Source of the DNA: Pseudophaeobacter sp.
GTDB lineage: Bacteria; Pseudomonadota; Alphaproteobacteria; Rhodobacterales; Rhodobacteraceae
Direction: 5' to 3'
NCBI GenBank assembly: GCA_027019165.1
Contig: JALUXC010000013.1
Span: 1-54,854, forward strand
DNA: 54,854 nt
Shown one piece after another: positions 1 to 54,854 of the stretch. Under the pieces are notes generated by a model. The model worked only from the letters and a program-made list of their open reading frames with translations. It did not search any database and was not told the origin of the DNA. The translations under genes were made by a program, and so were the position numbers. Within the stretch, counting starts at the first letter, position 1; each line of letters opens with the position of its first letter.

Positions 1-49
1 GCTCCGGTCGCCGTCTTCGGGGGGGGGGGGTGCCTTGGGGCTCGAAAGG
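1..49. repeat. Contig-end overlap, left copy with poly-G tract
   Basis: The first 49 bases recur as the last 50 bases of the window (54805-54854). The shared flanks are gctccggtcgccgtcttc before and gccttgggg plus cgaaagg around a run of G. Here the run is 12 G followed by T. This is what a linearised circular replicon with a short assembly overlap looks like, so the window is probably a whole plasmid. Confidence 0.8.
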
Positions 50-215
50 AGATGCAAATTATATGGAAAAAGCGGGAGAGGTCTCAAATAGTTATAAACC
101 ATAGGGCGATATGGTCCGCCTGTTTCGCGTATTTCCCAATTGGCCAGTAAGGGACTGGAGGCGGCCTTGGGCGATACAAACCGGGAATGACCAATACGCA
201 TATAGGAAACACAGT

Positions 216-2870
216 ATGGCCAAAACGCCCCCTTCCGACACGCGGCCCAAAGCACGCCGCGCTCGCCTGTTTTCCAGTATCAGTGCCAAACTTATCCTGA
301 TTATTCTCGCCATGGGCGGGGTTTCTGCCGGGGCTGCGGTCCTTGTTTCGGCGGTTTTCGCCCGTGTGTCTGACGACATGGGGGTCCTGACCGGCGATAT
401 GCTGCCGCAGATGGAGGTCAGCGCCCATCTGACCGAGGCGACCGGGCTGACCCGCACCGTGATGACCGATGTGCTGTTGGCGGATGATCCAGAGGCGCTG
501 TCCGATTTGCGTTCCCGGGCCGAGGCGGCGGCCGGGCAGGTTCAGGAAGGGGTCGCGGCCCTGCCCGCCGAGCTGCGCGCCGATTATGAGGCCCTGGCTG
601 CAGATACGGCGCAGTCCCTTGATGCGCTGATGCAGGCGCGGGCGACAACCTTTGCCAATGATGCGCGCACCATGGCCCAGATCGATGCCCTGCAAGATCA
701 TGGTCTGGCCCTGCAGGTCCATCTGATGGAAGCCGCAGAGGAGGCCTATTCAGAACTGTCCGAAGGCGGCGAGAGCACGATGGTCGCCCTTGAAGAGTCC
801 TTGGCGGTCCTGGTGGAAGAGCATTTCGCCCGGCTGCAGAACCTTCTTGAGGCGCAGGCCGAGATCAACCTTCTGTCGGGGGTGGCCATGGCTTTGGGGC
901 AGACCCGGGAGCCGGCCTTGAAACGTCAGATGGCGCAGATGGCGGAGAATTCGACCGCAGCCCTGGCGGATTTGCCCGAACAGCTGATCGCGATGGAGGT
1001 GGATCCGGTCGAGGCAGAGGTGGTCGCCAATGCCTTTGTTGTGTTCGAGCAGATGATGACTGCCAAGCGCTCGGAGCAGAAAGAGCTGCGCCCGCTGGTT
1101 CTGGACAACCGCCAGGCCAGCGATAACGTGCTCAGAAAGGCGATCGAGGATACCATCTTCACGCTTGAAATCGTCGCTGAGGAAACCGCCGAGGACAGCC
1201 GCGATGCGGTGCAGAGCCTCTTGGACAATGAAATCGGCGTGCTCAACCAGCTTTTGGAAATCAATACCCAGGTCAATGCCCTGCAGGTCAATGCGCTGCA
1301 GGTTCTGGCCGCAGAGCGGGCCGCAGATGTGCGCGCAGCGGCGGAACCCCTGCAGGCTGCGGCCACGGCCCTGCTGAGCTTCCGGGATTTTGCGGGAGGC
1401 AAGATCGCGGCGGATCTGGAAGGGATCGCCGCCGATACGGACCCCGATAGCGGCCTTGTGGCCTCGCGTATTGCCGCCATCGAGGCGCATGGGAAAACGG
1501 TTGCCGCTTCGGAGCAGGCGGCCGAAGCCGTGGCCACGATCGCCCGTCGTGCCGCGACGCTCAGTACGGACAACCAGGCGGCCATCGCCCGGATGGCCAC
1601 GGCCGTCTCCGAGGAGATCAAGGCGGCTCAGGTTCAGATGCAGACTCTCTGGGCAGTTTCGGCGGCTGTGCTTCTGGCGGCGCTGCTTCTGACCCGGATC
1701 CTGATCTCCCGCCCGCTGATGCGGATCAGCCAGACCACCGAGAACCTAGCGGGCGGCGACATGAGCCCGGTCGAAGGGTTCGAGCGCGCCAGCACGGAAA
1801 TCCATCGCATCGCCCAGGCTCTGTCGGTGTTCCGCAATGGTCTTGTGGAAAAGGAAGAAATGGCCCGCGCAGCCGAGGCCGAGCGTCAGGAGCACCTGGC
1901 CCAGCAGACCGCAGCTGTCAGTGCCATTGGCACCGGGCTCGAACGGCTGGCCGAAGGGGATCTGACGGTGCGCATCGATACCCCGATGAGCACCGGCTAT
2001 GCCAAGCTGCGCGACGATTTCAACGCCGCGCTCGAAGTGCTGGAAGACTCCATGCACAGCCTCAGCCAAAGCGGCCAGTCCACGGCCAGTGGCACCACCG
2101 AGATTTCCGGCGCGGCGCGCGATCTGTCTGCCCGTTCGGAACATTCAGCGCAGACCCTGGCCTCGACGGCGGCGGCGCTCAATCAGTTGGCGGTTTCGGT
2201 GGAAAGCACCGCCCGCGCCTCGGGGGAGGCGACGACATCGGTGGAGACCGCCCATCGCAATGCCAGCGAAAGCCTTGAGGTGGTGGAGCGGACCTTTACC
2301 GCCATGGAAGCGATCAAGGAAAGCGCCGCCAAGATCGCCCAGATCATCGATCTCATCGACAGTATCGCCCAGCAAACCAACCTCCTGGCGCTCAATGCCG
2401 GGGTCGAGGCGGCGCGGGCGGGCTCTGTCGGCAAGGGCTTTGCCGTGGTCGCCGAAGAGGTGCGTTCCCTGGCGCATCGCTCGAAAGAGGCGGCAAACGA
2501 GATTTCCTCCCTGGTGGCCGAAAGCCAGGAACATGTGGATCTGGGGGCTGAACTGGTCGGGCGCACCGGCGAGGTGATCAACGAGATTTCGCAATCGGTC
2601 GCCACCGCGGCAGAGCTGATGCAGAACATCTCACGCGCCTCGGCCGAACAGTCCACCAACCTGCAGGAGGTCAATGGCGCGGTGGCCAATCTCGACGATG
2701 CCACCACCAAGAATGCCGCCCTGTTCGAAGAGGTGACCTCCTCCTCGATCGCCCTGTCGCAAGAGGCGCAGGCCATGGCCGCCGCGCTGGAACGCTTCCG
2801 CACCGGCAGCGCCGGGGGAGGGCAGGCCATGATGGGGGAGCTTGAGGACACCCCGCGCCTGTCTGCCTAG
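216..2870 (+). CDS. Methyl-accepting chemotaxis protein
   Basis: Transmembrane chemoreceptor of 884 aa that should pass ligand or stress signals to a CheA-CheW array. The ATG at 216 is preferred over upstream starts because AGGAA lies 7 nt upstream and a basic N-terminus leads directly into a first membrane helix (about residues 25-47). A long, mostly helical periplasmic region follows. A second helix (about 476-498), a HAMP domain and a second HAMP-like segment (about 570-620) come next, then the signalling domain. The conserved hairpin tip is clear near residues 713-755 ([20 protein letters not shown], then [11 protein letters not shown]). There is no C-terminal CheR-binding pentapeptide. 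No cheA or cheW gene lies on the plasmid, so it must feed a chromosomal pathway. It converges with glmM 25 bp downstream. The ligand is unknown. Confidence 0.93.
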
Positions 2871-2895
2871 AGTCTTCTCTGTCGCGGGCGAGGGA

Positions 2896-4239
2896 TCAGG
2901 CGGTGGCGGCCTCGACGGCGGCGACCACTTGGTCCACGGTCCGTACCAGCAGTGCATCATCCTCGCATTCGGCCATGACCCGGATCAGCGGTTCGGTGCC
3001 GGATTTGCGAATGAGCAGCCGACCCTGCCCGGCCAGCGCCGCTTCGGCGTCGCGGATCGCGTCCCGGACCGGCGTCGCCTCTAGCGGGGCCTGGCCCGCG
3101 CTGAAACGTACGTTCTTCAACAGCTGCGGCACCGGGTCGAACTGGCGCACCAGCTTTGAGGCTGTCTGCCCCGTCTGCACCATTGCGGCCAGCACATGCA
3201 GGCCAGCCATCAGCCCGTCGCCGGTGGTGGCGTAATCGCTCATCACGATATGGCCGGATTGCTCGCCCCCGAGGTTGAAGCCGCCAGCCCGCATCGCCTC
3301 GACCACGTAACGGTCGCCCACAGCGGTGCGTTCCAGCCTCAGGCCGCGCCCCTCGAGAAAGCGTTCCAGGCCAAGGTTCGACATTACCGTGGCCACCAGG
3401 GCCCCGCCGGCCAGCTGGCCCGCCTCGGCCCAGCGGGCTGCCAGAAGCGCCATCAGCTGATCGCCATCGGCAATGGCGCCGTTTTCATCGATCACGATCA
3501 CCCGGTCCGCATCGCCATCAAGACAGATCCCCACATCGGCGCCATGGGCCACAACCATCTCGGCGGCGGCCTGCGGCTGGGTCGAGCCGCAGCCGCGGTT
3601 GATATTGGTGCCATTGGGCGAGACCCCCATGGGGATCACATCGGCGCCCAGCTCCCACAGGATTTCGGGCGCGGCGCGGTGGGCGGCGCCATTGGCGCAA
3701 TCGAGCACCACCTTCAGCCCATCAAGGCGGATGTCGCGGGGCAATGAGGATTTCACCCGCTCGCCATAGCGAAAACGCGCATCGTCAATCCGTTTGGCGC
3801 GGCCGATATTGCCCGCCTGCGCCGGCTCTACCCCGGCTTCGATCAGGGCTTCGATCTCGATCTCGGCCTGATCAGACAGTTTGAACCCGTCGGGACCGAA
3901 GAATTTGATCCCGTTGTCCTCGGCCGGGTTGTGGCTGGCCGAGATCATCACACCCAGATCGGCGCGCATTGAGCGGGTCATCAGCCCCACCGCGGGTGTC
4001 GGCACCGGCCCCAGCAAAAGCACGTTCATCCCCGTCGAGGTGAGCCCCGCGGTCAGTGCGTTTTCGAACATATAGCCAGAAAGGCGCGTGTCCTTGCCGA
4101 TCACCACCCGGTGCACGCCGCTGGCCTCGCGGCGGAAATAGCGCCCGGCAGCGGCGCCGATGCGCAGCGCCATATCGGCGGTCATCGGGTGGGTGTTCGC
4201 GGTGCCACGGACACCATCTGTGCCAAAGAGCTTGCGCAT
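2896..4239 (-). CDS. glmM: Phosphoglucosamine mutase GlmM
   Basis: Alpha-D-phosphohexomutase of 447 aa, the usual GlmM length, converting GlcN-6-P to GlcN-1-P on the way to UDP-GlcNAc. The GlmM N-terminal signature [11 protein letters not shown] is at residues 5-15. The phosphoserine loop ISASHNP has its catalytic serine at residue 102. The metal loop DGDADR (about 242-247), sugar loop GEQSGH and C-terminal phosphate loop [12 protein letters not shown] are all intact. GlmM is normally an essential chromosomal gene near folP or ftsH; here it stands alone on a plasmid among sugar-nucleotide genes. It is therefore more likely a second copy boosting UDP-GlcNAc supply for the 4,6-dehydratase and UDP-HexNAc dehydrogenase. 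A relaxed specificity toward mannose phosphates cannot be excluded. Confidence 0.93.
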
Positions 4240-4461
4240 GCTGTCTCCTGTTCACGGGTCTGTCATCCGCGCTTGACCGGATGATCCAAGACAGATGCAC
4301 CGAAGTGGCCGGGGCTGCAAGGGGCTGTTGTCGCCCCAAAGGGGGCGTTGGAGGGTGCCGGTGGCGCGTACGCCCTGCTGGGAAAATCGCAATCTTGTTG
4401 CGGCTTGATGCGCGCGGCGCGCTTTGCGCCAAACAGATCAGCCCAACCTGAAGGAGTGCCC

Positions 4462-5862
4462 ATGTCCGACAGCTCCCCCGCGCTTTCTCTGCCGCTTCTG
4501 ATGCCCTCTCAGGCGCAGAAACATGTCACCCATAACGAAGCCCTGATGCGCCTTGATATGCTGGTGCAACTGGCGGTGCAGAGCGTCGATCAACCAGCCC
4601 CTCCGCCGCAGCCGGGCCTGGGAGAGCGGCATCTCGTCGGGGTGGCTGCGACCGGAGACTGGGCCGGTCATGAACAGGAGATCGCCCTGTGGGACGGGAT
4701 GATCTGGATGTTTCTGGCGCCTGCCCCCGGCTGGCGGGCGGATGTGGTGGCCACGGGGCAGAGCCTGCGGTTTGACGGCACGGACTGGCAGCCGGTGTTG
4801 CCGGTTCTGGAGAACCTGCCTGCCCTTGGCATCGGGGCTACGGCGGATGCGGCAAACCCGCTGAGTGTTGCGGGCCCCGCCACCCTGTTCAGCCATGCCG
4901 GTGCGGGACACCAGCTCAAGCTGAACAAGTCCGGGGCGGGTGAGACCGCGAGCCTTCTGTTCCAGACCGGCTGGTCCGGGCGGGCCGAAATGGGCACGGC
5001 GGGGACGGATGATTTCTCGATCAAGGTCAGCAGCGATGGCAGCAGCTGGCACACGGCGCTTGAGGTCGACCGCAGCGATGGCCGGATCCGCTTTCCGCAA
5101 GGCAGTCCGGACCTGCGCGCGCGGCTTGATGCGCCGCGCCTCTACCATGTGCGCCCGGATGGCTCGGACGCCAATGACGGGCTGAGCGATACGCCGGGCG
5201 GGGCCTTTGCGACCGTGCAAAACGCAATAGATGTGGCTCTAACACTGGACAATGGCCCCTACTCCGTGACGATCTCCCTGGCGCCGGGCAACTATGGAGA
5301 GGCGGTTGTGATCGACCGTCCCCTGATCGGCAGTGGCCCCTTGCAGATTACGGGGAGCGCGGCTGCCCCTGCCTCGGTCAGCCTGGATCGCGTCACCTGC
5401 CGGGATGGGGCGCGGGTCCGCCTGGAGGGGCTGGCGCTGGTTGCAGCAGATGCGTTGCGGGCCGAGGCGGGCGCGCAGGTAGAACTCACCGATCTGCATC
5501 TGAGCGGCAGTGGCACGGGGCTGTATCTGGACAGCGCAGAGATCACCTGCAGCGGCACGGATCTGCTGCTGGGCAGCGCTCTGACGTGCCTGGCACATTT
5601 GCGCGGTCATGCCCGGCTGCGGGCCTCGGGCAGCAGCTTTACCTTGGGCACCGGGATCACCTGGACGGGCGGCGCGCTGGATCTGAACGGCTTCTGCCAC
5701 GCAGATCTGACCAGCGTGGTCTTTGCGGGCGATACGGCCGGCTGCGCCGGGCCGCGCTATCTGCTGGCGCAGGGGGCGATTCTGGATAGCGGCGGGGCAG
5801 GGGGCAGCTTTGTGCCGGGGTCCGTGGCCGGCACCAGCAGCAGCGGTGCGCAGTATCTCTAG
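4462..5862 (+). CDS. DUF2793 / right-handed beta-helix spike-like protein
   Basis: Protein of 466 aa. The start is ATG 4462, with AAGGAG 5 nt upstream; an upstream in-frame extension has no ribosome site. Residues about 5-110 match the DUF2793 type (LPLLMPSQAQKHVTHNEAL, then an aromatic-rich ALWDGMIWMFLAPAPGW stretch). This family is common in Rhodobacterales phages and gene-transfer-agent-like loci. From about residue 225 a phage-type pectate-lyase fold begins with VRPDGSDANDGLSDTPGG and AFATVQNAID. It ends with a phage-fibre-like tail (FVPGSVAGTSSSGAQYL). No signal peptide is visible. No capsid or other tail genes are nearby. It sits tail to tail with the polysaccharide export lipoprotein gene, 12 bp apart. 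A role in binding or cutting polysaccharide is an inference from the fold. Confidence 0.8.
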   Translation: MSDSSPALSLPLLMPSQAQKHVTHNEALMRLDMLVQLAVQSVDQPAPPPQPGLGERHLVGVAATGDWAGHEQEIALWDGMIWMFLAPAPGWRADVVATGQSLRFDGTDWQPVLPVLENLPALGIGATADAANPLSVAGPATLFSHAGAGHQLKLNKSGAGETASLLFQTGWSGRAEMGTAGTDDFSIKVSSDGSSWHTALEVDRSDGRIRFPQGSPDLRARLDAPRLYHVRPDGSDANDGLSDTPGGAFATVQNAIDVALTLDNGPYSVTISLAPGNYGEAVVIDRPLIGSGPLQITGSAAAPASVSLDRVTCRDGARVRLEGLALVAADALRAEAGAQVELTDLHLSGSGTGLYLDSAEITCSGTDLLLGSALTCLAHLRGHARLRASGSSFTLGTGITWTGGALDLNGFCHADLTSVVFAGDTAGCAGPRYLLAQGAILDSGGAGGSFVPGSVAGTSSSGAQYL

Positions 5863-5874
5863 ATCTTCGCAGGC

Positions 5875-6990
5875 TTACAGCACCCCTGCACGGCTGAAGA
5901 CGCCGAAGAAATTGCCGATCAGGTTCGAGATGGTCAGCGCATCGTTGATCGGGGATTCGGTGGCGATCAGCAGATCACCGGGGTTGATCTGGAACTTGCG
6001 GGCCGAGAACAGCCCGTCTGCCGTGGTCAGATCCAGTGTGAAGACCACCCGCTGATGGCGCGGCCCGCGCTGGTTCGGGGCAATGGCTTCCGCATCATAT
6101 TCGCGCAGGACCAAGAGGCCCTGAGGGTCGGCCTTGCCATCCTGGAAGCCGCCCGAGATCGACATGGCGTCCATGGCCGACATCTCGTCCTTGCTGAAGA
6201 TGTGCAGATCTTCCTTGCCGGTGGCCCCGAAAGAGAGGAAGTAGCGCTCGTCTTCTTCCACAAAAATCCTGTCACCGCCGCGCAGCAGGGTGTCGAGCTG
6301 CGGATTGTTCAGCAGCTTGTCCACCGAGGTGCCATAGATGCTGCGTCCGCGCACCAGGCGGATCTGCGGGTTGTTGAGACTGGGGCTGATGCCGCCGCCT
6401 GCTGAAATCAGCCCCATCACCGAATAGTTGCGATCAGGCATCGGATAGGTGCCGGGCCGGGCCACGCCCGAGACCAGGTCGACCGAGTTGTTGCGCCCTT
6501 CCTGCATGTCCAGCTGCAATTGTACCGAAGGCACGATGGTTTCCAGCTGTTCCTGAAGTTGTTCGCGGGCCAGGTCCGGGGTCAGCCCCAGGACGTTCAC
6601 GCTGCCGACATAGGGCATGAAAACGGTCCCATTGGCCGCGACTCGCACGGCTTGAAGCTGTACGTTCTTCTGTGCCTGTGAAGTCAGAAGAGAATTGTCG
6701 CTGCTGTCCCAGATGCGCAGGGTCAGCGTGTCTCCGGGCTGGATGATCTGGGTCTTGGCGCCATTGCTGGCGCTGATCCAGCCGAGCTGTCTCTTGTTGC
6801 CGGTTTCCGGCCATTGCGCGACCGAGGGCAGAAAGGCGCGGGTCACCGGATACAGGGCGAATTCGGCATCCACCTCGCTGGATTGCTTGATGATCTCTTC
6901 TCCCGTGGGCGCCCCGCCGGGCAGGCGTCCGCAGGCGGCTGGCAAGAGGCAGAGGCTGGCAAGTGCAAGCAGCGGGATCACAAGGCGCAT
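5875..6990 (-). CDS. Polysaccharide export outer-membrane lipoprotein (Wza/KpsD family)
   Basis: Predicted outer-membrane exporter of 371 aa. I chose the ATG at 6990 over the one at 7032 because it gives a clean lipoprotein signal (hydrophobic LVIPLLALASLCLLPAACG, cysteine about residue 20) and has AAGAG upstream. A poly_export domain begins around QIIQPGDTLTLRIWD. SLBB-type domains follow (VDLVSGVARPGTYPMPDRNYSVM, then LRGGDRIFVEEDERYFLSFG). It should form the outer-membrane channel for capsule or EPS. It could partner the KpsM/E/T exporter 30 kb away or the YjbH/YjbF group nearby; the sequence does not decide. It diverges from the reductase gene at 7107. Confidence 0.88.
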   Translation of the reverse strand: MRLVIPLLALASLCLLPAACGRLPGGAPTGEEIIKQSSEVDAEFALYPVTRAFLPSVAQWPETGNKRQLGWISASNGAKTQIIQPGDTLTLRIWDSSDNSLLTSQAQKNVQLQAVRVAANGTVFMPYVGSVNVLGLTPDLAREQLQEQLETIVPSVQLQLDMQEGRNNSVDLVSGVARPGTYPMPDRNYSVMGLISAGGGISPSLNNPQIRLVRGRSIYGTSVDKLLNNPQLDTLLRGGDRIFVEEDERYFLSFGATGKEDLHIFSKDEMSAMDAMSISGGFQDGKADPQGLLVLREYDAEAIAPNQRGPRHQRVVFTLDLTTADGLFSARKFQINPGDLLIATESPINDALTISNLIGNFFGVFSRAGVL

Positions 6991-7106
6991 GGGGGCTCTT
7001 TTCGGAAAGATCTTGATTTTTGGTGTCCGCAAGATACTGCGCTAGGGCGGTGCGTCAACCAGAGGGCGCAAGCCGTGGTGTCTTGAGACGGGGACAAGGG
7101 CAAGAG

Positions 7107-8021
7107 ATGGGTTTTCCAGCCACAGTACGGGGCGCAGCGTCGCCCGCGGTTTTTCCGTCTACGGTGGTTCTGGGCGCGTCGGGACGGATTGGTCAGGTGC
7201 TGCGCCGGACCTGGCCTGATCTGCTGCCCGATGCGGCGCGGGTGCTGTGGCAGGCCCGGCGCCCCCAGCCTGATGCAGGCCCCTCCGAAGACTGGGTGAT
7301 TCTCGATCCTCTGGCGGAGCCAGGGCTTCTGGCCGGGGCTTTGCGCGGTGCCGGGGCCGTCCTGTGCCTGGCTGGCAGCGTGCCCGGCCGCAGTGCGGAT
7401 CTGGCGGACAACGCGCGGCTGGCGCTGGCCGCGATCGAGGCGGCGGCCTCTGCCGGGAGCACACCGCCGCGGGTGTTTCTGGCCTCTTCGGCGGCCGTCT
7501 ACGGAGGGCAGGCGGGGCTGCTGCGCGAAGACGCTGCCGTGACCCCGACCAGCCCCTATGGGCGCGCCAAACGTGAGATGGAGCAGCAGGCCCTTGCGCG
7601 CGGGCAGGAACTGGGCGTGCCGGTCAACATCCTGCGGATCGGCAATATCGCGGGGCTGGATGCCATTCTGGGCGGCTGGCGTCCGGGCTTCATCCTGGAC
7701 CGCTTTGCCGATGGCAGCAGCCCGCGGCGCAGCTACATCGGGGTGCAGAGCCTGGCCCATGTCCTGGCGGCCCTGCTGATCTGCGAGGAGGTGCCCGCGG
7801 TCCTGAATATCGCCCAGCCCGGACCGGTGGAGATGGCGGTGCTTCTGCAGGCGGCGGGGCGGGCGTTCACCAAGCGGCCCGCCCCCGAAAGCGCCATTCC
7901 CGAAGTGGCACTGGACCTGGACCTTCTGCGCCGCACCCTGGGGCCGCAGGCGATGCCGGACCCGGCCGATCCGGCTTGTCTGGCGGCAGAATGGTCCTTA
8001 ATAGAGCCTGATTCCTCCTGA
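7107..8021 (+). CDS. NAD(P)-dependent sugar epimerase/reductase (extended SDR)
   Basis: Extended short-chain dehydrogenase/reductase of 304 aa. The nucleotide-binding GASGRIG is near the N-terminus, the conserved LASSAAVYGG segment follows, and the catalytic YxxxK is in SPYGRAK. The start is placed at ATG 7107, with AAGGG about 7 nt upstream; the longer frame runs across the promoter region. It lies 16 bp before a priming sugar transferase and upstream of a UDP-GlcNAc 4,6-dehydratase. The same trio (dehydratase, 4-keto-reductase, QuiNAc-1-P transferase) is known from Rhizobium (wreV/wreQ/wreU) and Pseudomonas (wbpM/wbpV/wbpL). I therefore infer that it reduces UDP-4-keto-6-deoxy-GlcNAc to UDP-QuiNAc. 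An epimerase activity remains possible. Confidence 0.8.
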   Translation: MGFPATVRGAASPAVFPSTVVLGASGRIGQVLRRTWPDLLPDAARVLWQARRPQPDAGPSEDWVILDPLAEPGLLAGALRGAGAVLCLAGSVPGRSADLADNARLALAAIEAAASAGSTPPRVFLASSAAVYGGQAGLLREDAAVTPTSPYGRAKREMEQQALARGQELGVPVNILRIGNIAGLDAILGGWRPGFILDRFADGSSPRRSYIGVQSLAHVLAALLICEEVPAVLNIAQPGPVEMAVLLQAAGRAFTKRPAPESAIPEVALDLDLLRRTLGPQAMPDPADPACLAAEWSLIEPDSS

Positions 8022-8037
8022 TGATCTGGATGATCCG

Positions 8038-8649
8038 ATGACCTGGCGCAAACGACTGTTCGACCTTTTCTTTGCCTCCCTGCTGGTGGTGATCCTGGGG
8101 CCCATCCTTTTGCTGTTGCTGCTCTGGTTGCTCTGGAAGGAGGGGCGGCCGGTGTTTTACGTGGCCGAGCGCATGCGCTCTCCGACCCGCAGTTTCCGGC
8201 TGTGGAAGCTCAGAACCATGACTGTGGTCGATGCCGACAGCGGCGTTTCGGGTGGCGACAAGGAGGCCCGGATCACCCGCACCGGCGCCTGGCTGCGCGC
8301 CAAGCGGCTGGATGAGTTTCCCCAGCTGTGGAACATCCTGAAAGGGGATCTGTCCTTTGTGGGACCGCGCCCGCCCCTGCGCCAATATGTGGAGGCCCAC
8401 CCTGAGATCTATGACGAGGTGCTCAAGAGCCGCCCGGGCGTGACCGGCCTTGCCTCGATCACATATCACAAACATGAAACCGCGCTTCTGGCCCGCTGCA
8501 GCACGCCCGAGGAAACCGATGCGGTCTACTCGCGCATCTGCGTGCCGGCCAAGGCGCGTCTGGACCTGATTTACCAGCGCCATCAGAACATGTGCTATGA
8601 TTTCGATCTGGTGTTCCAGACCATCGGTAACATCTTCCGGCGCGGCTGA
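8038..8649 (+). CDS. Priming polyprenyl-phosphate sugar-1-phosphate transferase
   Basis: Bacterial sugar transferase (PF02397 type) of 203 aa, the short PglC/WcaJ-C-terminal form. An N-terminal basic patch MTWRKRLFD is followed by one hydrophobic segment (about residues 10-33, re-entrant helix type). The conserved WKLRTM, RLDEFPQLWNILKGDLSFVGPRP and RPGVTGLASI blocks come next. It transfers a sugar-1-phosphate to undecaprenyl phosphate at the inner face of the membrane, starting a repeat unit. It is co-directional with, and 16 bp after, the SDR gene. Given the adjacent 4,6-dehydratase and reductase, a QuiNAc- or diNAcBac-like donor is the likely substrate. No Wzx or Wzy follows, so the downstream polymerisation route is not evident here. 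Confidence 0.9.
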   Translation: MTWRKRLFDLFFASLLVVILGPILLLLLLWLLWKEGRPVFYVAERMRSPTRSFRLWKLRTMTVVDADSGVSGGDKEARITRTGAWLRAKRLDEFPQLWNILKGDLSFVGPRPPLRQYVEAHPEIYDEVLKSRPGVTGLASITYHKHETALLARCSTPEETDAVYSRICVPAKARLDLIYQRHQNMCYDFDLVFQTIGNIFRRG

Positions 8650-8890
8650 GAGGGCGGCGCGCGTGGTCTGTCTGAAATTTGGGCGGGGTACGGAAACCTT
8701 AAAACTTTGCGGGGTGTTGGCGGATTTTCGCTAAGCTTACGTTTGTATTCGGCAGCAAAAAAGGCCACACTCAGGCGATGATGAATTATGAGGGCTGCAG
8801 CGGTATCGGGCTGGTTCGGGAGCCAGTGTACGCCTTTTGGCTGGGCTATTGATGTTGGACTGTTTTCCAGGGATGTGCGGGACGTAGGCT

Positions 8891-10768
8891 ATGTTCGAAT
8901 TGATCAGTCGACTTTCGAGAAAACAAAAGTCCTATGTCTTTCTCGCCCTGGATGTGCTGCTGTGCCCGCTGGCGCTTTTGTTCACCTTCAGTGTGCAGCC
9001 GATGCCGGATCCGGCGCTCTCGACCTTTGTCCTCATGCTGCCGGTGCTGCCCTATGCGCTGCTGGCCATGGCCGGAATGTCGCTCTGGCTTGGCCTGCCG
9101 CTGATCCAGCTCAATGCCTATGAACGCCATGCGATGATGCTGACGGCCCTTGTGGCTGTCTTTACCGCCACGGTCATGGCCATGATTGCCTATGTGGTCG
9201 GCCCCAGGCTACCTCCGGGAACCTATGTGGTCTTTGGCCTGGCCTATTTTTTGTCCATGGTTCTGATTCGGGCGGTTCTGCTTCAGCTGGTGCTGATGAT
9301 CTATCGGAGCGCCATGCCCCGCTGCCGGGTGCTGATCTACGGCGCCGGCGCCACCGGCACCCAGCTGGCCCAGGCGCTGAAATCTCATGGCGGTATCGAT
9401 CCCGTGGCCTTTGTCGATGACAACACCTCCCTGCAGGGGATGACGCTTCTGGGCCTGCCGGTCTATGCCCCTGCCCGGATCCCTGACATCGTCGAAAGCC
9501 GCTACATCAACCGGGTGCTGCTGGCGATGCCCTCGCAAGGGGTGGCGAAACAGGCCCAGGTGACGCGCCGACTGCAGGCGATGGGGCTCGAGGTACAGGT
9601 GCTGCCCTCCTTTGCCCAGCTCATCGGCGAAGAGGCGCTGGTGGACAAGCTGACACCGGCCCCGGCGCAGACCTTTCTGAACAGGGACAGTCATGATGTG
9701 CCGTTGAACGCGGCCAGCGCCTCTTATCAGGACCGGGTGGTGCTGGTGTCGGGGGCAGGGGGCTCGATCGGCTCCGAGCTGTGCCGCCAGGTGCTAGCTT
9801 GCGCGCCTTCCAAGCTGGTGCTTTATGAGCTCTCCGAGCTGGCGCTTTACACCATCCATCAGGAACTTGCGCCCTTAGGCGAAGAGCTGGGCATCGAGGT
9901 GGTGCCGGTGCTGGGGTCGGTGACCGATCCGCGTCAGGTGCGCCTGGTGCTGGAGCGTCACCAGGTGCAGGTGGTGCTGCATGCGGCGGCCTATAAGCAT
10001 GTTCCGCTGGTCGAGGCCAACCCGCTGCCGGGTCTGGCCAACAACGTTTTTGGCACCCAGACCCTGGCGCGGCTGGCAGAGCAGGCCGGGGTGGAGCGGT
10101 TCATCCTGATTTCCTCGGACAAGGCGGTGCGCCCGACCAATGTGATGGGCGCCTCCAAGCGCATTGCCGAGCTTCTGGTGCAGGACCGGGCCTCGCGCAC
10201 ATTGGGGACCATTTTCACCATGGTGCGCTTTGGCAATGTGCTGGGCTCTTCGGGGTCGGTGGTGCCGCTGTTCCAGGATCAGATCAACCGCGGCGGGCCG
10301 GTCACCGTGACGGATCCTTCGGTCAAACGCTATTTCATGACCATCCGCGAGGCGGTGCAGCTGGTGCTGCAGGCCGGTGCCGAGGCGCGGGGCGGCGAGG
10401 TCTTCGTGCTGGACATGGGCACGCCGATCTCGATCCTGCAGCTGGCGCGCCAGGTGATCGAAAGCGCCGGCTACAGCGTGCGCGATGAGGACCATCCCGA
10501 AGGCGATATCGAGATCAAGATCATCGGCCTGCGCCCGGGGGAGAAAATGGAAGAAGAGCTGACGCTGAGCGACAGCCTGATCACCACCAATCACCCCAAG
10601 ATCTTCTGCGCCCATGAGGCGGTGCTGTCCGAGATCGAAGTGGCGGCCCTCTTGCGTGGTTTGCGCCAGGCGGTGGCCAGCGGAGACGAGGCGGCGCTGC
10701 GGCTGCTGATCCGGCGCTGGGTCGAGGGTAACGGAGAAGACACGATCGGGGCGCGAAAGACCTCCTGA
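8891..10768 (+). CDS. UDP-GlcNAc 4,6-dehydratase, membrane-bound CapD/WbpM type
   Basis: Polysaccharide biosynthesis dehydratase of 625 aa with four N-terminal membrane helices (about residues 15-150). A CoA-binding-like Rossmann domain follows (RVLIYGAGATGTQLAQAL), then the catalytic SDR domain (VVLVSGAGGSIGSELCRQ). The catalytic tyrosine is replaced by methionine (SSDKAVRPTNVMGASK; Met about 419, Lys 423), as in WbpM and other large members. It makes UDP-4-keto-6-deoxy-GlcNAc at the membrane. The 241-bp gap before it holds no gene that I can see and may contain its own promoter. With the preceding reductase and priming transferase it forms a plausible UDP-QuiNAc production and loading unit. 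Confidence 0.92.
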   Translation: MFELISRLSRKQKSYVFLALDVLLCPLALLFTFSVQPMPDPALSTFVLMLPVLPYALLAMAGMSLWLGLPLIQLNAYERHAMMLTALVAVFTATVMAMIAYVVGPRLPPGTYVVFGLAYFLSMVLIRAVLLQLVLMIYRSAMPRCRVLIYGAGATGTQLAQALKSHGGIDPVAFVDDNTSLQGMTLLGLPVYAPARIPDIVESRYINRVLLAMPSQGVAKQAQVTRRLQAMGLEVQVLPSFAQLIGEEALVDKLTPAPAQTFLNRDSHDVPLNAASASYQDRVVLVSGAGGSIGSELCRQVLACAPSKLVLYELSELALYTIHQELAPLGEELGIEVVPVLGSVTDPRQVRLVLERHQVQVVLHAAAYKHVPLVEANPLPGLANNVFGTQTLARLAEQAGVERFILISSDKAVRPTNVMGASKRIAELLVQDRASRTLGTIFTMVRFGNVLGSSGSVVPLFQDQINRGGPVTVTDPSVKRYFMTIREAVQLVLQAGAEARGGEVFVLDMGTPISILQLARQVIESAGYSVRDEDHPEGDIEIKIIGLRPGEKMEEELTLSDSLITTNHPKIFCAHEAVLSEIEVAALLRGLRQAVASGDEAALRLLIRRWVEGNGEDTIGARKTS

Positions 10769-10867
10769 AACCTGCCTGCTCCATTGCGGTGTGCGCTGCA
10801 TTCATGCTCTAACGACAAGCAGAACAGGGGGGCCAAAAGGGACACTCCCGACCAGAGATCAAGTGCA

Positions 10868-13177
10868 GTGGATTCCCCGGTGAGCCAGACGGTCAGAAAG
10901 ACTTTGAAACCTTCCGTGCGCCCGGGGCCGATGGTGCTTGCCTGTCTGATGAGTGCAGTCAGTTTTGCGATGCTCAGTGCCGATGGGGGGCTGGTGCCTG
11001 TGGCACAGGCACAGGCGGCTCCCGCCGATGCGGCTACGGCCTACCGCAAACCGCCCGAGCCTTTCCGGACCCAGAGCACGGCCAGCAATGCCGAGGCGCC
11101 GCGCTATCGTCGCCAGCCGGTGCCCAGCCTGAACTTTTACGGTCTGCCCGGCATGATGGACATGCCCAGTGCCGAGATGCTGCCCGATGGCCAATGGGGC
11201 ACCAGTTTTTCCTGGTTCGCGGGCCAGAGCCGCTACAATCTGACCTTCCAGGCCCTGCCCTGGCTGACCGCATCGTTTCGCTACAACGGCATTCAGGATC
11301 TCGCGGGAACCTCTTTTCGCACCTATTACGACCGGGGCTTTGATGTGCGCGCCCGGCTCTGGCGCGAGGGGCGTTGGCGTCCGGCGGTCACCGTCGGCCT
11401 GCAGGATTTTGCCGGCACCGGCGTCTATGCCAGCGAATATATCGTCGCCACGAAACAGTTCGAAACGCCGGCCCTGTCACAGGGCGGGCTGCCTGGGCGT
11501 CTGAAGCTGAGCGCGGGTCTGGGCTGGGGGCGCCTTGGCACCTATGGGGCAATTGGCAACCTGGCAGGCAGCCGAGGCGGGTTCCGACCCGGCGGGACGG
11601 GCGGAAAACTGGCGACGGACAGCTGGTTCCGGGGCGATTTTGCCCCCTTTGCCGGCCTTGAATGGCAACCCAATGACCGCTGGGGCTTCAAGGTGGAATA
11701 TTCCTCGGACGCCTATGAGGCCGAGGCCCGCGATTCAGGAATCTTCGAGCGTAAATCACCGCTGAACTTTGGTCTGGAATACCAGGCCAGCCAGGCCGCG
11801 CGGCTTGGCATCTACTATCTTTACGGCTCCGAAATCGGGGTCACCGCGCAGATCCAGATCAATCCGAAACATCCGCGCATGCCAATGGTCGTGCCAGCCC
11901 TGGCGCCGGTGCAGCCGCGCAGCCAATGGGCCACCGACGCGGCGCATTGGAGTCAGGATTGGGCGTCAAGCGAACCTGTGCAGCGGCAGGTCCGGTCCCG
12001 CGTGGCCGAGGCGCTGAAGGCCGACGGGCTGCTGCTGGAAGCGATCCATTTCACGGGAACCGAGGTCGAGCTGCGTTTCCGCAACACCCGCTATCGCTCT
12101 GATGCGCTGGCCATTGGCCGGGCGGCGCGGATCATTGCCAATGTGCTGCCGCCCTCGATCGAGACCTTCCGCATCGTGCCGGTGCGCGCGGGCATGGGGC
12201 TGTCGGCCACGGTCCTGCGGCGCAGCGACCTGGAGGCGCTGGAGTTCGCGCCCGCCGCGCCGGAGGCCCTGCAGGCGGTCGCTGCCGTGACCGATGCCGG
12301 CCCCACCCCGGAGGGCGCGATCCAGTCCACCGAGCTTTACCCCTCGTTTTCGCACTCGATCAGCCCCTATTGGGCGCAGGGGTATTTCGATCCCGACAGG
12401 CCGTTCCGCCTGGATTTCGGGATCAGCCTCAGAGGCTCATACGTGCCGGCGCCGGGCTGGCGCATCGCCGGGGCGATCAACCAGCGGATCTGGGGCAATA
12501 TCGCCGATGGGCGGGCCTCCAATTCGGTGCTGCCCCATGTGCGCACGGATCAGGCGCTCTATGCCCAATATGACACCGTTCTGGCCAACCTCTATGTCAG
12601 CCGTCACTGGCAGCCGCGTAACGATGTCTATGCGCGCATCACGGCGGGCCTTCTGGAAAACATGTATGGCGGTCTCTCGAGCGAGGTGCTGTGGAAGCCG
12701 GCCGCCAGCCCGCTGGCCCTGGGGCTGGAGGCGAACTACGTGGTGCAGCGCGACTATGATCAGCTGTTTTCCTTCCGCGATTACAAGACCTTTACCGGCC
12801 ATGCCTCGGCCTATCTGGAGCTGGGCAAGGGCTATCTGGTGCAGCTGGATGCGGGCCGCTACCTGGCCGGCGATTACGGCGGGACCTTCAGCATCGACCG
12901 TACCTTCAGCAATGGCTGGTCCGTGGGGGGCTTTTTCACCCTGACCGATGTGTCTGCGGCCGATTTCGGAGAAGGCTCCTTTGACAAGGGGTTCCGCTTC
13001 CGGATCCCGCTGGACTGGATGCTGGGCAAGCCGTCGCGCAATGCCTTTGGCATGACCGTCCGCCCGACCCAGCGCGACGGGGGACAGCGTGTCAGGGTGC
13101 CGGGGCGGCTTTATGGCGCTATCCGTGACGCGCATATGGACAGTCTCTCCCGACAGCGTGCGAGGTTCTGGGAATGA
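10868..13177 (+). CDS. yjbH: YjbH-family outer-membrane exopolysaccharide protein
   Basis: About 769 aa and assigned to the YjbH/GfcD family (DUF940), outer-membrane proteins of group 4 capsule and yjb-type EPS systems. A signal peptide is followed by a mature start around AQAAPADA. The YjbH opening motif is at SLNFYGLPGMMDMPSAEMLP, and long beta-strand-rich, aromatic-alternating stretches run to the end. The start is uncertain: GTG 10868 or 10880, or ATG 10931, all in frame; the extreme TTG at 10784 gives an implausible hydrophilic leader. Its stop overlaps the start of the YjbF-like lipoprotein by 4 bp, so the two are translationally coupled. Possibly it forms or gates a polysaccharide pore; its exact role is not established. 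Confidence 0.87.
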   Translation: MDSPVSQTVRKTLKPSVRPGPMVLACLMSAVSFAMLSADGGLVPVAQAQAAPADAATAYRKPPEPFRTQSTASNAEAPRYRRQPVPSLNFYGLPGMMDMPSAEMLPDGQWGTSFSWFAGQSRYNLTFQALPWLTASFRYNGIQDLAGTSFRTYYDRGFDVRARLWREGRWRPAVTVGLQDFAGTGVYASEYIVATKQFETPALSQGGLPGRLKLSAGLGWGRLGTYGAIGNLAGSRGGFRPGGTGGKLATDSWFRGDFAPFAGLEWQPNDRWGFKVEYSSDAYEAEARDSGIFERKSPLNFGLEYQASQAARLGIYYLYGSEIGVTAQIQINPKHPRMPMVVPALAPVQPRSQWATDAAHWSQDWASSEPVQRQVRSRVAEALKADGLLLEAIHFTGTEVELRFRNTRYRSDALAIGRAARIIANVLPPSIETFRIVPVRAGMGLSATVLRRSDLEALEFAPAAPEALQAVAAVTDAGPTPEGAIQSTELYPSFSHSISPYWAQGYFDPDRPFRLDFGISLRGSYVPAPGWRIAGAINQRIWGNIADGRASNSVLPHVRTDQALYAQYDTVLANLYVSRHWQPRNDVYARITAGLLENMYGGLSSEVLWKPAASPLALGLEANYVVQRDYDQLFSFRDYKTFTGHASAYLELGKGYLVQLDAGRYLAGDYGGTFSIDRTFSNGWSVGGFFTLTDVSAADFGEGSFDKGFRFRIPLDWMLGKPSRNAFGMTVRPTQRDGGQRVRVPGRLYGAIRDAHMDSLSRQRARFWE

Positions 13178-13965
13178 CAGGCGCAGCAGGGATGATCCAT
13201 GGTTTCAAACGATTGCAGGCGGGGCGGGGCGTGACCCTGCTCGGCGCGCTATTGGGCGCGCTCACCTTGCTGACCGGCTGCGCCAAGGGGCCGGACAAGG
13301 CGCCACTGCAGGTCGAACTGATCCAGACCGTTGGTCAGGCCATTCAGCGGGTGCGGGCAAAACGCGCCGAAAAGCCGAAACTGGCCCCCCTGTCCCGGGC
13401 GCTTCTGGAGGCTGAAACCCAGGGGCCCGTGATCGAGGTCATGATCGAAAACAGCGAGATCTATGCCTACCTCTTCCAGCAATTGGCCAAGCGTGACGAT
13501 TTCCCGGGCGAGGTGGTGGGCTGGCGCACCCTGGACAATATCGTGCTGACGACGCGGGACGGGGTTCTGGTGGCCACGCGCGGGCTGCCCAATGATCTTC
13601 TGGGCGCTTCGGCCCTGGTGCGGGACGGCACAAGGGGGCCAACGGGCAGCGGTTCACGCCTCTACGAGGTTGCGGCGCTGGACAATGCCTCGGTGAAATT
13701 TCCGATGGCCTGCCAGATCGAGGATCTGGGGGCCGAGCGGATCGAGATCGTCGAGTTGCACTTTGACACCCGGCACCTGCGGGAGGTCTGCGAGCTGACC
13801 GGCGCCGGGCCGGGCGATGCGTTCCGGCAGGTTGGGGGCAACACAGGGCTCTCCCGAGTCGTGAATGACTACTGGGTTGATTCCCGCACGGGGCGAATCT
13901 GGCAGTCGCGGCAATGGGCTGGGCCGGAAACCGGCTACCTGCGCATCCGCCAGCTGACGATCTGA
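13174..13965 (+). CDS. yjbF: YjbF/GfcB-family lipoprotein
   Basis: Lipoprotein of 263 aa. The signal has a clean lipobox LTGC with cysteine at residue 36, and the body matches YjbF/GfcB (VEVMIENSEIYAYLFQQLAKRDD is its type of opening; MACQIEDLG and VNDYWVDSRTGRIWQSRQWAGP close it). It starts 4 bp inside the yjbH gene. In E. coli yjbEFGH and gfcABCDE, proteins of this family are secreted with a small Thr-rich protein and an outer-membrane YjbH. No YjbG/GfcC gene is present here, so the set is incomplete or uses a chromosomal partner. Confidence 0.87.
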   Translation: MTGAAGMIHGFKRLQAGRGVTLLGALLGALTLLTGCAKGPDKAPLQVELIQTVGQAIQRVRAKRAEKPKLAPLSRALLEAETQGPVIEVMIENSEIYAYLFQQLAKRDDFPGEVVGWRTLDNIVLTTRDGVLVATRGLPNDLLGASALVRDGTRGPTGSGSRLYEVAALDNASVKFPMACQIEDLGAERIEIVELHFDTRHLREVCELTGAGPGDAFRQVGGNTGLSRVVNDYWVDSRTGRIWQSRQWAGPETGYLRIRQLTI

Positions 13966-14015
13966 GCGGTTTTCCCGCAACGGGCCGGAAAAATGTAACT
14001 TTCTAAGCGAAATAT

Positions 14016-14060
14016 CGCGACCATTCGTTGAATGGAAAGATCTTCTCCCCTATGGTCGCG
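14016..14060 (+). promoter_or_regulatory. Competing inverted repeats in the leader of the YjbE-like gene
   Basis: CGCGACCAT (14016-14024) pairs perfectly with ATGGTCGCG (14052-14060). The same CCATTC (14021-14026) can instead pair with GAATGG (14030-14035) across a GTT loop. The two pairings exclude each other and lie 34-78 nt upstream of the YjbE-like start codon. They could be a leader-RNA switch or an operator; no ligand or protein is implied by the sequence. Confidence 0.35.
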
Positions 14061-14093
14061 GTGAGAACATGTCCTCCACAGGAGTCTTTAATT

Positions 14094-14357
14094 ATGAAAA
14101 ATATCTTCGCAGCCGTCGCGCTGGCCGCCATGGCCACAGTTTCTGCAACCTCGGTGTCTGCTCAGGCAATTCCTGCCCCTGCTCCGGGCGCTGGTGCTGG
14201 TGCTGGTGCTGGTGCGGGCGGTTTCGGTGCCGGCCTGGGCGCTGGCGGTCTGGGTGCTGCCGGTATCGCGGCAGGCGTCATCGCCGCTGCCGTGGTTGTG
14301 GGCGTTGTCGTGAACGACGACGACACCACCACCACCACCACCACCACTACCGACTGA
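14094..14357 (+). CDS. yjbE: Small secreted Gly/Ala-rich, poly-Thr-tailed protein (YjbE/GfcA-like)
   Basis: Protein of 87 aa. ATG 14094 has GGAG about 9 nt upstream; the longer frame from 14028 has no ribosome site. The signal peptide is KNIFAAVALAAMATVSATSVSAQA with cleavage near residue 24-25. A PAPGAGAGAGAGAGG repeat follows, then a hydrophobic glycine-zipper-like segment (GLGAAGIAAGVIAAAVVVGVVV). It ends with NDDD and nine threonines before a final Asp. E. coli YjbE and GfcA are also tiny secreted proteins with a Thr-run tail encoded beside YjbF/YjbH, which supports the assignment. The tail is a candidate for O-glycosylation or polymer attachment, but that is inference. It probably has its own promoter 128 bp after yjbF. 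Confidence 0.75.
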   Translation: MKNIFAAVALAAMATVSATSVSAQAIPAPAPGAGAGAGAGAGGFGAGLGAGGLGAAGIAAGVIAAAVVVGVVVNDDDTTTTTTTTTD

Positions 14358-14396
14358 TCGGACGCCGGTTTCCGGCCTTGTATCGGAAAAGTTTTG

Positions 14397-14422
14397 CAGG
14401 CGCGCCCGTCTCGGCGCGCCTG
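14397..14422 (+). terminator. GC-rich hairpin after the YjbE-like gene
   Basis: Perfect 10-bp stem (caggcgcgcc / ggcgcgcctg) with a 6-nt loop, 40 nt after the stop codon. No T tract follows, so termination strength is uncertain; it could equally protect the mRNA end. Confidence 0.5.
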
Positions 14423-14632
14423 TATACGTTTGCGATGTGCTGAACATGCCTCATGGTCAGCCGCATTGTCTCATTTCATGTGCCTCGCCTCCTTTTTGCC
14501 CAATTTTCTCAATCTGTTGACGAAAGTGACCTTGCGGAAATGAATCGTGCTGGCTGGACAACCAGAGCGAGCAGTTCCATAAAGGTTAAAAACTGCAAAA
14601 GTGGCCTGTGAAGGCGGAAGACAGGAAAGACC

Positions 14633-16876
14633 ATGTGTGACCTTTGCACCATGACCGCAACTTTTGATCCCAAGCGGCATATGGACGGAAGTGGTTTTGA
14701 GGGCAGCATGGAGGGGGCGATCCAGGCGACCCTTTATGAAACCGGGGATGCCTCGGCGAGCATTTTCACACAGTATGACATGGCGGTGGGGGATACCTTC
14801 CGGGGATCGCTCGGCTGGCGTGGCGACCGGGATTGGGTGGAGGTGAGCCTCACGGCCGGGCAGCGCTACGAGATCACCCTGGATGGGGGATCTCTCTATG
14901 ATCCCTATCTGCGGCTTTACGATTCGAACGGGGATCAGATCGCCTATAATGACGATGTCGGGTTTGTCTTGGATTCCCTCTTGCGCTACACTGCCACCAC
15001 CACCGGCAGCTATTATGTCAGCGCTGGCGCATACCGCGATTCTTATACCGGATCCTACACACTGTCGGTGGCGGATATGGACAGCAGTGGTACCCTGGAT
15101 GAGCTGGCCCGTTTCCTGACCCATGGGTTCTGGGGCGGCACCTCGCGCAGTTTCGATACCAGCGGCAGCAACCAGATCACGGTGAACATCACCGCGCTCA
15201 CGGCGGACGGTCAGAAACTGGCCCGCTGGGCTTTTGAAGCCTGGGAAGCGGTGGCCAATGTCGATTTTGTCGAGGTGAGCGGCACGGCCCAGATCACCTT
15301 TGATGACAGTGCCAGCGGCGCATATACCACTTTCTCGACCAGTGGCTCAACCATCCTGTCGTCCAATGTGAACGTGGGGACCAGCTGGCTGAGCACCTAT
15401 GGTACGACCATGTCCAGCTACTCCTTTGCCACCTATATCCACGAGATCGGTCATGCGCTGGGGCTGGGGCACCAGGGGGATTACAACGGCTCGGCGACTT
15501 ACGGGATCGATGATACCTTCTCCAACGACAGCTGGCAGATCTCGGTCATGTCCTATTTCGACCAGAACGAGAATACGACCACCAACGCCAGCCGTGCATG
15601 GCTGATTTCGGCGATGATGTCCGATGTGGTGGCAATCCAGAACCTCTATGGCGCGCCTGATGCCTCGAGCCAGACCGCAGGCAATACCACCTGGGGCGCG
15701 AACAGCACCCTCGGCGGCTATCTGGGCGATGCCATGGCGGCGCTGCAAAACAGTGGCAACGGATCCATCAGCAACCGCTCGGTCGCCTTCACCATCTATG
15801 ACCGCGATGGTCTGGATATCCTGGATCTGAGCTACAACAGCACGAATGACCGGGTGGACCTCAACGACGAGAGCTTTTCGGATGTGAGTGGTCTGATTGG
15901 CAACCTTGCCATCGCCCGCGGTACGATGATCGAAGACTTCCGCGGTGGCAGCGGCAATGACACTGTGACCGGCAACGAGATGAACAACCAGATTTCCGGC
16001 AATGATGGCAACGACAGCCTGTCGGGCGGGGACGGCTATGACACGCTGTACGGTGGCGGCGGCAACGACAGCCTGTCCGGCGGCAGTGGCAGGGATGTGG
16101 TCTCTGGCAATATCGGCAATGACAGCCTCGTGGGCGGCACCGGGGATGATACGCTTTACGGCGGCGATGGGAATGACACGCTGTTCGGCAATACCGCGCT
16201 TGATACGATCTATGGCGAGGCGGGGGATGACTACATCAGCTCGGGCGACGGGGTGGATTACGTCGATGGCGGCAGCGGCAACGATACGATCTTTGGCCGC
16301 TCGGGCTGGGACAGCCTTTATGGCGGTGATGACGATGACGTGCTTTACGGCTCTTCGGGCGATGACCTGCTGTCAGGAGGCAATGGCGACGACTGGCTGT
16401 CGGCCGGCTCGGCTTGGGACCGGCTTTATGGCGATGCCGGCAATGACACGCTTTATGGCAATTTCGGCTCTGACTGGATGTCGGGCGACGCGGGGCAGGA
16501 CAGTCTTTATGGCGGCACCGGGGATGACACGCTTTATGGCGGCAGCGGCAATGACCAGCTGTTCGGGAACCAGGGGGTCGATGTACTGGAAGGCGGCAGC
16601 GGCGATGACATCCTGCGCGGCGGCACCCTGGCCGATACCTTCATCTTCGACCGAGGCCATGACAGCGACCACATCACGGATTTCGAACTGGCCCAGGATA
16701 TCCTGCGGCTGTCGACCAGCCTGACGGGGGGCGAGAGCGATGGCGATGCGATCCTGGCGGCCTTTGGAGCCGTGGTGAACGGGGAGGTGGTTCTCGATTT
16801 TGGCGAGGGCGATACGCTGATCCTGTCAAATCTCGCCTCTTTGAGCGGGCTGGCCGAGTCAATCGACACCTTCTGA
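14633..16876 (+). CDS. Serralysin-type zinc metalloprotease with RTX repeats
   Basis: Secreted M10B-like protease of 747 aa, with GAAAG just upstream of ATG 14633. The N-terminus is a short CDLC segment. A PPC-like beta domain follows (about 55-150; YEITLDGGSLYDPYLRLYD). The catalytic domain has the zinc site HEIGHALGLGH (His270, Glu271, His274, His280) and Met-turn VMSYF. From about residue 440 there are glycine-rich calcium-binding RTX nonapeptides (GGxGxDxLx). A hydrophobic type I secretion signal ends near LAESIDTF. There is no Sec signal, so export needs a type I ABC system, and none is on this plasmid. The 544-bp segment 16114-16657 is nearly identical to part of the RTX protein at 38617. 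The 210-bp gap before the gene holds nothing that I recognise. Confidence 0.93.
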   Translation: MCDLCTMTATFDPKRHMDGSGFEGSMEGAIQATLYETGDASASIFTQYDMAVGDTFRGSLGWRGDRDWVEVSLTAGQRYEITLDGGSLYDPYLRLYDSNGDQIAYNDDVGFVLDSLLRYTATTTGSYYVSAGAYRDSYTGSYTLSVADMDSSGTLDELARFLTHGFWGGTSRSFDTSGSNQITVNITALTADGQKLARWAFEAWEAVANVDFVEVSGTAQITFDDSASGAYTTFSTSGSTILSSNVNVGTSWLSTYGTTMSSYSFATYIHEIGHALGLGHQGDYNGSATYGIDDTFSNDSWQISVMSYFDQNENTTTNASRAWLISAMMSDVVAIQNLYGAPDASSQTAGNTTWGANSTLGGYLGDAMAALQNSGNGSISNRSVAFTIYDRDGLDILDLSYNSTNDRVDLNDESFSDVSGLIGNLAIARGTMIEDFRGGSGNDTVTGNEMNNQISGNDGNDSLSGGDGYDTLYGGGGNDSLSGGSGRDVVSGNIGNDSLVGGTGDDTLYGGDGNDTLFGNTALDTIYGEAGDDYISSGDGVDYVDGGSGNDTIFGRSGWDSLYGGDDDDVLYGSSGDDLLSGGNGDDWLSAGSAWDRLYGDAGNDTLYGNFGSDWMSGDAGQDSLYGGTGDDTLYGGSGNDQLFGNQGVDVLEGGSGDDILRGGTLADTFIFDRGHDSDHITDFELAQDILRLSTSLTGGESDGDAILAAFGAVVNGEVVLDFGEGDTLILSNLASLSGLAESIDTF
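16114..16657 (+). repeat. RTX cassette, copy A (544 bp, near-identical to 40722-41265)
   Basis: This segment of the protease gene aligns without gaps with 40722-41265. Long stretches are almost base-identical (for example from the DDTLYGGDGNDTLFGN codons through DTIYGEAG). Other positions, including parts of the middle repeats, have diverged. Shared synonymous codons, not only protein motifs, point to recent duplication or gene conversion. Confidence 0.85.
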
Positions 16877-16985
16877 GGTCGCTGACAGCGTCAGACGAAA
16901 AGCCTGAGACATCACGCATCACCTAACGCGTTGAAATCCTTCATTTCAGGCAGCGATAGGCGATCCAAATCAAACGCAAAGTGCT

Positions 16986-18284
16986 TTAGAGCCGCAGGTC
17001 GGACTGATCTGCGGCAAAGACGCTTTTGAGATCAAAAAACACATGCTCGGGGGTGCCAAAGCGGCGCAGGGCCGCAGCGCCCGCCGCCTTGAAGGCCGCG
17101 TGCGGCACCGCCAGCAATACCCCGTCATACTGACCTTCGCCGGGATCCGTGATCGGGGTGATGCCGTATTCGGCCTCAGCCTCGGCGCTGTCCACCATGG
17201 GATCGTGCACATCCACCGTGAGCCCGTATTCTTCCAGTTCGCGCAGCACATCCACCACGCGGGTGTTGCGCAGATCCGGGCAGTTCTCCTTGAAGCTGAG
17301 GCCCAGGATCAACACCCGGCCCCCGTGCACCTTCAGCCCCTTGCGCAGCATCTCCTTGACCATGCGCCCGGCCACATAGGCGCCCATGCCGTCGTTGATG
17401 CGCCGCCCGGCCAGGATCACCTGCGGGTGATAGCCGATCGCCTCGGCCTTGTGGGTCAGGTAGTAGGGATCCACCCCGATGCAGTGGCCGCCCACCAGTC
17501 CGGGGCGGAAGGGCAGGAAGTTCCACTTGGTGCCGGCCGCCTCAAGCACGGCCTGAGTGTCGATGCCCATCCGGTTGAAGATCATCGCCAGCTCGTTGAC
17601 CAGCGAGATGTTGAGATCGCGCTGGGTGTTCTCGATCACCTTGGCGGCCTCGGCGACGCGGATGCTTTGGGCCCGGTAGGTGCCGGCGGTGATGATCTGC
17701 CGATAGAGCGCGTCTATCTCTGCCGCCACCTCGGGCGTTGAGCCCGATGTCACCTTCAGGATGTCGGGCAGCCGGTGCGCCTTGTCGCCGGGATTGATCC
17801 GCTCAGGGCTGTAGCCGACATGGAAATCCCGGTTGCAGGTCAGCCCGGAGACCTGCTCCAGCACCGGCACGCAGTCCTCTTCGGTGGCGCCGGGGTAGAC
17901 GGTGCTTTCGTAGATGACGATATCGCCGGGTTTCAGCACCTTTCCCACCGTCTGCGAAGCCCGCAAAAGAGGGCTGAGGTCGGGGCGTTTATGGGCATCG
18001 ATCGGAGTGGGCACGGTGACGATATAGATCCGGCAGTCGGCGATCTGCTGCGGATCATCGGCATAGCGCAGCTGCTGCGCCGCCGCCAGCGCCGCAGGCT
18101 CCACCTCGCGGGTGCGGTCCTCGCCGGCCTGCAGCGCCTTGATCCGTCCGGCATCGATGTCAAAGCCGACGGTGGGGCGGATCTTGCCGAATTCCACCGC
18201 CAGCGGCAGGCCGACATAGCCAAGGCCGATGACGGCAATCCCCCCTTCGGGGCTGGGGGCGGTCTGTGCGCTGCTTTCTGTCAT
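16986..18284 (-). CDS. UDP-N-acetylhexosamine 6-dehydrogenase (TviB/WbpO type)
   Basis: Nucleotide-sugar dehydrogenase of 432 aa. The Rossmann motif [18 protein letters not shown] is at 16-33. The [17 protein letters not shown] block is typical of the UDP-HexNAc group, and the catalytic cysteine is in [12 protein letters not shown] (Cys268). It oxidises UDP-GlcNAc or UDP-GalNAc to the corresponding HexNAc-uronic acid using NAD. The TviB/WbpO subfamily is preferred over Ugd because of its length and the GVDPYYL motif. It is followed 33 bp upstream by the UDP-GlcA epimerase gene on the same strand, so the order of transcription is epimerase then dehydrogenase. It converges with the protease gene. 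Confidence 0.9.
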
Positions 18285-18317
18285 CCTGCTCTGTCCTTTA
18301 CGATCCCTGTGGCCTGA

Positions 18318-19376
18318 TCACTTGCCGTAATAATCCCGGAACCAGGAGACGAAACGGTCTATTCCCGCCCGCACATCGGTCTGCGGGCGATAGCCTGTCA
18401 AGGAGTTCAACAGATCGGCATTGGCCCAGGTGGCGGGCACATCGCCCTTCTGCATCTCCATGTAATTGCGGATCGCCTTTTGCCCCAGCGCCTCTTCGAT
18501 AGCCTCGATGAAATCCAACAGACGCACCTTGTCGGAGTTGCCGATATTGACGACCCGGTAGGGGGCCACCGGCGACAGGCTGTCCCCTTCGGGAATGTCC
18601 TCGGGGCTGTCTGGGCGGCGGGGCACCGCATCGATCAGCAGGCGGATGGCGCGCACCAGATCGTCGATATAGGTAAAGTCACGGTACATGTCGCCGTGAT
18701 TGTAAATGTCGATGGGCCGCCCATCGAGGATCGCATCGGTGAATTTGAACAGCGCCAGATCCGGGCGCCCCCAGGGGCCGTAGACGGTGAAAAAGCGGAA
18801 CATGGTGGTGGGCAGGTTCCACAGATGCGCATAGGAGTGCCCCATGCTTTCGCCGGCCTTCTTGGTGGCGGCATAGATGGTCAGGGGGGTGTCGGCCTTG
18901 TCGGTCTCGGCAAAGGGCATCTGCGTATTGGCGCCATAGACCGAAGAGGTCGAGGCCATCAGCAGGTGATCGACCTCATGCTGACGGGCGATCTCCATCA
19001 CGTTGAAGGTGCCCACGATATTGCTGTCCACATAGGCGCGCGGGTTTTCCAGACTGTAGCGCACCCCGGCCTGCGCCGCGAGATGCACGATCACATCGGG
19101 GCGAAAATCGCCTGCGACCTCGGTCAGCAGCTCGACGTCCTCGACCATGCCTTCGGTGCAGGAAAAGCCGGGGCTTTGTGCCAGCATCTGGTGGCGGCGC
19201 TGTTTGAGGGTGACATCGTAATAGTCGGTCATGCCGTCATAGCCATGCACCCGAAAACCTTCGGCCAACAGCAGCCGGGCCAGGTGAAAGCCGATGAAGC
19301 CGGCGGTGCCGGTGATCAGAACCCGGCGGCCCGCGGCCGGAGCGGCGGAAGAAGAGGAAGAAAGCGGATCGGTCAT
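18318..19376 (-). CDS. UDP-glucuronate 4-epimerase (CapI/GAE type)
   Basis: Extended SDR of 352 aa that interconverts UDP-GlcA and UDP-GalA. The glycine motif is [11 protein letters not shown], the YxxxK is YAATKKAGE, and the [20 protein letters not shown] block is characteristic of UDP-uronate epimerases. The start is set to ATG 19376 ([10 protein letters not shown]); the longer open frame to 19550 would run through the divergent promoter region and encodes a non-homologous Cys/His-rich stretch. It diverges from the UDP-glucose dehydrogenase gene at 19643, which would supply its substrate. The 266-bp gap between the two contains an 8-G run but no gene. Confidence 0.9.
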
Positions 19377-19642
19377 TGGCGGGGCAGGTTTCCAGTATAG
19401 GCGTAACGCTGTGAGGCCTATAGGGAAACGGGCGCAAAAACCATGCCCGATTGCAGGGGGGGGTGACCCATATTTACCATAACAATGATTATCCGGTATG
19501 TGGATGCAGCCACAAGCGGCAGATATGGAAGCAAACGGGTTGCAAACCATGCCGCTCCCTCCCTATCCCTCAGGGGACATCTATGGGTGAAGAGGATGGG
19601 CGCCCCTGCGGGGGATCGCAGCGCCCTCCAAAGGAGCGACAG

Positions 19643-20809
19643 ATGAAGATTGCCGTAGCCGGTCTGGGATATGTTGGCTTGTCCAACGCGGTGCTCCTGG
19701 CTCAGAATCATGACGTCGTGGCCGTCGATATCGACGCGGCGCGGGTTGAGATGGTCAACGCCCGGCGCTGCCCGATCATCGATGCCGAACTGGAGGATTT
19801 CCTGGCCAACCGCGCGCTGAGCCTGACCGCAACGACGGATGCGGCGGCGGCCTATCGCGAGGCCGACTTCGTGATCGTCGCCACCCCGACCAACTACGAC
19901 CCCAAGAGCAATTTCTTCGACACCTCCTCGGTGGAGGCGGTGATCCGGCAGGTGAGCGCGGTGAATCCCGAGGCCACAATCGTGATCAAGTCGACGATCC
20001 CCGTGGGCTATGTGCTGGACATCCGCTCCCGGCTCGAGACCGACCAGGTGATCTTCAGTCCCGAGTTCCTGCGCGAGGGACACGCGCTTTACGACAACCT
20101 GCATCCCAGCCGGATCATCGTCGGAGAGCGTTCGGAGCGGGCGCGCCGCTTTGCCGAGCTGCTGCTGGAAGGGGCCGAAGACAAGAGCGTCGAGGTGCTG
20201 TTTACCGATCCCAGCGAGGCGGAGGCGATCAAGCTTTTTGCCAATACCTATCTTGCCATGCGGGTGGCCTTTTTCAACGAGCTGGACAGCTATGCCATGG
20301 CGGGCGGCATGGACACGCGCCAGATCATCGAGGGCATCAGCCTGGATCCGCGCATCGGGGACCATTACAACAACCCCTCCTTCGGCTATGGCGGCTACTG
20401 CTTGCCAAAGGACACCAAGCAGCTTCTGGCCAATTACAGCCAGGTGCCGCAGAACCTGATCCGGGCCATTGTCGATGCCAACCGCACGCGCAAGGATTTC
20501 CTGAGCGACCAGATCCTGATGAAGGGCCCCGGGGTCGTGGGCATTCACCGGCTGGTGATGAAGGCGGGCAGCGACAATTTCCGCCAGTCCTCGGTGCAGG
20601 GAATCATGAAGCGGCTCAAGGCCAAGGGCATCAAGGTGATCGTCTATGAGCCGGTTCTGGAGGACGAGTATTTCTTCCACTCGCCGGTGGTGCGCGATCT
20701 GGCGGCCTTCAAGGCCGAGGCGGATCTGATCGTGGCCAACCGCATGACCGAAGAACTCAGCGATGTCGCCGATAAAGTCTTCACAAGAGACCTCTTCGGC
20801 GCAGATTGA
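19643..20809 (+). CDS. ugd: UDP-glucose 6-dehydrogenase
   Basis: Enzyme of 388 aa, the same length as E. coli Ugd, oxidising UDP-Glc to UDP-GlcA. ATG 19643 has a strong AAGGAG 6 nt upstream. The N-terminal NAD motif is [20 protein letters not shown], the [12 protein letters not shown] substrate loop is intact, and the catalytic cysteine is in [11 protein letters not shown] (Cys253). Its product feeds the neighbouring 4-epimerase, so both uronic acids would be available for the polysaccharide. It ends 4 bp before the stop of the convergent AGE-family gene. Confidence 0.93.
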
Positions 20810-20813
20810 GCAA

Positions 20814-21917
20814 TCAGGCCGACAGCCCCCGCCCGCCCGACAGGTAAAAGCGGAAGGCGACCAGAATGTGATAAAAGGTGGAGGCGGGCATGTTCTGGGA
20901 CAGCAGATCGCCCGCGCTGCTGCGCTTGTCGTACCAGCCGCCGGGCACCGGGGTTTGCAGGTAGTCGCGCCACATCAGCGCCAGCACCTCTTCGGGGGTG
21001 CAGCCTGCGGGCAGTTCCAGCCCTCTGCGGCGCAGGGCGACACCTGCTTTCAGGAATTCAGTTTGGGGCCACATGCGGCGGCTGCCCGAGGGTGGATCGG
21101 CCTGGTCCGGCAACAGGCCCGCGACGTCGCGCCGATCAATCACCGCCTGGAACAGATGCGCCAGGTCAAGGCCACTGTCCTGCCCGGTCAGCACCTCGTA
21201 GCGGTCGATCAGATAGATCCATTCCGCCATATGGCCGGGTTCCACCGCCTGTTGATCGGGGGGAAGCGGCTGCCAGTCCGGGTCGAAATATTCCAGCACC
21301 CGGCCATCCTCGGTCAGGAAGACCTCGCGGTAGAGCGCCAGGCACTCCTCGGCCATGCTGCGAAAGCGCGCCTCCCCCGTGGCGGCAAAAAGCGCGGTCG
21401 AGGTCTCGAACATGTGCATATGCGGGTTCTGGCGGCGACGCGCGGGCGCCTCGGCGCTTTCGAACCAGCCGCGCGGCGCCTTGAGCCGGGCCAGATCGCC
21501 CTCCAGCCGGGCCAGATCTGCGGTGACGTCGAACCCCGCTTCGATCAGGGCGGCAGCGGCCAGCAGCATGAAGGCGAGATCATAAAGGTCATGGGGGGCG
21601 CTGATCAGGCTGCAATCGGGCGCAAGCCGGGCGCCGAGGTTGCCGGTTTTGGGATCGAACCCCCGGTCCATGGCAAAGCGGAACAGCTGCAGGGCCAGGG
21701 TGTGATGGGCCGGGTCCTGCGACTGGGCAAAGCAATAGGCCTGCCGGACCTGCACCCGAAGGCGGCGCTCCATATCCGCAAGCGGGGCGCCCTCGTGATC
21801 CAGTGCCTCCCAGACGGTGCCGGTGGCCGTATCCACGCCGGTGCCGGTCCACAGCGGCAGGGCCTCTTCAGTCAGCCAGCGAGGCAGCTCTGCCGTCCAG
21901 TCCATATCCATGCTCAT
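20814..21917 (-). CDS. AGE-family N-acylglucosamine 2-epimerase / mannose isomerase-like protein
   Basis: Alpha6/alpha6-barrel sugar 2-epimerase family member of 367 aa. Family motifs include CFAQSQDPAHHTLALQLF, NPHMHMFETSTALFAA (paired His residues) and EPGHMAEWIYLIDRYE. Members either epimerise GlcNAc to ManNAc or isomerise mannose and its 6-phosphate, and the two cannot be told apart by eye. The start ATG 21917 overlaps the stop of the GT42 gene by 4 bp, so it is the third gene of the neuA-GT42-AGE operon. That position suggests it provides the six-carbon precursor (ManNAc, or Man-6-P for KDN) for the NeuB-like synthase. Confidence 0.85.
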   Translation of the reverse strand: MSMDMDWTAELPRWLTEEALPLWTGTGVDTATGTVWEALDHEGAPLADMERRLRVQVRQAYCFAQSQDPAHHTLALQLFRFAMDRGFDPKTGNLGARLAPDCSLISAPHDLYDLAFMLLAAAALIEAGFDVTADLARLEGDLARLKAPRGWFESAEAPARRRQNPHMHMFETSTALFAATGEARFRSMAEECLALYREVFLTEDGRVLEYFDPDWQPLPPDQQAVEPGHMAEWIYLIDRYEVLTGQDSGLDLAHLFQAVIDRRDVAGLLPDQADPPSGSRRMWPQTEFLKAGVALRRRGLELPAGCTPEEVLALMWRDYLQTPVPGGWYDKRSSAGDLLSQNMPASTFYHILVAFRFYLSGGRGLSA

Positions 21918-22735
21918 CTCAAATAACTTTGTGCTTGCCGCATCAGGAGACTGCCTCGGCGCAGAAGTTTCAAGAGTGAAATCGGGTAGATCCCACTGCG
22001 CGAGACCCAATCCTGCGGGGGGGTTTTGCGTGCCAGCCGCAAGGAAGGCCCGCCCCTTAGTGGTGCCAGCTCGGTCAGGGGCGCCAGCACCGGATTGTCT
22101 GCCGCCCGCAGCAGACGGCAATCGTCCCGGCTGCGCAGGGCCCGCAGGATATCGAGATCCAGCTCCAGCGCATGGAGGTGCTGATCAAACCCGCGCTGGC
22201 CCAGGTCCTGCCCCATCAAGGCCCGGAAATGGGGGCCTGGCTCGAATGGATAGCGGCGGGTGCCGGTGTAGAAATCGAAGCCGGCCAGGATGATCTCTTC
22301 AGCGCCCATGGCATGGGCCATGAGCAGGGCGTAGAGGCCGGTGGTGGGGTGACGCTGATAGCGGGTGATCAGGCGCTGCACTTCGGCTTGGATATGGGCA
22401 TCGCGGTAGCGCATCGGCTGATAGAGCGCACCAAAACGGCGCTGCCCGGCGCGCACCACGCGCGGATTGTGGCTGGTCCAGCCGCCCAGCTCATAATCCT
22501 GGCGGCAGCGATAGAGGGTTTCGAACATGAAGGGGGCCACGCGGGGATCCCCGGCCATAAAGGCCAGATCCACCCGCCGCCCCAGGTAGAAGTTGGGTTC
22601 GAAGAAGAAGTTGTTGGTACGGATGATGAAATCTTCCGCCCGGATGCGGCCCGGCTCCAGATCCGCGATCGAGGCGCCATTGCCCGCCACCACGACCGGG
22701 CGGTCCCGCAGCTGCAGCGTAGGGGTTTTGGTCAC
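21914..22735 (-). CDS. GT42-like sialyltransferase
   Basis: Protein of 273 aa resembling Campylobacter Cst-I/Cst-II enzymes. It has VVVAGNGASIADLEPGRI at the N-terminus, then IIRTNNFFFEPNFYLGRR, matching the family FRCNQFYFEDKYYLGKK block. The HPTTGLYALLMAHAMGAEEI and LAGFDFYTG motifs follow. A His (about 186) in FDQHLHALELD aligns with the Cst-II catalytic base His188. It would transfer a nonulosonic acid from CMP onto the growing glycan. It overlaps neuA upstream and the AGE gene downstream by 4 bp each, a tightly coupled operon. Acceptor and linkage are unknown. Confidence 0.85.
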   Translation of the reverse strand: MTKTPTLQLRDRPVVVAGNGASIADLEPGRIRAEDFIIRTNNFFFEPNFYLGRRVDLAFMAGDPRVAPFMFETLYRCRQDYELGGWTSHNPRVVRAGQRRFGALYQPMRYRDAHIQAEVQRLITRYQRHPTTGLYALLMAHAMGAEEIILAGFDFYTGTRRYPFEPGPHFRALMGQDLGQRGFDQHLHALELDLDILRALRSRDDCRLLRAADNPVLAPLTELAPLRGGPSLRLARKTPPQDWVSRSGIYPISLLKLLRRGSLLMRQAQSYLR

Positions 22736-23952
22736 GGGGCCGTGGCCTCAGTGCTGCGCAGGACATCGGCCATGGCGCGCAGGGCGCCCTTGCCACCGGG
22801 CAGCGGCAGGATCCAGTCGGCGATTCCGAGGATCTCGGGGTGGGCATCACTGGGGCAGGCAGAGAGGCCGGCCCGCTCCATGGCACCGCGATCATTGATG
22901 TCATTGCCCACAAAAAGAAGATCTGCCCAGTTTAGACCCTGTTCCTGCAGCCAGGCGTGAAGCGCGGCCACCTTGTCATCGACGCTGTGATAGACCTCAA
23001 GCTGCAGCTTTTCGGCGCGCCGCAGCACCACCGGGTTCTTTTCCTTGGAGAGGATCATCATCCGGTAGCGCCCGGACTGGCGCAAAAGGGAAATCCCCAT
23101 ACCGTCCCGGCGCGAGGTGCGCACGCTTTCCACACCGTTCTGATCGGTCAGCACCAGATCGTCCGTATGGACCCCGTCAAAATCCATCACGATGGCCTTG
23201 ATCGCGGCAAGGCGCGCAGGGGCCAGCTCGCTCTGCCCGCCCGCCTGGGCGATCTGGGAACAGAGGGCGAAATCCTGCAAGGTATCGATCTCGATCGGCG
23301 GGTGATCCACCGGGTAGAGCGCCACCGTGCCGCAGAATCGCTGGCCGGTCTTCAGGAACGGCTCCAGCGCCACGCAGTAGATGGCGCCGCTTTCGCAATA
23401 TTGCGGCGGCAGATCCTGGCGGCGCTTGCGCTGCTCGCGTTCGTTGTGGTTGATCCCCACGCCCCGCCCGGCGTCATCCAGCCCCCAGAGGAAGGAATGA
23501 TCCTCGGTCACCGACAGGGCGCAGTCAGCACCGCGCGCCGCCATCTCGGCCAGGCAGCCATCGATGTCATCGCCGCGGGTAAAGGGCGAGGTGCACTGCA
23601 AAAAGACCAGCTTGTCGAGCGCGTGCAGATCGGCGCGCACCAAAGGCACCGCATGCAGCCAGCCGGCCTCGGAGGTGGCGGTATCGCCGGAGAGATCCGC
23701 GGGGCGGTCGATGATGCGGGCGCCGTGCAGGCGGGCCTCGGCGGCAATGGCGGCATCATCGGTGGAGACATAGACCGCAGCCACGCGCGTGGCAGCCCGC
23801 GCCGCCCGCACCGAGCGGCCGATCAGCGAAACCCCGCCCACCGGGCGCAGGTTCTTGCCTGGCACCCCCTTGGAGCCGCCCCGGGCCAGGATGATGCAGG
23901 CGGTGTCCTGATGGGGCGCTGTGGGCATATCGGAGGGGGAAGGCTGGGTCAT
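22732..23952 (-). CDS. neuA: CMP-nonulosonate synthetase fused to a KdsC-like HAD phosphatase
   Basis: Two-domain enzyme of 406 aa. Residues about 17-240 are a NeuA-type cytidylyltransferase (ACIILARGGSKGVPGKN pyrophosphate loop; QYCESGAIY). Residues about 245-400 are a haloacid-dehalogenase domain of KdsC/YrbI type (DFDGVHTDD nucleophile loop near 253, SKEKNPVV, FVGNDINDRGAM). It would activate Neu5Ac, KDN or a relative as CMP-sugar. The fused phosphatase suggests the pathway passes through a 9-phosphate, as in KDN and animal-type sialic acid routes. It is the first gene of the leftward operon; a 185-bp divergent region separates it from the gene at 24138. Confidence 0.9.
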   Translation of the reverse strand: MTQPSPSDMPTAPHQDTACIILARGGSKGVPGKNLRPVGGVSLIGRSVRAARAATRVAAVYVSTDDAAIAAEARLHGARIIDRPADLSGDTATSEAGWLHAVPLVRADLHALDKLVFLQCTSPFTRGDDIDGCLAEMAARGADCALSVTEDHSFLWGLDDAGRGVGINHNEREQRKRRQDLPPQYCESGAIYCVALEPFLKTGQRFCGTVALYPVDHPPIEIDTLQDFALCSQIAQAGGQSELAPARLAAIKAIVMDFDGVHTDDLVLTDQNGVESVRTSRRDGMGISLLRQSGRYRMMILSKEKNPVVLRRAEKLQLEVYHSVDDKVAALHAWLQEQGLNWADLLFVGNDINDRGAMERAGLSACPSDAHPEILGIADWILPLPGGKGALRAMADVLRSTEATAP

Positions 23953-24137
23953 ACGGTGGTTCTATCTGCTCATTCTTAAATAGGCCTAGGACCCCAAAAG
24001 CCCACCCGGAAACCGGATTAATGTGGGCTGTTGACGGCACCTGGCGCAATCAGCCCTTGTTTACAAAGCCCATGGGGACGTGTAAATCCCACGACAGTTT
24101 CCCCCGACCTTCCCCTTGCGTTCAATATCCGGCTAAC

Positions 24138-24347
24138 ATGCTGCAAAGATTAAAACAGTCTCGTCTTGGCAAGGTCCTTTACCGCCTCTCGCGCAGCTCC
24201 TTTGGCGGCCCTTTGCGTTTTCTTGCCGGTTTGGTTCAGCATGAGCGCCTGAACCCCAGTCACTTTGCGGCGCGCAACCGGCGCCACAACCGGGAGCAAA
24301 TGCAGATTCTGGCCCGTTTCGAGGCCAAGACCCGGCGGTCCGGATGA
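24138..24347 (+). CDS. Small basic protein, function unknown
   Basis: Frame of 69 aa starting at ATG 24138 (MLQRLKQSRLGKVLYRLSR). It is rich in Arg, Lys and His with one weak hydrophobic patch (FGGPLRFLAGLV), and has no signal peptide. Its stop overlaps the ATG of the next gene (24344) by 4 bp, which argues that it is really translated. I do not recognise the family. An amphipathic membrane-docking or chaperone-like role for the following transferase is speculation. Confidence 0.6.
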   Translation: MLQRLKQSRLGKVLYRLSRSSFGGPLRFLAGLVQHERLNPSHFAARNRRHNREQMQILARFEAKTRRSG

Positions 24348-25504
24348 GTGCCCTGCCCTTGCAGCCCGCAGGCCCGGCGCAGGTGCCTTTCGAAGCGCGC
24401 CCTGTGCTCTTGCTGTTCAGTGACGATTCCACCCTGTTCTTTGCCCGGCGCATGCGCGACTGCCTGCACGCGGCGGATCCGGATCTTCAGGTGCACATGG
24501 GGTGGGTGGTGGCAGAAAATGCCCTCTCCTACCGGCAGATGAAACAGCTCCTGCCCGAGGGACCGGACCTTGCAATCCATGGCGAGACTGCTTTTGAGGA
24601 GCTGCTCCTGGGCGGGCGCTACCGTGCTATCCTGACCAGCCGGGTCTACGGGGCGCTTGGTGCCCAGTTGCGACGCGTCGAAATCTCGGCCACGGCAGGG
24701 CGCCCCTGCGTGATCGCGTTCCTCGGCGGGCTCGATTTCTTTCCCGAGAACGGCTATTTCCGCCGCCGCAACTGCGATGGGGTCTACCTGTTCCCGGCCA
24801 GCGACATCCCGGTCTACGAGCGGCGCGCCGCCACCTGGGGCGATCGCATGTGGCAGGAGGTGGGCTTTGGCCATCCAACCTTTCTGGCACCCGAGGCGCT
24901 GCCGCCCGAGGATCTGGCCAGGCGGCGCGATGTCTACTTCTTTACTCAGGCCCTGTCGCCCACCACCCGGCGCGGGCGCATGCATATGCTTGCGGCGATG
25001 GCGGCGATCGCACGGGCCAACCCGGACCGCACCGTCTGGATCAAGCTGCGCCACCTGCCCCATGAGAACCAGCAGCACCTGCATCTGGAAAAATACGACT
25101 ATCCGGGCCTGCTCAAGGCTCTTCCGGATGTGCCGGACAATCTGAAGCTCACCGCCTGCACCATGGACGAGGCGCTAAAGACGGCAGCCCTTGGCATCAC
25201 CTGCACCTCGACCGCCGCCATCGATGTGATCCGCGCGGGCGTGCCCTGCATGGTGCATCTGGATTTTGTCGACAACTACGCCGACCCTCTGGTCGCGCCC
25301 ATGCGCAAGCTCTTTGCAAAAAGCGGCCTGATCACCCCGCTTGAAGACATGCTTACCCTGCGCGCGGCGACGCCGAACCCCGAATGGATCGCCGATATGT
25401 TCTGCCCCCGCGACCTGGGCGCGCGGGTGCTGGACACCGTTGCCCGGTTCAACACCCGGGCCTTTCAGGTTGAGGTTATCGGTGGAATATGCAGCTCTGA
25501 ATGA
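24344..25504 (+). CDS. Putative glycosyltransferase of the nonulosonate locus (DUF6716-like)
   Basis: Protein of 386 aa with a two-domain GT-B-like layout. The N-terminal Rossmann-like half runs from PVLLLFSDDSTLFFARRM to HGETAFEELLLGG. The C-terminal half has RTVWIKLRHLPHENQQ and LKTAALGITCTSTAAIDVIRAGVPC, the pattern of capsule-type and polysialyltransferase-like enzymes (KxHPxE and a Ser/Thr-rich sugar-nucleotide loop). No membrane segment is present. It is coupled to the small basic protein upstream. The IS3-type element begins about 90 bp after its stop; the last 15 residues look ordinary, so it is probably intact. Specific donor and acceptor are unknown; its position opposite neuA suggests nonulosonate transfer. 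Confidence 0.7.
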   Translation: MSALPLQPAGPAQVPFEARPVLLLFSDDSTLFFARRMRDCLHAADPDLQVHMGWVVAENALSYRQMKQLLPEGPDLAIHGETAFEELLLGGRYRAILTSRVYGALGAQLRRVEISATAGRPCVIAFLGGLDFFPENGYFRRRNCDGVYLFPASDIPVYERRAATWGDRMWQEVGFGHPTFLAPEALPPEDLARRRDVYFFTQALSPTTRRGRMHMLAAMAAIARANPDRTVWIKLRHLPHENQQHLHLEKYDYPGLLKALPDVPDNLKLTACTMDEALKTAALGITCTSTAAIDVIRAGVPCMVHLDFVDNYADPLVAPMRKLFAKSGLITPLEDMLTLRAATPNPEWIADMFCPRDLGARVLDTVARFNTRAFQVEVIGGICSSE

Positions 25505-25641
25505 ATCGGCATTCGGGATAAACTGAGTGATTTCCACTTGATGGCGTGATTCGCAGTTTGAACACCGAGCGGTGAACATGTCTGATCGTTTTGGACTGCC
25601 CGGGTAATCCCCCCATTTTTAGAGGTGTGCATCAGTAGAAT

Positions 25642-26470
25642 CTAAGCTGCTTTCAATTTCTGCATCGGGGTCATCCCGCCGATGCCCATGTTTGGCCTTT
25701 CATTGTTATATGTCCATAGCCAGCGCGTGGCATGGTCTTGCACCTCTTCGATGCGGTTGAAGTGATACCGCCCGAGCCATTCTGTTCGGACAGTGCGGTT
25801 GTAGCGTTCGACGCAAGCGTTCTGCCGCGGCTTTCCCGGTTGGATATAAATCAATCCGATCCCGGCGTTTTCCGCCCAGTTCTGGAGCCTGGCACTGACG
25901 TATTCGGGGCCGTTGTCGATCCTGACCGCCAAGGGCTTCCCTCGCCACGCAATGATCTGGTTCAATATCCGAACCACGCGTTCAGAAGGCTGCGGGAAGT
26001 CAACCTCAATGGCCAACCCTTCGCGAATGAAATCATCCAGCATGTTCAGCGTTCGGAAAGATCTGCCGTCCGCCAACTGATCGGCCATGAAGTCCATGGA
26101 CCAAACCTCGTTCGGGGATTCAGGTACCACCAGCGTTCCGGCTTCTCGCGCTGCAGACGTTTGCGCGGTTTGATCCGCATGTTCAGTTCCAGCTCACGAT
26201 AGATGCGGTAGACGCGCTTGTGGTTCCACCTGAACCTTTTCACGTTCCGCAGATGCAGGAAGCATAGGCCAAAGCCTTAGGTCTTCTTCGCTGTTGTCAA
26301 TGCGACCAGCCAGTCCGCGATCAACTCGTTCTCGTCGCTAAGTTTCGGCTGATACCGATAGCATGTCTCGCTGATCGAGAACGCCCTGCATGCCAAAGCA
26401 ATACTGGCGGATCGGTAGTGCACCGCCCATTCGGCCATCTCGCGCCTTTGTCCCTCTCGGGACATTGCAG
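25642..26470 (-). pseudogene. IS3-family transposase OrfB, broken
   Basis: The rve/DDE integrase part is recognisable in three pieces. An N-terminal piece has SIALACRAFSISETCYRYQP and ends at a TAA where the family has Trp (TAKKT then stop then GFGLCFLHLRN, same frame). An HTH/linker piece is [24 protein letters not shown] shift to another frame near 26130 gives [31 protein letters not shown] and [13 protein letters not shown] through [21 protein letters not shown]. One in-frame stop plus one frameshift make it non-functional unless recoded. Confidence 0.85.
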
Positions 26471-26510
26471 GGCAATGCCCTGCCTCACCACTTTTTTCCC
26501 AAGGTTTCCT

Positions 26511-26813
26511 TCAGCAGATCGTTCTGCATGCTCTTCTCGGCACCCGTTGTTCGGGGAAAACGCCCCACTGGGGCCTTTTCTGATCCCTCCAACTCTTCAG
26601 GCGCATGTTCTCCTCGTCGAGCTCTTTCATTCGCGCCATCAGGCTCGCGTTCATGCCGCCATACTTGGATCGCCACTTGTAAAAGCTCGCGCTGCTCATC
26701 CCATGTTCGCGACACAGATCAGACACCGGCACACCGTTCTCGGCCTGCTTCAAAATGCTCATGATCTGCGCGTCGCTGTACTTTGATTTCTTCATCAGAA
26801 TCTCTTCTTCCAT
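26511..26813 (-). pseudogene. IS3-family transposase OrfA, 3' end shifted
   Basis: Helix-turn-helix protein start MKKSKYSDAQIMSILKQ through SSASFYKWRSKYGGM and the leucine-zipper-like MKELDEENMRLK. After that the frame leaves the family consensus. The expected ending (MQNDLLKETLGKKW) appears in a different frame at about 26485-26530, so at least one indel lies between. Confidence 0.8.
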
Positions 26814-26949
26814 CTTCGAGAAAATTCTACTTTCGCACCCCCCTAAATTTCGGGGGGGTTACCCCCCCAAGCCCAAATGGCGCGTCTAAAATCCTTCTTT
26901 CCCAGGGGCCCACGCCAAGCCTTGCGTTAGTGACAGGTCCGTGTACGAG

Positions 26950-27032
26950 CGTGATTATCTTCATCAACCGCAATAGCTTAAGGTGACGCGGTGTGACTGG
27001 GGAGTGTGGTCCACACAAGACGCTCTACAAGG
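26950..27032 (+). mobile_element. Fragment of an IS5-family transposase gene
   Basis: About 80 bp resembling the intact-length IS5 copy at 32330-32412 read in reverse complement (coding IIFINRNSLR then, after divergence, HKTLY). Several substitutions separate them. It is a relic of an older, second copy of the same kind of element. Confidence 0.7.
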
Positions 27033-27096
27033 GGTAGATTCCGGTAGGGGGCAGGATCGTATCACAAGGCCCTGAGGCCTCCTATTTTTCTTCAAT

Positions 27097-27516
27097 TTGA
27101 GCTCTGTGGCCGCCTTCTTCATTGACGCCCATGACCACGAGCTCATTGCCCGGCGCGCCGTGGCCAATATTGGGATCAGCGGTTCGGATGTGCGCAACAT
27201 ATTGCTGGAGGCCGTCGAGGTGTTGACCGACAACCGCAGCGCCTACACGGCGAAAGACAAGCGCATCTTTGCCCGCAATCTCGGGTTGAAGCCCTGCTTC
27301 ACGCCGCTAGCCGGCCCGCAGTCCAATGGCATGTCAAGGTCTTTTGTGAACACGCTGAAGGGTGACTACGTCCGCGTTAGCCCGTTGCCAGATGCCGAAA
27401 CAGTTCTAAGGTTGATCGGAAACTCGATCGAAGACTATAACGAGAACCACTCACACAGCGGCCTGAAATGGAAATCGCCTCGCGAGTTCATCAGGGCCAA
27501 AACCGAAACCGCTTAG
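27097..27516 (+). pseudogene. IS3-family (IS2-group-like) transposase, C-terminal fragment
   Basis: Open frame of 139 aa holding only the catalytic C-terminal part: FFIDAHDHELIARRAVANIGISG, VEVLTDNRSAYTAKD, PCFTPLAGPQSNGMSRSFV, then HSGLKWKSPREFI. The N-terminal half and orfA are missing. Its last 26 bp overlap the end of the convergent glycosyltransferase frame at 27491, showing that the IS end now supplies the 3' end of that gene. Confidence 0.82.
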
Positions 27517-29053
27517 GTGTCCGGAGAGATGGGGGCTGGATCACCTTTGTTGAAAGTTCATTTGCGACATACCGCTTTATTTCCTCCAGGCGAATTTTGT
27601 ATATTTCTGGCAAATGGCGTGATGCCTCTTCCAAAACCTTAAGGTGGCGGCTTGAGGAAGGCGTTTTCATTATATTTTCTGCGCTATTTGCAAAAGCTTC
27701 TGCGAAATCGCCGTTATTTAAAAGGCGGACGGAGACTGAGATCGGCTTTCTGTATTTAGCCAATTCTTCTTTACTGCGGACGAAATCATCATAATTTCTT
27801 CCGTTTATCGCATATTCTGACATCAACTCAGAATTGTTCAGCTCGATATCCTTTAACCAATTTCCTAGCCTTGGTTGAAAGTCCTCAAATTCGAACTCAT
27901 TTACGAGTTTGGACAGCCTTTCTTTGTCTTTCTCACTTTTTACAAACCTCTTAGGGTGCATGCAGCTCGAAAGAGTTTCTAAAAGTCCCACTAACCTATT
28001 GTAGTCTATATTTATGGATGGGGTATCATTCAAACTTGGAAGACACTCGCTTATGAGTACCGCAGGTATGAAATTACTATTCGTTGTTCCCAGGAGAGAT
28101 TCCAAAACTCGATCTGTTCCAAATTTATAAGCTGGGACGCCGAAAATCTTATTTGCACTCATGAGTCCAGTTGAGAATATCGATATCACCGCAGACGGCT
28201 TGGTGTGCATCAGATACTCTTCAATGAGAACTTTTTGAGAGAGGAACTCAATCTCCAAACCGGCCTCATCGCAACTTATCAGTAGCTGCTCAAGCGCATG
28301 CTGCGGGAAAGATGGATGAGCTTTGAAATACAGCCGTTTTGTTTTTAATTTCCGTTGACTTTGGACAAGTCCCCGTACGTAAAGGTCTATTTCCTCATCT
28401 TGACTCATCAATCCCGAGTCCGCCAAGTATTGGCCCAGAAATACTGCGCTGGATCGAAGGTCGGGTAGGGACTTTTCATCATGAGCTATATTTGCGAACT
28501 CACTTTTTAAGTCGTCACATTTAATAGGAGATAGTTCAATCGAATAAGGCTCAAATATATATGGTTTAACGGGGGAAATGTAGTCCACATAGTGGCATTT
28601 CGCAACTCTGCTTAGGATGCTTGTTGGCAAATTTGTTTTAATCGGTGAAAATACCATTAGCCCATCACTGTAGACTTCAATGGCAGAATCAGAAAACAGA
28701 TTGGCTATGGTTAGGGCTGGAGCAACCTGCAGGCTTTCAACCAAGATCGAAGTTACCTTGCCGCCAATCGCAGCCTCAATCATAGATCTTTGAGCAAGCT
28801 GTTCCACTTCATTCCCAATGGGCTTCCATTGCGCAGGGTGCAATGGAGCAATCAAGTCATTTAGAATCATAATCTTGTCAAACGCACGCTTGACATTCTC
28901 GTCGTCGACTAGATCAATGAGTGGGTTTCTAACTTCGAAATCTTGATTGTGCGCAGAAAGAAAAAGAACCCTCCTATCATCTCGGTTCCTTTTTTTCAAA
29001 ACGCTGAGGAGTGTATAAAGTCCAAACTTTGTAGAGGCCTGACACAAAATCAT
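27491..29053 (-). CDS. Polysialyltransferase-like glycosyltransferase
   Basis: Protein of 520 aa resembling the alpha-2,8-polysialyltransferase family (PF07388 type). The core has SAVFLGQYLADSGLMSQDEE, the KxHP element in RLYFKAHPSFPQHALEQLL, and the donor-binding loop SAVISIFSTGLMSANKIFGV. No membrane helix is seen. The last 10 or so residues (LRTPKRFRFWP) are antisense of the flanking transposase fragment, so the natural C-terminus was replaced by the IS junction; the catalytic core is upstream and may survive. The gene is distinctly AT-rich and uses A/T-ending codons unlike its neighbours, a sign of horizontal transfer. It starts 4 bp inside the preceding GT2 gene. Confidence 0.72.
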   Translation of the reverse strand: MILCQASTKFGLYTLLSVLKKRNRDDRRVLFLSAHNQDFEVRNPLIDLVDDENVKRAFDKIMILNDLIAPLHPAQWKPIGNEVEQLAQRSMIEAAIGGKVTSILVESLQVAPALTIANLFSDSAIEVYSDGLMVFSPIKTNLPTSILSRVAKCHYVDYISPVKPYIFEPYSIELSPIKCDDLKSEFANIAHDEKSLPDLRSSAVFLGQYLADSGLMSQDEEIDLYVRGLVQSQRKLKTKRLYFKAHPSFPQHALEQLLISCDEAGLEIEFLSQKVLIEEYLMHTKPSAVISIFSTGLMSANKIFGVPAYKFGTDRVLESLLGTTNSNFIPAVLISECLPSLNDTPSINIDYNRLVGLLETLSSCMHPKRFVKSEKDKERLSKLVNEFEFEDFQPRLGNWLKDIELNNSELMSEYAINGRNYDDFVRSKEELAKYRKPISVSVRLLNNGDFAEAFANSAENIMKTPSSSRHLKVLEEASRHLPEIYKIRLEEIKRYVANELSTKVIQPPSLRTPKRFRFWP

Positions 29054-30006
29054 TTAAGTATATCCTGGATAATCTTGCGACGCTTCGCATCAATTTTTGA
29101 AAGAGATTTCTCAACATCCTTAAGTGGAAGTGTTTGTAGAAGCCCTCTTATTTTTGCGTACATTTTATTTTTTGCGGTTTCCGTTAAGCGACTTTCCCGG
29201 TCTATCTGAAAGCAGGAAATTGCAAGGAATTGCCGTATCGCCTTGGGTGCGAATTCACTTCTGTTTCCAGTGTATAAGAAGCTAAATATTTCAGCGTAAG
29301 ACTCGACAAATTCTGTCTGACGCTCATCCCCTATCCCAGTTAGGCTTTCTTGGCGTCCTCGCCGGTAGAACATTCCATATTCATCTGAGACAAGAAATAA
29401 ATCACCCAAAACCATTGCCTTCCAAATGAACAGCCTATCTTCAGCAGTATGGAAGTTAGCATATCTAATGAAGTGTTTATTTAGAAACTCACTACTATAC
29501 ATCCCTGCCGGTATTACGGCATTATCGACTGGGGTAGATGCATTTTCCGGCATGATGCACAACTTTGGGTCGACAGGTTTCTCTGCAACATCTGAAAAAA
29601 TACGCCTGACTCGTCTCTCTTTGGGAAATGCCTCAATACAGCTTGAGCGCACAAAATCAAGATTTGAGTTTTTTGAGAAGTACTGAATCAAGGACCTGTG
29701 ATAATCGGGGCGCACCCAATCATCTGCATCCATGACAGTTACATACTTCGTCATGACAGCATCTAAAGCTTCATTCCGAGCAATTCCCGCCCCTTTCGGA
29801 TCGCTATTTTTGATTATCTTAGATTTTGGCCAGTTCTCAACATGCCGCTCCATTACTTCCATTGTGCGATCTGTGGAGCCATCATTTACAAGTATGAGCC
29901 TAGCACCTGATGATAGTGAGTTCTCTAAAGACTGTAGCGTGGTGGGAAGCGTTTCAGCCGCGTTCAATGCAGCTATTACAATTGTCAGCTCTTCCATCTC
30001 CGACAT
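29050..30006 (-). CDS. Family 2 glycosyltransferase (AT-rich, acquired)
   Basis: GT-A transferase of 318 aa. The nucleotide-binding start is LTIVIAALNAAETLPTTLQSLE, followed by LILVNDGSTDRT. The metal-binding DADD is in KYVTVMDADDWVRPDY, and a TAEDRLFIWKAM acceptor-side motif follows. It is AT-rich like the following polysialyltransferase-like gene and overlaps it by 4 bp, so the two moved together. Sugar specificity cannot be read from sequence. Confidence 0.88.
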   Translation of the reverse strand: MSEMEELTIVIAALNAAETLPTTLQSLENSLSSGARLILVNDGSTDRTMEVMERHVENWPKSKIIKNSDPKGAGIARNEALDAVMTKYVTVMDADDWVRPDYHRSLIQYFSKNSNLDFVRSSCIEAFPKERRVRRIFSDVAEKPVDPKLCIMPENASTPVDNAVIPAGMYSSEFLNKHFIRYANFHTAEDRLFIWKAMVLGDLFLVSDEYGMFYRRGRQESLTGIGDERQTEFVESYAEIFSFLYTGNRSEFAPKAIRQFLAISCFQIDRESRLTETAKNKMYAKIRGLLQTLPLKDVEKSLSKIDAKRRKIIQDILK

Positions 30007-30214
30007 TTATAATACCTTTGGATATTGAAGGGAGTCTTTAGGTGCGTAGAGGGCGATTGTTCAATGTACGCATATCAACCGCACTCAACACGGATCGTGT
30101 AAACAACCAAGCTGTAGGAAACAAGAAGGAAATTTTTGAAGTTTGGCAAATTGGCTGACTTTGATGAGTTGAAGGGCCCCCGACGGCATTTATGTGCCTA
30201 GGCTCAGGACTTCG
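30007..30214. other. Intergenic stretch upstream of the acquired glycosyltransferase pair
   Basis: About 200 bp with no gene that I can support. The half nearest the GT2 gene is AT-rich and presumably carries that operon's promoter. The other half borders the IS110-family element. Confidence 0.5.
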
Positions 30215-30225
30215 GTAACGGGGCC

Positions 30226-30529
30226 GTCCCAGTCAAGCTGTTTTGCGCAGCATGACTGATCCGCCATAGCGGTGTAGCTGTATCAGTTCGTGTCCGCCCT
30301 GCTTTCTAACGCGGCCTTCGATTGAGATCCTTCGGGTGCATGCTTCGGTTCGTGGTCAGCGCGACGGCTGCCAACATGATGCTGGTTCGATATTATTCCG
30401 ATGTGCCCATCTCATAGGCGTGCTTGACCGTAGTCAGCGACGGTCCAGACCACGGCATCATCGGAACAACGTCCCTGCGGGACCTCGAAGGCCTGCTATC
30501 AGGCAGGCAACGGGTGGATTAATAGGCGA
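30226..30529 (-). ncRNA. Candidate guide (seekRNA/bridge-type) RNA region of the IS110-family element
   Basis: Non-coding stretch of about 300 bp between the transposase end and the left inverted repeat. It contains two clean small hairpins: GTCC-ctgc-GGGAC region 30471-30483 and GCCTG-ctat-CAGGC region 30491-30504. IS1111-type elements encode their target-guiding RNA in this position. No RNA boundary or guide loop is demonstrated here. Confidence 0.35.
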
Positions 30530-31573
30530 TCAGGCCATGTTCGGCGCCGCGTCGGGCTGGAATACGGTTCCATCGACCCAAATTCGATGGAGAATGACTG
30601 CGATGCGACGCGCGAGGGCGACCATTGCTATTTTCTTGCCTCGGCGTTGGGCGAGCTGGGCTCCCCATGTTCGAAGCCATGTCGAGCGTCCGCGGTTCAT
30701 CATGACGGTTGCAGCTTGGCACAGCGCTCGCCTCAGATTGACATCCCCAGCCTTGGTAATGCCGCCGGACACATCGCGTTCACCGGACTGGTTACGCTAG
30801 CGCGTCAGGCCAGCCCAGGGGCCGACCCTCTTCGAAGATCGGAAGCGCGCCGGGTCATCGATGGCTGCACGGAAGGTGAGCGCCACAACGGCACCAATCC
30901 CAGGCATCGTCATCAAACGGAGACAAACCGGATCGTGCTGAGCAAGCTGGCGTACCTGCTTCTCAAGGGCAGCCAGTGCCTGTCGCATCGTTGCTCTGGC
31001 GCGTAGCATTGGTTCTGTTGCGGTCTCCAGCATGAGGTTGCCTTCCGCCAATTCGCGGATGCGGGTCTCGAACCTACCGCGAGAGATCGCACCGACCTTG
31101 AGCCCGAAGTTCCGCAGCAAGCCTCTCAGCGACATCTCCAAGTCGATCATGTTCTGTTGAATGGCTTTCCGGGCACCGAGTACAGCGCGGGTTTCCTGAG
31201 CAGAGACGGATTTACAGTGAACAGGGCGGAACCAGCCAAGGTGAAGCAGACGCGCAATCCCTTCGGCATCCCGCCGATCCGTCTTGATTGGCATCGCTTT
31301 CAGGGCCCCTTTGACCTGGCGCGTTTGCATAAGCACAGCATCCAGGCCCAACTCGGCCAGCCCTCGATGCAACCATTGCGACATAGGTCCAGCCTCCAGG
31401 CCAACCACTGCAATACCACCGTCCAAACCGCCCAACCAACTGGCCAATACCTCGGGATCGGTCGCAGCCTCGGCCTCCTTGATGATCTCACCGTACTCAC
31501 TGATTACACAGATTGCAGTCTTCGCAAGCGATACATCTAGTCCAACAAACAGTCTCATCCCGTACTCCTCCAT
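30530..31573 (-). pseudogene. IS110-family transposase split by one in-frame amber codon
   Basis: The N-terminal DEDD (RuvC-like) domain starts RLFVGLDVSLAKTAICV, with PIKTDRRDAEGIARLL following. The central coiled region is followed by the transposase_20 segment MTMPGIGAVVALTFRAAIDDP. The frame is interrupted by TAG at 30797-30799 (VGPWAGLTR then stop). Beyond it the same frame continues as RNQSGERDVSGGITKAGDVNLRRAL, then HRIWVDGT. A single nonsense change therefore separates it from a full-length gene. Confidence 0.85.
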
Positions 31574-31654
31574 GTGGGTTTAATACGGGAATGGCGGCAG
31601 CGCGGCGCTGATCTGACAAGTGGTAACGGCGATGCGTGACGCAGGCCCCGTTAC

Positions 31655-32575
31655 GGCATCTCATTGAGTTTCAAAGCCAGTAGATAACGAGTGCCGCGAG
31701 GGCGATGGCCGACAGGAACACCTTGGGGCATCGGTCATAGCGTGTCGCGACCCGCCGCCAACCCTTGAGCCTGCCGAACATGATTTCGCATCGCTGCCCG
31801 GCAGTGCCTTGCAAAGCAAGGTCACGAGAGGGGCGGTTGCGTCGTTTGTAGCGCCGCTTGTCGTATTTTACCGCCTTCTTGCGCTGCTTCCGTCCCGGGA
31901 TGCATGCGCGTACCCCTTTGTCTTTCAACGCTTCTCTGAACCAGTCGGCGTCGTACCCGCGATCCCCGAGAAGCCAATCGACATCCGTCAGGCTGCCCAC
32001 CAAAGCCCGCGCGCCGATGTAGTCACTGACCTGCCCGGCGGTCACGAACAGGTTCAAGGGGCGGCCTTGGCTGTCGGAGATAGCATGCAGCTTGGTGTTC
32101 ATGCCGCCTTTGGTTCGACCAATTAGGCGTCCACGCCCCCGTTCGTCGGGAAATTGATCCACTGGATCAATTCCTGGTCCTCCTTACTTAACGCCCATGC
32201 TGGTCGCTGTCCGGTGGGCCTTGAGATAGGTTGCCTCGATCATCACTGTCTTCTCTTCGCCGTGGTTGGCTGCCAGGCCGACCATCATCTGTGCAAAGAC
32301 GCCTTTATCTCTCCAGCGCTTCCAACGGTTGTAGAGCGTCTTGTGAGGACCGTATTCCAGCGGCGCATCACGCCACCTTAAGCCATTGCGATTGATGAAG
32401 ATAATCCCACTCAATACACACCGGTCATCGACACGCGGCTTGCCATAGGATTTCGGAAAGTAGGGCTCAAGACGCTCCATCTGCGCATCCGTCAACCTGA
32501 AAAGATCAGACATATCACCGCTCGTTTTTCGAAACGTGAATCACGCCGATAGGCGGAAATCAATGGGTCCTCACC
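31655..32575 (-). mobile_element. IS5-family insertion sequence (IS427-group-like)
   Basis: About 0.92 kb abutting the right repeat of the IS110-family element. Weak terminal inverted repeats are visible (left around CATTGAGTTTC at 31663-31674; right, inverted, CATTGATTTC at 32555-32565). It contains one leftward transposase frame with an internal stop. Confidence 0.7.
31671..32513 (-). pseudogene. IS5-family transposase with internal TAA and extra in-frame segments
   Basis: The N-terminal half is LTDAQMERLEPYFPKSYGKPRVDDR, IIFINRNGLRWRDAPLEYGPHKTLYNRWKRW and MIEATYLKAHRTATSMGVK, and ends at TAA (32184-32186). The same frame then resumes as RGRLIGRTKGGMNTKLHAI, LLGDRGYDADWF and IPGRKQRKKAVKYDKRRYKRRNR, then EIMFGRLKGWRRVATRYDR. 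Compared with family members I recall, about 14 extra residues follow the stop (at a GGAATTGATCC / GGATCAATT inverted repeat near 32155-32180). About 15 more split RRNR from EIMFG. IS427-group elements often use frameshifting, but this is a plain stop. Confidence 0.8.
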
Positions 32576-32593
32576 CTAGCCAAGTTTTTCCCA

Positions 32594-33382
32594 TTATAAG
32601 ACCTCACGAATGAACCCTAACGCCCTGCCCACACCTCCCATTCTGCGGCGGTGTTTCAGGGCGTAGGCCAGTCGCATCAGGGGCGCCCAGGGGCCGAAAG
32701 CGCGGCGGATCATGGCCTGGCGCGCGCGCATCAGATCGGGATCCGACCAGTTGTCGCCGGTGCTGTCATGGGGATGGGCCCCGGTCACCACCGGCAGGGA
32801 CACCCCGGCAAGACCGGCGCGCAGGATGTCGCAGACAAAGATGTAATCCTCGGCCACAGGATAGCGCGCGCCAAGGCCAAACTCGGGATCGAACCGCAGG
32901 CCTGCCGCGCGGATGGGCGCAAGGCGCACCATGAATTCCGGCGCGCAGATCCGGCCACTGTTCAGCCGGGTCAGCCTTTGGGCGCGCGCGCGCGTCGACA
33001 GGCGCTCAGCGCGCCAGCCCGCCGCCAGGGCAAGCCCCGGATCCTGCACAAAGGCCTGCGCAAGGGCCATGATCCCGGCCGGATCCAGCGTCTGATCGTC
33101 ATCGGCGAACAGAACCAGCGGCTGATCGGCCTGGGCGAGGGCTGCATTGCGGCTGTTCGAAAGCCCCCTGCCCTCAAGCGCCAGCACCTGGGTATCGGCG
33201 CGGGCCTCAAGCGCCTTGCGTATGCCCGGATCCGCCGCCTCGGGGCATTGCAGCAGGATCATGTAGGTCAGGCCCGCACTCGGCGCGGGCAGGCGAATGC
33301 GCGACAGCCCTGCGCCAAGGGTCGAGATGGCAATGCAGACCCCAAGGGGAGCCGGGGCCGGATCAGCGCTTGATCTGGACAT
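32594..33382 (-). CDS. Family 2 glycosyltransferase
   Basis: GT-A protein of 262 aa. A glycine/alanine-rich N-terminus includes GVCIAISTLGAGL, then QVLALEGRGLSNSRNAALAQA. The metal motif DDD is in VLFADDDQTLDP and a YPVAEDYIFVCDILRAG acceptor motif follows. ATG 33382 (MSRSSADPAP) is preferred over 33409, with a weak GGTGGA upstream. The codon use is GC-rich, back to the plasmid norm, so it belongs to the original locus rather than the IS-flanked island. The IS5-type element lies about 20 bp beyond its stop. Confidence 0.85.
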   Translation of the reverse strand: MSRSSADPAPAPLGVCIAISTLGAGLSRIRLPAPSAGLTYMILLQCPEAADPGIRKALEARADTQVLALEGRGLSNSRNAALAQADQPLVLFADDDQTLDPAGIMALAQAFVQDPGLALAAGWRAERLSTRARAQRLTRLNSGRICAPEFMVRLAPIRAAGLRFDPEFGLGARYPVAEDYIFVCDILRAGLAGVSLPVVTGAHPHDSTGDNWSDPDLMRARQAMIRRAFGPWAPLMRLAYALKHRRRMGGVGRALGFIREVL

Positions 33383-33527
33383 GATCCACCACGCAGGCCG
33401 CCCCGCCAAAGCCTTGGCCTCTACTCCCTGACATCTTTTGCTGGCTCATGAAGGTCTCATTTTGCCGTTATCCCACTGTTCCATACCGACGCCCCGGATT
33501 GGGGACTGGTCCCCGCATACCCCGTTT

Positions 33528-34364
33528 CTAGCCACGCAGCAGGCGGCGCAGCAGATGGTTCGACAGGTACCAGCCGGCTCGTATGGGCGAAAGCCCGAGA
33601 TGGCTGCGGTACATCTGCCAGGTGGCCCGGATCGCGCGCCCTTTCGGGGCACTCAGGGAATTCGGTTGCACATGGTGCACTGCCAGTGGCCGGTCCAGCC
33701 CATGCGCAGCCTCGCCCCGCTCCAGCAGTTTCAGCCAGAGCGCGAAATCCTGTCGCAGGCGCAGCGCCGGCATTTCGACCGTGCCGAAATGGGCCCGGTC
33801 ATAAAGCGCGGTGAGGCAGCCGATCACATTGCCCTTGAGCAACCTGTTGCGATCAACCCGCTCCGGCACCCGCACCTGGTGACGCTCTGTCCCGCGCTGA
33901 CGCCAGAAACCGGTATAGCTGAAATGCGCGCCGCGCGCCTGCATGAAGGCCAGCTGGCAGGACAGCTTTTCCGGCAGCCATTCATCATCGGCATCGAGAA
34001 AGGCAATGTAACGCCCCCGCGCGATCTTCAGTCCAGAGTTGCGCGCCGCGGCCGCCCCACTGTTGCGGGGCTGATGCAGGACCTGGATCCGCGGGTCCGC
34101 AGCCGCCAGGTCCGCGCAAAGATCCGCCGATCCGTCAGAGGAGCCATCCTCGATCAGAATCACCTCCCAATCGGGATAGTCCTGTGCCTGCACCGAGGCC
34201 ACGGCCCGCTGAAGCGTCTCTTCTGCATTGAACACCGGCATGATCACCGAAACCAGCCCGTCCACCGGATGCTCCTGCGGGCCCTCTACAGGGTCAGGGC
34301 TTGGCCGAAGGGAGGATGTCGCCGCGCTCTGCGTGTCGCAAAAAGGTGATTTATCGCCTTTCAC
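33528..34364 (-). CDS. Family 2 glycosyltransferase
   Basis: GT-A protein of 278 aa starting at a GTG. The donor-binding VSVIMPVFNAEETLQRAV, EVILIEDGSSDGS and RNSGAAAARNSGL blocks are present. The metal motif is DADD (YIAFLDADDEWLPEKL) and LRQDFALWLKLLERG follows. It resembles glycosyltransferases of O-antigen and capsule clusters (WfaP/ExoU-like). It diverges from neuB at 34514 and precedes the other GT2 gene by 145 bp. Substrate unknown. Confidence 0.88.
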   Translation of the reverse strand: MKGDKSPFCDTQSAATSSLRPSPDPVEGPQEHPVDGLVSVIMPVFNAEETLQRAVASVQAQDYPDWEVILIEDGSSDGSADLCADLAAADPRIQVLHQPRNSGAAAARNSGLKIARGRYIAFLDADDEWLPEKLSCQLAFMQARGAHFSYTGFWRQRGTERHQVRVPERVDRNRLLKGNVIGCLTALYDRAHFGTVEMPALRLRQDFALWLKLLERGEAAHGLDRPLAVHHVQPNSLSAPKGRAIRATWQMYRSHLGLSPIRAGWYLSNHLLRRLLRG

Positions 34365-34513
34365 GAGAGGCCTTTCTGCGCTACCAAGACGCGATCCTGC
34401 GGCCTGTGGCCGTATCCGTTCGGGCTCCAGCCTTTGTCGCGCAAAAGTTGTGGCGAAACGAAGCGCAAGGGGACCGGCAAGTCACGTAGTATATAATACA
34501 TTGGGCAGATCTC

Positions 34514-35443
34514 ATGACTGAAGCACATTCTCCGGTAAAGGTTATCGCCGAGATCGGATGCAATCACAAAGGCGAAATGGAACTCGCCAAGGAACTCATC
34601 CGAGTCGCAGCGCATGTCTGCAAGGCAGATATCGCCAAGTTCCAGAAACGCCACAACCGGGAATTGCTCACCCCCGAGCAATACAGCACCCCGCACCCCA
34701 ACCCGGCGAACTCTTACGGGGACACCTATGGCGCTCACCGCGAGTTCCTGGAATTCGACACCGACCAGCATAAAGAGCTGATCGAATGCTGTGCGGAAAA
34801 CGGCATTGCCTATTCCACCAGTGTCTGGGATCTGACCTCGGCCAAGGAAATGGCCGCTCTGAACCCGCCGCTGCTGAAGATCCCCTCGGCCACCAACCAG
34901 CACTATGACCTGCAGGGCTATCTCTGCGAGCATTACGCGGGCGAGATCCATGTTTCCACCGGCATGTCCACCGGCCAGGAAATCGTCGATCTGGTGAATT
35001 TCTACGCCGAGCGCGGCCGCGCCAAGGATCTGGTCGTCTACAGCTGCACCTCGGGCTACCCGGTGGCCTTCGAGGACATCTGCCTGTTTGAAATCCGCAA
35101 CCTGATGGAGAAATTCGGCGCCACTGTCAAAGGCATCGGATTCTCCGGTCACCACCTGGGCATTGCCGCCGATGTGGCCGCCCTGGCAGTAGGCCGCACC
35201 ATGGAGGCGGACGGCAAGGGCAAGTTCACCCATATCGAGCGTCACTTCACCCTGGACCGGACCTGGAAGGGCACCGATCACGCCGCCAGCCTCGAGCCCG
35301 ACGGGCTGCGCCGCCTGTGCCGCGATCTGAAGAACGTGGACAAGGCGCTGGCCTACAAGGGTCAGGAGATCCTACCGGTCGAGCAGGTCCAGCGCGACAA
35401 GCTGAAATGGGTCAAGGCGGATCACGAGACCGCTGCTGAATAA
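34514..35443 (+). CDS. neuB: N-acetylneuraminate/KDN synthase-like protein lacking the SAF domain
   Basis: NeuB-family TIM-barrel enzyme of 309 aa condensing PEP with ManNAc, Man-6-P or a similar sugar to a nine-carbon 2-keto acid. Motifs include VKVIAEIGCNHKGEMELAKELI, FQKRHNRELL and STSVWDLTSAKEM. LLKIPSATNQHYDL, HVSTGMSTGQEI and VVYSCTSGYPV follow, then IGFSGHHLGI and ERHFTLDRTWKGTDHAAS near the end. Typical NeuB proteins run to about 340-350 aa with a C-terminal antifreeze-like SAF domain; here the chain stops after the barrel. No NeuC is encoded nearby. It is followed by a convincing terminator and lies 12 kb from its probable partners neuA and AGE. Confidence 0.88.
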   Translation: MTEAHSPVKVIAEIGCNHKGEMELAKELIRVAAHVCKADIAKFQKRHNRELLTPEQYSTPHPNPANSYGDTYGAHREFLEFDTDQHKELIECCAENGIAYSTSVWDLTSAKEMAALNPPLLKIPSATNQHYDLQGYLCEHYAGEIHVSTGMSTGQEIVDLVNFYAERGRAKDLVVYSCTSGYPVAFEDICLFEIRNLMEKFGATVKGIGFSGHHLGIAADVAALAVGRTMEADGKGKFTHIERHFTLDRTWKGTDHAASLEPDGLRRLCRDLKNVDKALAYKGQEILPVEQVQRDKLKWVKADHETAAE

Positions 35444-35488
35444 GCCCCTGCCCCGCCTCAACAGCTTGGACAGCGCATCATCAGACAG

Positions 35489-35520
35489 GCCGTGCCCTTA
35501 GCCGGGGCGCGGCTTTTGTC
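35489..35520 (+). terminator. Rho-independent terminator of neuB
   Basis: Stem GCCGTGCCC / GGGCGCGGC (9 bp, one G-T wobble) with a 7-nt loop, followed by TTTTGTC. It lies 45 nt after the neuB stop and before the convergent kpsM gene. Confidence 0.75.
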
Positions 35521-35554
35521 ATTCTGCCGCCCCCTACGGAAAGGCGGCCTTGCC

Positions 35555-36397
35555 TTACTTGTACAGGATGTCCTTGCTGAACTTGCGCAGCAACAGGATA
35601 CCAAAGAAGCCGGGGATCATGCCCAGAAGCGCCACGTAGACCAGCGAAATGTAGCCTGGATCATAGGTGGAATAGAACCCGGTGCGGATCAGCCCGCTCA
35701 GGTGGATCAGCGGATTGAACCAAAGGATATTCTGCACCACCATGGGCAGATCCTCGTAGATGTAGAAGACCCCGGACACCAGCATCAGCGGGCGCGTCAT
35801 CACCCCCCAGGTCATTCTGTAAATAGGGAATGAGAACATCATATAGGCGTTGAAGGTACCGATTCCGACAGCCAGGAGAACAGTCATCGCATAGGTCAGA
35901 AGGATCGGACCGAAATCCAGGATCAAGCGGACATCCTCCACGATGAAGACCCCGGTGAAAATGATCGCAGAGACCATGATCTGGGTCAGCACCGCCAGGA
36001 TGCTGCGCGAGGCCAGGGTGTCCACATAGGTCACCCGCGGATAGGCCAGCAGCGCCTGATTGAAGAAGATCGCAAGCCCCACCGCGGTCGAGACCTCCTG
36101 GAACAGGCGCAACACCATGAAACCCGTGGCATAGAACAGCACGAAGCTGGTGCCGAGCGACGGCGAACGCAGCAGAAACGAAAAGGCCAGGGTCAGGATC
36201 ACGATCATCGCCACCGGCTGCAGGATGGCCCAGATGTAACCACCGGGGCTGCGCCCGTAAGTGGTCGACATCTCGCGCAGGATCAGGGCGACAATGGTGC
36301 GCATCCCACGATACCGCAGGTCCAGCGGCACTGAAGGGGTGATCGCTGGCGGTATGCTCCGGGTTTCAGGCACATCTGCTGTCGGGGGCTGTGTCAT
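35555..36397 (-). CDS. kpsM: Capsule ABC exporter permease (KpsM/ABC-2 type)
   Basis: Integral membrane protein of 280 aa with six predicted helices (for example WAILQPVAMIVILTLAFSFLL, ILAVLTQIMVSAIIFTGVFIV, VYVALLGMIPGFFGILLL). The ABC-2 signatures REMSTTYGRSPGGYIWAILQP and FNPLIHLSGLIRTGFY are present. ATG 36397 (MTQPPTADVP) is chosen; the frame to 36484 would overlap the start of the divergent kpsE-like gene. With KpsE and KpsT it forms a group 2/3 capsule exporter that moves the finished, lipid-linked chain across the inner membrane. Confidence 0.92.
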   Translation of the reverse strand: MTQPPTADVPETRSIPPAITPSVPLDLRYRGMRTIVALILREMSTTYGRSPGGYIWAILQPVAMIVILTLAFSFLLRSPSLGTSFVLFYATGFMVLRLFQEVSTAVGLAIFFNQALLAYPRVTYVDTLASRSILAVLTQIMVSAIIFTGVFIVEDVRLILDFGPILLTYAMTVLLAVGIGTFNAYMMFSFPIYRMTWGVMTRPLMLVSGVFYIYEDLPMVVQNILWFNPLIHLSGLIRTGFYSTYDPGYISLVYVALLGMIPGFFGILLLRKFSKDILYK

Positions 36398-36469
36398 TAA
36401 GGCTGGTACTTTCGCGCGGCGTGTGAAATTTGATAGGCTGTTTCGGAAACAATCGTTTGGACCATAGGC

Positions 36470-37765
36470 TTGGCTGATAATCAATCAAATCCCGCTGCGT
36501 CAAAACAGGCAAGTGGTGAGAACGACAAGCCACCCACCGCGCCCGCTCCGGCCAAACCGGCAGCGGCGCCCGCCGAGGCTGCCGCGAAACCGGCTCCCAA
36601 GCCAAAACCGAAACCGGCTCCGGCCGCCGACCCGGTCTATGCCCCGGCCCGCCCGGCGCGCCGCCAGCGCCGTCACTGGATGCTTCTGCTCAGCTTCCTG
36701 CTTTGCGTGATTCTGCCCAGCTTCCTCACCGGTGGCTACCTGTGGACCCGGGCGGTGGATCAGTACACCTCAAGCGTCGGCTTCACCGTGCGCCGTGAGG
36801 ATACCCCTTCAGCCGTGGATCTGCTGGGCGGCCTTGGCGCCTTTTCCGGCGCAAGCTCCTCGGACAGCGACATCCTGTTCGAATTCATCCAGTCCCAGGA
36901 GCTGGTCGAACGGGTCAACGAGACGCTGGACCTGCACAGTCTTTACAGTCGCCACCATACCACCGATCCGATCTTTTCCCTGGCGCCGGACAGCACCATC
37001 GAGGATCTGGTCGAGTACTGGCAACGCATGGTGTTGATCTCCTATGCGCCCGGCACCGGCCTGATCGAGCTGAAGGTGCTGGCCTTCACCCCCGAAGAGG
37101 CCCGCGCCGTCGCCCGCGAGATTTTCCGCGAGAGCAGCGAGATGATCAACATGCTCTCGGCGATCGCCCGCGAGGATGCCACCCGCTATGCCCGCGAGGA
37201 ACTGGATGCTGCGGTCACCCAGCTGAAACAGGCCCGCCAGGCCCTGACCGCCTTCCGTTCGCGCACGCAGATCGTCGACCCCAGCGCCGACATCCAGGTG
37301 CAGATGGGGCTTTTGAACACCCTTCAGCAGCAATTGGGCAAGGAGCTGATCGACTACGACTTGCTGATCACCTCGGTTCAGGAGAGCGATCCGCGGCTTC
37401 AGAAATCGCAACAGCGCATCGCCGCCCTGCGTGCCCGTATCGACGCCGAGCGCGACAAGTTCGGCAGCGGCGGGGAGACCACCTCGGGCGAAGACTATGC
37501 CACACTGGTGGCCGAGTTCGAACGGCTGATGGTGGACCGCGAATTTACCGAAAAGAAATACACGGGCGCCCTGTCGAACTATGATGCCGCCCTCGCCCAG
37601 GCGCAGCGTCAGAGCCGGTATCTTGCGGCCTATCTGCGCCCCACCCTGGCCGAAAGCGCACAATACCCGCGCCGCCCGCTGCTCATGGGGCTGACCATCC
37701 TGTTCCTGCTCATTGCCTGGAGCACCGCGGCCCTGATCTACTACTCGCTTCGGGACAGGCGCTGA
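36470..37765 (+). CDS. kpsE: Capsule export inner-membrane periplasmic adaptor (KpsE/CtrB/BexC type)
   Basis: Polysaccharide co-polymerase-like adaptor of 431 aa. A Pro/Ala/Lys-rich cytoplasmic leader of about 60 residues (PAPKPKPKPAPAAD) is followed by membrane helix 1 (about 70-92). The conserved SSVGFTVRREDTPSAVDLLGG opens a periplasmic coiled-coil region (about 210-400), and a second helix lies near the C-terminus (LLMGLTILFLLIAWSTAALIYY). The start appears to be TTG 36470 and no ATG gives a better fit. It should connect KpsM/T to the outer-membrane channel at 5875-6990. kpsT follows 38 bp later. Confidence 0.9.
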   Translation: MADNQSNPAASKQASGENDKPPTAPAPAKPAAAPAEAAAKPAPKPKPKPAPAADPVYAPARPARRQRRHWMLLLSFLLCVILPSFLTGGYLWTRAVDQYTSSVGFTVRREDTPSAVDLLGGLGAFSGASSSDSDILFEFIQSQELVERVNETLDLHSLYSRHHTTDPIFSLAPDSTIEDLVEYWQRMVLISYAPGTGLIELKVLAFTPEEARAVAREIFRESSEMINMLSAIAREDATRYAREELDAAVTQLKQARQALTAFRSRTQIVDPSADIQVQMGLLNTLQQQLGKELIDYDLLITSVQESDPRLQKSQQRIAALRARIDAERDKFGSGGETTSGEDYATLVAEFERLMVDREFTEKKYTGALSNYDAALAQAQRQSRYLAAYLRPTLAESAQYPRRPLLMGLTILFLLIAWSTAALIYYSLRDRR

Positions 37766-37803
37766 GCCGGGATGGGCGCTGACCGGCGGGAAGAGGGTAG
37801 AGC

Positions 37804-38466
37804 ATGATCAAGCTGGAAAATCTGACCAAGAGTTTTCCCACCCCCAACGGGCGCAAATTCGTGGCCCGCAACGTCAACCTGACCATTCCCAAGGGCAAGT
37901 CGCTTGCCCTGCTCGGGCGCAACGGGGCGGGCAAATCCACCATGTTGCAGATGATCTCCGGGACGATGAACCCGGATTCGGGGCGCATCATCTCCTCCGG
38001 CAATATCTCCTTCCCGGTGGGCTTTGCCGGCTCCTTCCACCGCGATCTGACCGGGGCACAGAACGCCCGTTTCGTGGCCCGTATCTACGGTGTGGACACC
38101 GACGAACTTCTGGATTTCGTCGCCGATTTCGCGGCTCTGGGCGGCCATCTGCACATGCCCGTGCGCAGCTATTCCTCGGGCATGCGCTCGCGCCTGGCCT
38201 TCGGCATCTCCATGGCGCTGAAATTCGACACCTACCTGGTGGACGAGGTGACCTCGGTCGGAGACAGCGCCTTTCGCCGCAAGAGCGCGGCCATCTTCAA
38301 GGCGCGGATGCAGGATTCAAATGCCATCGTGGTCACCCATTCGCTGCTCGAGGTGCGCAACCTCTGCAATGCCGGCGCGGTGCTGGAGGATGGCGAGGTG
38401 ACCTATTTCGACGACGTGGAAGAGGCGATCGCCCTGCACTCACGCAACATGAAAAAGGCCAGATGA
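37804..38466 (+). CDS. kpsT: Capsule ABC exporter ATPase (KpsT type)
   Basis: ATPase of 220 aa, the KpsT length. Walker A GRNGAGKS is at residues 38-45, the ABC signature is YSSGM (about 122-126), Walker B is TYLVDE, and the switch histidine is in VVTHS. It has no C-terminal carbohydrate-binding extension, so it is the KpsT/CtrD class rather than the Wzt O-antigen class. It is translated after the KpsE-like gene (GAGGG upstream of ATG 37804). The KpsC and KpsS Kdo-linker transferases usual in such loci are absent here. Confidence 0.92.
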   Translation: MIKLENLTKSFPTPNGRKFVARNVNLTIPKGKSLALLGRNGAGKSTMLQMISGTMNPDSGRIISSGNISFPVGFAGSFHRDLTGAQNARFVARIYGVDTDELLDFVADFAALGGHLHMPVRSYSSGMRSRLAFGISMALKFDTYLVDEVTSVGDSAFRRKSAAIFKARMQDSNAIVVTHSLLEVRNLCNAGAVLEDGEVTYFDDVEEAIALHSRNMKKAR

Positions 38467-38616
38467 TCCCGGAATATCCCCGGTTTGTTCACCTCATTGG
38501 CCCTGAAATAGAAACAATCCTAAGTATAATTGACGCTTTGACCACGACCGGCTCCACCCCGGATTAACCCGACCCGATCACCCTGTTCTCCTGTTGTTCA
38601 CAGGTCGGATAGGTCG

Positions 38617-41484
38617 ATGACACGGTTTTCGGTTCTGGGGCGCGCCGCCCTTCCTTCACAGTATCACAGCGCAACGGCGCCGGTTCTTCTTGGCGGACAG
38701 GGCGCGGCCCTTCTGGAACTGCATGCCGGGCGCGGCAGTGCGGTTCACCTCTTTGATCTTGTCGGCGGGCGCCTGCAGTTGCAAAGCACCCAGCAGTCCA
38801 GCGGCGAGGCGGCCGCGATCCGCATCCGCAACACGGTCTTTGCCCTGGAAGACGCGGCACTGGAGCGGCTCACAGAAAGAAGCGATCAGGGCCCCCTCGG
38901 GATCAGCCGCTCCGAAGTCTTTTATTCCGGCCAGTCAGGATTCGCCGGCGATCTGGCCTCTGTCCTCTCTGCCCCGGTGGGGGGCCGCGAGCTTCTGATC
39001 GCGGTCGGCGCGAGGCTGCCGGGGCTGCAAAGTTTTGAACGGCTGGGAGATGGCAGCCTGCGCCCCCTGCAATGGCGCAGCGATACCAGCAGCAGCTATG
39101 CCCAGGATGTCTCTGCCATGGCCAGCCTCGAATTGGGGGGCACCCGCTATGTCTTTACCGCCGCCCAGAGCGAATCCGGCATCAGCAGCTATGAGCTGAC
39201 CGCAGGGGGGCAGCTGAACCTGCGCAGCAGCCTGGGCGCCGCCGAAGGGGTGGGCCTGAACCTGCCTACCGCGTTGCATGCCACAGAGGTGGGCGGGCAG
39301 GCGATGCTGCTGGTGGGCGCGGCCGGCTCAGGCAGTATCACGGTGATGGCGGTCGGGGCCGATGGCCGCCTGTCCGTGCTGGATCATCTCAGCGACACGC
39401 TGGAGACCCGCTTTGCCGGGCTGCAGGTGCTGGACAGCGTGACCCATGCGGGCTGGACCTATGTGGTGGCGGGCGGCAGCGATGACGGGCTGACTCTCTT
39501 TGCCCTGCTGCCCGGTGGCCGCCTGATCGCACTGGACAGCATCGCAGATACGGCGGCGCTGGGGCTCGACAATGTCAATGGCCTCGCCCTTTCCGTGGTG
39601 GGGGACAGGCTGCATGTCTTTGCCACCTCTGAAACCGAGCCCGGCGTTACCCATCTGGGCATCGGCATCGCCCGAAGCGGCGCGATCCTGGCGGGCGGCG
39701 ACAGCCAGCTTTCAGGGGGCAGCGGCGATGATATCGTGATCGGCGGCCCGGCACAGGGGCGGCTCTTTGGCGGCGGTGGCCGCGATATCTTTATCCTGCA
39801 GAGCAACAGCAACCCCGACTGTAGCGTGATGGATTTCGACCCGGAAGAGGATCGCATCGACCTCAAGGCCTGGGAGGGGCTCCGGTCGGTGGCGCAATTG
39901 CAGATCACATCCCGTAGCGATGGCGCGCAGCTCTCTTTCGGGGGGCACGAGCTGCGCCTGATCACCTCGGATGGCAGCAGCCTGACCTATGAGGATTTCC
40001 TCCGCACCGATCTGCTGGGTCTCTACCGCCCTCCCCTGCCCGCCCAGACGCCCCTGCAAATCACCGGAAGTGACAATGACGAGCAACTGCTTGGAGCGGC
40101 AGGGCAGGACCAGCTGCGCGGCATGGGCGGCGCGGATACGCTGTTTGGCCAGGACGGTGCGGACAGTCTCTGGGGGGGCAGCGGCGGCGATCTGCTTTAT
40201 GGCGGCAGCGGTCAGGACATCCTTTACGGGGAGGACGACAACGACCGCCTTTACGGCGAGGGTGGTCACGACCAGCTTTATGGCGGCGCCGGCAACGACA
40301 GTCTTTATGGTGGGCGGGGCGCGGACCAGCTGGAGGGGGGCAACGGCGCCGACCGGATCTGGGGCGGGGCAGACAACGATAGCTCAACCGGCGGCGAGGG
40401 AAATGATCTGCTATACGGTGAAGCTGGAGACGACCGGCTTTATGGCGATGCCGGAAACGATACGCTGACCGGTGGCACGGGCAGCGATCTGCTGGACGGC
40501 GGCGCGGGGGCGGACAGCCTTTATGGTGGGGCGGACGACGACCGCCTTTACGGGCAGGAGGATCACGACCGGCTCGACGGAGGAGACGGCAACGACAGCC
40601 TTTATGGCGGGCGGGGCGCGGACCAGCTGGAGGGGGGCAACGGCGCCGACCTGATCTGGGGCGAGGCAGGAAACGACAGCCTGAGCGGCGCCAGCTCCAC
40701 CGACCAGCTTCATGGCGGGGTCGGCAATGACAGCCTGGTGGGGGGCACCGGGGATGATACGCTTTACGGCGGCGATGGGAATGACACGCTGTTCGGCAAT
40801 ACCGCGCTTGATACGATCTACGGCGAGGCGGGGAATGATTACATCAGCTCCGGCGACGGGGTGGATTACGTCGATGGCGGCAGCGGCAATGACACGATCT
40901 ATGGTCGCTCGGGCTGGGACAGCCTTTATGGCGGCGATGGCAATGATACGCTCCTTGGCTCGGAAGGGGATGATCTGCTGGCCGGGGGGCGCGGCGACGA
41001 CTGGCTATCGGCGGGATCGGCTTGGGATCAGCTCTTTGGGAATTCCGGCGATGACACGCTTTATGGCAACTTCGGCTCTGACTCGCTCTCTGGCGGCAGC
41101 GGCGCGGATGCGCTTTTTGGCGGCACCGGCGATGATACCCTGCGCGGCGGCGGCGGCGGGGACCGGCTGCTGGGGAACCAGGGCGTCGATGTTCTGGAAG
41201 GAGGAGCCGGCGATGATACCCTGCGCGGCGGCTCCCTGGCGGATACCTTCATCTTCGACAGGGGCTGCGACCGCGATTTGCTTCTGGATTATGAAGTGGA
41301 CCGCGACACACTGCGATTTTCGACCGATCTGGTCGGGGCGAACCAGACGGGCCAAAGCGTGGTGAACCGCTTTGCCTCATTTGCCCCCGACGGGGTGCGC
41401 TTTGATTTCGGAGAAGGCGATATGCTGTTCCTGCGTGGGCTGACAGAGGTCTCTGCCCTGCAGGGTTCGATCGAGATTTTCTAA
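38617..41484 (+). CDS. Large RTX protein with N-terminal beta-propeller-like domain
   Basis: Protein of 955 aa without a Sec signal. Residues about 15-370 hold repeated beta-propeller-like units (VHLFDLVGGRLQLQSTQQ; YVFTAAQSESGISSYELTAGG; TYVVAGGSDDGLTLFALLPGG). Calcium-binding RTX blocks start near residue 365 (SGGSGDDIVIGG) and, after a spacer, run from about 485 to 890. A hydrophobic type I secretion signal ends in LQGSIEIF. The last RTX cassette is shared almost base for base with the serralysin gene, implying export by the same chromosomal ABC exporter. A 75-bp unit is also repeated inside the gene (40291-40365 and 40588-40662). It lies 150 bp after kpsT. It is a possible matrix or adhesin protein; catalytic residues are not recognisable. 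Confidence 0.88.
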   Translation: MTRFSVLGRAALPSQYHSATAPVLLGGQGAALLELHAGRGSAVHLFDLVGGRLQLQSTQQSSGEAAAIRIRNTVFALEDAALERLTERSDQGPLGISRSEVFYSGQSGFAGDLASVLSAPVGGRELLIAVGARLPGLQSFERLGDGSLRPLQWRSDTSSSYAQDVSAMASLELGGTRYVFTAAQSESGISSYELTAGGQLNLRSSLGAAEGVGLNLPTALHATEVGGQAMLLVGAAGSGSITVMAVGADGRLSVLDHLSDTLETRFAGLQVLDSVTHAGWTYVVAGGSDDGLTLFALLPGGRLIALDSIADTAALGLDNVNGLALSVVGDRLHVFATSETEPGVTHLGIGIARSGAILAGGDSQLSGGSGDDIVIGGPAQGRLFGGGGRDIFILQSNSNPDCSVMDFDPEEDRIDLKAWEGLRSVAQLQITSRSDGAQLSFGGHELRLITSDGSSLTYEDFLRTDLLGLYRPPLPAQTPLQITGSDNDEQLLGAAGQDQLRGMGGADTLFGQDGADSLWGGSGGDLLYGGSGQDILYGEDDNDRLYGEGGHDQLYGGAGNDSLYGGRGADQLEGGNGADRIWGGADNDSSTGGEGNDLLYGEAGDDRLYGDAGNDTLTGGTGSDLLDGGAGADSLYGGADDDRLYGQEDHDRLDGGDGNDSLYGGRGADQLEGGNGADLIWGEAGNDSLSGASSTDQLHGGVGNDSLVGGTGDDTLYGGDGNDTLFGNTALDTIYGEAGNDYISSGDGVDYVDGGSGNDTIYGRSGWDSLYGGDGNDTLLGSEGDDLLAGGRGDDWLSAGSAWDQLFGNSGDDTLYGNFGSDSLSGGSGADALFGGTGDDTLRGGGGGDRLLGNQGVDVLEGGAGDDTLRGGSLADTFIFDRGCDRDLLLDYEVDRDTLRFSTDLVGANQTGQSVVNRFASFAPDGVRFDFGEGDMLFLRGLTEVSALQGSIEIF
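40291..40365 (+). repeat. Internal 75-bp RTX repeat, first copy
   Basis: Encodes GNDSLYGGRGADQLEGG and the following NGADRIWG. It is almost identical to 40588-40662 apart from a few substitutions. Confidence 0.8.
40588..40662 (+). repeat. Internal 75-bp RTX repeat, second copy
   Basis: Second copy of the unit at 40291-40365, with the Arg codon of the NGADRIWG stretch changed to Leu (NGADLIWG). It points to unequal exchange within the array. Confidence 0.8.
40722..41265 (+). repeat. RTX cassette, copy B (544 bp, near-identical to 16114-16657)
   Basis: Same length and gap-free alignment with the protease cassette. It covers the last calcium-binding blocks up to the ADTFIFDRG motif that precedes the secretion signal; the sequence diverges right after it. 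Confidence 0.85.
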
Positions 41485-41577
41485 AGTCCCGCAGGTCTGC
41501 CCCCGCGCCTTGCACTTTGCCCCCATCCCCGTCAAGCATGAGCCAGGCAAAACAGGCAAAGGCGCATCGACCCCGTC

Positions 41578-42822
41578 ATGAAACTTCTCTTTGTGCATCA
41601 GAACATGCCCGGGCAGTACCGCGAAATCCTGATCTGGCTGGCCGCGCAGGGGAAACATGATCTGGCCTTTCTGACCCAGCGCCGCGATGTGCAGATCAAG
41701 GGGGTGCGCCGGATCAGCTACCGCCCGCACCACCAGGCCGGCAAGGATGCCTACGGGCTGTCCAAGGACTGGGAAACCGCGGCCGGCGCAGGCCTTGGCG
41801 CCGCGCTCGCCCTGCGCGCGCTGGAAAAGGACGAAGGCTACCGGCCCGATATCATCATCGGCCATACCGGCTGGGGGGAGCTGTTGTTCATGAAGGAGAT
41901 CTGGCCGGATGTGCCGGTGATCGGCTTCTTTGAATATTTCTACCGCACCTCGGGAGGGCTGGTGGGGTTCGACCCGGACAATCCGCCCAACGATCAGGCC
42001 GGCTTTTTTGCCAAGGCGCGCAACACCGTGCCCTATGCCAGCATCGAAAGCGTCGATTTGGGCCATGTGCCGACCTATTGGCAGCGCGACCGCTTTCCCG
42101 CCTCCTTTCATGACCGCATGTATGTCTGCCATGACGGCATCCGCACCGATCGGCTGACCCCCGACCCCGATGCCTCGATCTCGCTCGGGCGGCTGGGGCG
42201 CCCGCTGACGCGGCAGGATGAGGTGATCACCTATGTGGCGCGCAACATGGAGCGCGCCCGCGGCTTTCACATCATGATGCGCGCCCTGCCCCGGATCCTT
42301 GAGGCGCGCCCAGAGGCGCGGATCCTGATGGTTGGCGGCAACGAGACCTCCTATGGCACCGAAAGCAAGCACCCCGGCGGCCTGCGCGGCGAAATGGAAG
42401 CGGAACTGGGCGACAGCATCGACTGGAGCCGGGTGCATTTCCTTGGCAAGGTGCCCTATGAGGATCTGTGCCGCATCATCCGCATCAGCCGCTGCCATAT
42501 CTATCTGACCATGCCCTTTGTCCTTAGCTGGTCGCTGCTCGAGGCGATGTCGATGCAGGCGACAGTGGTGGCCGCCGATGTGGACCCGGTGCGCGAAGCG
42601 GTGACCCATGGGAAAACCGGTATGCTGGTGGATTTCTTTGACCCTGGCGCCCTCGCCGATCAGGTGGTGGATGTGCTGGCGCGCCCGGGCGCCTATGCCC
42701 ACCTTGGCCCCAATGCCCGCGCCCATGTGGTCAAGACCTATGATTTCCTAACCCGCTGCCTGCCGGAACATATCGCGCAGATCAATGCGCTGGTGCCGAC
42801 AGACAAGCGAATCCAGATCTAA
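41578..42822 (+). CDS. Family 4 glycosyltransferase
   Basis: GT-B transferase of 414 aa. The N-terminal domain is of the Glyco_trans_4-group type (MKLLFVHQNMPGQYREIL; IIIGHTGWGELLFMKEIWP; IGFFEYFYR). The C-terminal domain has ITYVARNMERARGFHIMM, ILMVGGNETSYG, VHFLGKVPYEDL and the donor loop LSWSLLEAMSMQATVVA. It has no membrane segment. It stands between the RTX gene and the replication module and probably adds one residue of the plasmid-encoded polysaccharide; donor unknown. Confidence 0.9.
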   Translation: MKLLFVHQNMPGQYREILIWLAAQGKHDLAFLTQRRDVQIKGVRRISYRPHHQAGKDAYGLSKDWETAAGAGLGAALALRALEKDEGYRPDIIIGHTGWGELLFMKEIWPDVPVIGFFEYFYRTSGGLVGFDPDNPPNDQAGFFAKARNTVPYASIESVDLGHVPTYWQRDRFPASFHDRMYVCHDGIRTDRLTPDPDASISLGRLGRPLTRQDEVITYVARNMERARGFHIMMRALPRILEARPEARILMVGGNETSYGTESKHPGGLRGEMEAELGDSIDWSRVHFLGKVPYEDLCRIIRISRCHIYLTMPFVLSWSLLEAMSMQATVVAADVDPVREAVTHGKTGMLVDFFDPGALADQVVDVLARPGAYAHLGPNARAHVVKTYDFLTRCLPEHIAQINALVPTDKRIQI

Positions 42823-42847
42823 GCCATCCTCCGCATCAGCCCCCAAT

Positions 42848-42865
42848 TGTTTCGCGCGCGAAACA
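42848..42865. promoter_or_regulatory. parS: Likely parS site 1
   Basis: Perfect 18-bp palindrome TGTTTCGCGCGCGAAACA, 70 bp beyond the repA stop. The identical core recurs at 47109-47126 beyond parB. Two copies bracketing repA-parA-parB make ParB binding the simplest reading. Confidence 0.7.
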
Positions 42866-42934
42866 TTTGGCCCCGGTCACCCCGCAAGTAAACAAAAATG
42901 GTGACGGCCTGAAACAGGCTCTAAATTGCCTTTT

Positions 42935-43963
42935 TCAGGACTCCCGCGCGCGTTTCTTGACCCAGCCGAGGAAGGCGGCATCGGCCTGGCGCAGGCGCGG
43001 GCTGCCGGAGCGGGCCCACATGGCGCGCCAGTCGGCCTCCAGCGCATAGACATCGGCGCCGGGCATCAGATCGCGCGCCGCCTCCAGCGTCTGGGGCTTC
43101 AGCATGGGGGCGCCCGCATCCATGCTGCTCACCACCGCGTTTTTCTGGGAAAACCGGATCAGATCGCCGGGCAGCTCTTCCAGGGTGTAGTCGGGCAAGG
43201 GCTGCGCTGCGATCATGTCGCGGATCATTTTGCGAAAGACCCGGCGCGGGCTGGCCGAGCCGGATTTCTTGAGGAGGGTCTCAACCGAAATCTGCCAGCT
43301 GGCTTGCCGACCGCAGTGTTTGCGCGCCAGCTCGTAGATGCGCCGCTCAAGCGGTTTCCTCAGGCGAAAGTAATCGCGGGAAAGGGTCAGCACCGATTTC
43401 GACAGCACCGCGCGGTAAAGCCAGTCGCTGAGGGTGACGGCAACGCTGACCATCCTGCCACCGCGCGCCTTGCGGACAATCTCCCAGCGTTCGATCAACC
43501 CGAAACCGGAGGTCACCTCCTGCCCGCCGGTCACGATATTGGTGGTGATGCGGGTGCCCGCCAGACGCTCAAAAGCCTCGCGCAGACGCCGGTAGGCATC
43601 ACCCGATGTTTCGCGATTGGTGGCGACCAGCAGATCATGGGCCTTGAGGTGCAATGTCCGGCTGACCTGTCGGCCCGCATTCAGCGCCGCCATCAGCTGG
43701 CTGATGCAGAAGATCAGGATGTCCTTGTCGTGGATCGTCGCCAGCCCCTTGACGCTGGGGGTCACGGTGATCTCGGCGCCATTGTGCTCATAGGACAGGA
43801 TGCGCCAATCGGGCCGGGTGCCGAGCGAGAACAGCGGATGTTCCATCGAGGCCAGATCGTTCTTGGGGATCGCATCGAATATATCGCAAAGGAAAAAATC
43901 CCCCTGCCCTTCGGGCGGATATGCCCCCGCTGTCAGACCGTCCCCGGTCAGCTCTGTTGCCAT
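42935..43963 (-). CDS. repA: Plasmid replication initiator RepA (RPA family)
   Basis: Initiator of 342 aa with the RPA (PF10134) pattern. It begins with GDFFLCDIFDAIPKNDLASMEHPLFSL, and WRILSYEHNGAEITVTPSVKGLATIHDKDILIF follows. GDAYRRLREAFERLAGTRI and the winged-helix segment LSRDYFRLRKPLERRIYELARKHCG come later. This is the RepA type described for Rhodobacterales extrachromosomal elements, distinct from RepABC, RepB and DnaA-like types. GAAGAG precedes ATG 43963. It is transcribed away from parAB, with the presumed origin between them, which is the usual arrangement for this type. Confidence 0.9.
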   Translation of the reverse strand: MATELTGDGLTAGAYPPEGQGDFFLCDIFDAIPKNDLASMEHPLFSLGTRPDWRILSYEHNGAEITVTPSVKGLATIHDKDILIFCISQLMAALNAGRQVSRTLHLKAHDLLVATNRETSGDAYRRLREAFERLAGTRITTNIVTGGQEVTSGFGLIERWEIVRKARGGRMVSVAVTLSDWLYRAVLSKSVLTLSRDYFRLRKPLERRIYELARKHCGRQASWQISVETLLKKSGSASPRRVFRKMIRDMIAAQPLPDYTLEELPGDLIRFSQKNAVVSSMDAGAPMLKPQTLEAARDLMPGADVYALEADWRAMWARSGSPRLRQADAAFLGWVKKRARES

Positions 43964-44067
43964 TGCTCTTCTGCCTGTCCCTGATCCCCCGGTTGTTCAA
44001 AAGGCGTCTTTGCTGCGCCTCTCCGGGGTGACTCGGTTTCGTGGTTTTGATTACGCTCACCCTAGAG

Positions 44068-44076
44068 TTATCCACA
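44068..44076 (+). promoter_or_regulatory. DnaA box
   Basis: TTATCCACA, an exact match to the E. coli consensus, 105 bp upstream of the repA start codon. Confidence 0.75.
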
Positions 44077-44108
44077 CCCTCAGGCAACGGGGTTCCGGAA
44101 TCGCTTCT

Positions 44109-44147
44109 TCGGGGGTTTGGAGTCATTTCATCGGGGTTTCAGAGTCA
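44109..44147 (+). repeat. Two iteron-like direct repeats
   Basis: TCGGGGGTTTGGAGTCA (44109-44125) and TCGGGGTTTCAGAGTCA (44131-44147), start to start 22 bp or two helical turns. A weaker relative (GGGGTGACTCGG) is at about 44025. They are candidate RepA-binding sites. Confidence 0.6.
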
Positions 44148-44189
44148 CTAAGATCCAAATACCTGCCCTTATCGCCAATGAAAAAAGGA

Positions 44190-44201
44190 CTTTGCGCAAA
44201 G
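44190..44201. promoter_or_regulatory. Palindrome in the origin region
   Basis: Perfect 12-bp palindrome CTTTGCGCAAAG beside the AT-rich patch. It could be an operator for ParA or RepA autoregulation; no direct evidence. Confidence 0.4.
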
Positions 44202-44445
44202 CCCAGATCTCCTTTAACTATAATATAACTCATAAATAACAGGGCAGAAAATTTTCAGGCCCTCAAAACACCCCGATTTCCCGGATCGCAAACATCGGAT
44301 TTGCTTAGAAAAATCCAAAGAGATACGCATAATGCTTCCATGTGCGCTGTTTTTTGCTATCTTGTCAAAAAGGCAGCACATCAAGCCGGGTTTGTAGCAT
44401 GGCGGCAGGATCAGTGCTGCAGGACAGGAAAGCGGGCACTCCCCC

Positions 44446-45873
44446 ATGGCACGAGATATCCACAGAAAAGACGCAAGGGGCAAAGATGCCGGACGAAGCG
44501 CCGATCTGCCCCCCTATTTCAATATCGACCCAGACGCGGCCCTTGCCGATCTCGATGCCCCCACCAGCACCGGCGGCTTTGCCACCATCGCCGAAGGCTG
44601 CGCCCGGGGCCGCGCCGATCTCGCGAGCCGGGGATTGGATGAGGAGGGACGCAAGACTTTGCGCCTGTTTTCCACCTGGGAGATCACCCGCTATCTGATC
44701 CCGGTTGCCCAGGCCCATTTCCGCCGGGTGCTGAAGGCCAACCCGGATCTGCCCCAGGGGCGTTCGGAAACCGAAGGGGGGGCCAAGTGGTTCACCCTCG
44801 ATGAGGTGCTGCGCCTGCGGGCTCATTTCGCAGCGCAAGGCTCCAAGGCCAAGGACTATATCCCCTACCGCCCCAAGGGGCTGCCCGCAAAACTGGTGGC
44901 TGTGGCCAACTTCAAGGGCGGCGTGGGCAAGACCTCCACCGCCGCGCATCTGGCGATGTCGGCGGCGCTGGATGGCTACAAGGTGCTGGTTGTGGATCTC
45001 GACAGCCAGGGCTCGATGACCTCGATCTTTGGCGGCCGGGTCGAGGACGAATGGCAGACCGCCTTCCCGCTCCTGGCGCGTCACTATGGCGAGCACCTGC
45101 GGGTGGAGAACCAGCGTCGTCTGGACCGGGGCGATGCGCCCCAGCCGCTGGATGACAGCCTGACGGCAGCGATGGAGATGACATCCGCCGATGTGATCCA
45201 GCCCACCCATTGGCCCAATATCGACCTCATCGGCGCGCAGCTGAACCTTTATTGGGCCGAGTTCCAGATCCCGGTCTGGCGCATGGCGGCGCGAAGCTGG
45301 AAGCTTTGGGATGCGCTTACCGACCGGCTCGAGGCGGACGGGGTGCTGGACCAGTATGACGTGATCTTCATCGACACGCCGCCGGCGCTTGGCTACCTCA
45401 CCATCAACGGGCTTTCCGCCGCCGACATCCTTCTGGTGCCCATGGGTGCGTCTTTCCTTGAGTTCGATTCCACCGGGCGCTTTTTCGATATGCTGCATTC
45501 CACCTTTGCCAGCATCGAAGAGGGCGAGAACCTCGCCGCCCGCGCCCTGGGCCGGCCCGAGATGGGCTTTGAATGGGATGCGGTGCGCGCGGTGATCACC
45601 CGCTACGACAGCGCCCAGCAGGGCGAACTGGCCGCCCTGATGCAGGCCTATATGGGGCCGGTGCTTAGCCCTCATAAACAGGATTTCACCGCGCTGATCG
45701 GTCAGGCCGGTGAGCAGGTCAGCGGCATCTACGAGGCGGATTACCGCGATTTCAACCGCGAGACCTACGCGCGCGGGCGCGAAACATTCGATGAGACCTA
45801 TGCGGCCTTCAAACGGCTGCTCATTGGTTGCTGGCGCCGCGCCGAGGTGCAGATGCAGAGCGCGGCCGAGTAA
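44446..45873 (+). CDS. parA: Plasmid partition ATPase ParA
   Basis: Large (type Ia) ParA of 475 aa. The N-terminal segment (about 60-140), with STWEITRYLIPVAQAHFRRVL and WFTLDEVLRLRAHFA, is of MerR/HTH type and could bind the par promoter. The deviant Walker A KGGVGKT lies near 157-163, and KVLVVDLDSQGSMTSIFGG and DVIFIDTPPALGYLTINGL follow. It drives segregation together with ParB. ParB begins 65 nt after its stop. Confidence 0.93.
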   Translation: MARDIHRKDARGKDAGRSADLPPYFNIDPDAALADLDAPTSTGGFATIAEGCARGRADLASRGLDEEGRKTLRLFSTWEITRYLIPVAQAHFRRVLKANPDLPQGRSETEGGAKWFTLDEVLRLRAHFAAQGSKAKDYIPYRPKGLPAKLVAVANFKGGVGKTSTAAHLAMSAALDGYKVLVVDLDSQGSMTSIFGGRVEDEWQTAFPLLARHYGEHLRVENQRRLDRGDAPQPLDDSLTAAMEMTSADVIQPTHWPNIDLIGAQLNLYWAEFQIPVWRMAARSWKLWDALTDRLEADGVLDQYDVIFIDTPPALGYLTINGLSAADILLVPMGASFLEFDSTGRFFDMLHSTFASIEEGENLAARALGRPEMGFEWDAVRAVITRYDSAQQGELAALMQAYMGPVLSPHKQDFTALIGQAGEQVSGIYEADYRDFNRETYARGRETFDETYAAFKRLLIGCWRRAEVQMQSAAE

Positions 45874-45937
45874 GGCCCCGGCAGGAATGATGGCGCAGAG
45901 TGCGCGCCAAAAGAGACAGCGAGATGGAGACGGGCAG

Positions 45938-47029
45938 ATGGCCAAACGCAAACGACTGATGCCGGCACAGACCACCTATCTGTCCGGCGCGCCGGAAGGC
46001 AAATCCGCCCTCGGTGGGCCGATGTCCGTGGGGGCTGCTCCGATTGCGCAGGTCGCATCCGAGGCGGCCTCGACCGCTGCCCTGCGTGAGCTGTCCGATG
46101 TGCTGGAGAATGCCCGCGCCAGGGGGCTGATGATCGAAGAGGTGCCGCTTTCGGCCATCGATGAGACCCATCTGGTGCGTGACCGGATCGAACAGGACGC
46201 CGAGGAAATGGAAGCCCTGGTCGAGTCCTTACGCGCCCGTGGTCAGCAGACCCCGATCGAACTGGTGCCATTGGAAGGTCGTCCCGACGGGCGCAGCTAT
46301 GGTCTTATCTCGGGCTGGCGTCGTCTTGGCGCGCTCAAGCGGCTCTATGCCGAGACATCAGATCCGAAGTTCGCCACGGTCAAGGCGCTGATCATCCGCC
46401 CCGATACGGCGCAGGACGCCTATATCGCCATGGTCGAAGAGAATGAGATCCGGGTGAACCTTTCTCATTACGAACGCGCCCGCATCGCGGTGCGCGCGAT
46501 GAAGGAAGAGGTGTTTCCGACTCTGAAAAAGGCACTTCAGAGCCTTTTTGCCAATGTGCCGCGCGCCAAGCGTTCCAAGATCCGCAGCTTTGTCACCCTG
46601 GTGGAAGAGCTGGATGCGGTGCTCTTTTATCCCACTGCCATCAGCGAAAAGCTGGGCCTCGCCCTGGTGCGCGCCATGGGAGAGGATGAAGAGTTTGCGG
46701 ATCGTCTGCGGATCGCCTTGCAGGAGGGCGTGCGCCAGACACCCGCCGAAGAGGTGGAGATCCTGAACCGGGTGCTGAGCGAGGGGCGGGCCGAAGGAGC
46801 CGCTTCGACCCTAAAACTATCATCAGAGCCGCAGAAAACGCAGGAAACGCCCCCGCCCCGCCCCAGTATCCGAACCCCTGGAGCATCCTCGTCTGAGCGG
46901 GTTACGGTGCAGGCCGCCGCCGGTGTGCGTCTGGGCTTTTCACCCGATCAGAACCGGATCGAGTTGACCGGAGAGGGCGTCAATGCCGAGCTGATGGCGG
47001 CCCTGAAAGACTGGCTCAGACATCGCTGA
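45938..47029 (+). CDS. parB: Partition protein ParB
   Basis: Centromere-binding CTPase-type protein of 363 aa. ATG 45938 (MAKRKRLMPAQ) has GGAGA upstream; the longer frame overlaps parA in another frame. The N-terminal nuclease-like domain has EVPLSAIDETHLVRDR, LRARGQQTPIELVPL and YGLISGWRRLGALKRLY. The MVEENEIRVNLSHYERARI motif and a central HTH region follow. A Pro-rich linker (about 290-310) leads to a short C-terminal dimerisation tail. It presumably loads at the two palindromes flanking the module. Confidence 0.92.
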   Translation: MAKRKRLMPAQTTYLSGAPEGKSALGGPMSVGAAPIAQVASEAASTAALRELSDVLENARARGLMIEEVPLSAIDETHLVRDRIEQDAEEMEALVESLRARGQQTPIELVPLEGRPDGRSYGLISGWRRLGALKRLYAETSDPKFATVKALIIRPDTAQDAYIAMVEENEIRVNLSHYERARIAVRAMKEEVFPTLKKALQSLFANVPRAKRSKIRSFVTLVEELDAVLFYPTAISEKLGLALVRAMGEDEEFADRLRIALQEGVRQTPAEEVEILNRVLSEGRAEGAASTLKLSSEPQKTQETPPPRPSIRTPGASSSERVTVQAAAGVRLGFSPDQNRIELTGEGVNAELMAALKDWLRHR

Positions 47030-47055
47030 ACGTCTCTGTCTTCTCGCAATTTTTC

Positions 47056-47090
47056 GACCCTAAAGATATCTTTAGGGTCTTTTTCTTTTC
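47056..47090 (+). terminator. Rho-independent terminator of parAB
   Basis: Perfect 24-bp inverted repeat centred at 47067/47068 (GACCCTAAAGAT and its complement), then TTTTTCTTTTC. It starts 26 nt after the parB stop. Confidence 0.85.
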
Positions 47091-47104
47091 TGAGTTCAGA
47101 CTCC

Positions 47105-47130
47105 CAAATGTTTCGCGCGCGAAACATTTG
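47105..47130. promoter_or_regulatory. parS: Likely parS site 2
   Basis: Perfect 26-bp palindrome whose central 18 bases TGTTTCGCGCGCGAAACA equal site 1. A degenerate relative (GTTTCAATTGCGCGCGCGA) follows at about 47133-47151. It lies between the parAB terminator and gmd. Confidence 0.75.
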
Positions 47131-47294
47131 ACTGTTTCAATTGCGCGCGCGACCTTGCGGGATTTCGCCCCGGCGCAGGGATTTTGGGCTGTGCACTGGA
47201 CTTGCCCGGGTTCTTTGGTCAGAACGGATAATCAAAGGATTCAATACGCCGCCGCCCTCGTGATCGAAGGGCCCGTGGCAGAGAGGGATAGCAG

Positions 47295-48413
47295 ATGAAG
47301 AAGGCCTTGATCACCGGTGTCACGGGTCAGGACGGATCGTATCTTGCGGAGTTTCTGCTGGAGAAAGGATACGAGGTGCATGGTATCAAACGCCGGGCCT
47401 CCCTGTTCAATACCGACCGGATCGATCACATCTTTGAGGATCCCCACACGGACAATGCGCGTTTCAAACTGCATTACGGCGATCTGACCGACAGCTCCAA
47501 CCTGACCCGGATCCTGTCGGAAGTGCAGCCGGATGAGGTCTATAACCTCGGCGCCCAGTCCCATGTAGCCGTCTCTTTCGAGGCACCGGAATATACCGCC
47601 GATGTGGATGCCATGGGCACCCTGCGCCTGCTCGAAGCGATCCGTTTCCTGGGCCTTGAGAAGAAGACCCGTTTCTATCAGGCCTCTACCTCGGAACTGT
47701 ACGGGCTGGTGCAGGAGACCCCGCAGACCGAGACCACGCCTTTCCATCCGCGCTCTCCCTATGCCGTGGCCAAGATGTACGCCTATTGGATCACGGTGAA
47801 CTACCGCGAGGCCTATGGCATCTATGCCTGCAACGGTATCCTCTTCAACCACGAGAGCCCGCGCCGGGGCGAGACCTTTGTGACCCGCAAGATCACCCGC
47901 GGTCTGGCCAATATCGCGCAAGGTCTGGAGCCCTGCCTGTACATGGGCAATATCGATGCGCTGCGCGACTGGGGCCATGCCAAGGATTACGTGCGCATGC
48001 AGTGGATGATGCTGCAGCAGGAGGCCCCCGAGGATTTCGTCATCGCCACCGGCGTGCAATATTCGGTGCGTCAGTTCATCGAATGGAGCGCGGCCGAGCT
48101 GGGCATCACCCTGGAATTTTCGGGGGAAGGTGTGGATGAGATCGCCACGGTGAAGGCCATCGCGGGCGACAAGGCACCGGCACTGAAGGTGGGGGATGTG
48201 ATCCTGCGCATTGATCCGCGCTACTTCCGCCCCGCCGAGGTGGAGACGCTTCTGGGCGATCCGGCCAAAGCCAAGGCGAAACTGGGCTGGACGCCCGAGA
48301 TCACCGTGCAGGAAATGTGCGCCGAGATGGTCCGCGAGGATCTGAAGGCGGCGCAGCGCTCCCGCGTGCTGATGGAGCACGGCTATGACTCGCCGGTTGC
48401 CCGCGAGGACTGA
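47295..48413 (+). CDS. gmd: GDP-mannose 4,6-dehydratase
   Basis: Enzyme of 372 aa converting GDP-D-mannose to GDP-4-keto-6-deoxy-D-mannose. The NADP motif is [20 protein letters not shown] near the N-terminus, [20 protein letters not shown] is typical of Gmd, and STSELYG and the YxxxK pair Tyr156/Lys160 ([10 protein letters not shown]) are intact. It starts the gmd-fcl/colC-colD-manC operon. Its product is the branch point between fucose-, perosamine- and colitose-type sugars. Confidence 0.95.
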
Positions 48414-48417
48414 GGGC

Positions 48418-49353
48418 ATGAGTGCAAAACCACGTCTGTTCCTCACCGGTGGCGGCGGCATGGTGGGGCGCAATGTCCAGGATCACGCGGCGGCCGCCGA
48501 CTGGGAGATCCTGGCACCGCGCAGCCACGAGCTGGACCTGACGGACGCGGGTGCGGTGGCCACCTATCTGGAGGCACACAAGCCTGATCTGGTCATCCAT
48601 GCAGCCGGGCGTGTGGGCGGCATCCAGGCCAATATGGCCAACCCGGTTGCCTTTCTGGATGAGAACCTCGCCATGGGGCGCAATGTCATCATGGGCGCGC
48701 GGGCTGCGGGTGTGACCCGGCTGATCAATCTGGCCTCCACCTGCATGTACCCGCGCGAAGGGCAAAACCCCTTGCGCGAGGAGAGCATCCTCACCGGTGC
48801 GCTGGAGCCCACCAACGAAGGCTATGCCCTGGCCAAGATCATGGCCATGCGCCTGTGCGACTATATCCGGCAAGAGGACCCTGCGGCGCTTTATAAAACG
48901 CTCATTCCCTGCAACCTTTATGGCGCCTACGACAAGTTCGACCCCAGGCATTCGCATCTTCTGCCGGCCATCATCCACAAGGTGCATCAGGCGATGAAGA
49001 CGGGCGCGGCTGAGGTCGAGATCTGGGGCGATGGCACCGCGCGGCGCGAATTCATGTTCGCCGCTGATCTGGCCGATGCCATCTGGAAGGCGGCGGGCGA
49101 TCTTGAAACCCTTCCCGGCGCCATGAACATCGGGCTGGGCCAGGATCATTCGATCAACGACTATTACGCCACGGTGGCCGATGTGATCGGCTGGCAAGGC
49201 ACCTTTACCCATGATCTGAGCAAACCCGTCGGCATGAAACAAAAGCTCTGCTCGACCGAGCGGCAAACGGCCTGGGGCTGGCAGGCCCCGACGACTTTGC
49301 GCGACGGGATCGCGCAGACCTATCGCTATTACCTGGAAAGCGGACACGCATGA
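48418..49353 (+). CDS. GDP-sugar epimerase/reductase (Fcl/ColC family)
   Basis: Extended SDR of 311 aa. ATG 48418 lies 4 nt after the gmd stop, with GAGGG just upstream. The conserved residues of GDP-fucose synthase are present: LTGGGGMVGRNV, HAAGRVGGIQANM, cysteine in STCMYP, TNEGYALAK (Tyr and Lys) and histidine in HSHLLPAI. It performs 3,5- or 5-epimerisation and 4-reduction. Followed directly by a ColD-type dehydratase, it more likely acts as ColC (GDP-L-colitose synthase) than as Fcl (GDP-L-fucose synthase). Sequence inspection cannot settle this. Its stop overlaps the ColD start (ATGA). Confidence 0.88.
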   Translation: MSAKPRLFLTGGGGMVGRNVQDHAAAADWEILAPRSHELDLTDAGAVATYLEAHKPDLVIHAAGRVGGIQANMANPVAFLDENLAMGRNVIMGARAAGVTRLINLASTCMYPREGQNPLREESILTGALEPTNEGYALAKIMAMRLCDYIRQEDPAALYKTLIPCNLYGAYDKFDPRHSHLLPAIIHKVHQAMKTGAAEVEIWGDGTARREFMFAADLADAIWKAAGDLETLPGAMNIGLGQDHSINDYYATVADVIGWQGTFTHDLSKPVGMKQKLCSTERQTAWGWQAPTTLRDGIAQTYRYYLESGHA

Positions 49354-50516
49354 CATTCAAGTACCCTCTTGCCACCTCCTCCTGGGATCAGGCGGAACAG
49401 GATGCGCTGCAGCGCGTGATTGCCTCGGACATGTTCTCGATGGGCCCCGAGGTGCGCGCCTATGAAGACCAGTTCGCCGCCCAGTTCGGCAGCAAGTTCG
49501 CCGTCATGGTCAACTCCGGCTCTTCGGCGAACCTGCTGATGACCGCGGCGCTGTGTTTCACCAAGAACCCGGATCTGAAACTGGAGCGCGGCGATGAGAT
49601 CATCGTGCCGGCGGTCAGCTGGTCCACCACCTATTACCCCCTGGGCCAATACGGGCTCAGGATGAAGTTCGTCGACATCGACCGCGAGACGCTGAACTAC
49701 GATCTGGCGGCGCTTGAGGCGGCGATCACCGATCAGACCCGCGCCATCATGGTGGTGAATCTCTTGGGCAACCCCAATGATTTTGACGCCATCCAAGCGC
49801 TGATCGGGGATCGCCGCATCGTCATGATCGAGGACAATTGCGAATCCATGGGCGCCACATACGGCGGCAAGGAGGCCGGCACCTTCGGCGTCATGGGCAC
49901 GTTTTCGTCCTTCTTCTCGCATCATATCTCGACCATGGAAGGCGGCATGGTGGTGACCGATGACGAGGAGCTCTACCACGTCATGCTGTCCCTGCGCGCC
50001 CATGGCTGGACCCGCAACCTGCCGAAATTCAACCATGTCACTGGCGAGAAATCGGACGATCCCTTCGAGGAAAGCTTCCGCTTCGTGCTGCCGGGCTACA
50101 ACCTGCGCCCGCTGGAGATGTCCGGCGCGCTGGGGCAGGAGCAGCTGAAGAAACTGCCGGGGCTGATCGAAGGGCGCCGCGCCAACGGGGCCCTGGTGCA
50201 GGAAAAACTGTCGGATCACCCCAAATTCATGATCCAGCGCGAGATCGGCAGCTCAAGCTGGTTCGGCTTTTCGCTGGTGATCCGCGAAGGGGCAGGGGTC
50301 TCCCGCGCCGATCTGGTCAAACAATTGGCAGAAGCAGGATTTGAATGCCGGCCCATCGTTGCCGGCAATTTCGCCAAGAACGAAGTGATGAAATATTTCG
50401 ACTATGACATTCACGGGACCCTGACAAATGCCGATTACATAGACGCCCATGGGCTGTTTGTCGGCAACCACCACTATCCCATTGCCGAGGCGGTAGAGGC
50501 CCTGGCTGCGCTCTGA
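49350..50516 (+). CDS. colD: GDP-4-keto-6-deoxy-D-mannose 3-dehydratase (ColD-like)
   Basis: DegT/DnrJ/EryC1 fold protein of 388 aa, the same length as ColD. The PLP lysine of normal sugar aminotransferases is replaced by histidine: the motif reads FFSHHISTMEGGM (His191-His192) where aminotransferases have Lys. This replacement marks the PLP/PMP-dependent 3-dehydratases ColD and RfbH. The iron-sulphur cysteines of RfbH are absent, so ColD is preferred. Other support is VMVNSGSSANLLMTAAL, VPAVSWSTTYYPL and IEDNCESMGATYGGK. It removes the 3-hydroxyl to give the 3,6-dideoxy intermediate of colitose. It sits between fcl/colC and manC, which fits a full GDP-L-colitose route. Confidence 0.85.
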   Translation: MTFKYPLATSSWDQAEQDALQRVIASDMFSMGPEVRAYEDQFAAQFGSKFAVMVNSGSSANLLMTAALCFTKNPDLKLERGDEIIVPAVSWSTTYYPLGQYGLRMKFVDIDRETLNYDLAALEAAITDQTRAIMVVNLLGNPNDFDAIQALIGDRRIVMIEDNCESMGATYGGKEAGTFGVMGTFSSFFSHHISTMEGGMVVTDDEELYHVMLSLRAHGWTRNLPKFNHVTGEKSDDPFEESFRFVLPGYNLRPLEMSGALGQEQLKKLPGLIEGRRANGALVQEKLSDHPKFMIQREIGSSSWFGFSLVIREGAGVSRADLVKQLAEAGFECRPIVAGNFAKNEVMKYFDYDIHGTLTNADYIDAHGLFVGNHHYPIAEAVEALAAL

Positions 50517-50555
50517 CTTTTGGAGCGGCTGGGGCGCCTGAAAAGGAATTTGAGT

Positions 50556-52007
50556 ATGAGTGCAGATTCAAAGATTATCCCGGTTCTGCTCTGCGGCGGC
50601 TCGGGCACCCGGCTGTGGCCCTTGTCGCGCAAGAGCTACCCCAAGCAATTCGTGCCTCTGGTGGGCGAAGAGACCCTGTTTCAGGCTTCGGCCGCCCGTT
50701 TGTCGGGGGCCGGCTACGGCGCGCCGATGGTGCTGACCAATTCCGATTTCCGCTTTATCGTCACCGAGCAGCTTTCGGGGGCAGGCATTGATCCGGGGGC
50801 GATCCTGATCGAACCTTCGGGGCGCAATACGGCACCTGCTGTTCTGGCGGCGGCGCTGTATCTGGCGCAGCAGGAGCCCGGGGCACTGATGCTGGTGGCG
50901 CCGTCCGATCATGTGGTGCCCGATGCCGCGGCCTTCCGCGCCGCCGTGACAGCGGGGCAGGGGGCAGCTGCGGCGGGGCAGATCGTCACCTTCGGCATCA
51001 AGCCCACCCATGCGGAAACCGGCTATGGCTATCTCGAACTGGACGGCGATCCTGGCGATTTTTCTCCCCGTGCCATCGGCCTCAAGCGGTTTGTGGAAAA
51101 GCCCGATGCGGCCACAGCTGATACGATGCTGGCCTCCGGGCAGTTCTTGTGGAATGCGGGCATCTTCCTGTTTTCGGTGAAAACCATCCTTGAAGCCTTT
51201 CGCGCCCATGCGCCGGACCTGCTGGCGCCGGTCGAGGCCTCGGTCACCGACGGGCAGCCGGATCTGGGATTCTTCCGGCTGGATCCCGGCGCCTGGGCGG
51301 GGTGCCCGGATATCTCGATCGACTATGCGGTGATGGAGAAGGCAGACAACCTCACGGTGGTGCCCTTTGCGGCCGGCTGGTCGGATCTTGGCGGCTGGGA
51401 TGCGGTCTGGCGCGAGGCGGGGCCGGATGAAAACGGCGTTGTCACGGCGGGTCATGCCACCGCGATCGATTGCGAGAACAGCCTGATCCGCTCCGAGGAT
51501 GAGGGGCTCGAAGTCGTCGGCATCGGCCTCAAAGACGTGATTGCCGTCGCCATGCCCGATGCGGTTCTGGTGGCAGATAGCAGCCGCGCGCAGGACGTCA
51601 AACAGGCGGTTGCGGCGCTGAAGGCGAAATCGGCGAAACAGGCGACTGATTTCCCCAAGGATCACCGTCCCTGGGGCTGGTTCGAAAGCCTGGTGGTGGG
51701 CGAGCGCTTTCAGGTGAAGCGCATCCATGTGCACCCCGGCGCCGCCCTGTCATTGCAGTCGCACCATCACAGATCAGAGCATTGGATCGTGGTGGAAGGC
51801 ACCGCCAAGGTGACCGTGGACGATGAGACCCGGCTCGTGACCGAAAATCAGTCCGTCTATATCCCCCTTGGTGCGGTGCACCGGCTGGAGAACCCCGGCA
51901 AGGTTGCGATGGTGCTGATCGAAGTGCAGACCGGCAGCTATCTGGGCGAAGACGACATCATCCGCTACGAAGACCTTTATGCGCGGGGGCAGGGGGAAAA
52001 GGGCTAG
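50556..52007 (+). CDS. manC: Mannose-1-phosphate guanylyltransferase / mannose-6-phosphate isomerase
   Basis: Bifunctional enzyme of 483 aa. The GMP domain is N-terminal (LLCGGSGTRLWPLSRKSYPKQF at about 10-31; LVAPSDHVV; FVEKPDA). A C-terminal type II phosphomannose isomerase cupin follows (RPWGWFESLV; VHPGAALSLQSHHHRSEHWIVV). It makes GDP-mannose, the substrate of Gmd, and can produce Man-6-P. ATG 50556 has AAGGAA 7 nt upstream. No phosphomannomutase specific to mannose is encoded nearby. Its last 50 bp overlap the end of the convergent sensor kinase gene. Confidence 0.93.
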   Translation: MSADSKIIPVLLCGGSGTRLWPLSRKSYPKQFVPLVGEETLFQASAARLSGAGYGAPMVLTNSDFRFIVTEQLSGAGIDPGAILIEPSGRNTAPAVLAAALYLAQQEPGALMLVAPSDHVVPDAAAFRAAVTAGQGAAAAGQIVTFGIKPTHAETGYGYLELDGDPGDFSPRAIGLKRFVEKPDAATADTMLASGQFLWNAGIFLFSVKTILEAFRAHAPDLLAPVEASVTDGQPDLGFFRLDPGAWAGCPDISIDYAVMEKADNLTVVPFAAGWSDLGGWDAVWREAGPDENGVVTAGHATAIDCENSLIRSEDEGLEVVGIGLKDVIAVAMPDAVLVADSSRAQDVKQAVAALKAKSAKQATDFPKDHRPWGWFESLVVGERFQVKRIHVHPGAALSLQSHHHRSEHWIVVEGTAKVTVDDETRLVTENQSVYIPLGAVHRLENPGKVAMVLIEVQTGSYLGEDDIIRYEDLYARGQGEKG

Positions 52008-54633
52008 GTATGGAGCAGAGCACACGCGACAAATCCTCTGCGTGGATGGGTTTGCTCAGCACGCCGTCAAAGCCTTCACGCAGGAGCGCTTCAACCTGAT
52101 CCGGCATGGTATGGGCGGTGACCGCATAGGCCGGAGGGGCGCTCTGGTCCAGCTCCCGGACCTGTTTGCGGATTTCATGCAGCGCTTCGATGCCGGAAAG
52201 GTTCGGCATCGAAATATCCAGCAAGAGACAGTCAAAGGCGTCTGGCTGCCAGGCGGAGACGGCCTCTGCCCCGTCATTGCACAGCACGGCCTCATGGCCC
52301 ATCCGGGTCAGCATCTTGCCGATGATCAGCCGGTTGGTGGCATTGTCTTCAGCAACCAGGATGCGCAAGGGGCAGGGTGGGGGGCTTTGCTCGGCGTCCT
52401 GCTCCGTGTCTGTGGCCGTTGTGGCAGGGGCCGCCGCCAGATCCAGATCGCCTTGCGACGCAGGCTCCAGCGGCAGATCGATGGTCACAACAGTGCCCTG
52501 GCCCGGCGTTGACTGCATCTCGAGCCGCCCCTTCATCAGCGCCACCAGCTCCGAGACGATGGCCAATCCCAACCCGGTGCCGCCAAAGGCGCGGGTGGTG
52601 GAATTGTCGGCCTGTTCGAACTTGCCCTGAACCCGCTGCAGCTCTTCCGGTGTCATGCCGATCCCGCTGTCGCGTACCTTCAGGCGCAGGCTGTCCTCTG
52701 GGGTGATCTCAGCGCCCAGTTCAACCTCGCCCACCTGGGTGAACTTGAGCGCATTGCCGCAGAGGTTATGCAGGATCTGCCCCACCCGGCGGGCATCCCC
52801 GAGGCGCGCCACATCGGTGCCGGGGCCCAGGCAGAGCGCCAGGCTGACCCCCTTGGATTCGGCCACCACCCGGTGCAGCGAGGCCACCTGCTGCAGCACC
52901 AGAGCAGGGACGAAGGGCGCCCTGTCCAGCTGTTCCTTGCCCGCTTCGATCCGGGCCAGATCCAGAATGTCGTTGAGGATCGAGAGCAGCCCCTGGGCCG
53001 AGGTTTCCGCCGTTTCCAGCATTTCGGCCTGTTCGGCCTCAAGCGGCGTTTCCGACAGCAGTTGCAACATGCCGAGGATGCCGTTCATCGGAGTGCGGAT
53101 CTCGTGGCTCATATTGGCCAGAAAGGCGGATTTGGCGGCATTGGCCGCTTCGGCGCGGGCGCGGGCCTCGTCAAGCTCGGTCACATCCACCCGCAAACCC
53201 ACCCGGCCTCCGTCCGGGGTTTCGCGCTCATAGATCTGCAGGATCCGCCCGTTGCCCAGCTTCTGGCGCATGGAGACGCTTTCGCGGCGGTGCTGTTCCA
53301 GGCGGGTGCGCAGCCAGGCGTCTTCGTTGCCCCTGGCCTCTTCGTATTGGCCCCGCTCCAGCCCATAGCGCAGGATATCCTCAAAGCGGGCGCCCTTGCG
53401 GATCGCCGGGGCGCTGTCAGCGTAGATCTCGCGGTAGCGGGCATTGGCCAGCACCAGCCGGTCGTCGGCGTCATAATAGACAAAGCCATCCGGCAGCGCC
53501 TCGACCGCGGCCACCAGCCGGGCATGGGCCATTTCGGCCGCCCGGCGGCTTGCATCCTGTTCGGTGGTGTCCTGGATCATGGCCACGAACCAGGGCTGCT
53601 CATCCACCATCATCTGCAGGGTGACCTCTGCCGGATAGGTGCTGCCGTCCCGGCGCCTGTGGCGGATCTTGAAGCGCAGGGCGCTGCGGGTGCCGGAGAC
53701 CAGAGAACTGGCCGTATTCCTGAACATCTCGGCCGTCAGCCCCGGTGTGATGTCCATGGGGGTCATCTCTTTCAGCTCGGCCATGCTGTAGCCGAGGTTT
53801 TCACGTGCGCCCCGGTTTACCTCGGAGAAGGTCAGCGTCTCGGGATCGATGACATAGATCTCATGCAGGCTTTCTTCGATGATGCGCCCCAGCCGGGCGC
53901 TGTTGGCCTGCTGTTCGGCCTGCTGTTTCAGCGGCGTGATATCCGTGTGGATCGCCACATAGCCTTCGAGTTGCCCGCCGGGACCGTGCAGAGGGGTGAT
54001 GTCCAGCATCTGCCAGTATTCCTGCCCGTCGCGGGTGCGGTTCAAAAGCTCTGCGGTCACCGGTTTCTGAGCACTCATGGCACGGGTGATGCGGGCGGTG
54101 CCTTTGGGGTCCATATGGGCGCTTTGCAGGATTTCGCTGGGCTTGCGCCCGCGCGCCTCGCGGGTGCTGTAGCCGGTGATCTTTTCGCAGGCAGGGTTGA
54201 TCCAGCGGATACGCTGATCGGGTGTGCAGAAGATGACCGGGCTTTGAGAGACCTTGGCCAGGCTACGCATCTGGGCATAGAACCTGTGCCGCTGACCGTG
54301 ATGCTGCGATGGCAGCTCTACCAGATACAGATCCGCAGCCACCGGGGTGATCCGCCAGCTCAGCATCTGGCCGAGCGGCCCGGGGCGCGTGGCGATCCGG
54401 GGCGGCATGTCGGGCACAAGGGTGCCTGGTGCGATGGGGGGGCGGGCCGCGAAAGAAAGACCCTTTGGCCCGTCCTGCAGAGGCACCGCCCGGCGGAAGG
54501 CGGCATTGGCCTGCAACACCTCCAGTTGGCCGCTGATCAGAGCCATCGGCGCCTGCGCCGCCTGGATCAGGGCGCGTAGCGTCTCATCGGTCTGGCTCTG
54601 TTTCGCCTGGGTCACCGCATACCTCGATTTCAC
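51958..54633 (-). CDS. Hybrid sensor histidine kinase with multiple PAS domains
   Basis: Soluble-looking hybrid kinase of 891 aa, with GTG at 54633 as the probable start. Four PAS-like domains occupy about residues 17-120, 125-235, 245-365 and 375-490 (for example IRWINPACEKITGYSTREARG and FVYYDADDRLVLANARYREIY). HisKA follows with the phospho-acceptor in FLANMSHEIRTPMNG (His about 509). The ATP-binding domain has GNALKFTQVG, GTGLGLAIVSELV and related boxes. A C-terminal receiver domain (ILVAEDNATNRLI, Asp about 806 in CLLLDISMPNLSG) ends the protein. There are no membrane helices, so it senses cytoplasmic cues. No partner phosphotransfer or output regulator is on the plasmid. It diverges, across the poly-G junction, from the chemoreceptor gene. 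Confidence 0.92.
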   Translation of the reverse strand: MKSRYAVTQAKQSQTDETLRALIQAAQAPMALISGQLEVLQANAAFRRAVPLQDGPKGLSFAARPPIAPGTLVPDMPPRIATRPGPLGQMLSWRITPVAADLYLVELPSQHHGQRHRFYAQMRSLAKVSQSPVIFCTPDQRIRWINPACEKITGYSTREARGRKPSEILQSAHMDPKGTARITRAMSAQKPVTAELLNRTRDGQEYWQMLDITPLHGPGGQLEGYVAIHTDITPLKQQAEQQANSARLGRIIEESLHEIYVIDPETLTFSEVNRGARENLGYSMAELKEMTPMDITPGLTAEMFRNTASSLVSGTRSALRFKIRHRRRDGSTYPAEVTLQMMVDEQPWFVAMIQDTTEQDASRRAAEMAHARLVAAVEALPDGFVYYDADDRLVLANARYREIYADSAPAIRKGARFEDILRYGLERGQYEEARGNEDAWLRTRLEQHRRESVSMRQKLGNGRILQIYERETPDGGRVGLRVDVTELDEARARAEAANAAKSAFLANMSHEIRTPMNGILGMLQLLSETPLEAEQAEMLETAETSAQGLLSILNDILDLARIEAGKEQLDRAPFVPALVLQQVASLHRVVAESKGVSLALCLGPGTDVARLGDARRVGQILHNLCGNALKFTQVGEVELGAEITPEDSLRLKVRDSGIGMTPEELQRVQGKFEQADNSTTRAFGGTGLGLAIVSELVALMKGRLEMQSTPGQGTVVTIDLPLEPASQGDLDLAAAPATTATDTEQDAEQSPPPCPLRILVAEDNATNRLIIGKMLTRMGHEAVLCNDGAEAVSAWQPDAFDCLLLDISMPNLSGIEALHEIRKQVRELDQSAPPAYAVTAHTMPDQVEALLREGFDGVLSKPIHAEDLSRVLCSIPSPFPPAPAHKGLRSG

Positions 54634-54804
54634 GTACTAATTAAACTGTCTGCGCCGGCTGCAAAGATGTCCAGCCCCCGCAGACGGGACCTTTCGGACA
54701 GCCGGGGCGTGTCCGTTCCGAGCCTGGTTGCAAGGTAACGGCAAAACCTTATCAGGGTCTTCAAATCATAAGAAAATCTGGTTTTTGCAGCGCCTGTTTC
54801 TCCG

Positions 54805-54854
54805 GCTCCGGTCGCCGTCTTCGGGGGGGGGGGGGGGCCTTGGGGCCCGAAAGG
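54805..54854. repeat. Contig-end overlap, right copy with longer poly-G tract
   Basis: Second copy of the left end. The G run is 15 long (54823-54837) against 12 plus a T in the left copy, and one base of the downstream flank also differs (ggggccc versus ggggctc). The differences could be sequencing error at a contig end or real length variation of the homopolymer in the population. Joined into a circle, the tract lies in the 436-bp gap between the sensor kinase start (54633) and the chemoreceptor start (216). I see no gene in that gap. Confidence 0.8.

Follow-up and report, generated by a model that had tools for sequence, protein, structure and literature searches.

Which nonulosonic acid, KDN (deaminated sialic acid) or Neu5Ac, is made by a compact gene set on a contig that looks like a small plasmid of a marine roseobacter? 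The window, meaning the whole stretch of DNA analysed here (54,854 bp), is a complete contig and not part of a longer one. It encodes a replication protein of the RepA type (PF10134) along with ParA, and a search for a terminal overlap as a sign of circularity found none. The host genome is 4.32 Mb, with a listed completeness of 99.99%. We consider it probable that the plasmid has a CMP-KDN pathway of its own, which supplies a capsule-type exporter. This reading builds on the genes present and their domain architecture, on residue signatures and clades, and on the lack of the other precursor families looked for, all of which were observed directly. The core genes and the transposase genes are as follows.

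22732..23952, minus strand: NeuA (CMP transferase) joined to a putative nonulosonate-9-phosphate phosphatase of the KdsC fold, 406 aa, by Pfam
21914..22735, minus strand: GT42 (CST-I/II-like) transferase, predicted KDN transferase, 273 aa, GTG start, PF06002
20814..21917, minus strand: AGE-family enzyme, read as a type III phosphomannose isomerase (PMI; Fru-6-P to Man-6-P), PF07221
34514..35443, plus strand: short NeuB without a SAF domain, predicted KDN-9-P synthase, 309 aa, PF03102
25642-26130, 30797-31573 and 31671-32162: transposase genes

A preliminary description of this DNA had reported three leftward genes (NeuA-phosphatase, GT42 and AGE) with 4-bp overlaps, and the open reading frames and Pfam matches agree with it. 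The fusion and GT42 genes overlap at 22732-22735, and the GT42 and AGE genes at 21914-21917, provided that AGE starts at 21917; its open frame spans 20814-22121, and the ATG at 21917 agrees with the starts of orthologues. Further Rhodobacterales have the same gene order, as do Maritalea and Pelagibacterium of the Devosiaceae, indicating that the arrangement is not due to chance.

The transposase genes, together with the lack of a sigma-70-like promoter pattern in 20700-25600, would fit a pathway that is real but silent or broken, with intact genes that are not expressed on a plasmid whose surroundings IS elements have disturbed. We regard this as very improbable, as the four core ORFs (fusion, GT42, AGE and NeuB) are all full-length and conserved, and the promoter scan is blind to other promoter types.

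The short NeuB and its putative phosphatase partner

The NeuB-like synthase that had been placed at 34514 matched PF03102 (NeuB TIM barrel) above the cut-off with 203.4 bits, the only such match in the host genome. Its C-terminus lies 28 residues past the Pfam domain, with no SAF/antifreeze-like domain. The lack of this domain and the separate cross-phylum clade described below are new relative to the preliminary description. The best 80 of 110 relatives confirmed in a contig scan were all 286-311 aa long (62-95% identity), and the idea of a truncated or frameshifted normal NeuB was rejected on this similarity in length. By record title, the 80 come from Rhodobacterales, Devosiaceae, Croceicoccus, Flavobacteriia and other Bacteroidota, Bacillota, Verrucomicrobia, Nitrospiraceae, one MAG each of Oligoflexia and Spirochaetales, and two MAGs of Euryarchaeota. 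Within the order, 9 of 390 genomes carry the short NeuB (77-100% identity), and the next NeuB is 35% identical. Among 21 lower-identity NeuBs cut as loci, 20 were 327-361 aa and one was 628 aa; a Streptomyces NBC_01237 match was set aside as a 355-aa NeuB of another kind.

A tree of 68 rows was built. Its 26 short rows, selected by the author, stood for the window, six loci on plasmids and 19 from the set of 80, and 8 of 21 BT-type NeuB rows were omitted for size. The short rows formed a single group (100/100 support). A 97/96 split divided the tree in two. On the side of the short rows were 12 of the 13 synthases linked to BT1713, a second, four-member SAF-less group and a pair of long NeuBs; on the opposite side were N. 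meningitidis NeuB (NmeNeuB), C. jejuni PseI, an enzyme from Leptospira and all remaining long rows. Clustering with pseudaminate synthases, raised earlier as grounds for doubting the pathway, was thus not seen, PseI lying across the split. Several rows sit on long branches, and the stem of the short group is itself long, a point against the KDN reading. Close kinship with the meningococcal enzyme was rejected (joining to NmeNeuB, p-AU 0.0035); joining to the BT-type synthases was not rejected by the AU test, and a single SAF loss common to both short clades was neither supported nor rejected (p-AU 0.23). Judged by its sequences, the short NeuB is a separate, cross-phylum, SAF-less and little-noticed clade.

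Of the 13 active-site residues of NmeNeuB (PMC6795526, excerpt), read by eye in an alignment, eight were identical (25, 55, 74, 129, 186, 213, 215 and 234), three were changed (T110S, F112W and N184S), and 288 and 314 fell outside the alignment. An AlphaFold model (pLDDT 87.9) superposed on sialic acid synthases over the barrel, the SAF parts lying outside the aligned range. In an alternative that we consider unlikely, the AGE enzyme would convert GlcNAc to ManNAc for use by NeuB, directly or after a kinase, to give Neu5Ac, with the phosphatase domain as a passenger. The best NCBIfam model for the window NeuB, N-acetylneuraminate synthase (175.4 bits, cut-off 399.65), favours it. Against it, the window NeuB lacks the SAF arginine that contacts ManNAc in NmeNeuB, Arg314, described as the only SAF residue directly reaching the active site (PMC6795526, excerpt). 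Four tail residues of the short NeuB, Q293, R294, K296 and K298, are invariant and are candidates for taking the place of this arginine.

SAF loss was dropped as a proof of KDN. It is not necessary, since the BT1713-linked NeuBs are long, and not sufficient, since an Azospirillum SAF-less NeuB adjoins legionaminate genes. The Azospirillum case also favours a further reading, quite unlikely in our view, in which another nonulosonate 9-phosphate, or a C5-modified (methylated or acylated) KDN, would be formed from a modified hexose-6-phosphate. In its favour too, 5-O-methyl-Kdn was reported from Sinorhizobium fredii (Gil-Serrano 1998, cited in PMC9000132 and PMC7845648, excerpts), and relatives of the window NeuB lie on S. 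fredii plasmids, with no direct tie to the 5-O-methyl-Kdn strain. However, the window proteins searched included no recognisable set of the legB/legC/pse type, although a GDP-mannose dehydratase/DegT set is present at 47295-50516, and late methylation would still begin from KDN.

Returning to KDN, the fusion matched CTP_transf_3 (60.5 bits) and Hydrolase_3 (28.1 bits). Its HAD part scored 84.6 bits with each of the NCBIfam KdsC subfamily and KDN-9-P phosphatase models, both under cut-off (180 for NF058599). The BT1713 residues D10, D12, E56, R64 and K67 were kept in 66 of 66 near-full-length fusion ORFs, an ORF count in which some genes were fetched twice. We take E56, R64 and K67 to have a specificity role in BT1713-type phosphatases. 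Two KdsC/YrbI-like chains compared have R at position 56 and S or E at 67; in the alignments, position 56 of both 4hgq and 4hgr departs from 3e81, as does position 67 of 4hgr. A passenger domain would have a parallel in vertebrate CMAS, whose HAD domain is inactive, and 3ewi, titled N-acylneuraminate cytidylyltransferase, was among the structure matches of the HAD part, which favours Neu5Ac; the intact catalytic Asp and E/R/K residues speak against it.

Of the 80 short-NeuB loci, 68 contained a match to the fusion; the alignment spanned 340 residues or more in 59, and in 49 of the 68 the match lay no farther than 400 bp from neuB. Among nine partial matches, L054 and L058 (27-28%) resemble other cytidylyltransferases. 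No fusion match was found in the other 12 loci, a count that covers the fetched flanks and misses farther genes. The HAD domain argues for a nonulosonate 9-phosphate intermediate: an intact phosphatase signature would imply a 9-phosphorylated nonulosonate, and this in turn a hexose-6-phosphate precursor.

Mannose-6-phosphate as the candidate precursor

Profile searches of the host genome gave no match to PF02350 (NeuC-family) or NanE, extending the earlier remark on a missing NeuC to the whole genome. The host thus has sources of Man-6-P (one PF01050 and one PF07221 match) with neither a NeuC-family nor a NanE source of ManNAc(-6-P); a ROK match covering half of the profile is a point for Neu5Ac.

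The genome checks covered 33 genomes of the 80 loci, mostly isolates, and the host (with one extra genome for PF07221); ROK was searched in seven genomes and PMI families in 12. PF02350 was absent in 14 of the 34 short-NeuB genomes and present in 20, the latter count speaking against KDN. In three (Flavobacterium aquaticum, F. cheniae and Flavivirga aquatica), there was no PF02350, PF07221 or NanE match over cut-off and no ROK match, and each had one type I PMI. Ten of the ORFs near neuB in two of these three were glycosyltransferase-like, methyltransferase, pyruvyl transferase or of unknown kind, with no legionaminate or pseudaminate enzyme among them. As the three genomes have the short NeuB without the alternative precursor families, Man-6-P would be the simplest precursor, yielding KDN; genomes with the same NeuB and NeuA-phosphatase but none of these families also speak against the Neu5Ac route.

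The AGE protein is the only PF07221 match of the host genome (GlcNAc_2-epim, 148.7 bits), in a family named after GlcNAc 2-epimerase, which favours Neu5Ac. It is 36% identical over its full length to S. meliloti Pmi, with invariant motifs in common, but the latter is encoded by a stand-alone gene. From its annotation, we take this Pmi to be a type III phosphomannose isomerase, and the title of a 1992 article by Schmidt bears on this activity. In a tree, AGE grouped with S. meliloti Pmi and ManC-AGE fusions on a 100/100 branch (17 of 30 rows), within which the three Pmi-type rows were not one group and the Pmi branch was long (1.71); the AGE model was built without S. meliloti Pmi and two plasmid rows. 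The structure model was nearest to mannose isomerase and related hexose enzymes, and its top match bears the title GlcNAc 2-epimerase family protein, again a point for Neu5Ac. Activity as a GlcNAc 2-epimerase was rejected because the score with the true N-acylglucosamine 2-epimerase equivalog NF052547 (25.6 bits) was far below the cut-off of 600, and because the clade and the structure ranking lead away from four GlcNAc epimerases. We read the AGE-family enzyme as a type III PMI, with Fru-6-P/Man-6-P activity predicted from sequence and model.

A second candidate source is also present.

50520..52007, plus strand: bifunctional ManC/PMI (type II), alternative Man-6-P source, PF00483 and PF01050

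It is the only PF01050 match of the host genome, in which all matches to the three PMI families searched lie on this contig, in keeping with the earlier suggestion that plasmid-borne ManC could help to supply Man-6-P. Of the two products weighed in the preliminary description, KDN is favoured, and the route from GlcNAc to ManNAc through AGE disfavoured, by the phosphatase domain, the lack of NanE and NeuC-family matches and the grouping of AGE with Pmi-type enzymes.

Transfer, export and comparison with known systems

The GT42 protein matched PF06002 (CST-I) with 40.6 bits (cut-off 25), and its best PDB matches were CstI and CstII of Campylobacter, with which it has the catalytic His and a Tyr pair in common. 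The catalytic histidine noted earlier is there: among 15 distinct orthologous proteins, H188, Y162 and N31 were kept in 15 and Y156 in 14, and the window protein itself retains H188, Y156 and Y162. Unlike in CstII, N51 is D (15/15), Q58 is M (14/15) and R129 is replaced (15/15), the window protein having an Arg one position before the R129 site. These three residues presumably bear on the use of CMP-Neu5Ac as donor, and the GT42 protein is predicted to be a KDN transferase. Further candidates for transfer and export are the following.

24344..25504, plus strand: DUF6716 putative glycosyltransferase, recurrent neighbour, PF20471
27491..29053, minus strand: alpha-2,8-polysialyltransferase-like (PF07388) protein, 32% identical to a protein beside a Nonomuraea NeuA-HAD-NeuB fusion
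29050..30006, minus strand: GT2 glycosyltransferase overlapping the PF07388 gene, 31% identical to a Nonomuraea neighbour
35555..36484, minus strand: KpsM-like ABC permease, profile matches
36470..37765, plus strand: KpsE/CtrB/BexC-like inner-membrane export protein, profile match
37804..38466, plus strand: ABC ATPase, likened to KpsT for its place next to the KpsM- and KpsE-like genes
5875..7032, minus strand: outer-membrane polysaccharide export protein (Poly_export/SLBB), profile match

Of the 27 loci L032-L035 and L040-L062, 16 had a DUF6716 match, and PF07388 was matched in two of the nine short-NeuB genomes of the order. The export genes (KpsM-like, KpsE-like, ABC ATPase and Poly_export) are group-2-like.

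We infer the substrates, product, linkage and export as follows. The AGE-family enzyme and/or ManC-PMI would convert Fru-6-P to Man-6-P, and from this and PEP the short NeuB would form KDN-9-P by condensation. The HAD domain at the C-terminus of the fusion would strip the 9-phosphate and the N-terminal NeuA domain would convert KDN to CMP-KDN. GT42, perhaps also the DUF6716 and PF07388 proteins, would then transfer KDN onto a glycan, which may be exported via the KpsMTE/Poly_export-type machinery of the same contig.

For comparison, stand-ins were used: BT1713-like loci for B. thetaiotaomicron, Nonomuraea for S. coelicolor and S. fredii NXT3 for S. fredii HH103. The same pathway logic is described for B. 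thetaiotaomicron (Man-6-P to KDN-9-P, KDN and CMP-KDN; PMC6200933, excerpt), and the phosphatase E/R/K set of BT1713 is common to both. In BT1713-like loci, however, the phosphatase frame is at most 254 aa in 24 of 32 (379-400 aa, maybe a fusion, in eight), and the NeuBs linked to it are longer, with 344-353 aa in 20 of 21 ORFs against 309 aa here. SCO4873-4882 is a teichulosonic acid cluster with genes named neuAB or sialic acid synthase (PMC13011467, PMC2267785 and PMC8269224, excerpts). This actinobacterial Kdn cluster was likened via Nonomuraea sequences, S. coelicolor by description only. Nonomuraea resembles the window in having NeuA, HAD and SAF-less NeuB, there within one ORF, next to GT2, PF07388 and DUF6716 proteins of the same kinds; its NeuB, however, is only 35% identical and belongs to the second SAF-less clade. 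In Serratia marcescens KL1/KL2, the KDN capsule depends on capsule genes including neuA and neuB (PMC9000132, excerpt); compared by description only, its NeuB differs from that of the window in a predicted fusion with a COG1082 isomerase/epimerase domain.

The KDN pathway itself is not new, as bacterial KDN has been reported from Klebsiella, Sinorhizobium, Streptomyces, Bacteroides (in vitro) and Serratia, and KDN-containing capsules are termed uncommon among bacteria (PMC9000132, excerpt). A sialic-type sugar on a roseobacter also has a precedent, the neuraminic acid on Kdo in Loktanella rosea LOS (PMC3210612, excerpt). In literature searches on roseobacter nonulosonic or sialic acids and on KDN9P phosphatase, no title on this type of locus was among the matches listed. 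What is new here is a probable plasmid CMP-KDN operon combining a SAF-less synthase with an AGE-type PMI.

We are evenly balanced on a broader proposal: that the short NeuB and the NeuA-phosphatase fusion form a mobile two-gene CMP-KDN cassette, that loss of the SAF cap, the N-acetyl-reading part, goes with KDN specificity, and that flavobacteria, clostridia, rhizobia and roseobacters commonly bear KDN on their surface. Its annotation as 'N-acetylneuraminate synthase' would explain why such a cassette has escaped notice. If the short-NeuB clade makes KDN, many annotations of this name need re-reading, and a synthase of 300 aa that lacks the swapped SAF cap would be a simple enzyme with which to test what governs substrate choice. 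The locus would tie an AGE-family enzyme to mannose-6-phosphate supply and place a whole surface-sugar pathway on a roseobacter plasmid.

Candidate transferases and their possibly mobile surroundings

The following features of the window accompany the nonulosonate genes:

14633-16876, RTX-repeat protein with a serralysin-like M10 match
24344-25504 (+), DUF6716 putative glycosyltransferase
38617-41484, RTX-repeat protein
47295-52007, genes for GDP-mannose dehydratase, NAD epimerase, DegT aminotransferase and ManC/PMI

In the locus comparison, the cluster around NeuA-P (the cytidylyltransferase-phosphatase fusion) was frequently adjoined by a DUF6716 gene, whose product in the window is a candidate KDN transferase or polymerase. 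The α-2,8-polysialyltransferase-like (PF07388) gene and its GT2 partner are placed as if they were acquired cargo (region 25642-32412), with flanking transposase genes (25642-26130, 30797-31573 and 31671-32162) and an enclosing 84-nt inverted repeat (26947-27030 and 32329-32412, 81%). The second RTX-repeat protein has a counterpart in 13 of 27 loci listed in the comparison of neighboring genes. The last gene set looks like one of the GDP-perosamine type.

Unusual NeuB architectures

The NeuA, HAD phosphatase and NeuB domains occupy one open frame in Nonomuraea gerenzanensis (L038:6636-8828). Another comparison locus (L014) encodes a NeuB of 628 aa, whose long additional C-terminal part is reminiscent of the Serratia NeuB-COG1082 fusion.

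Pseudaminate- and legionaminate-type genes near relatives

Separately, legB, legC and neuC adjoin a SAF-less NeuB and a HAD gene in Azospirillum thermophilum (L165:6004-7947). On Tritonibacter p4 and Marinovum pMaD10 (L032 and L033), pseudaminate-type genes separate the NeuA-P cluster from neuB or surround the two, which suggests that two nonulosonates may share one plasmid.
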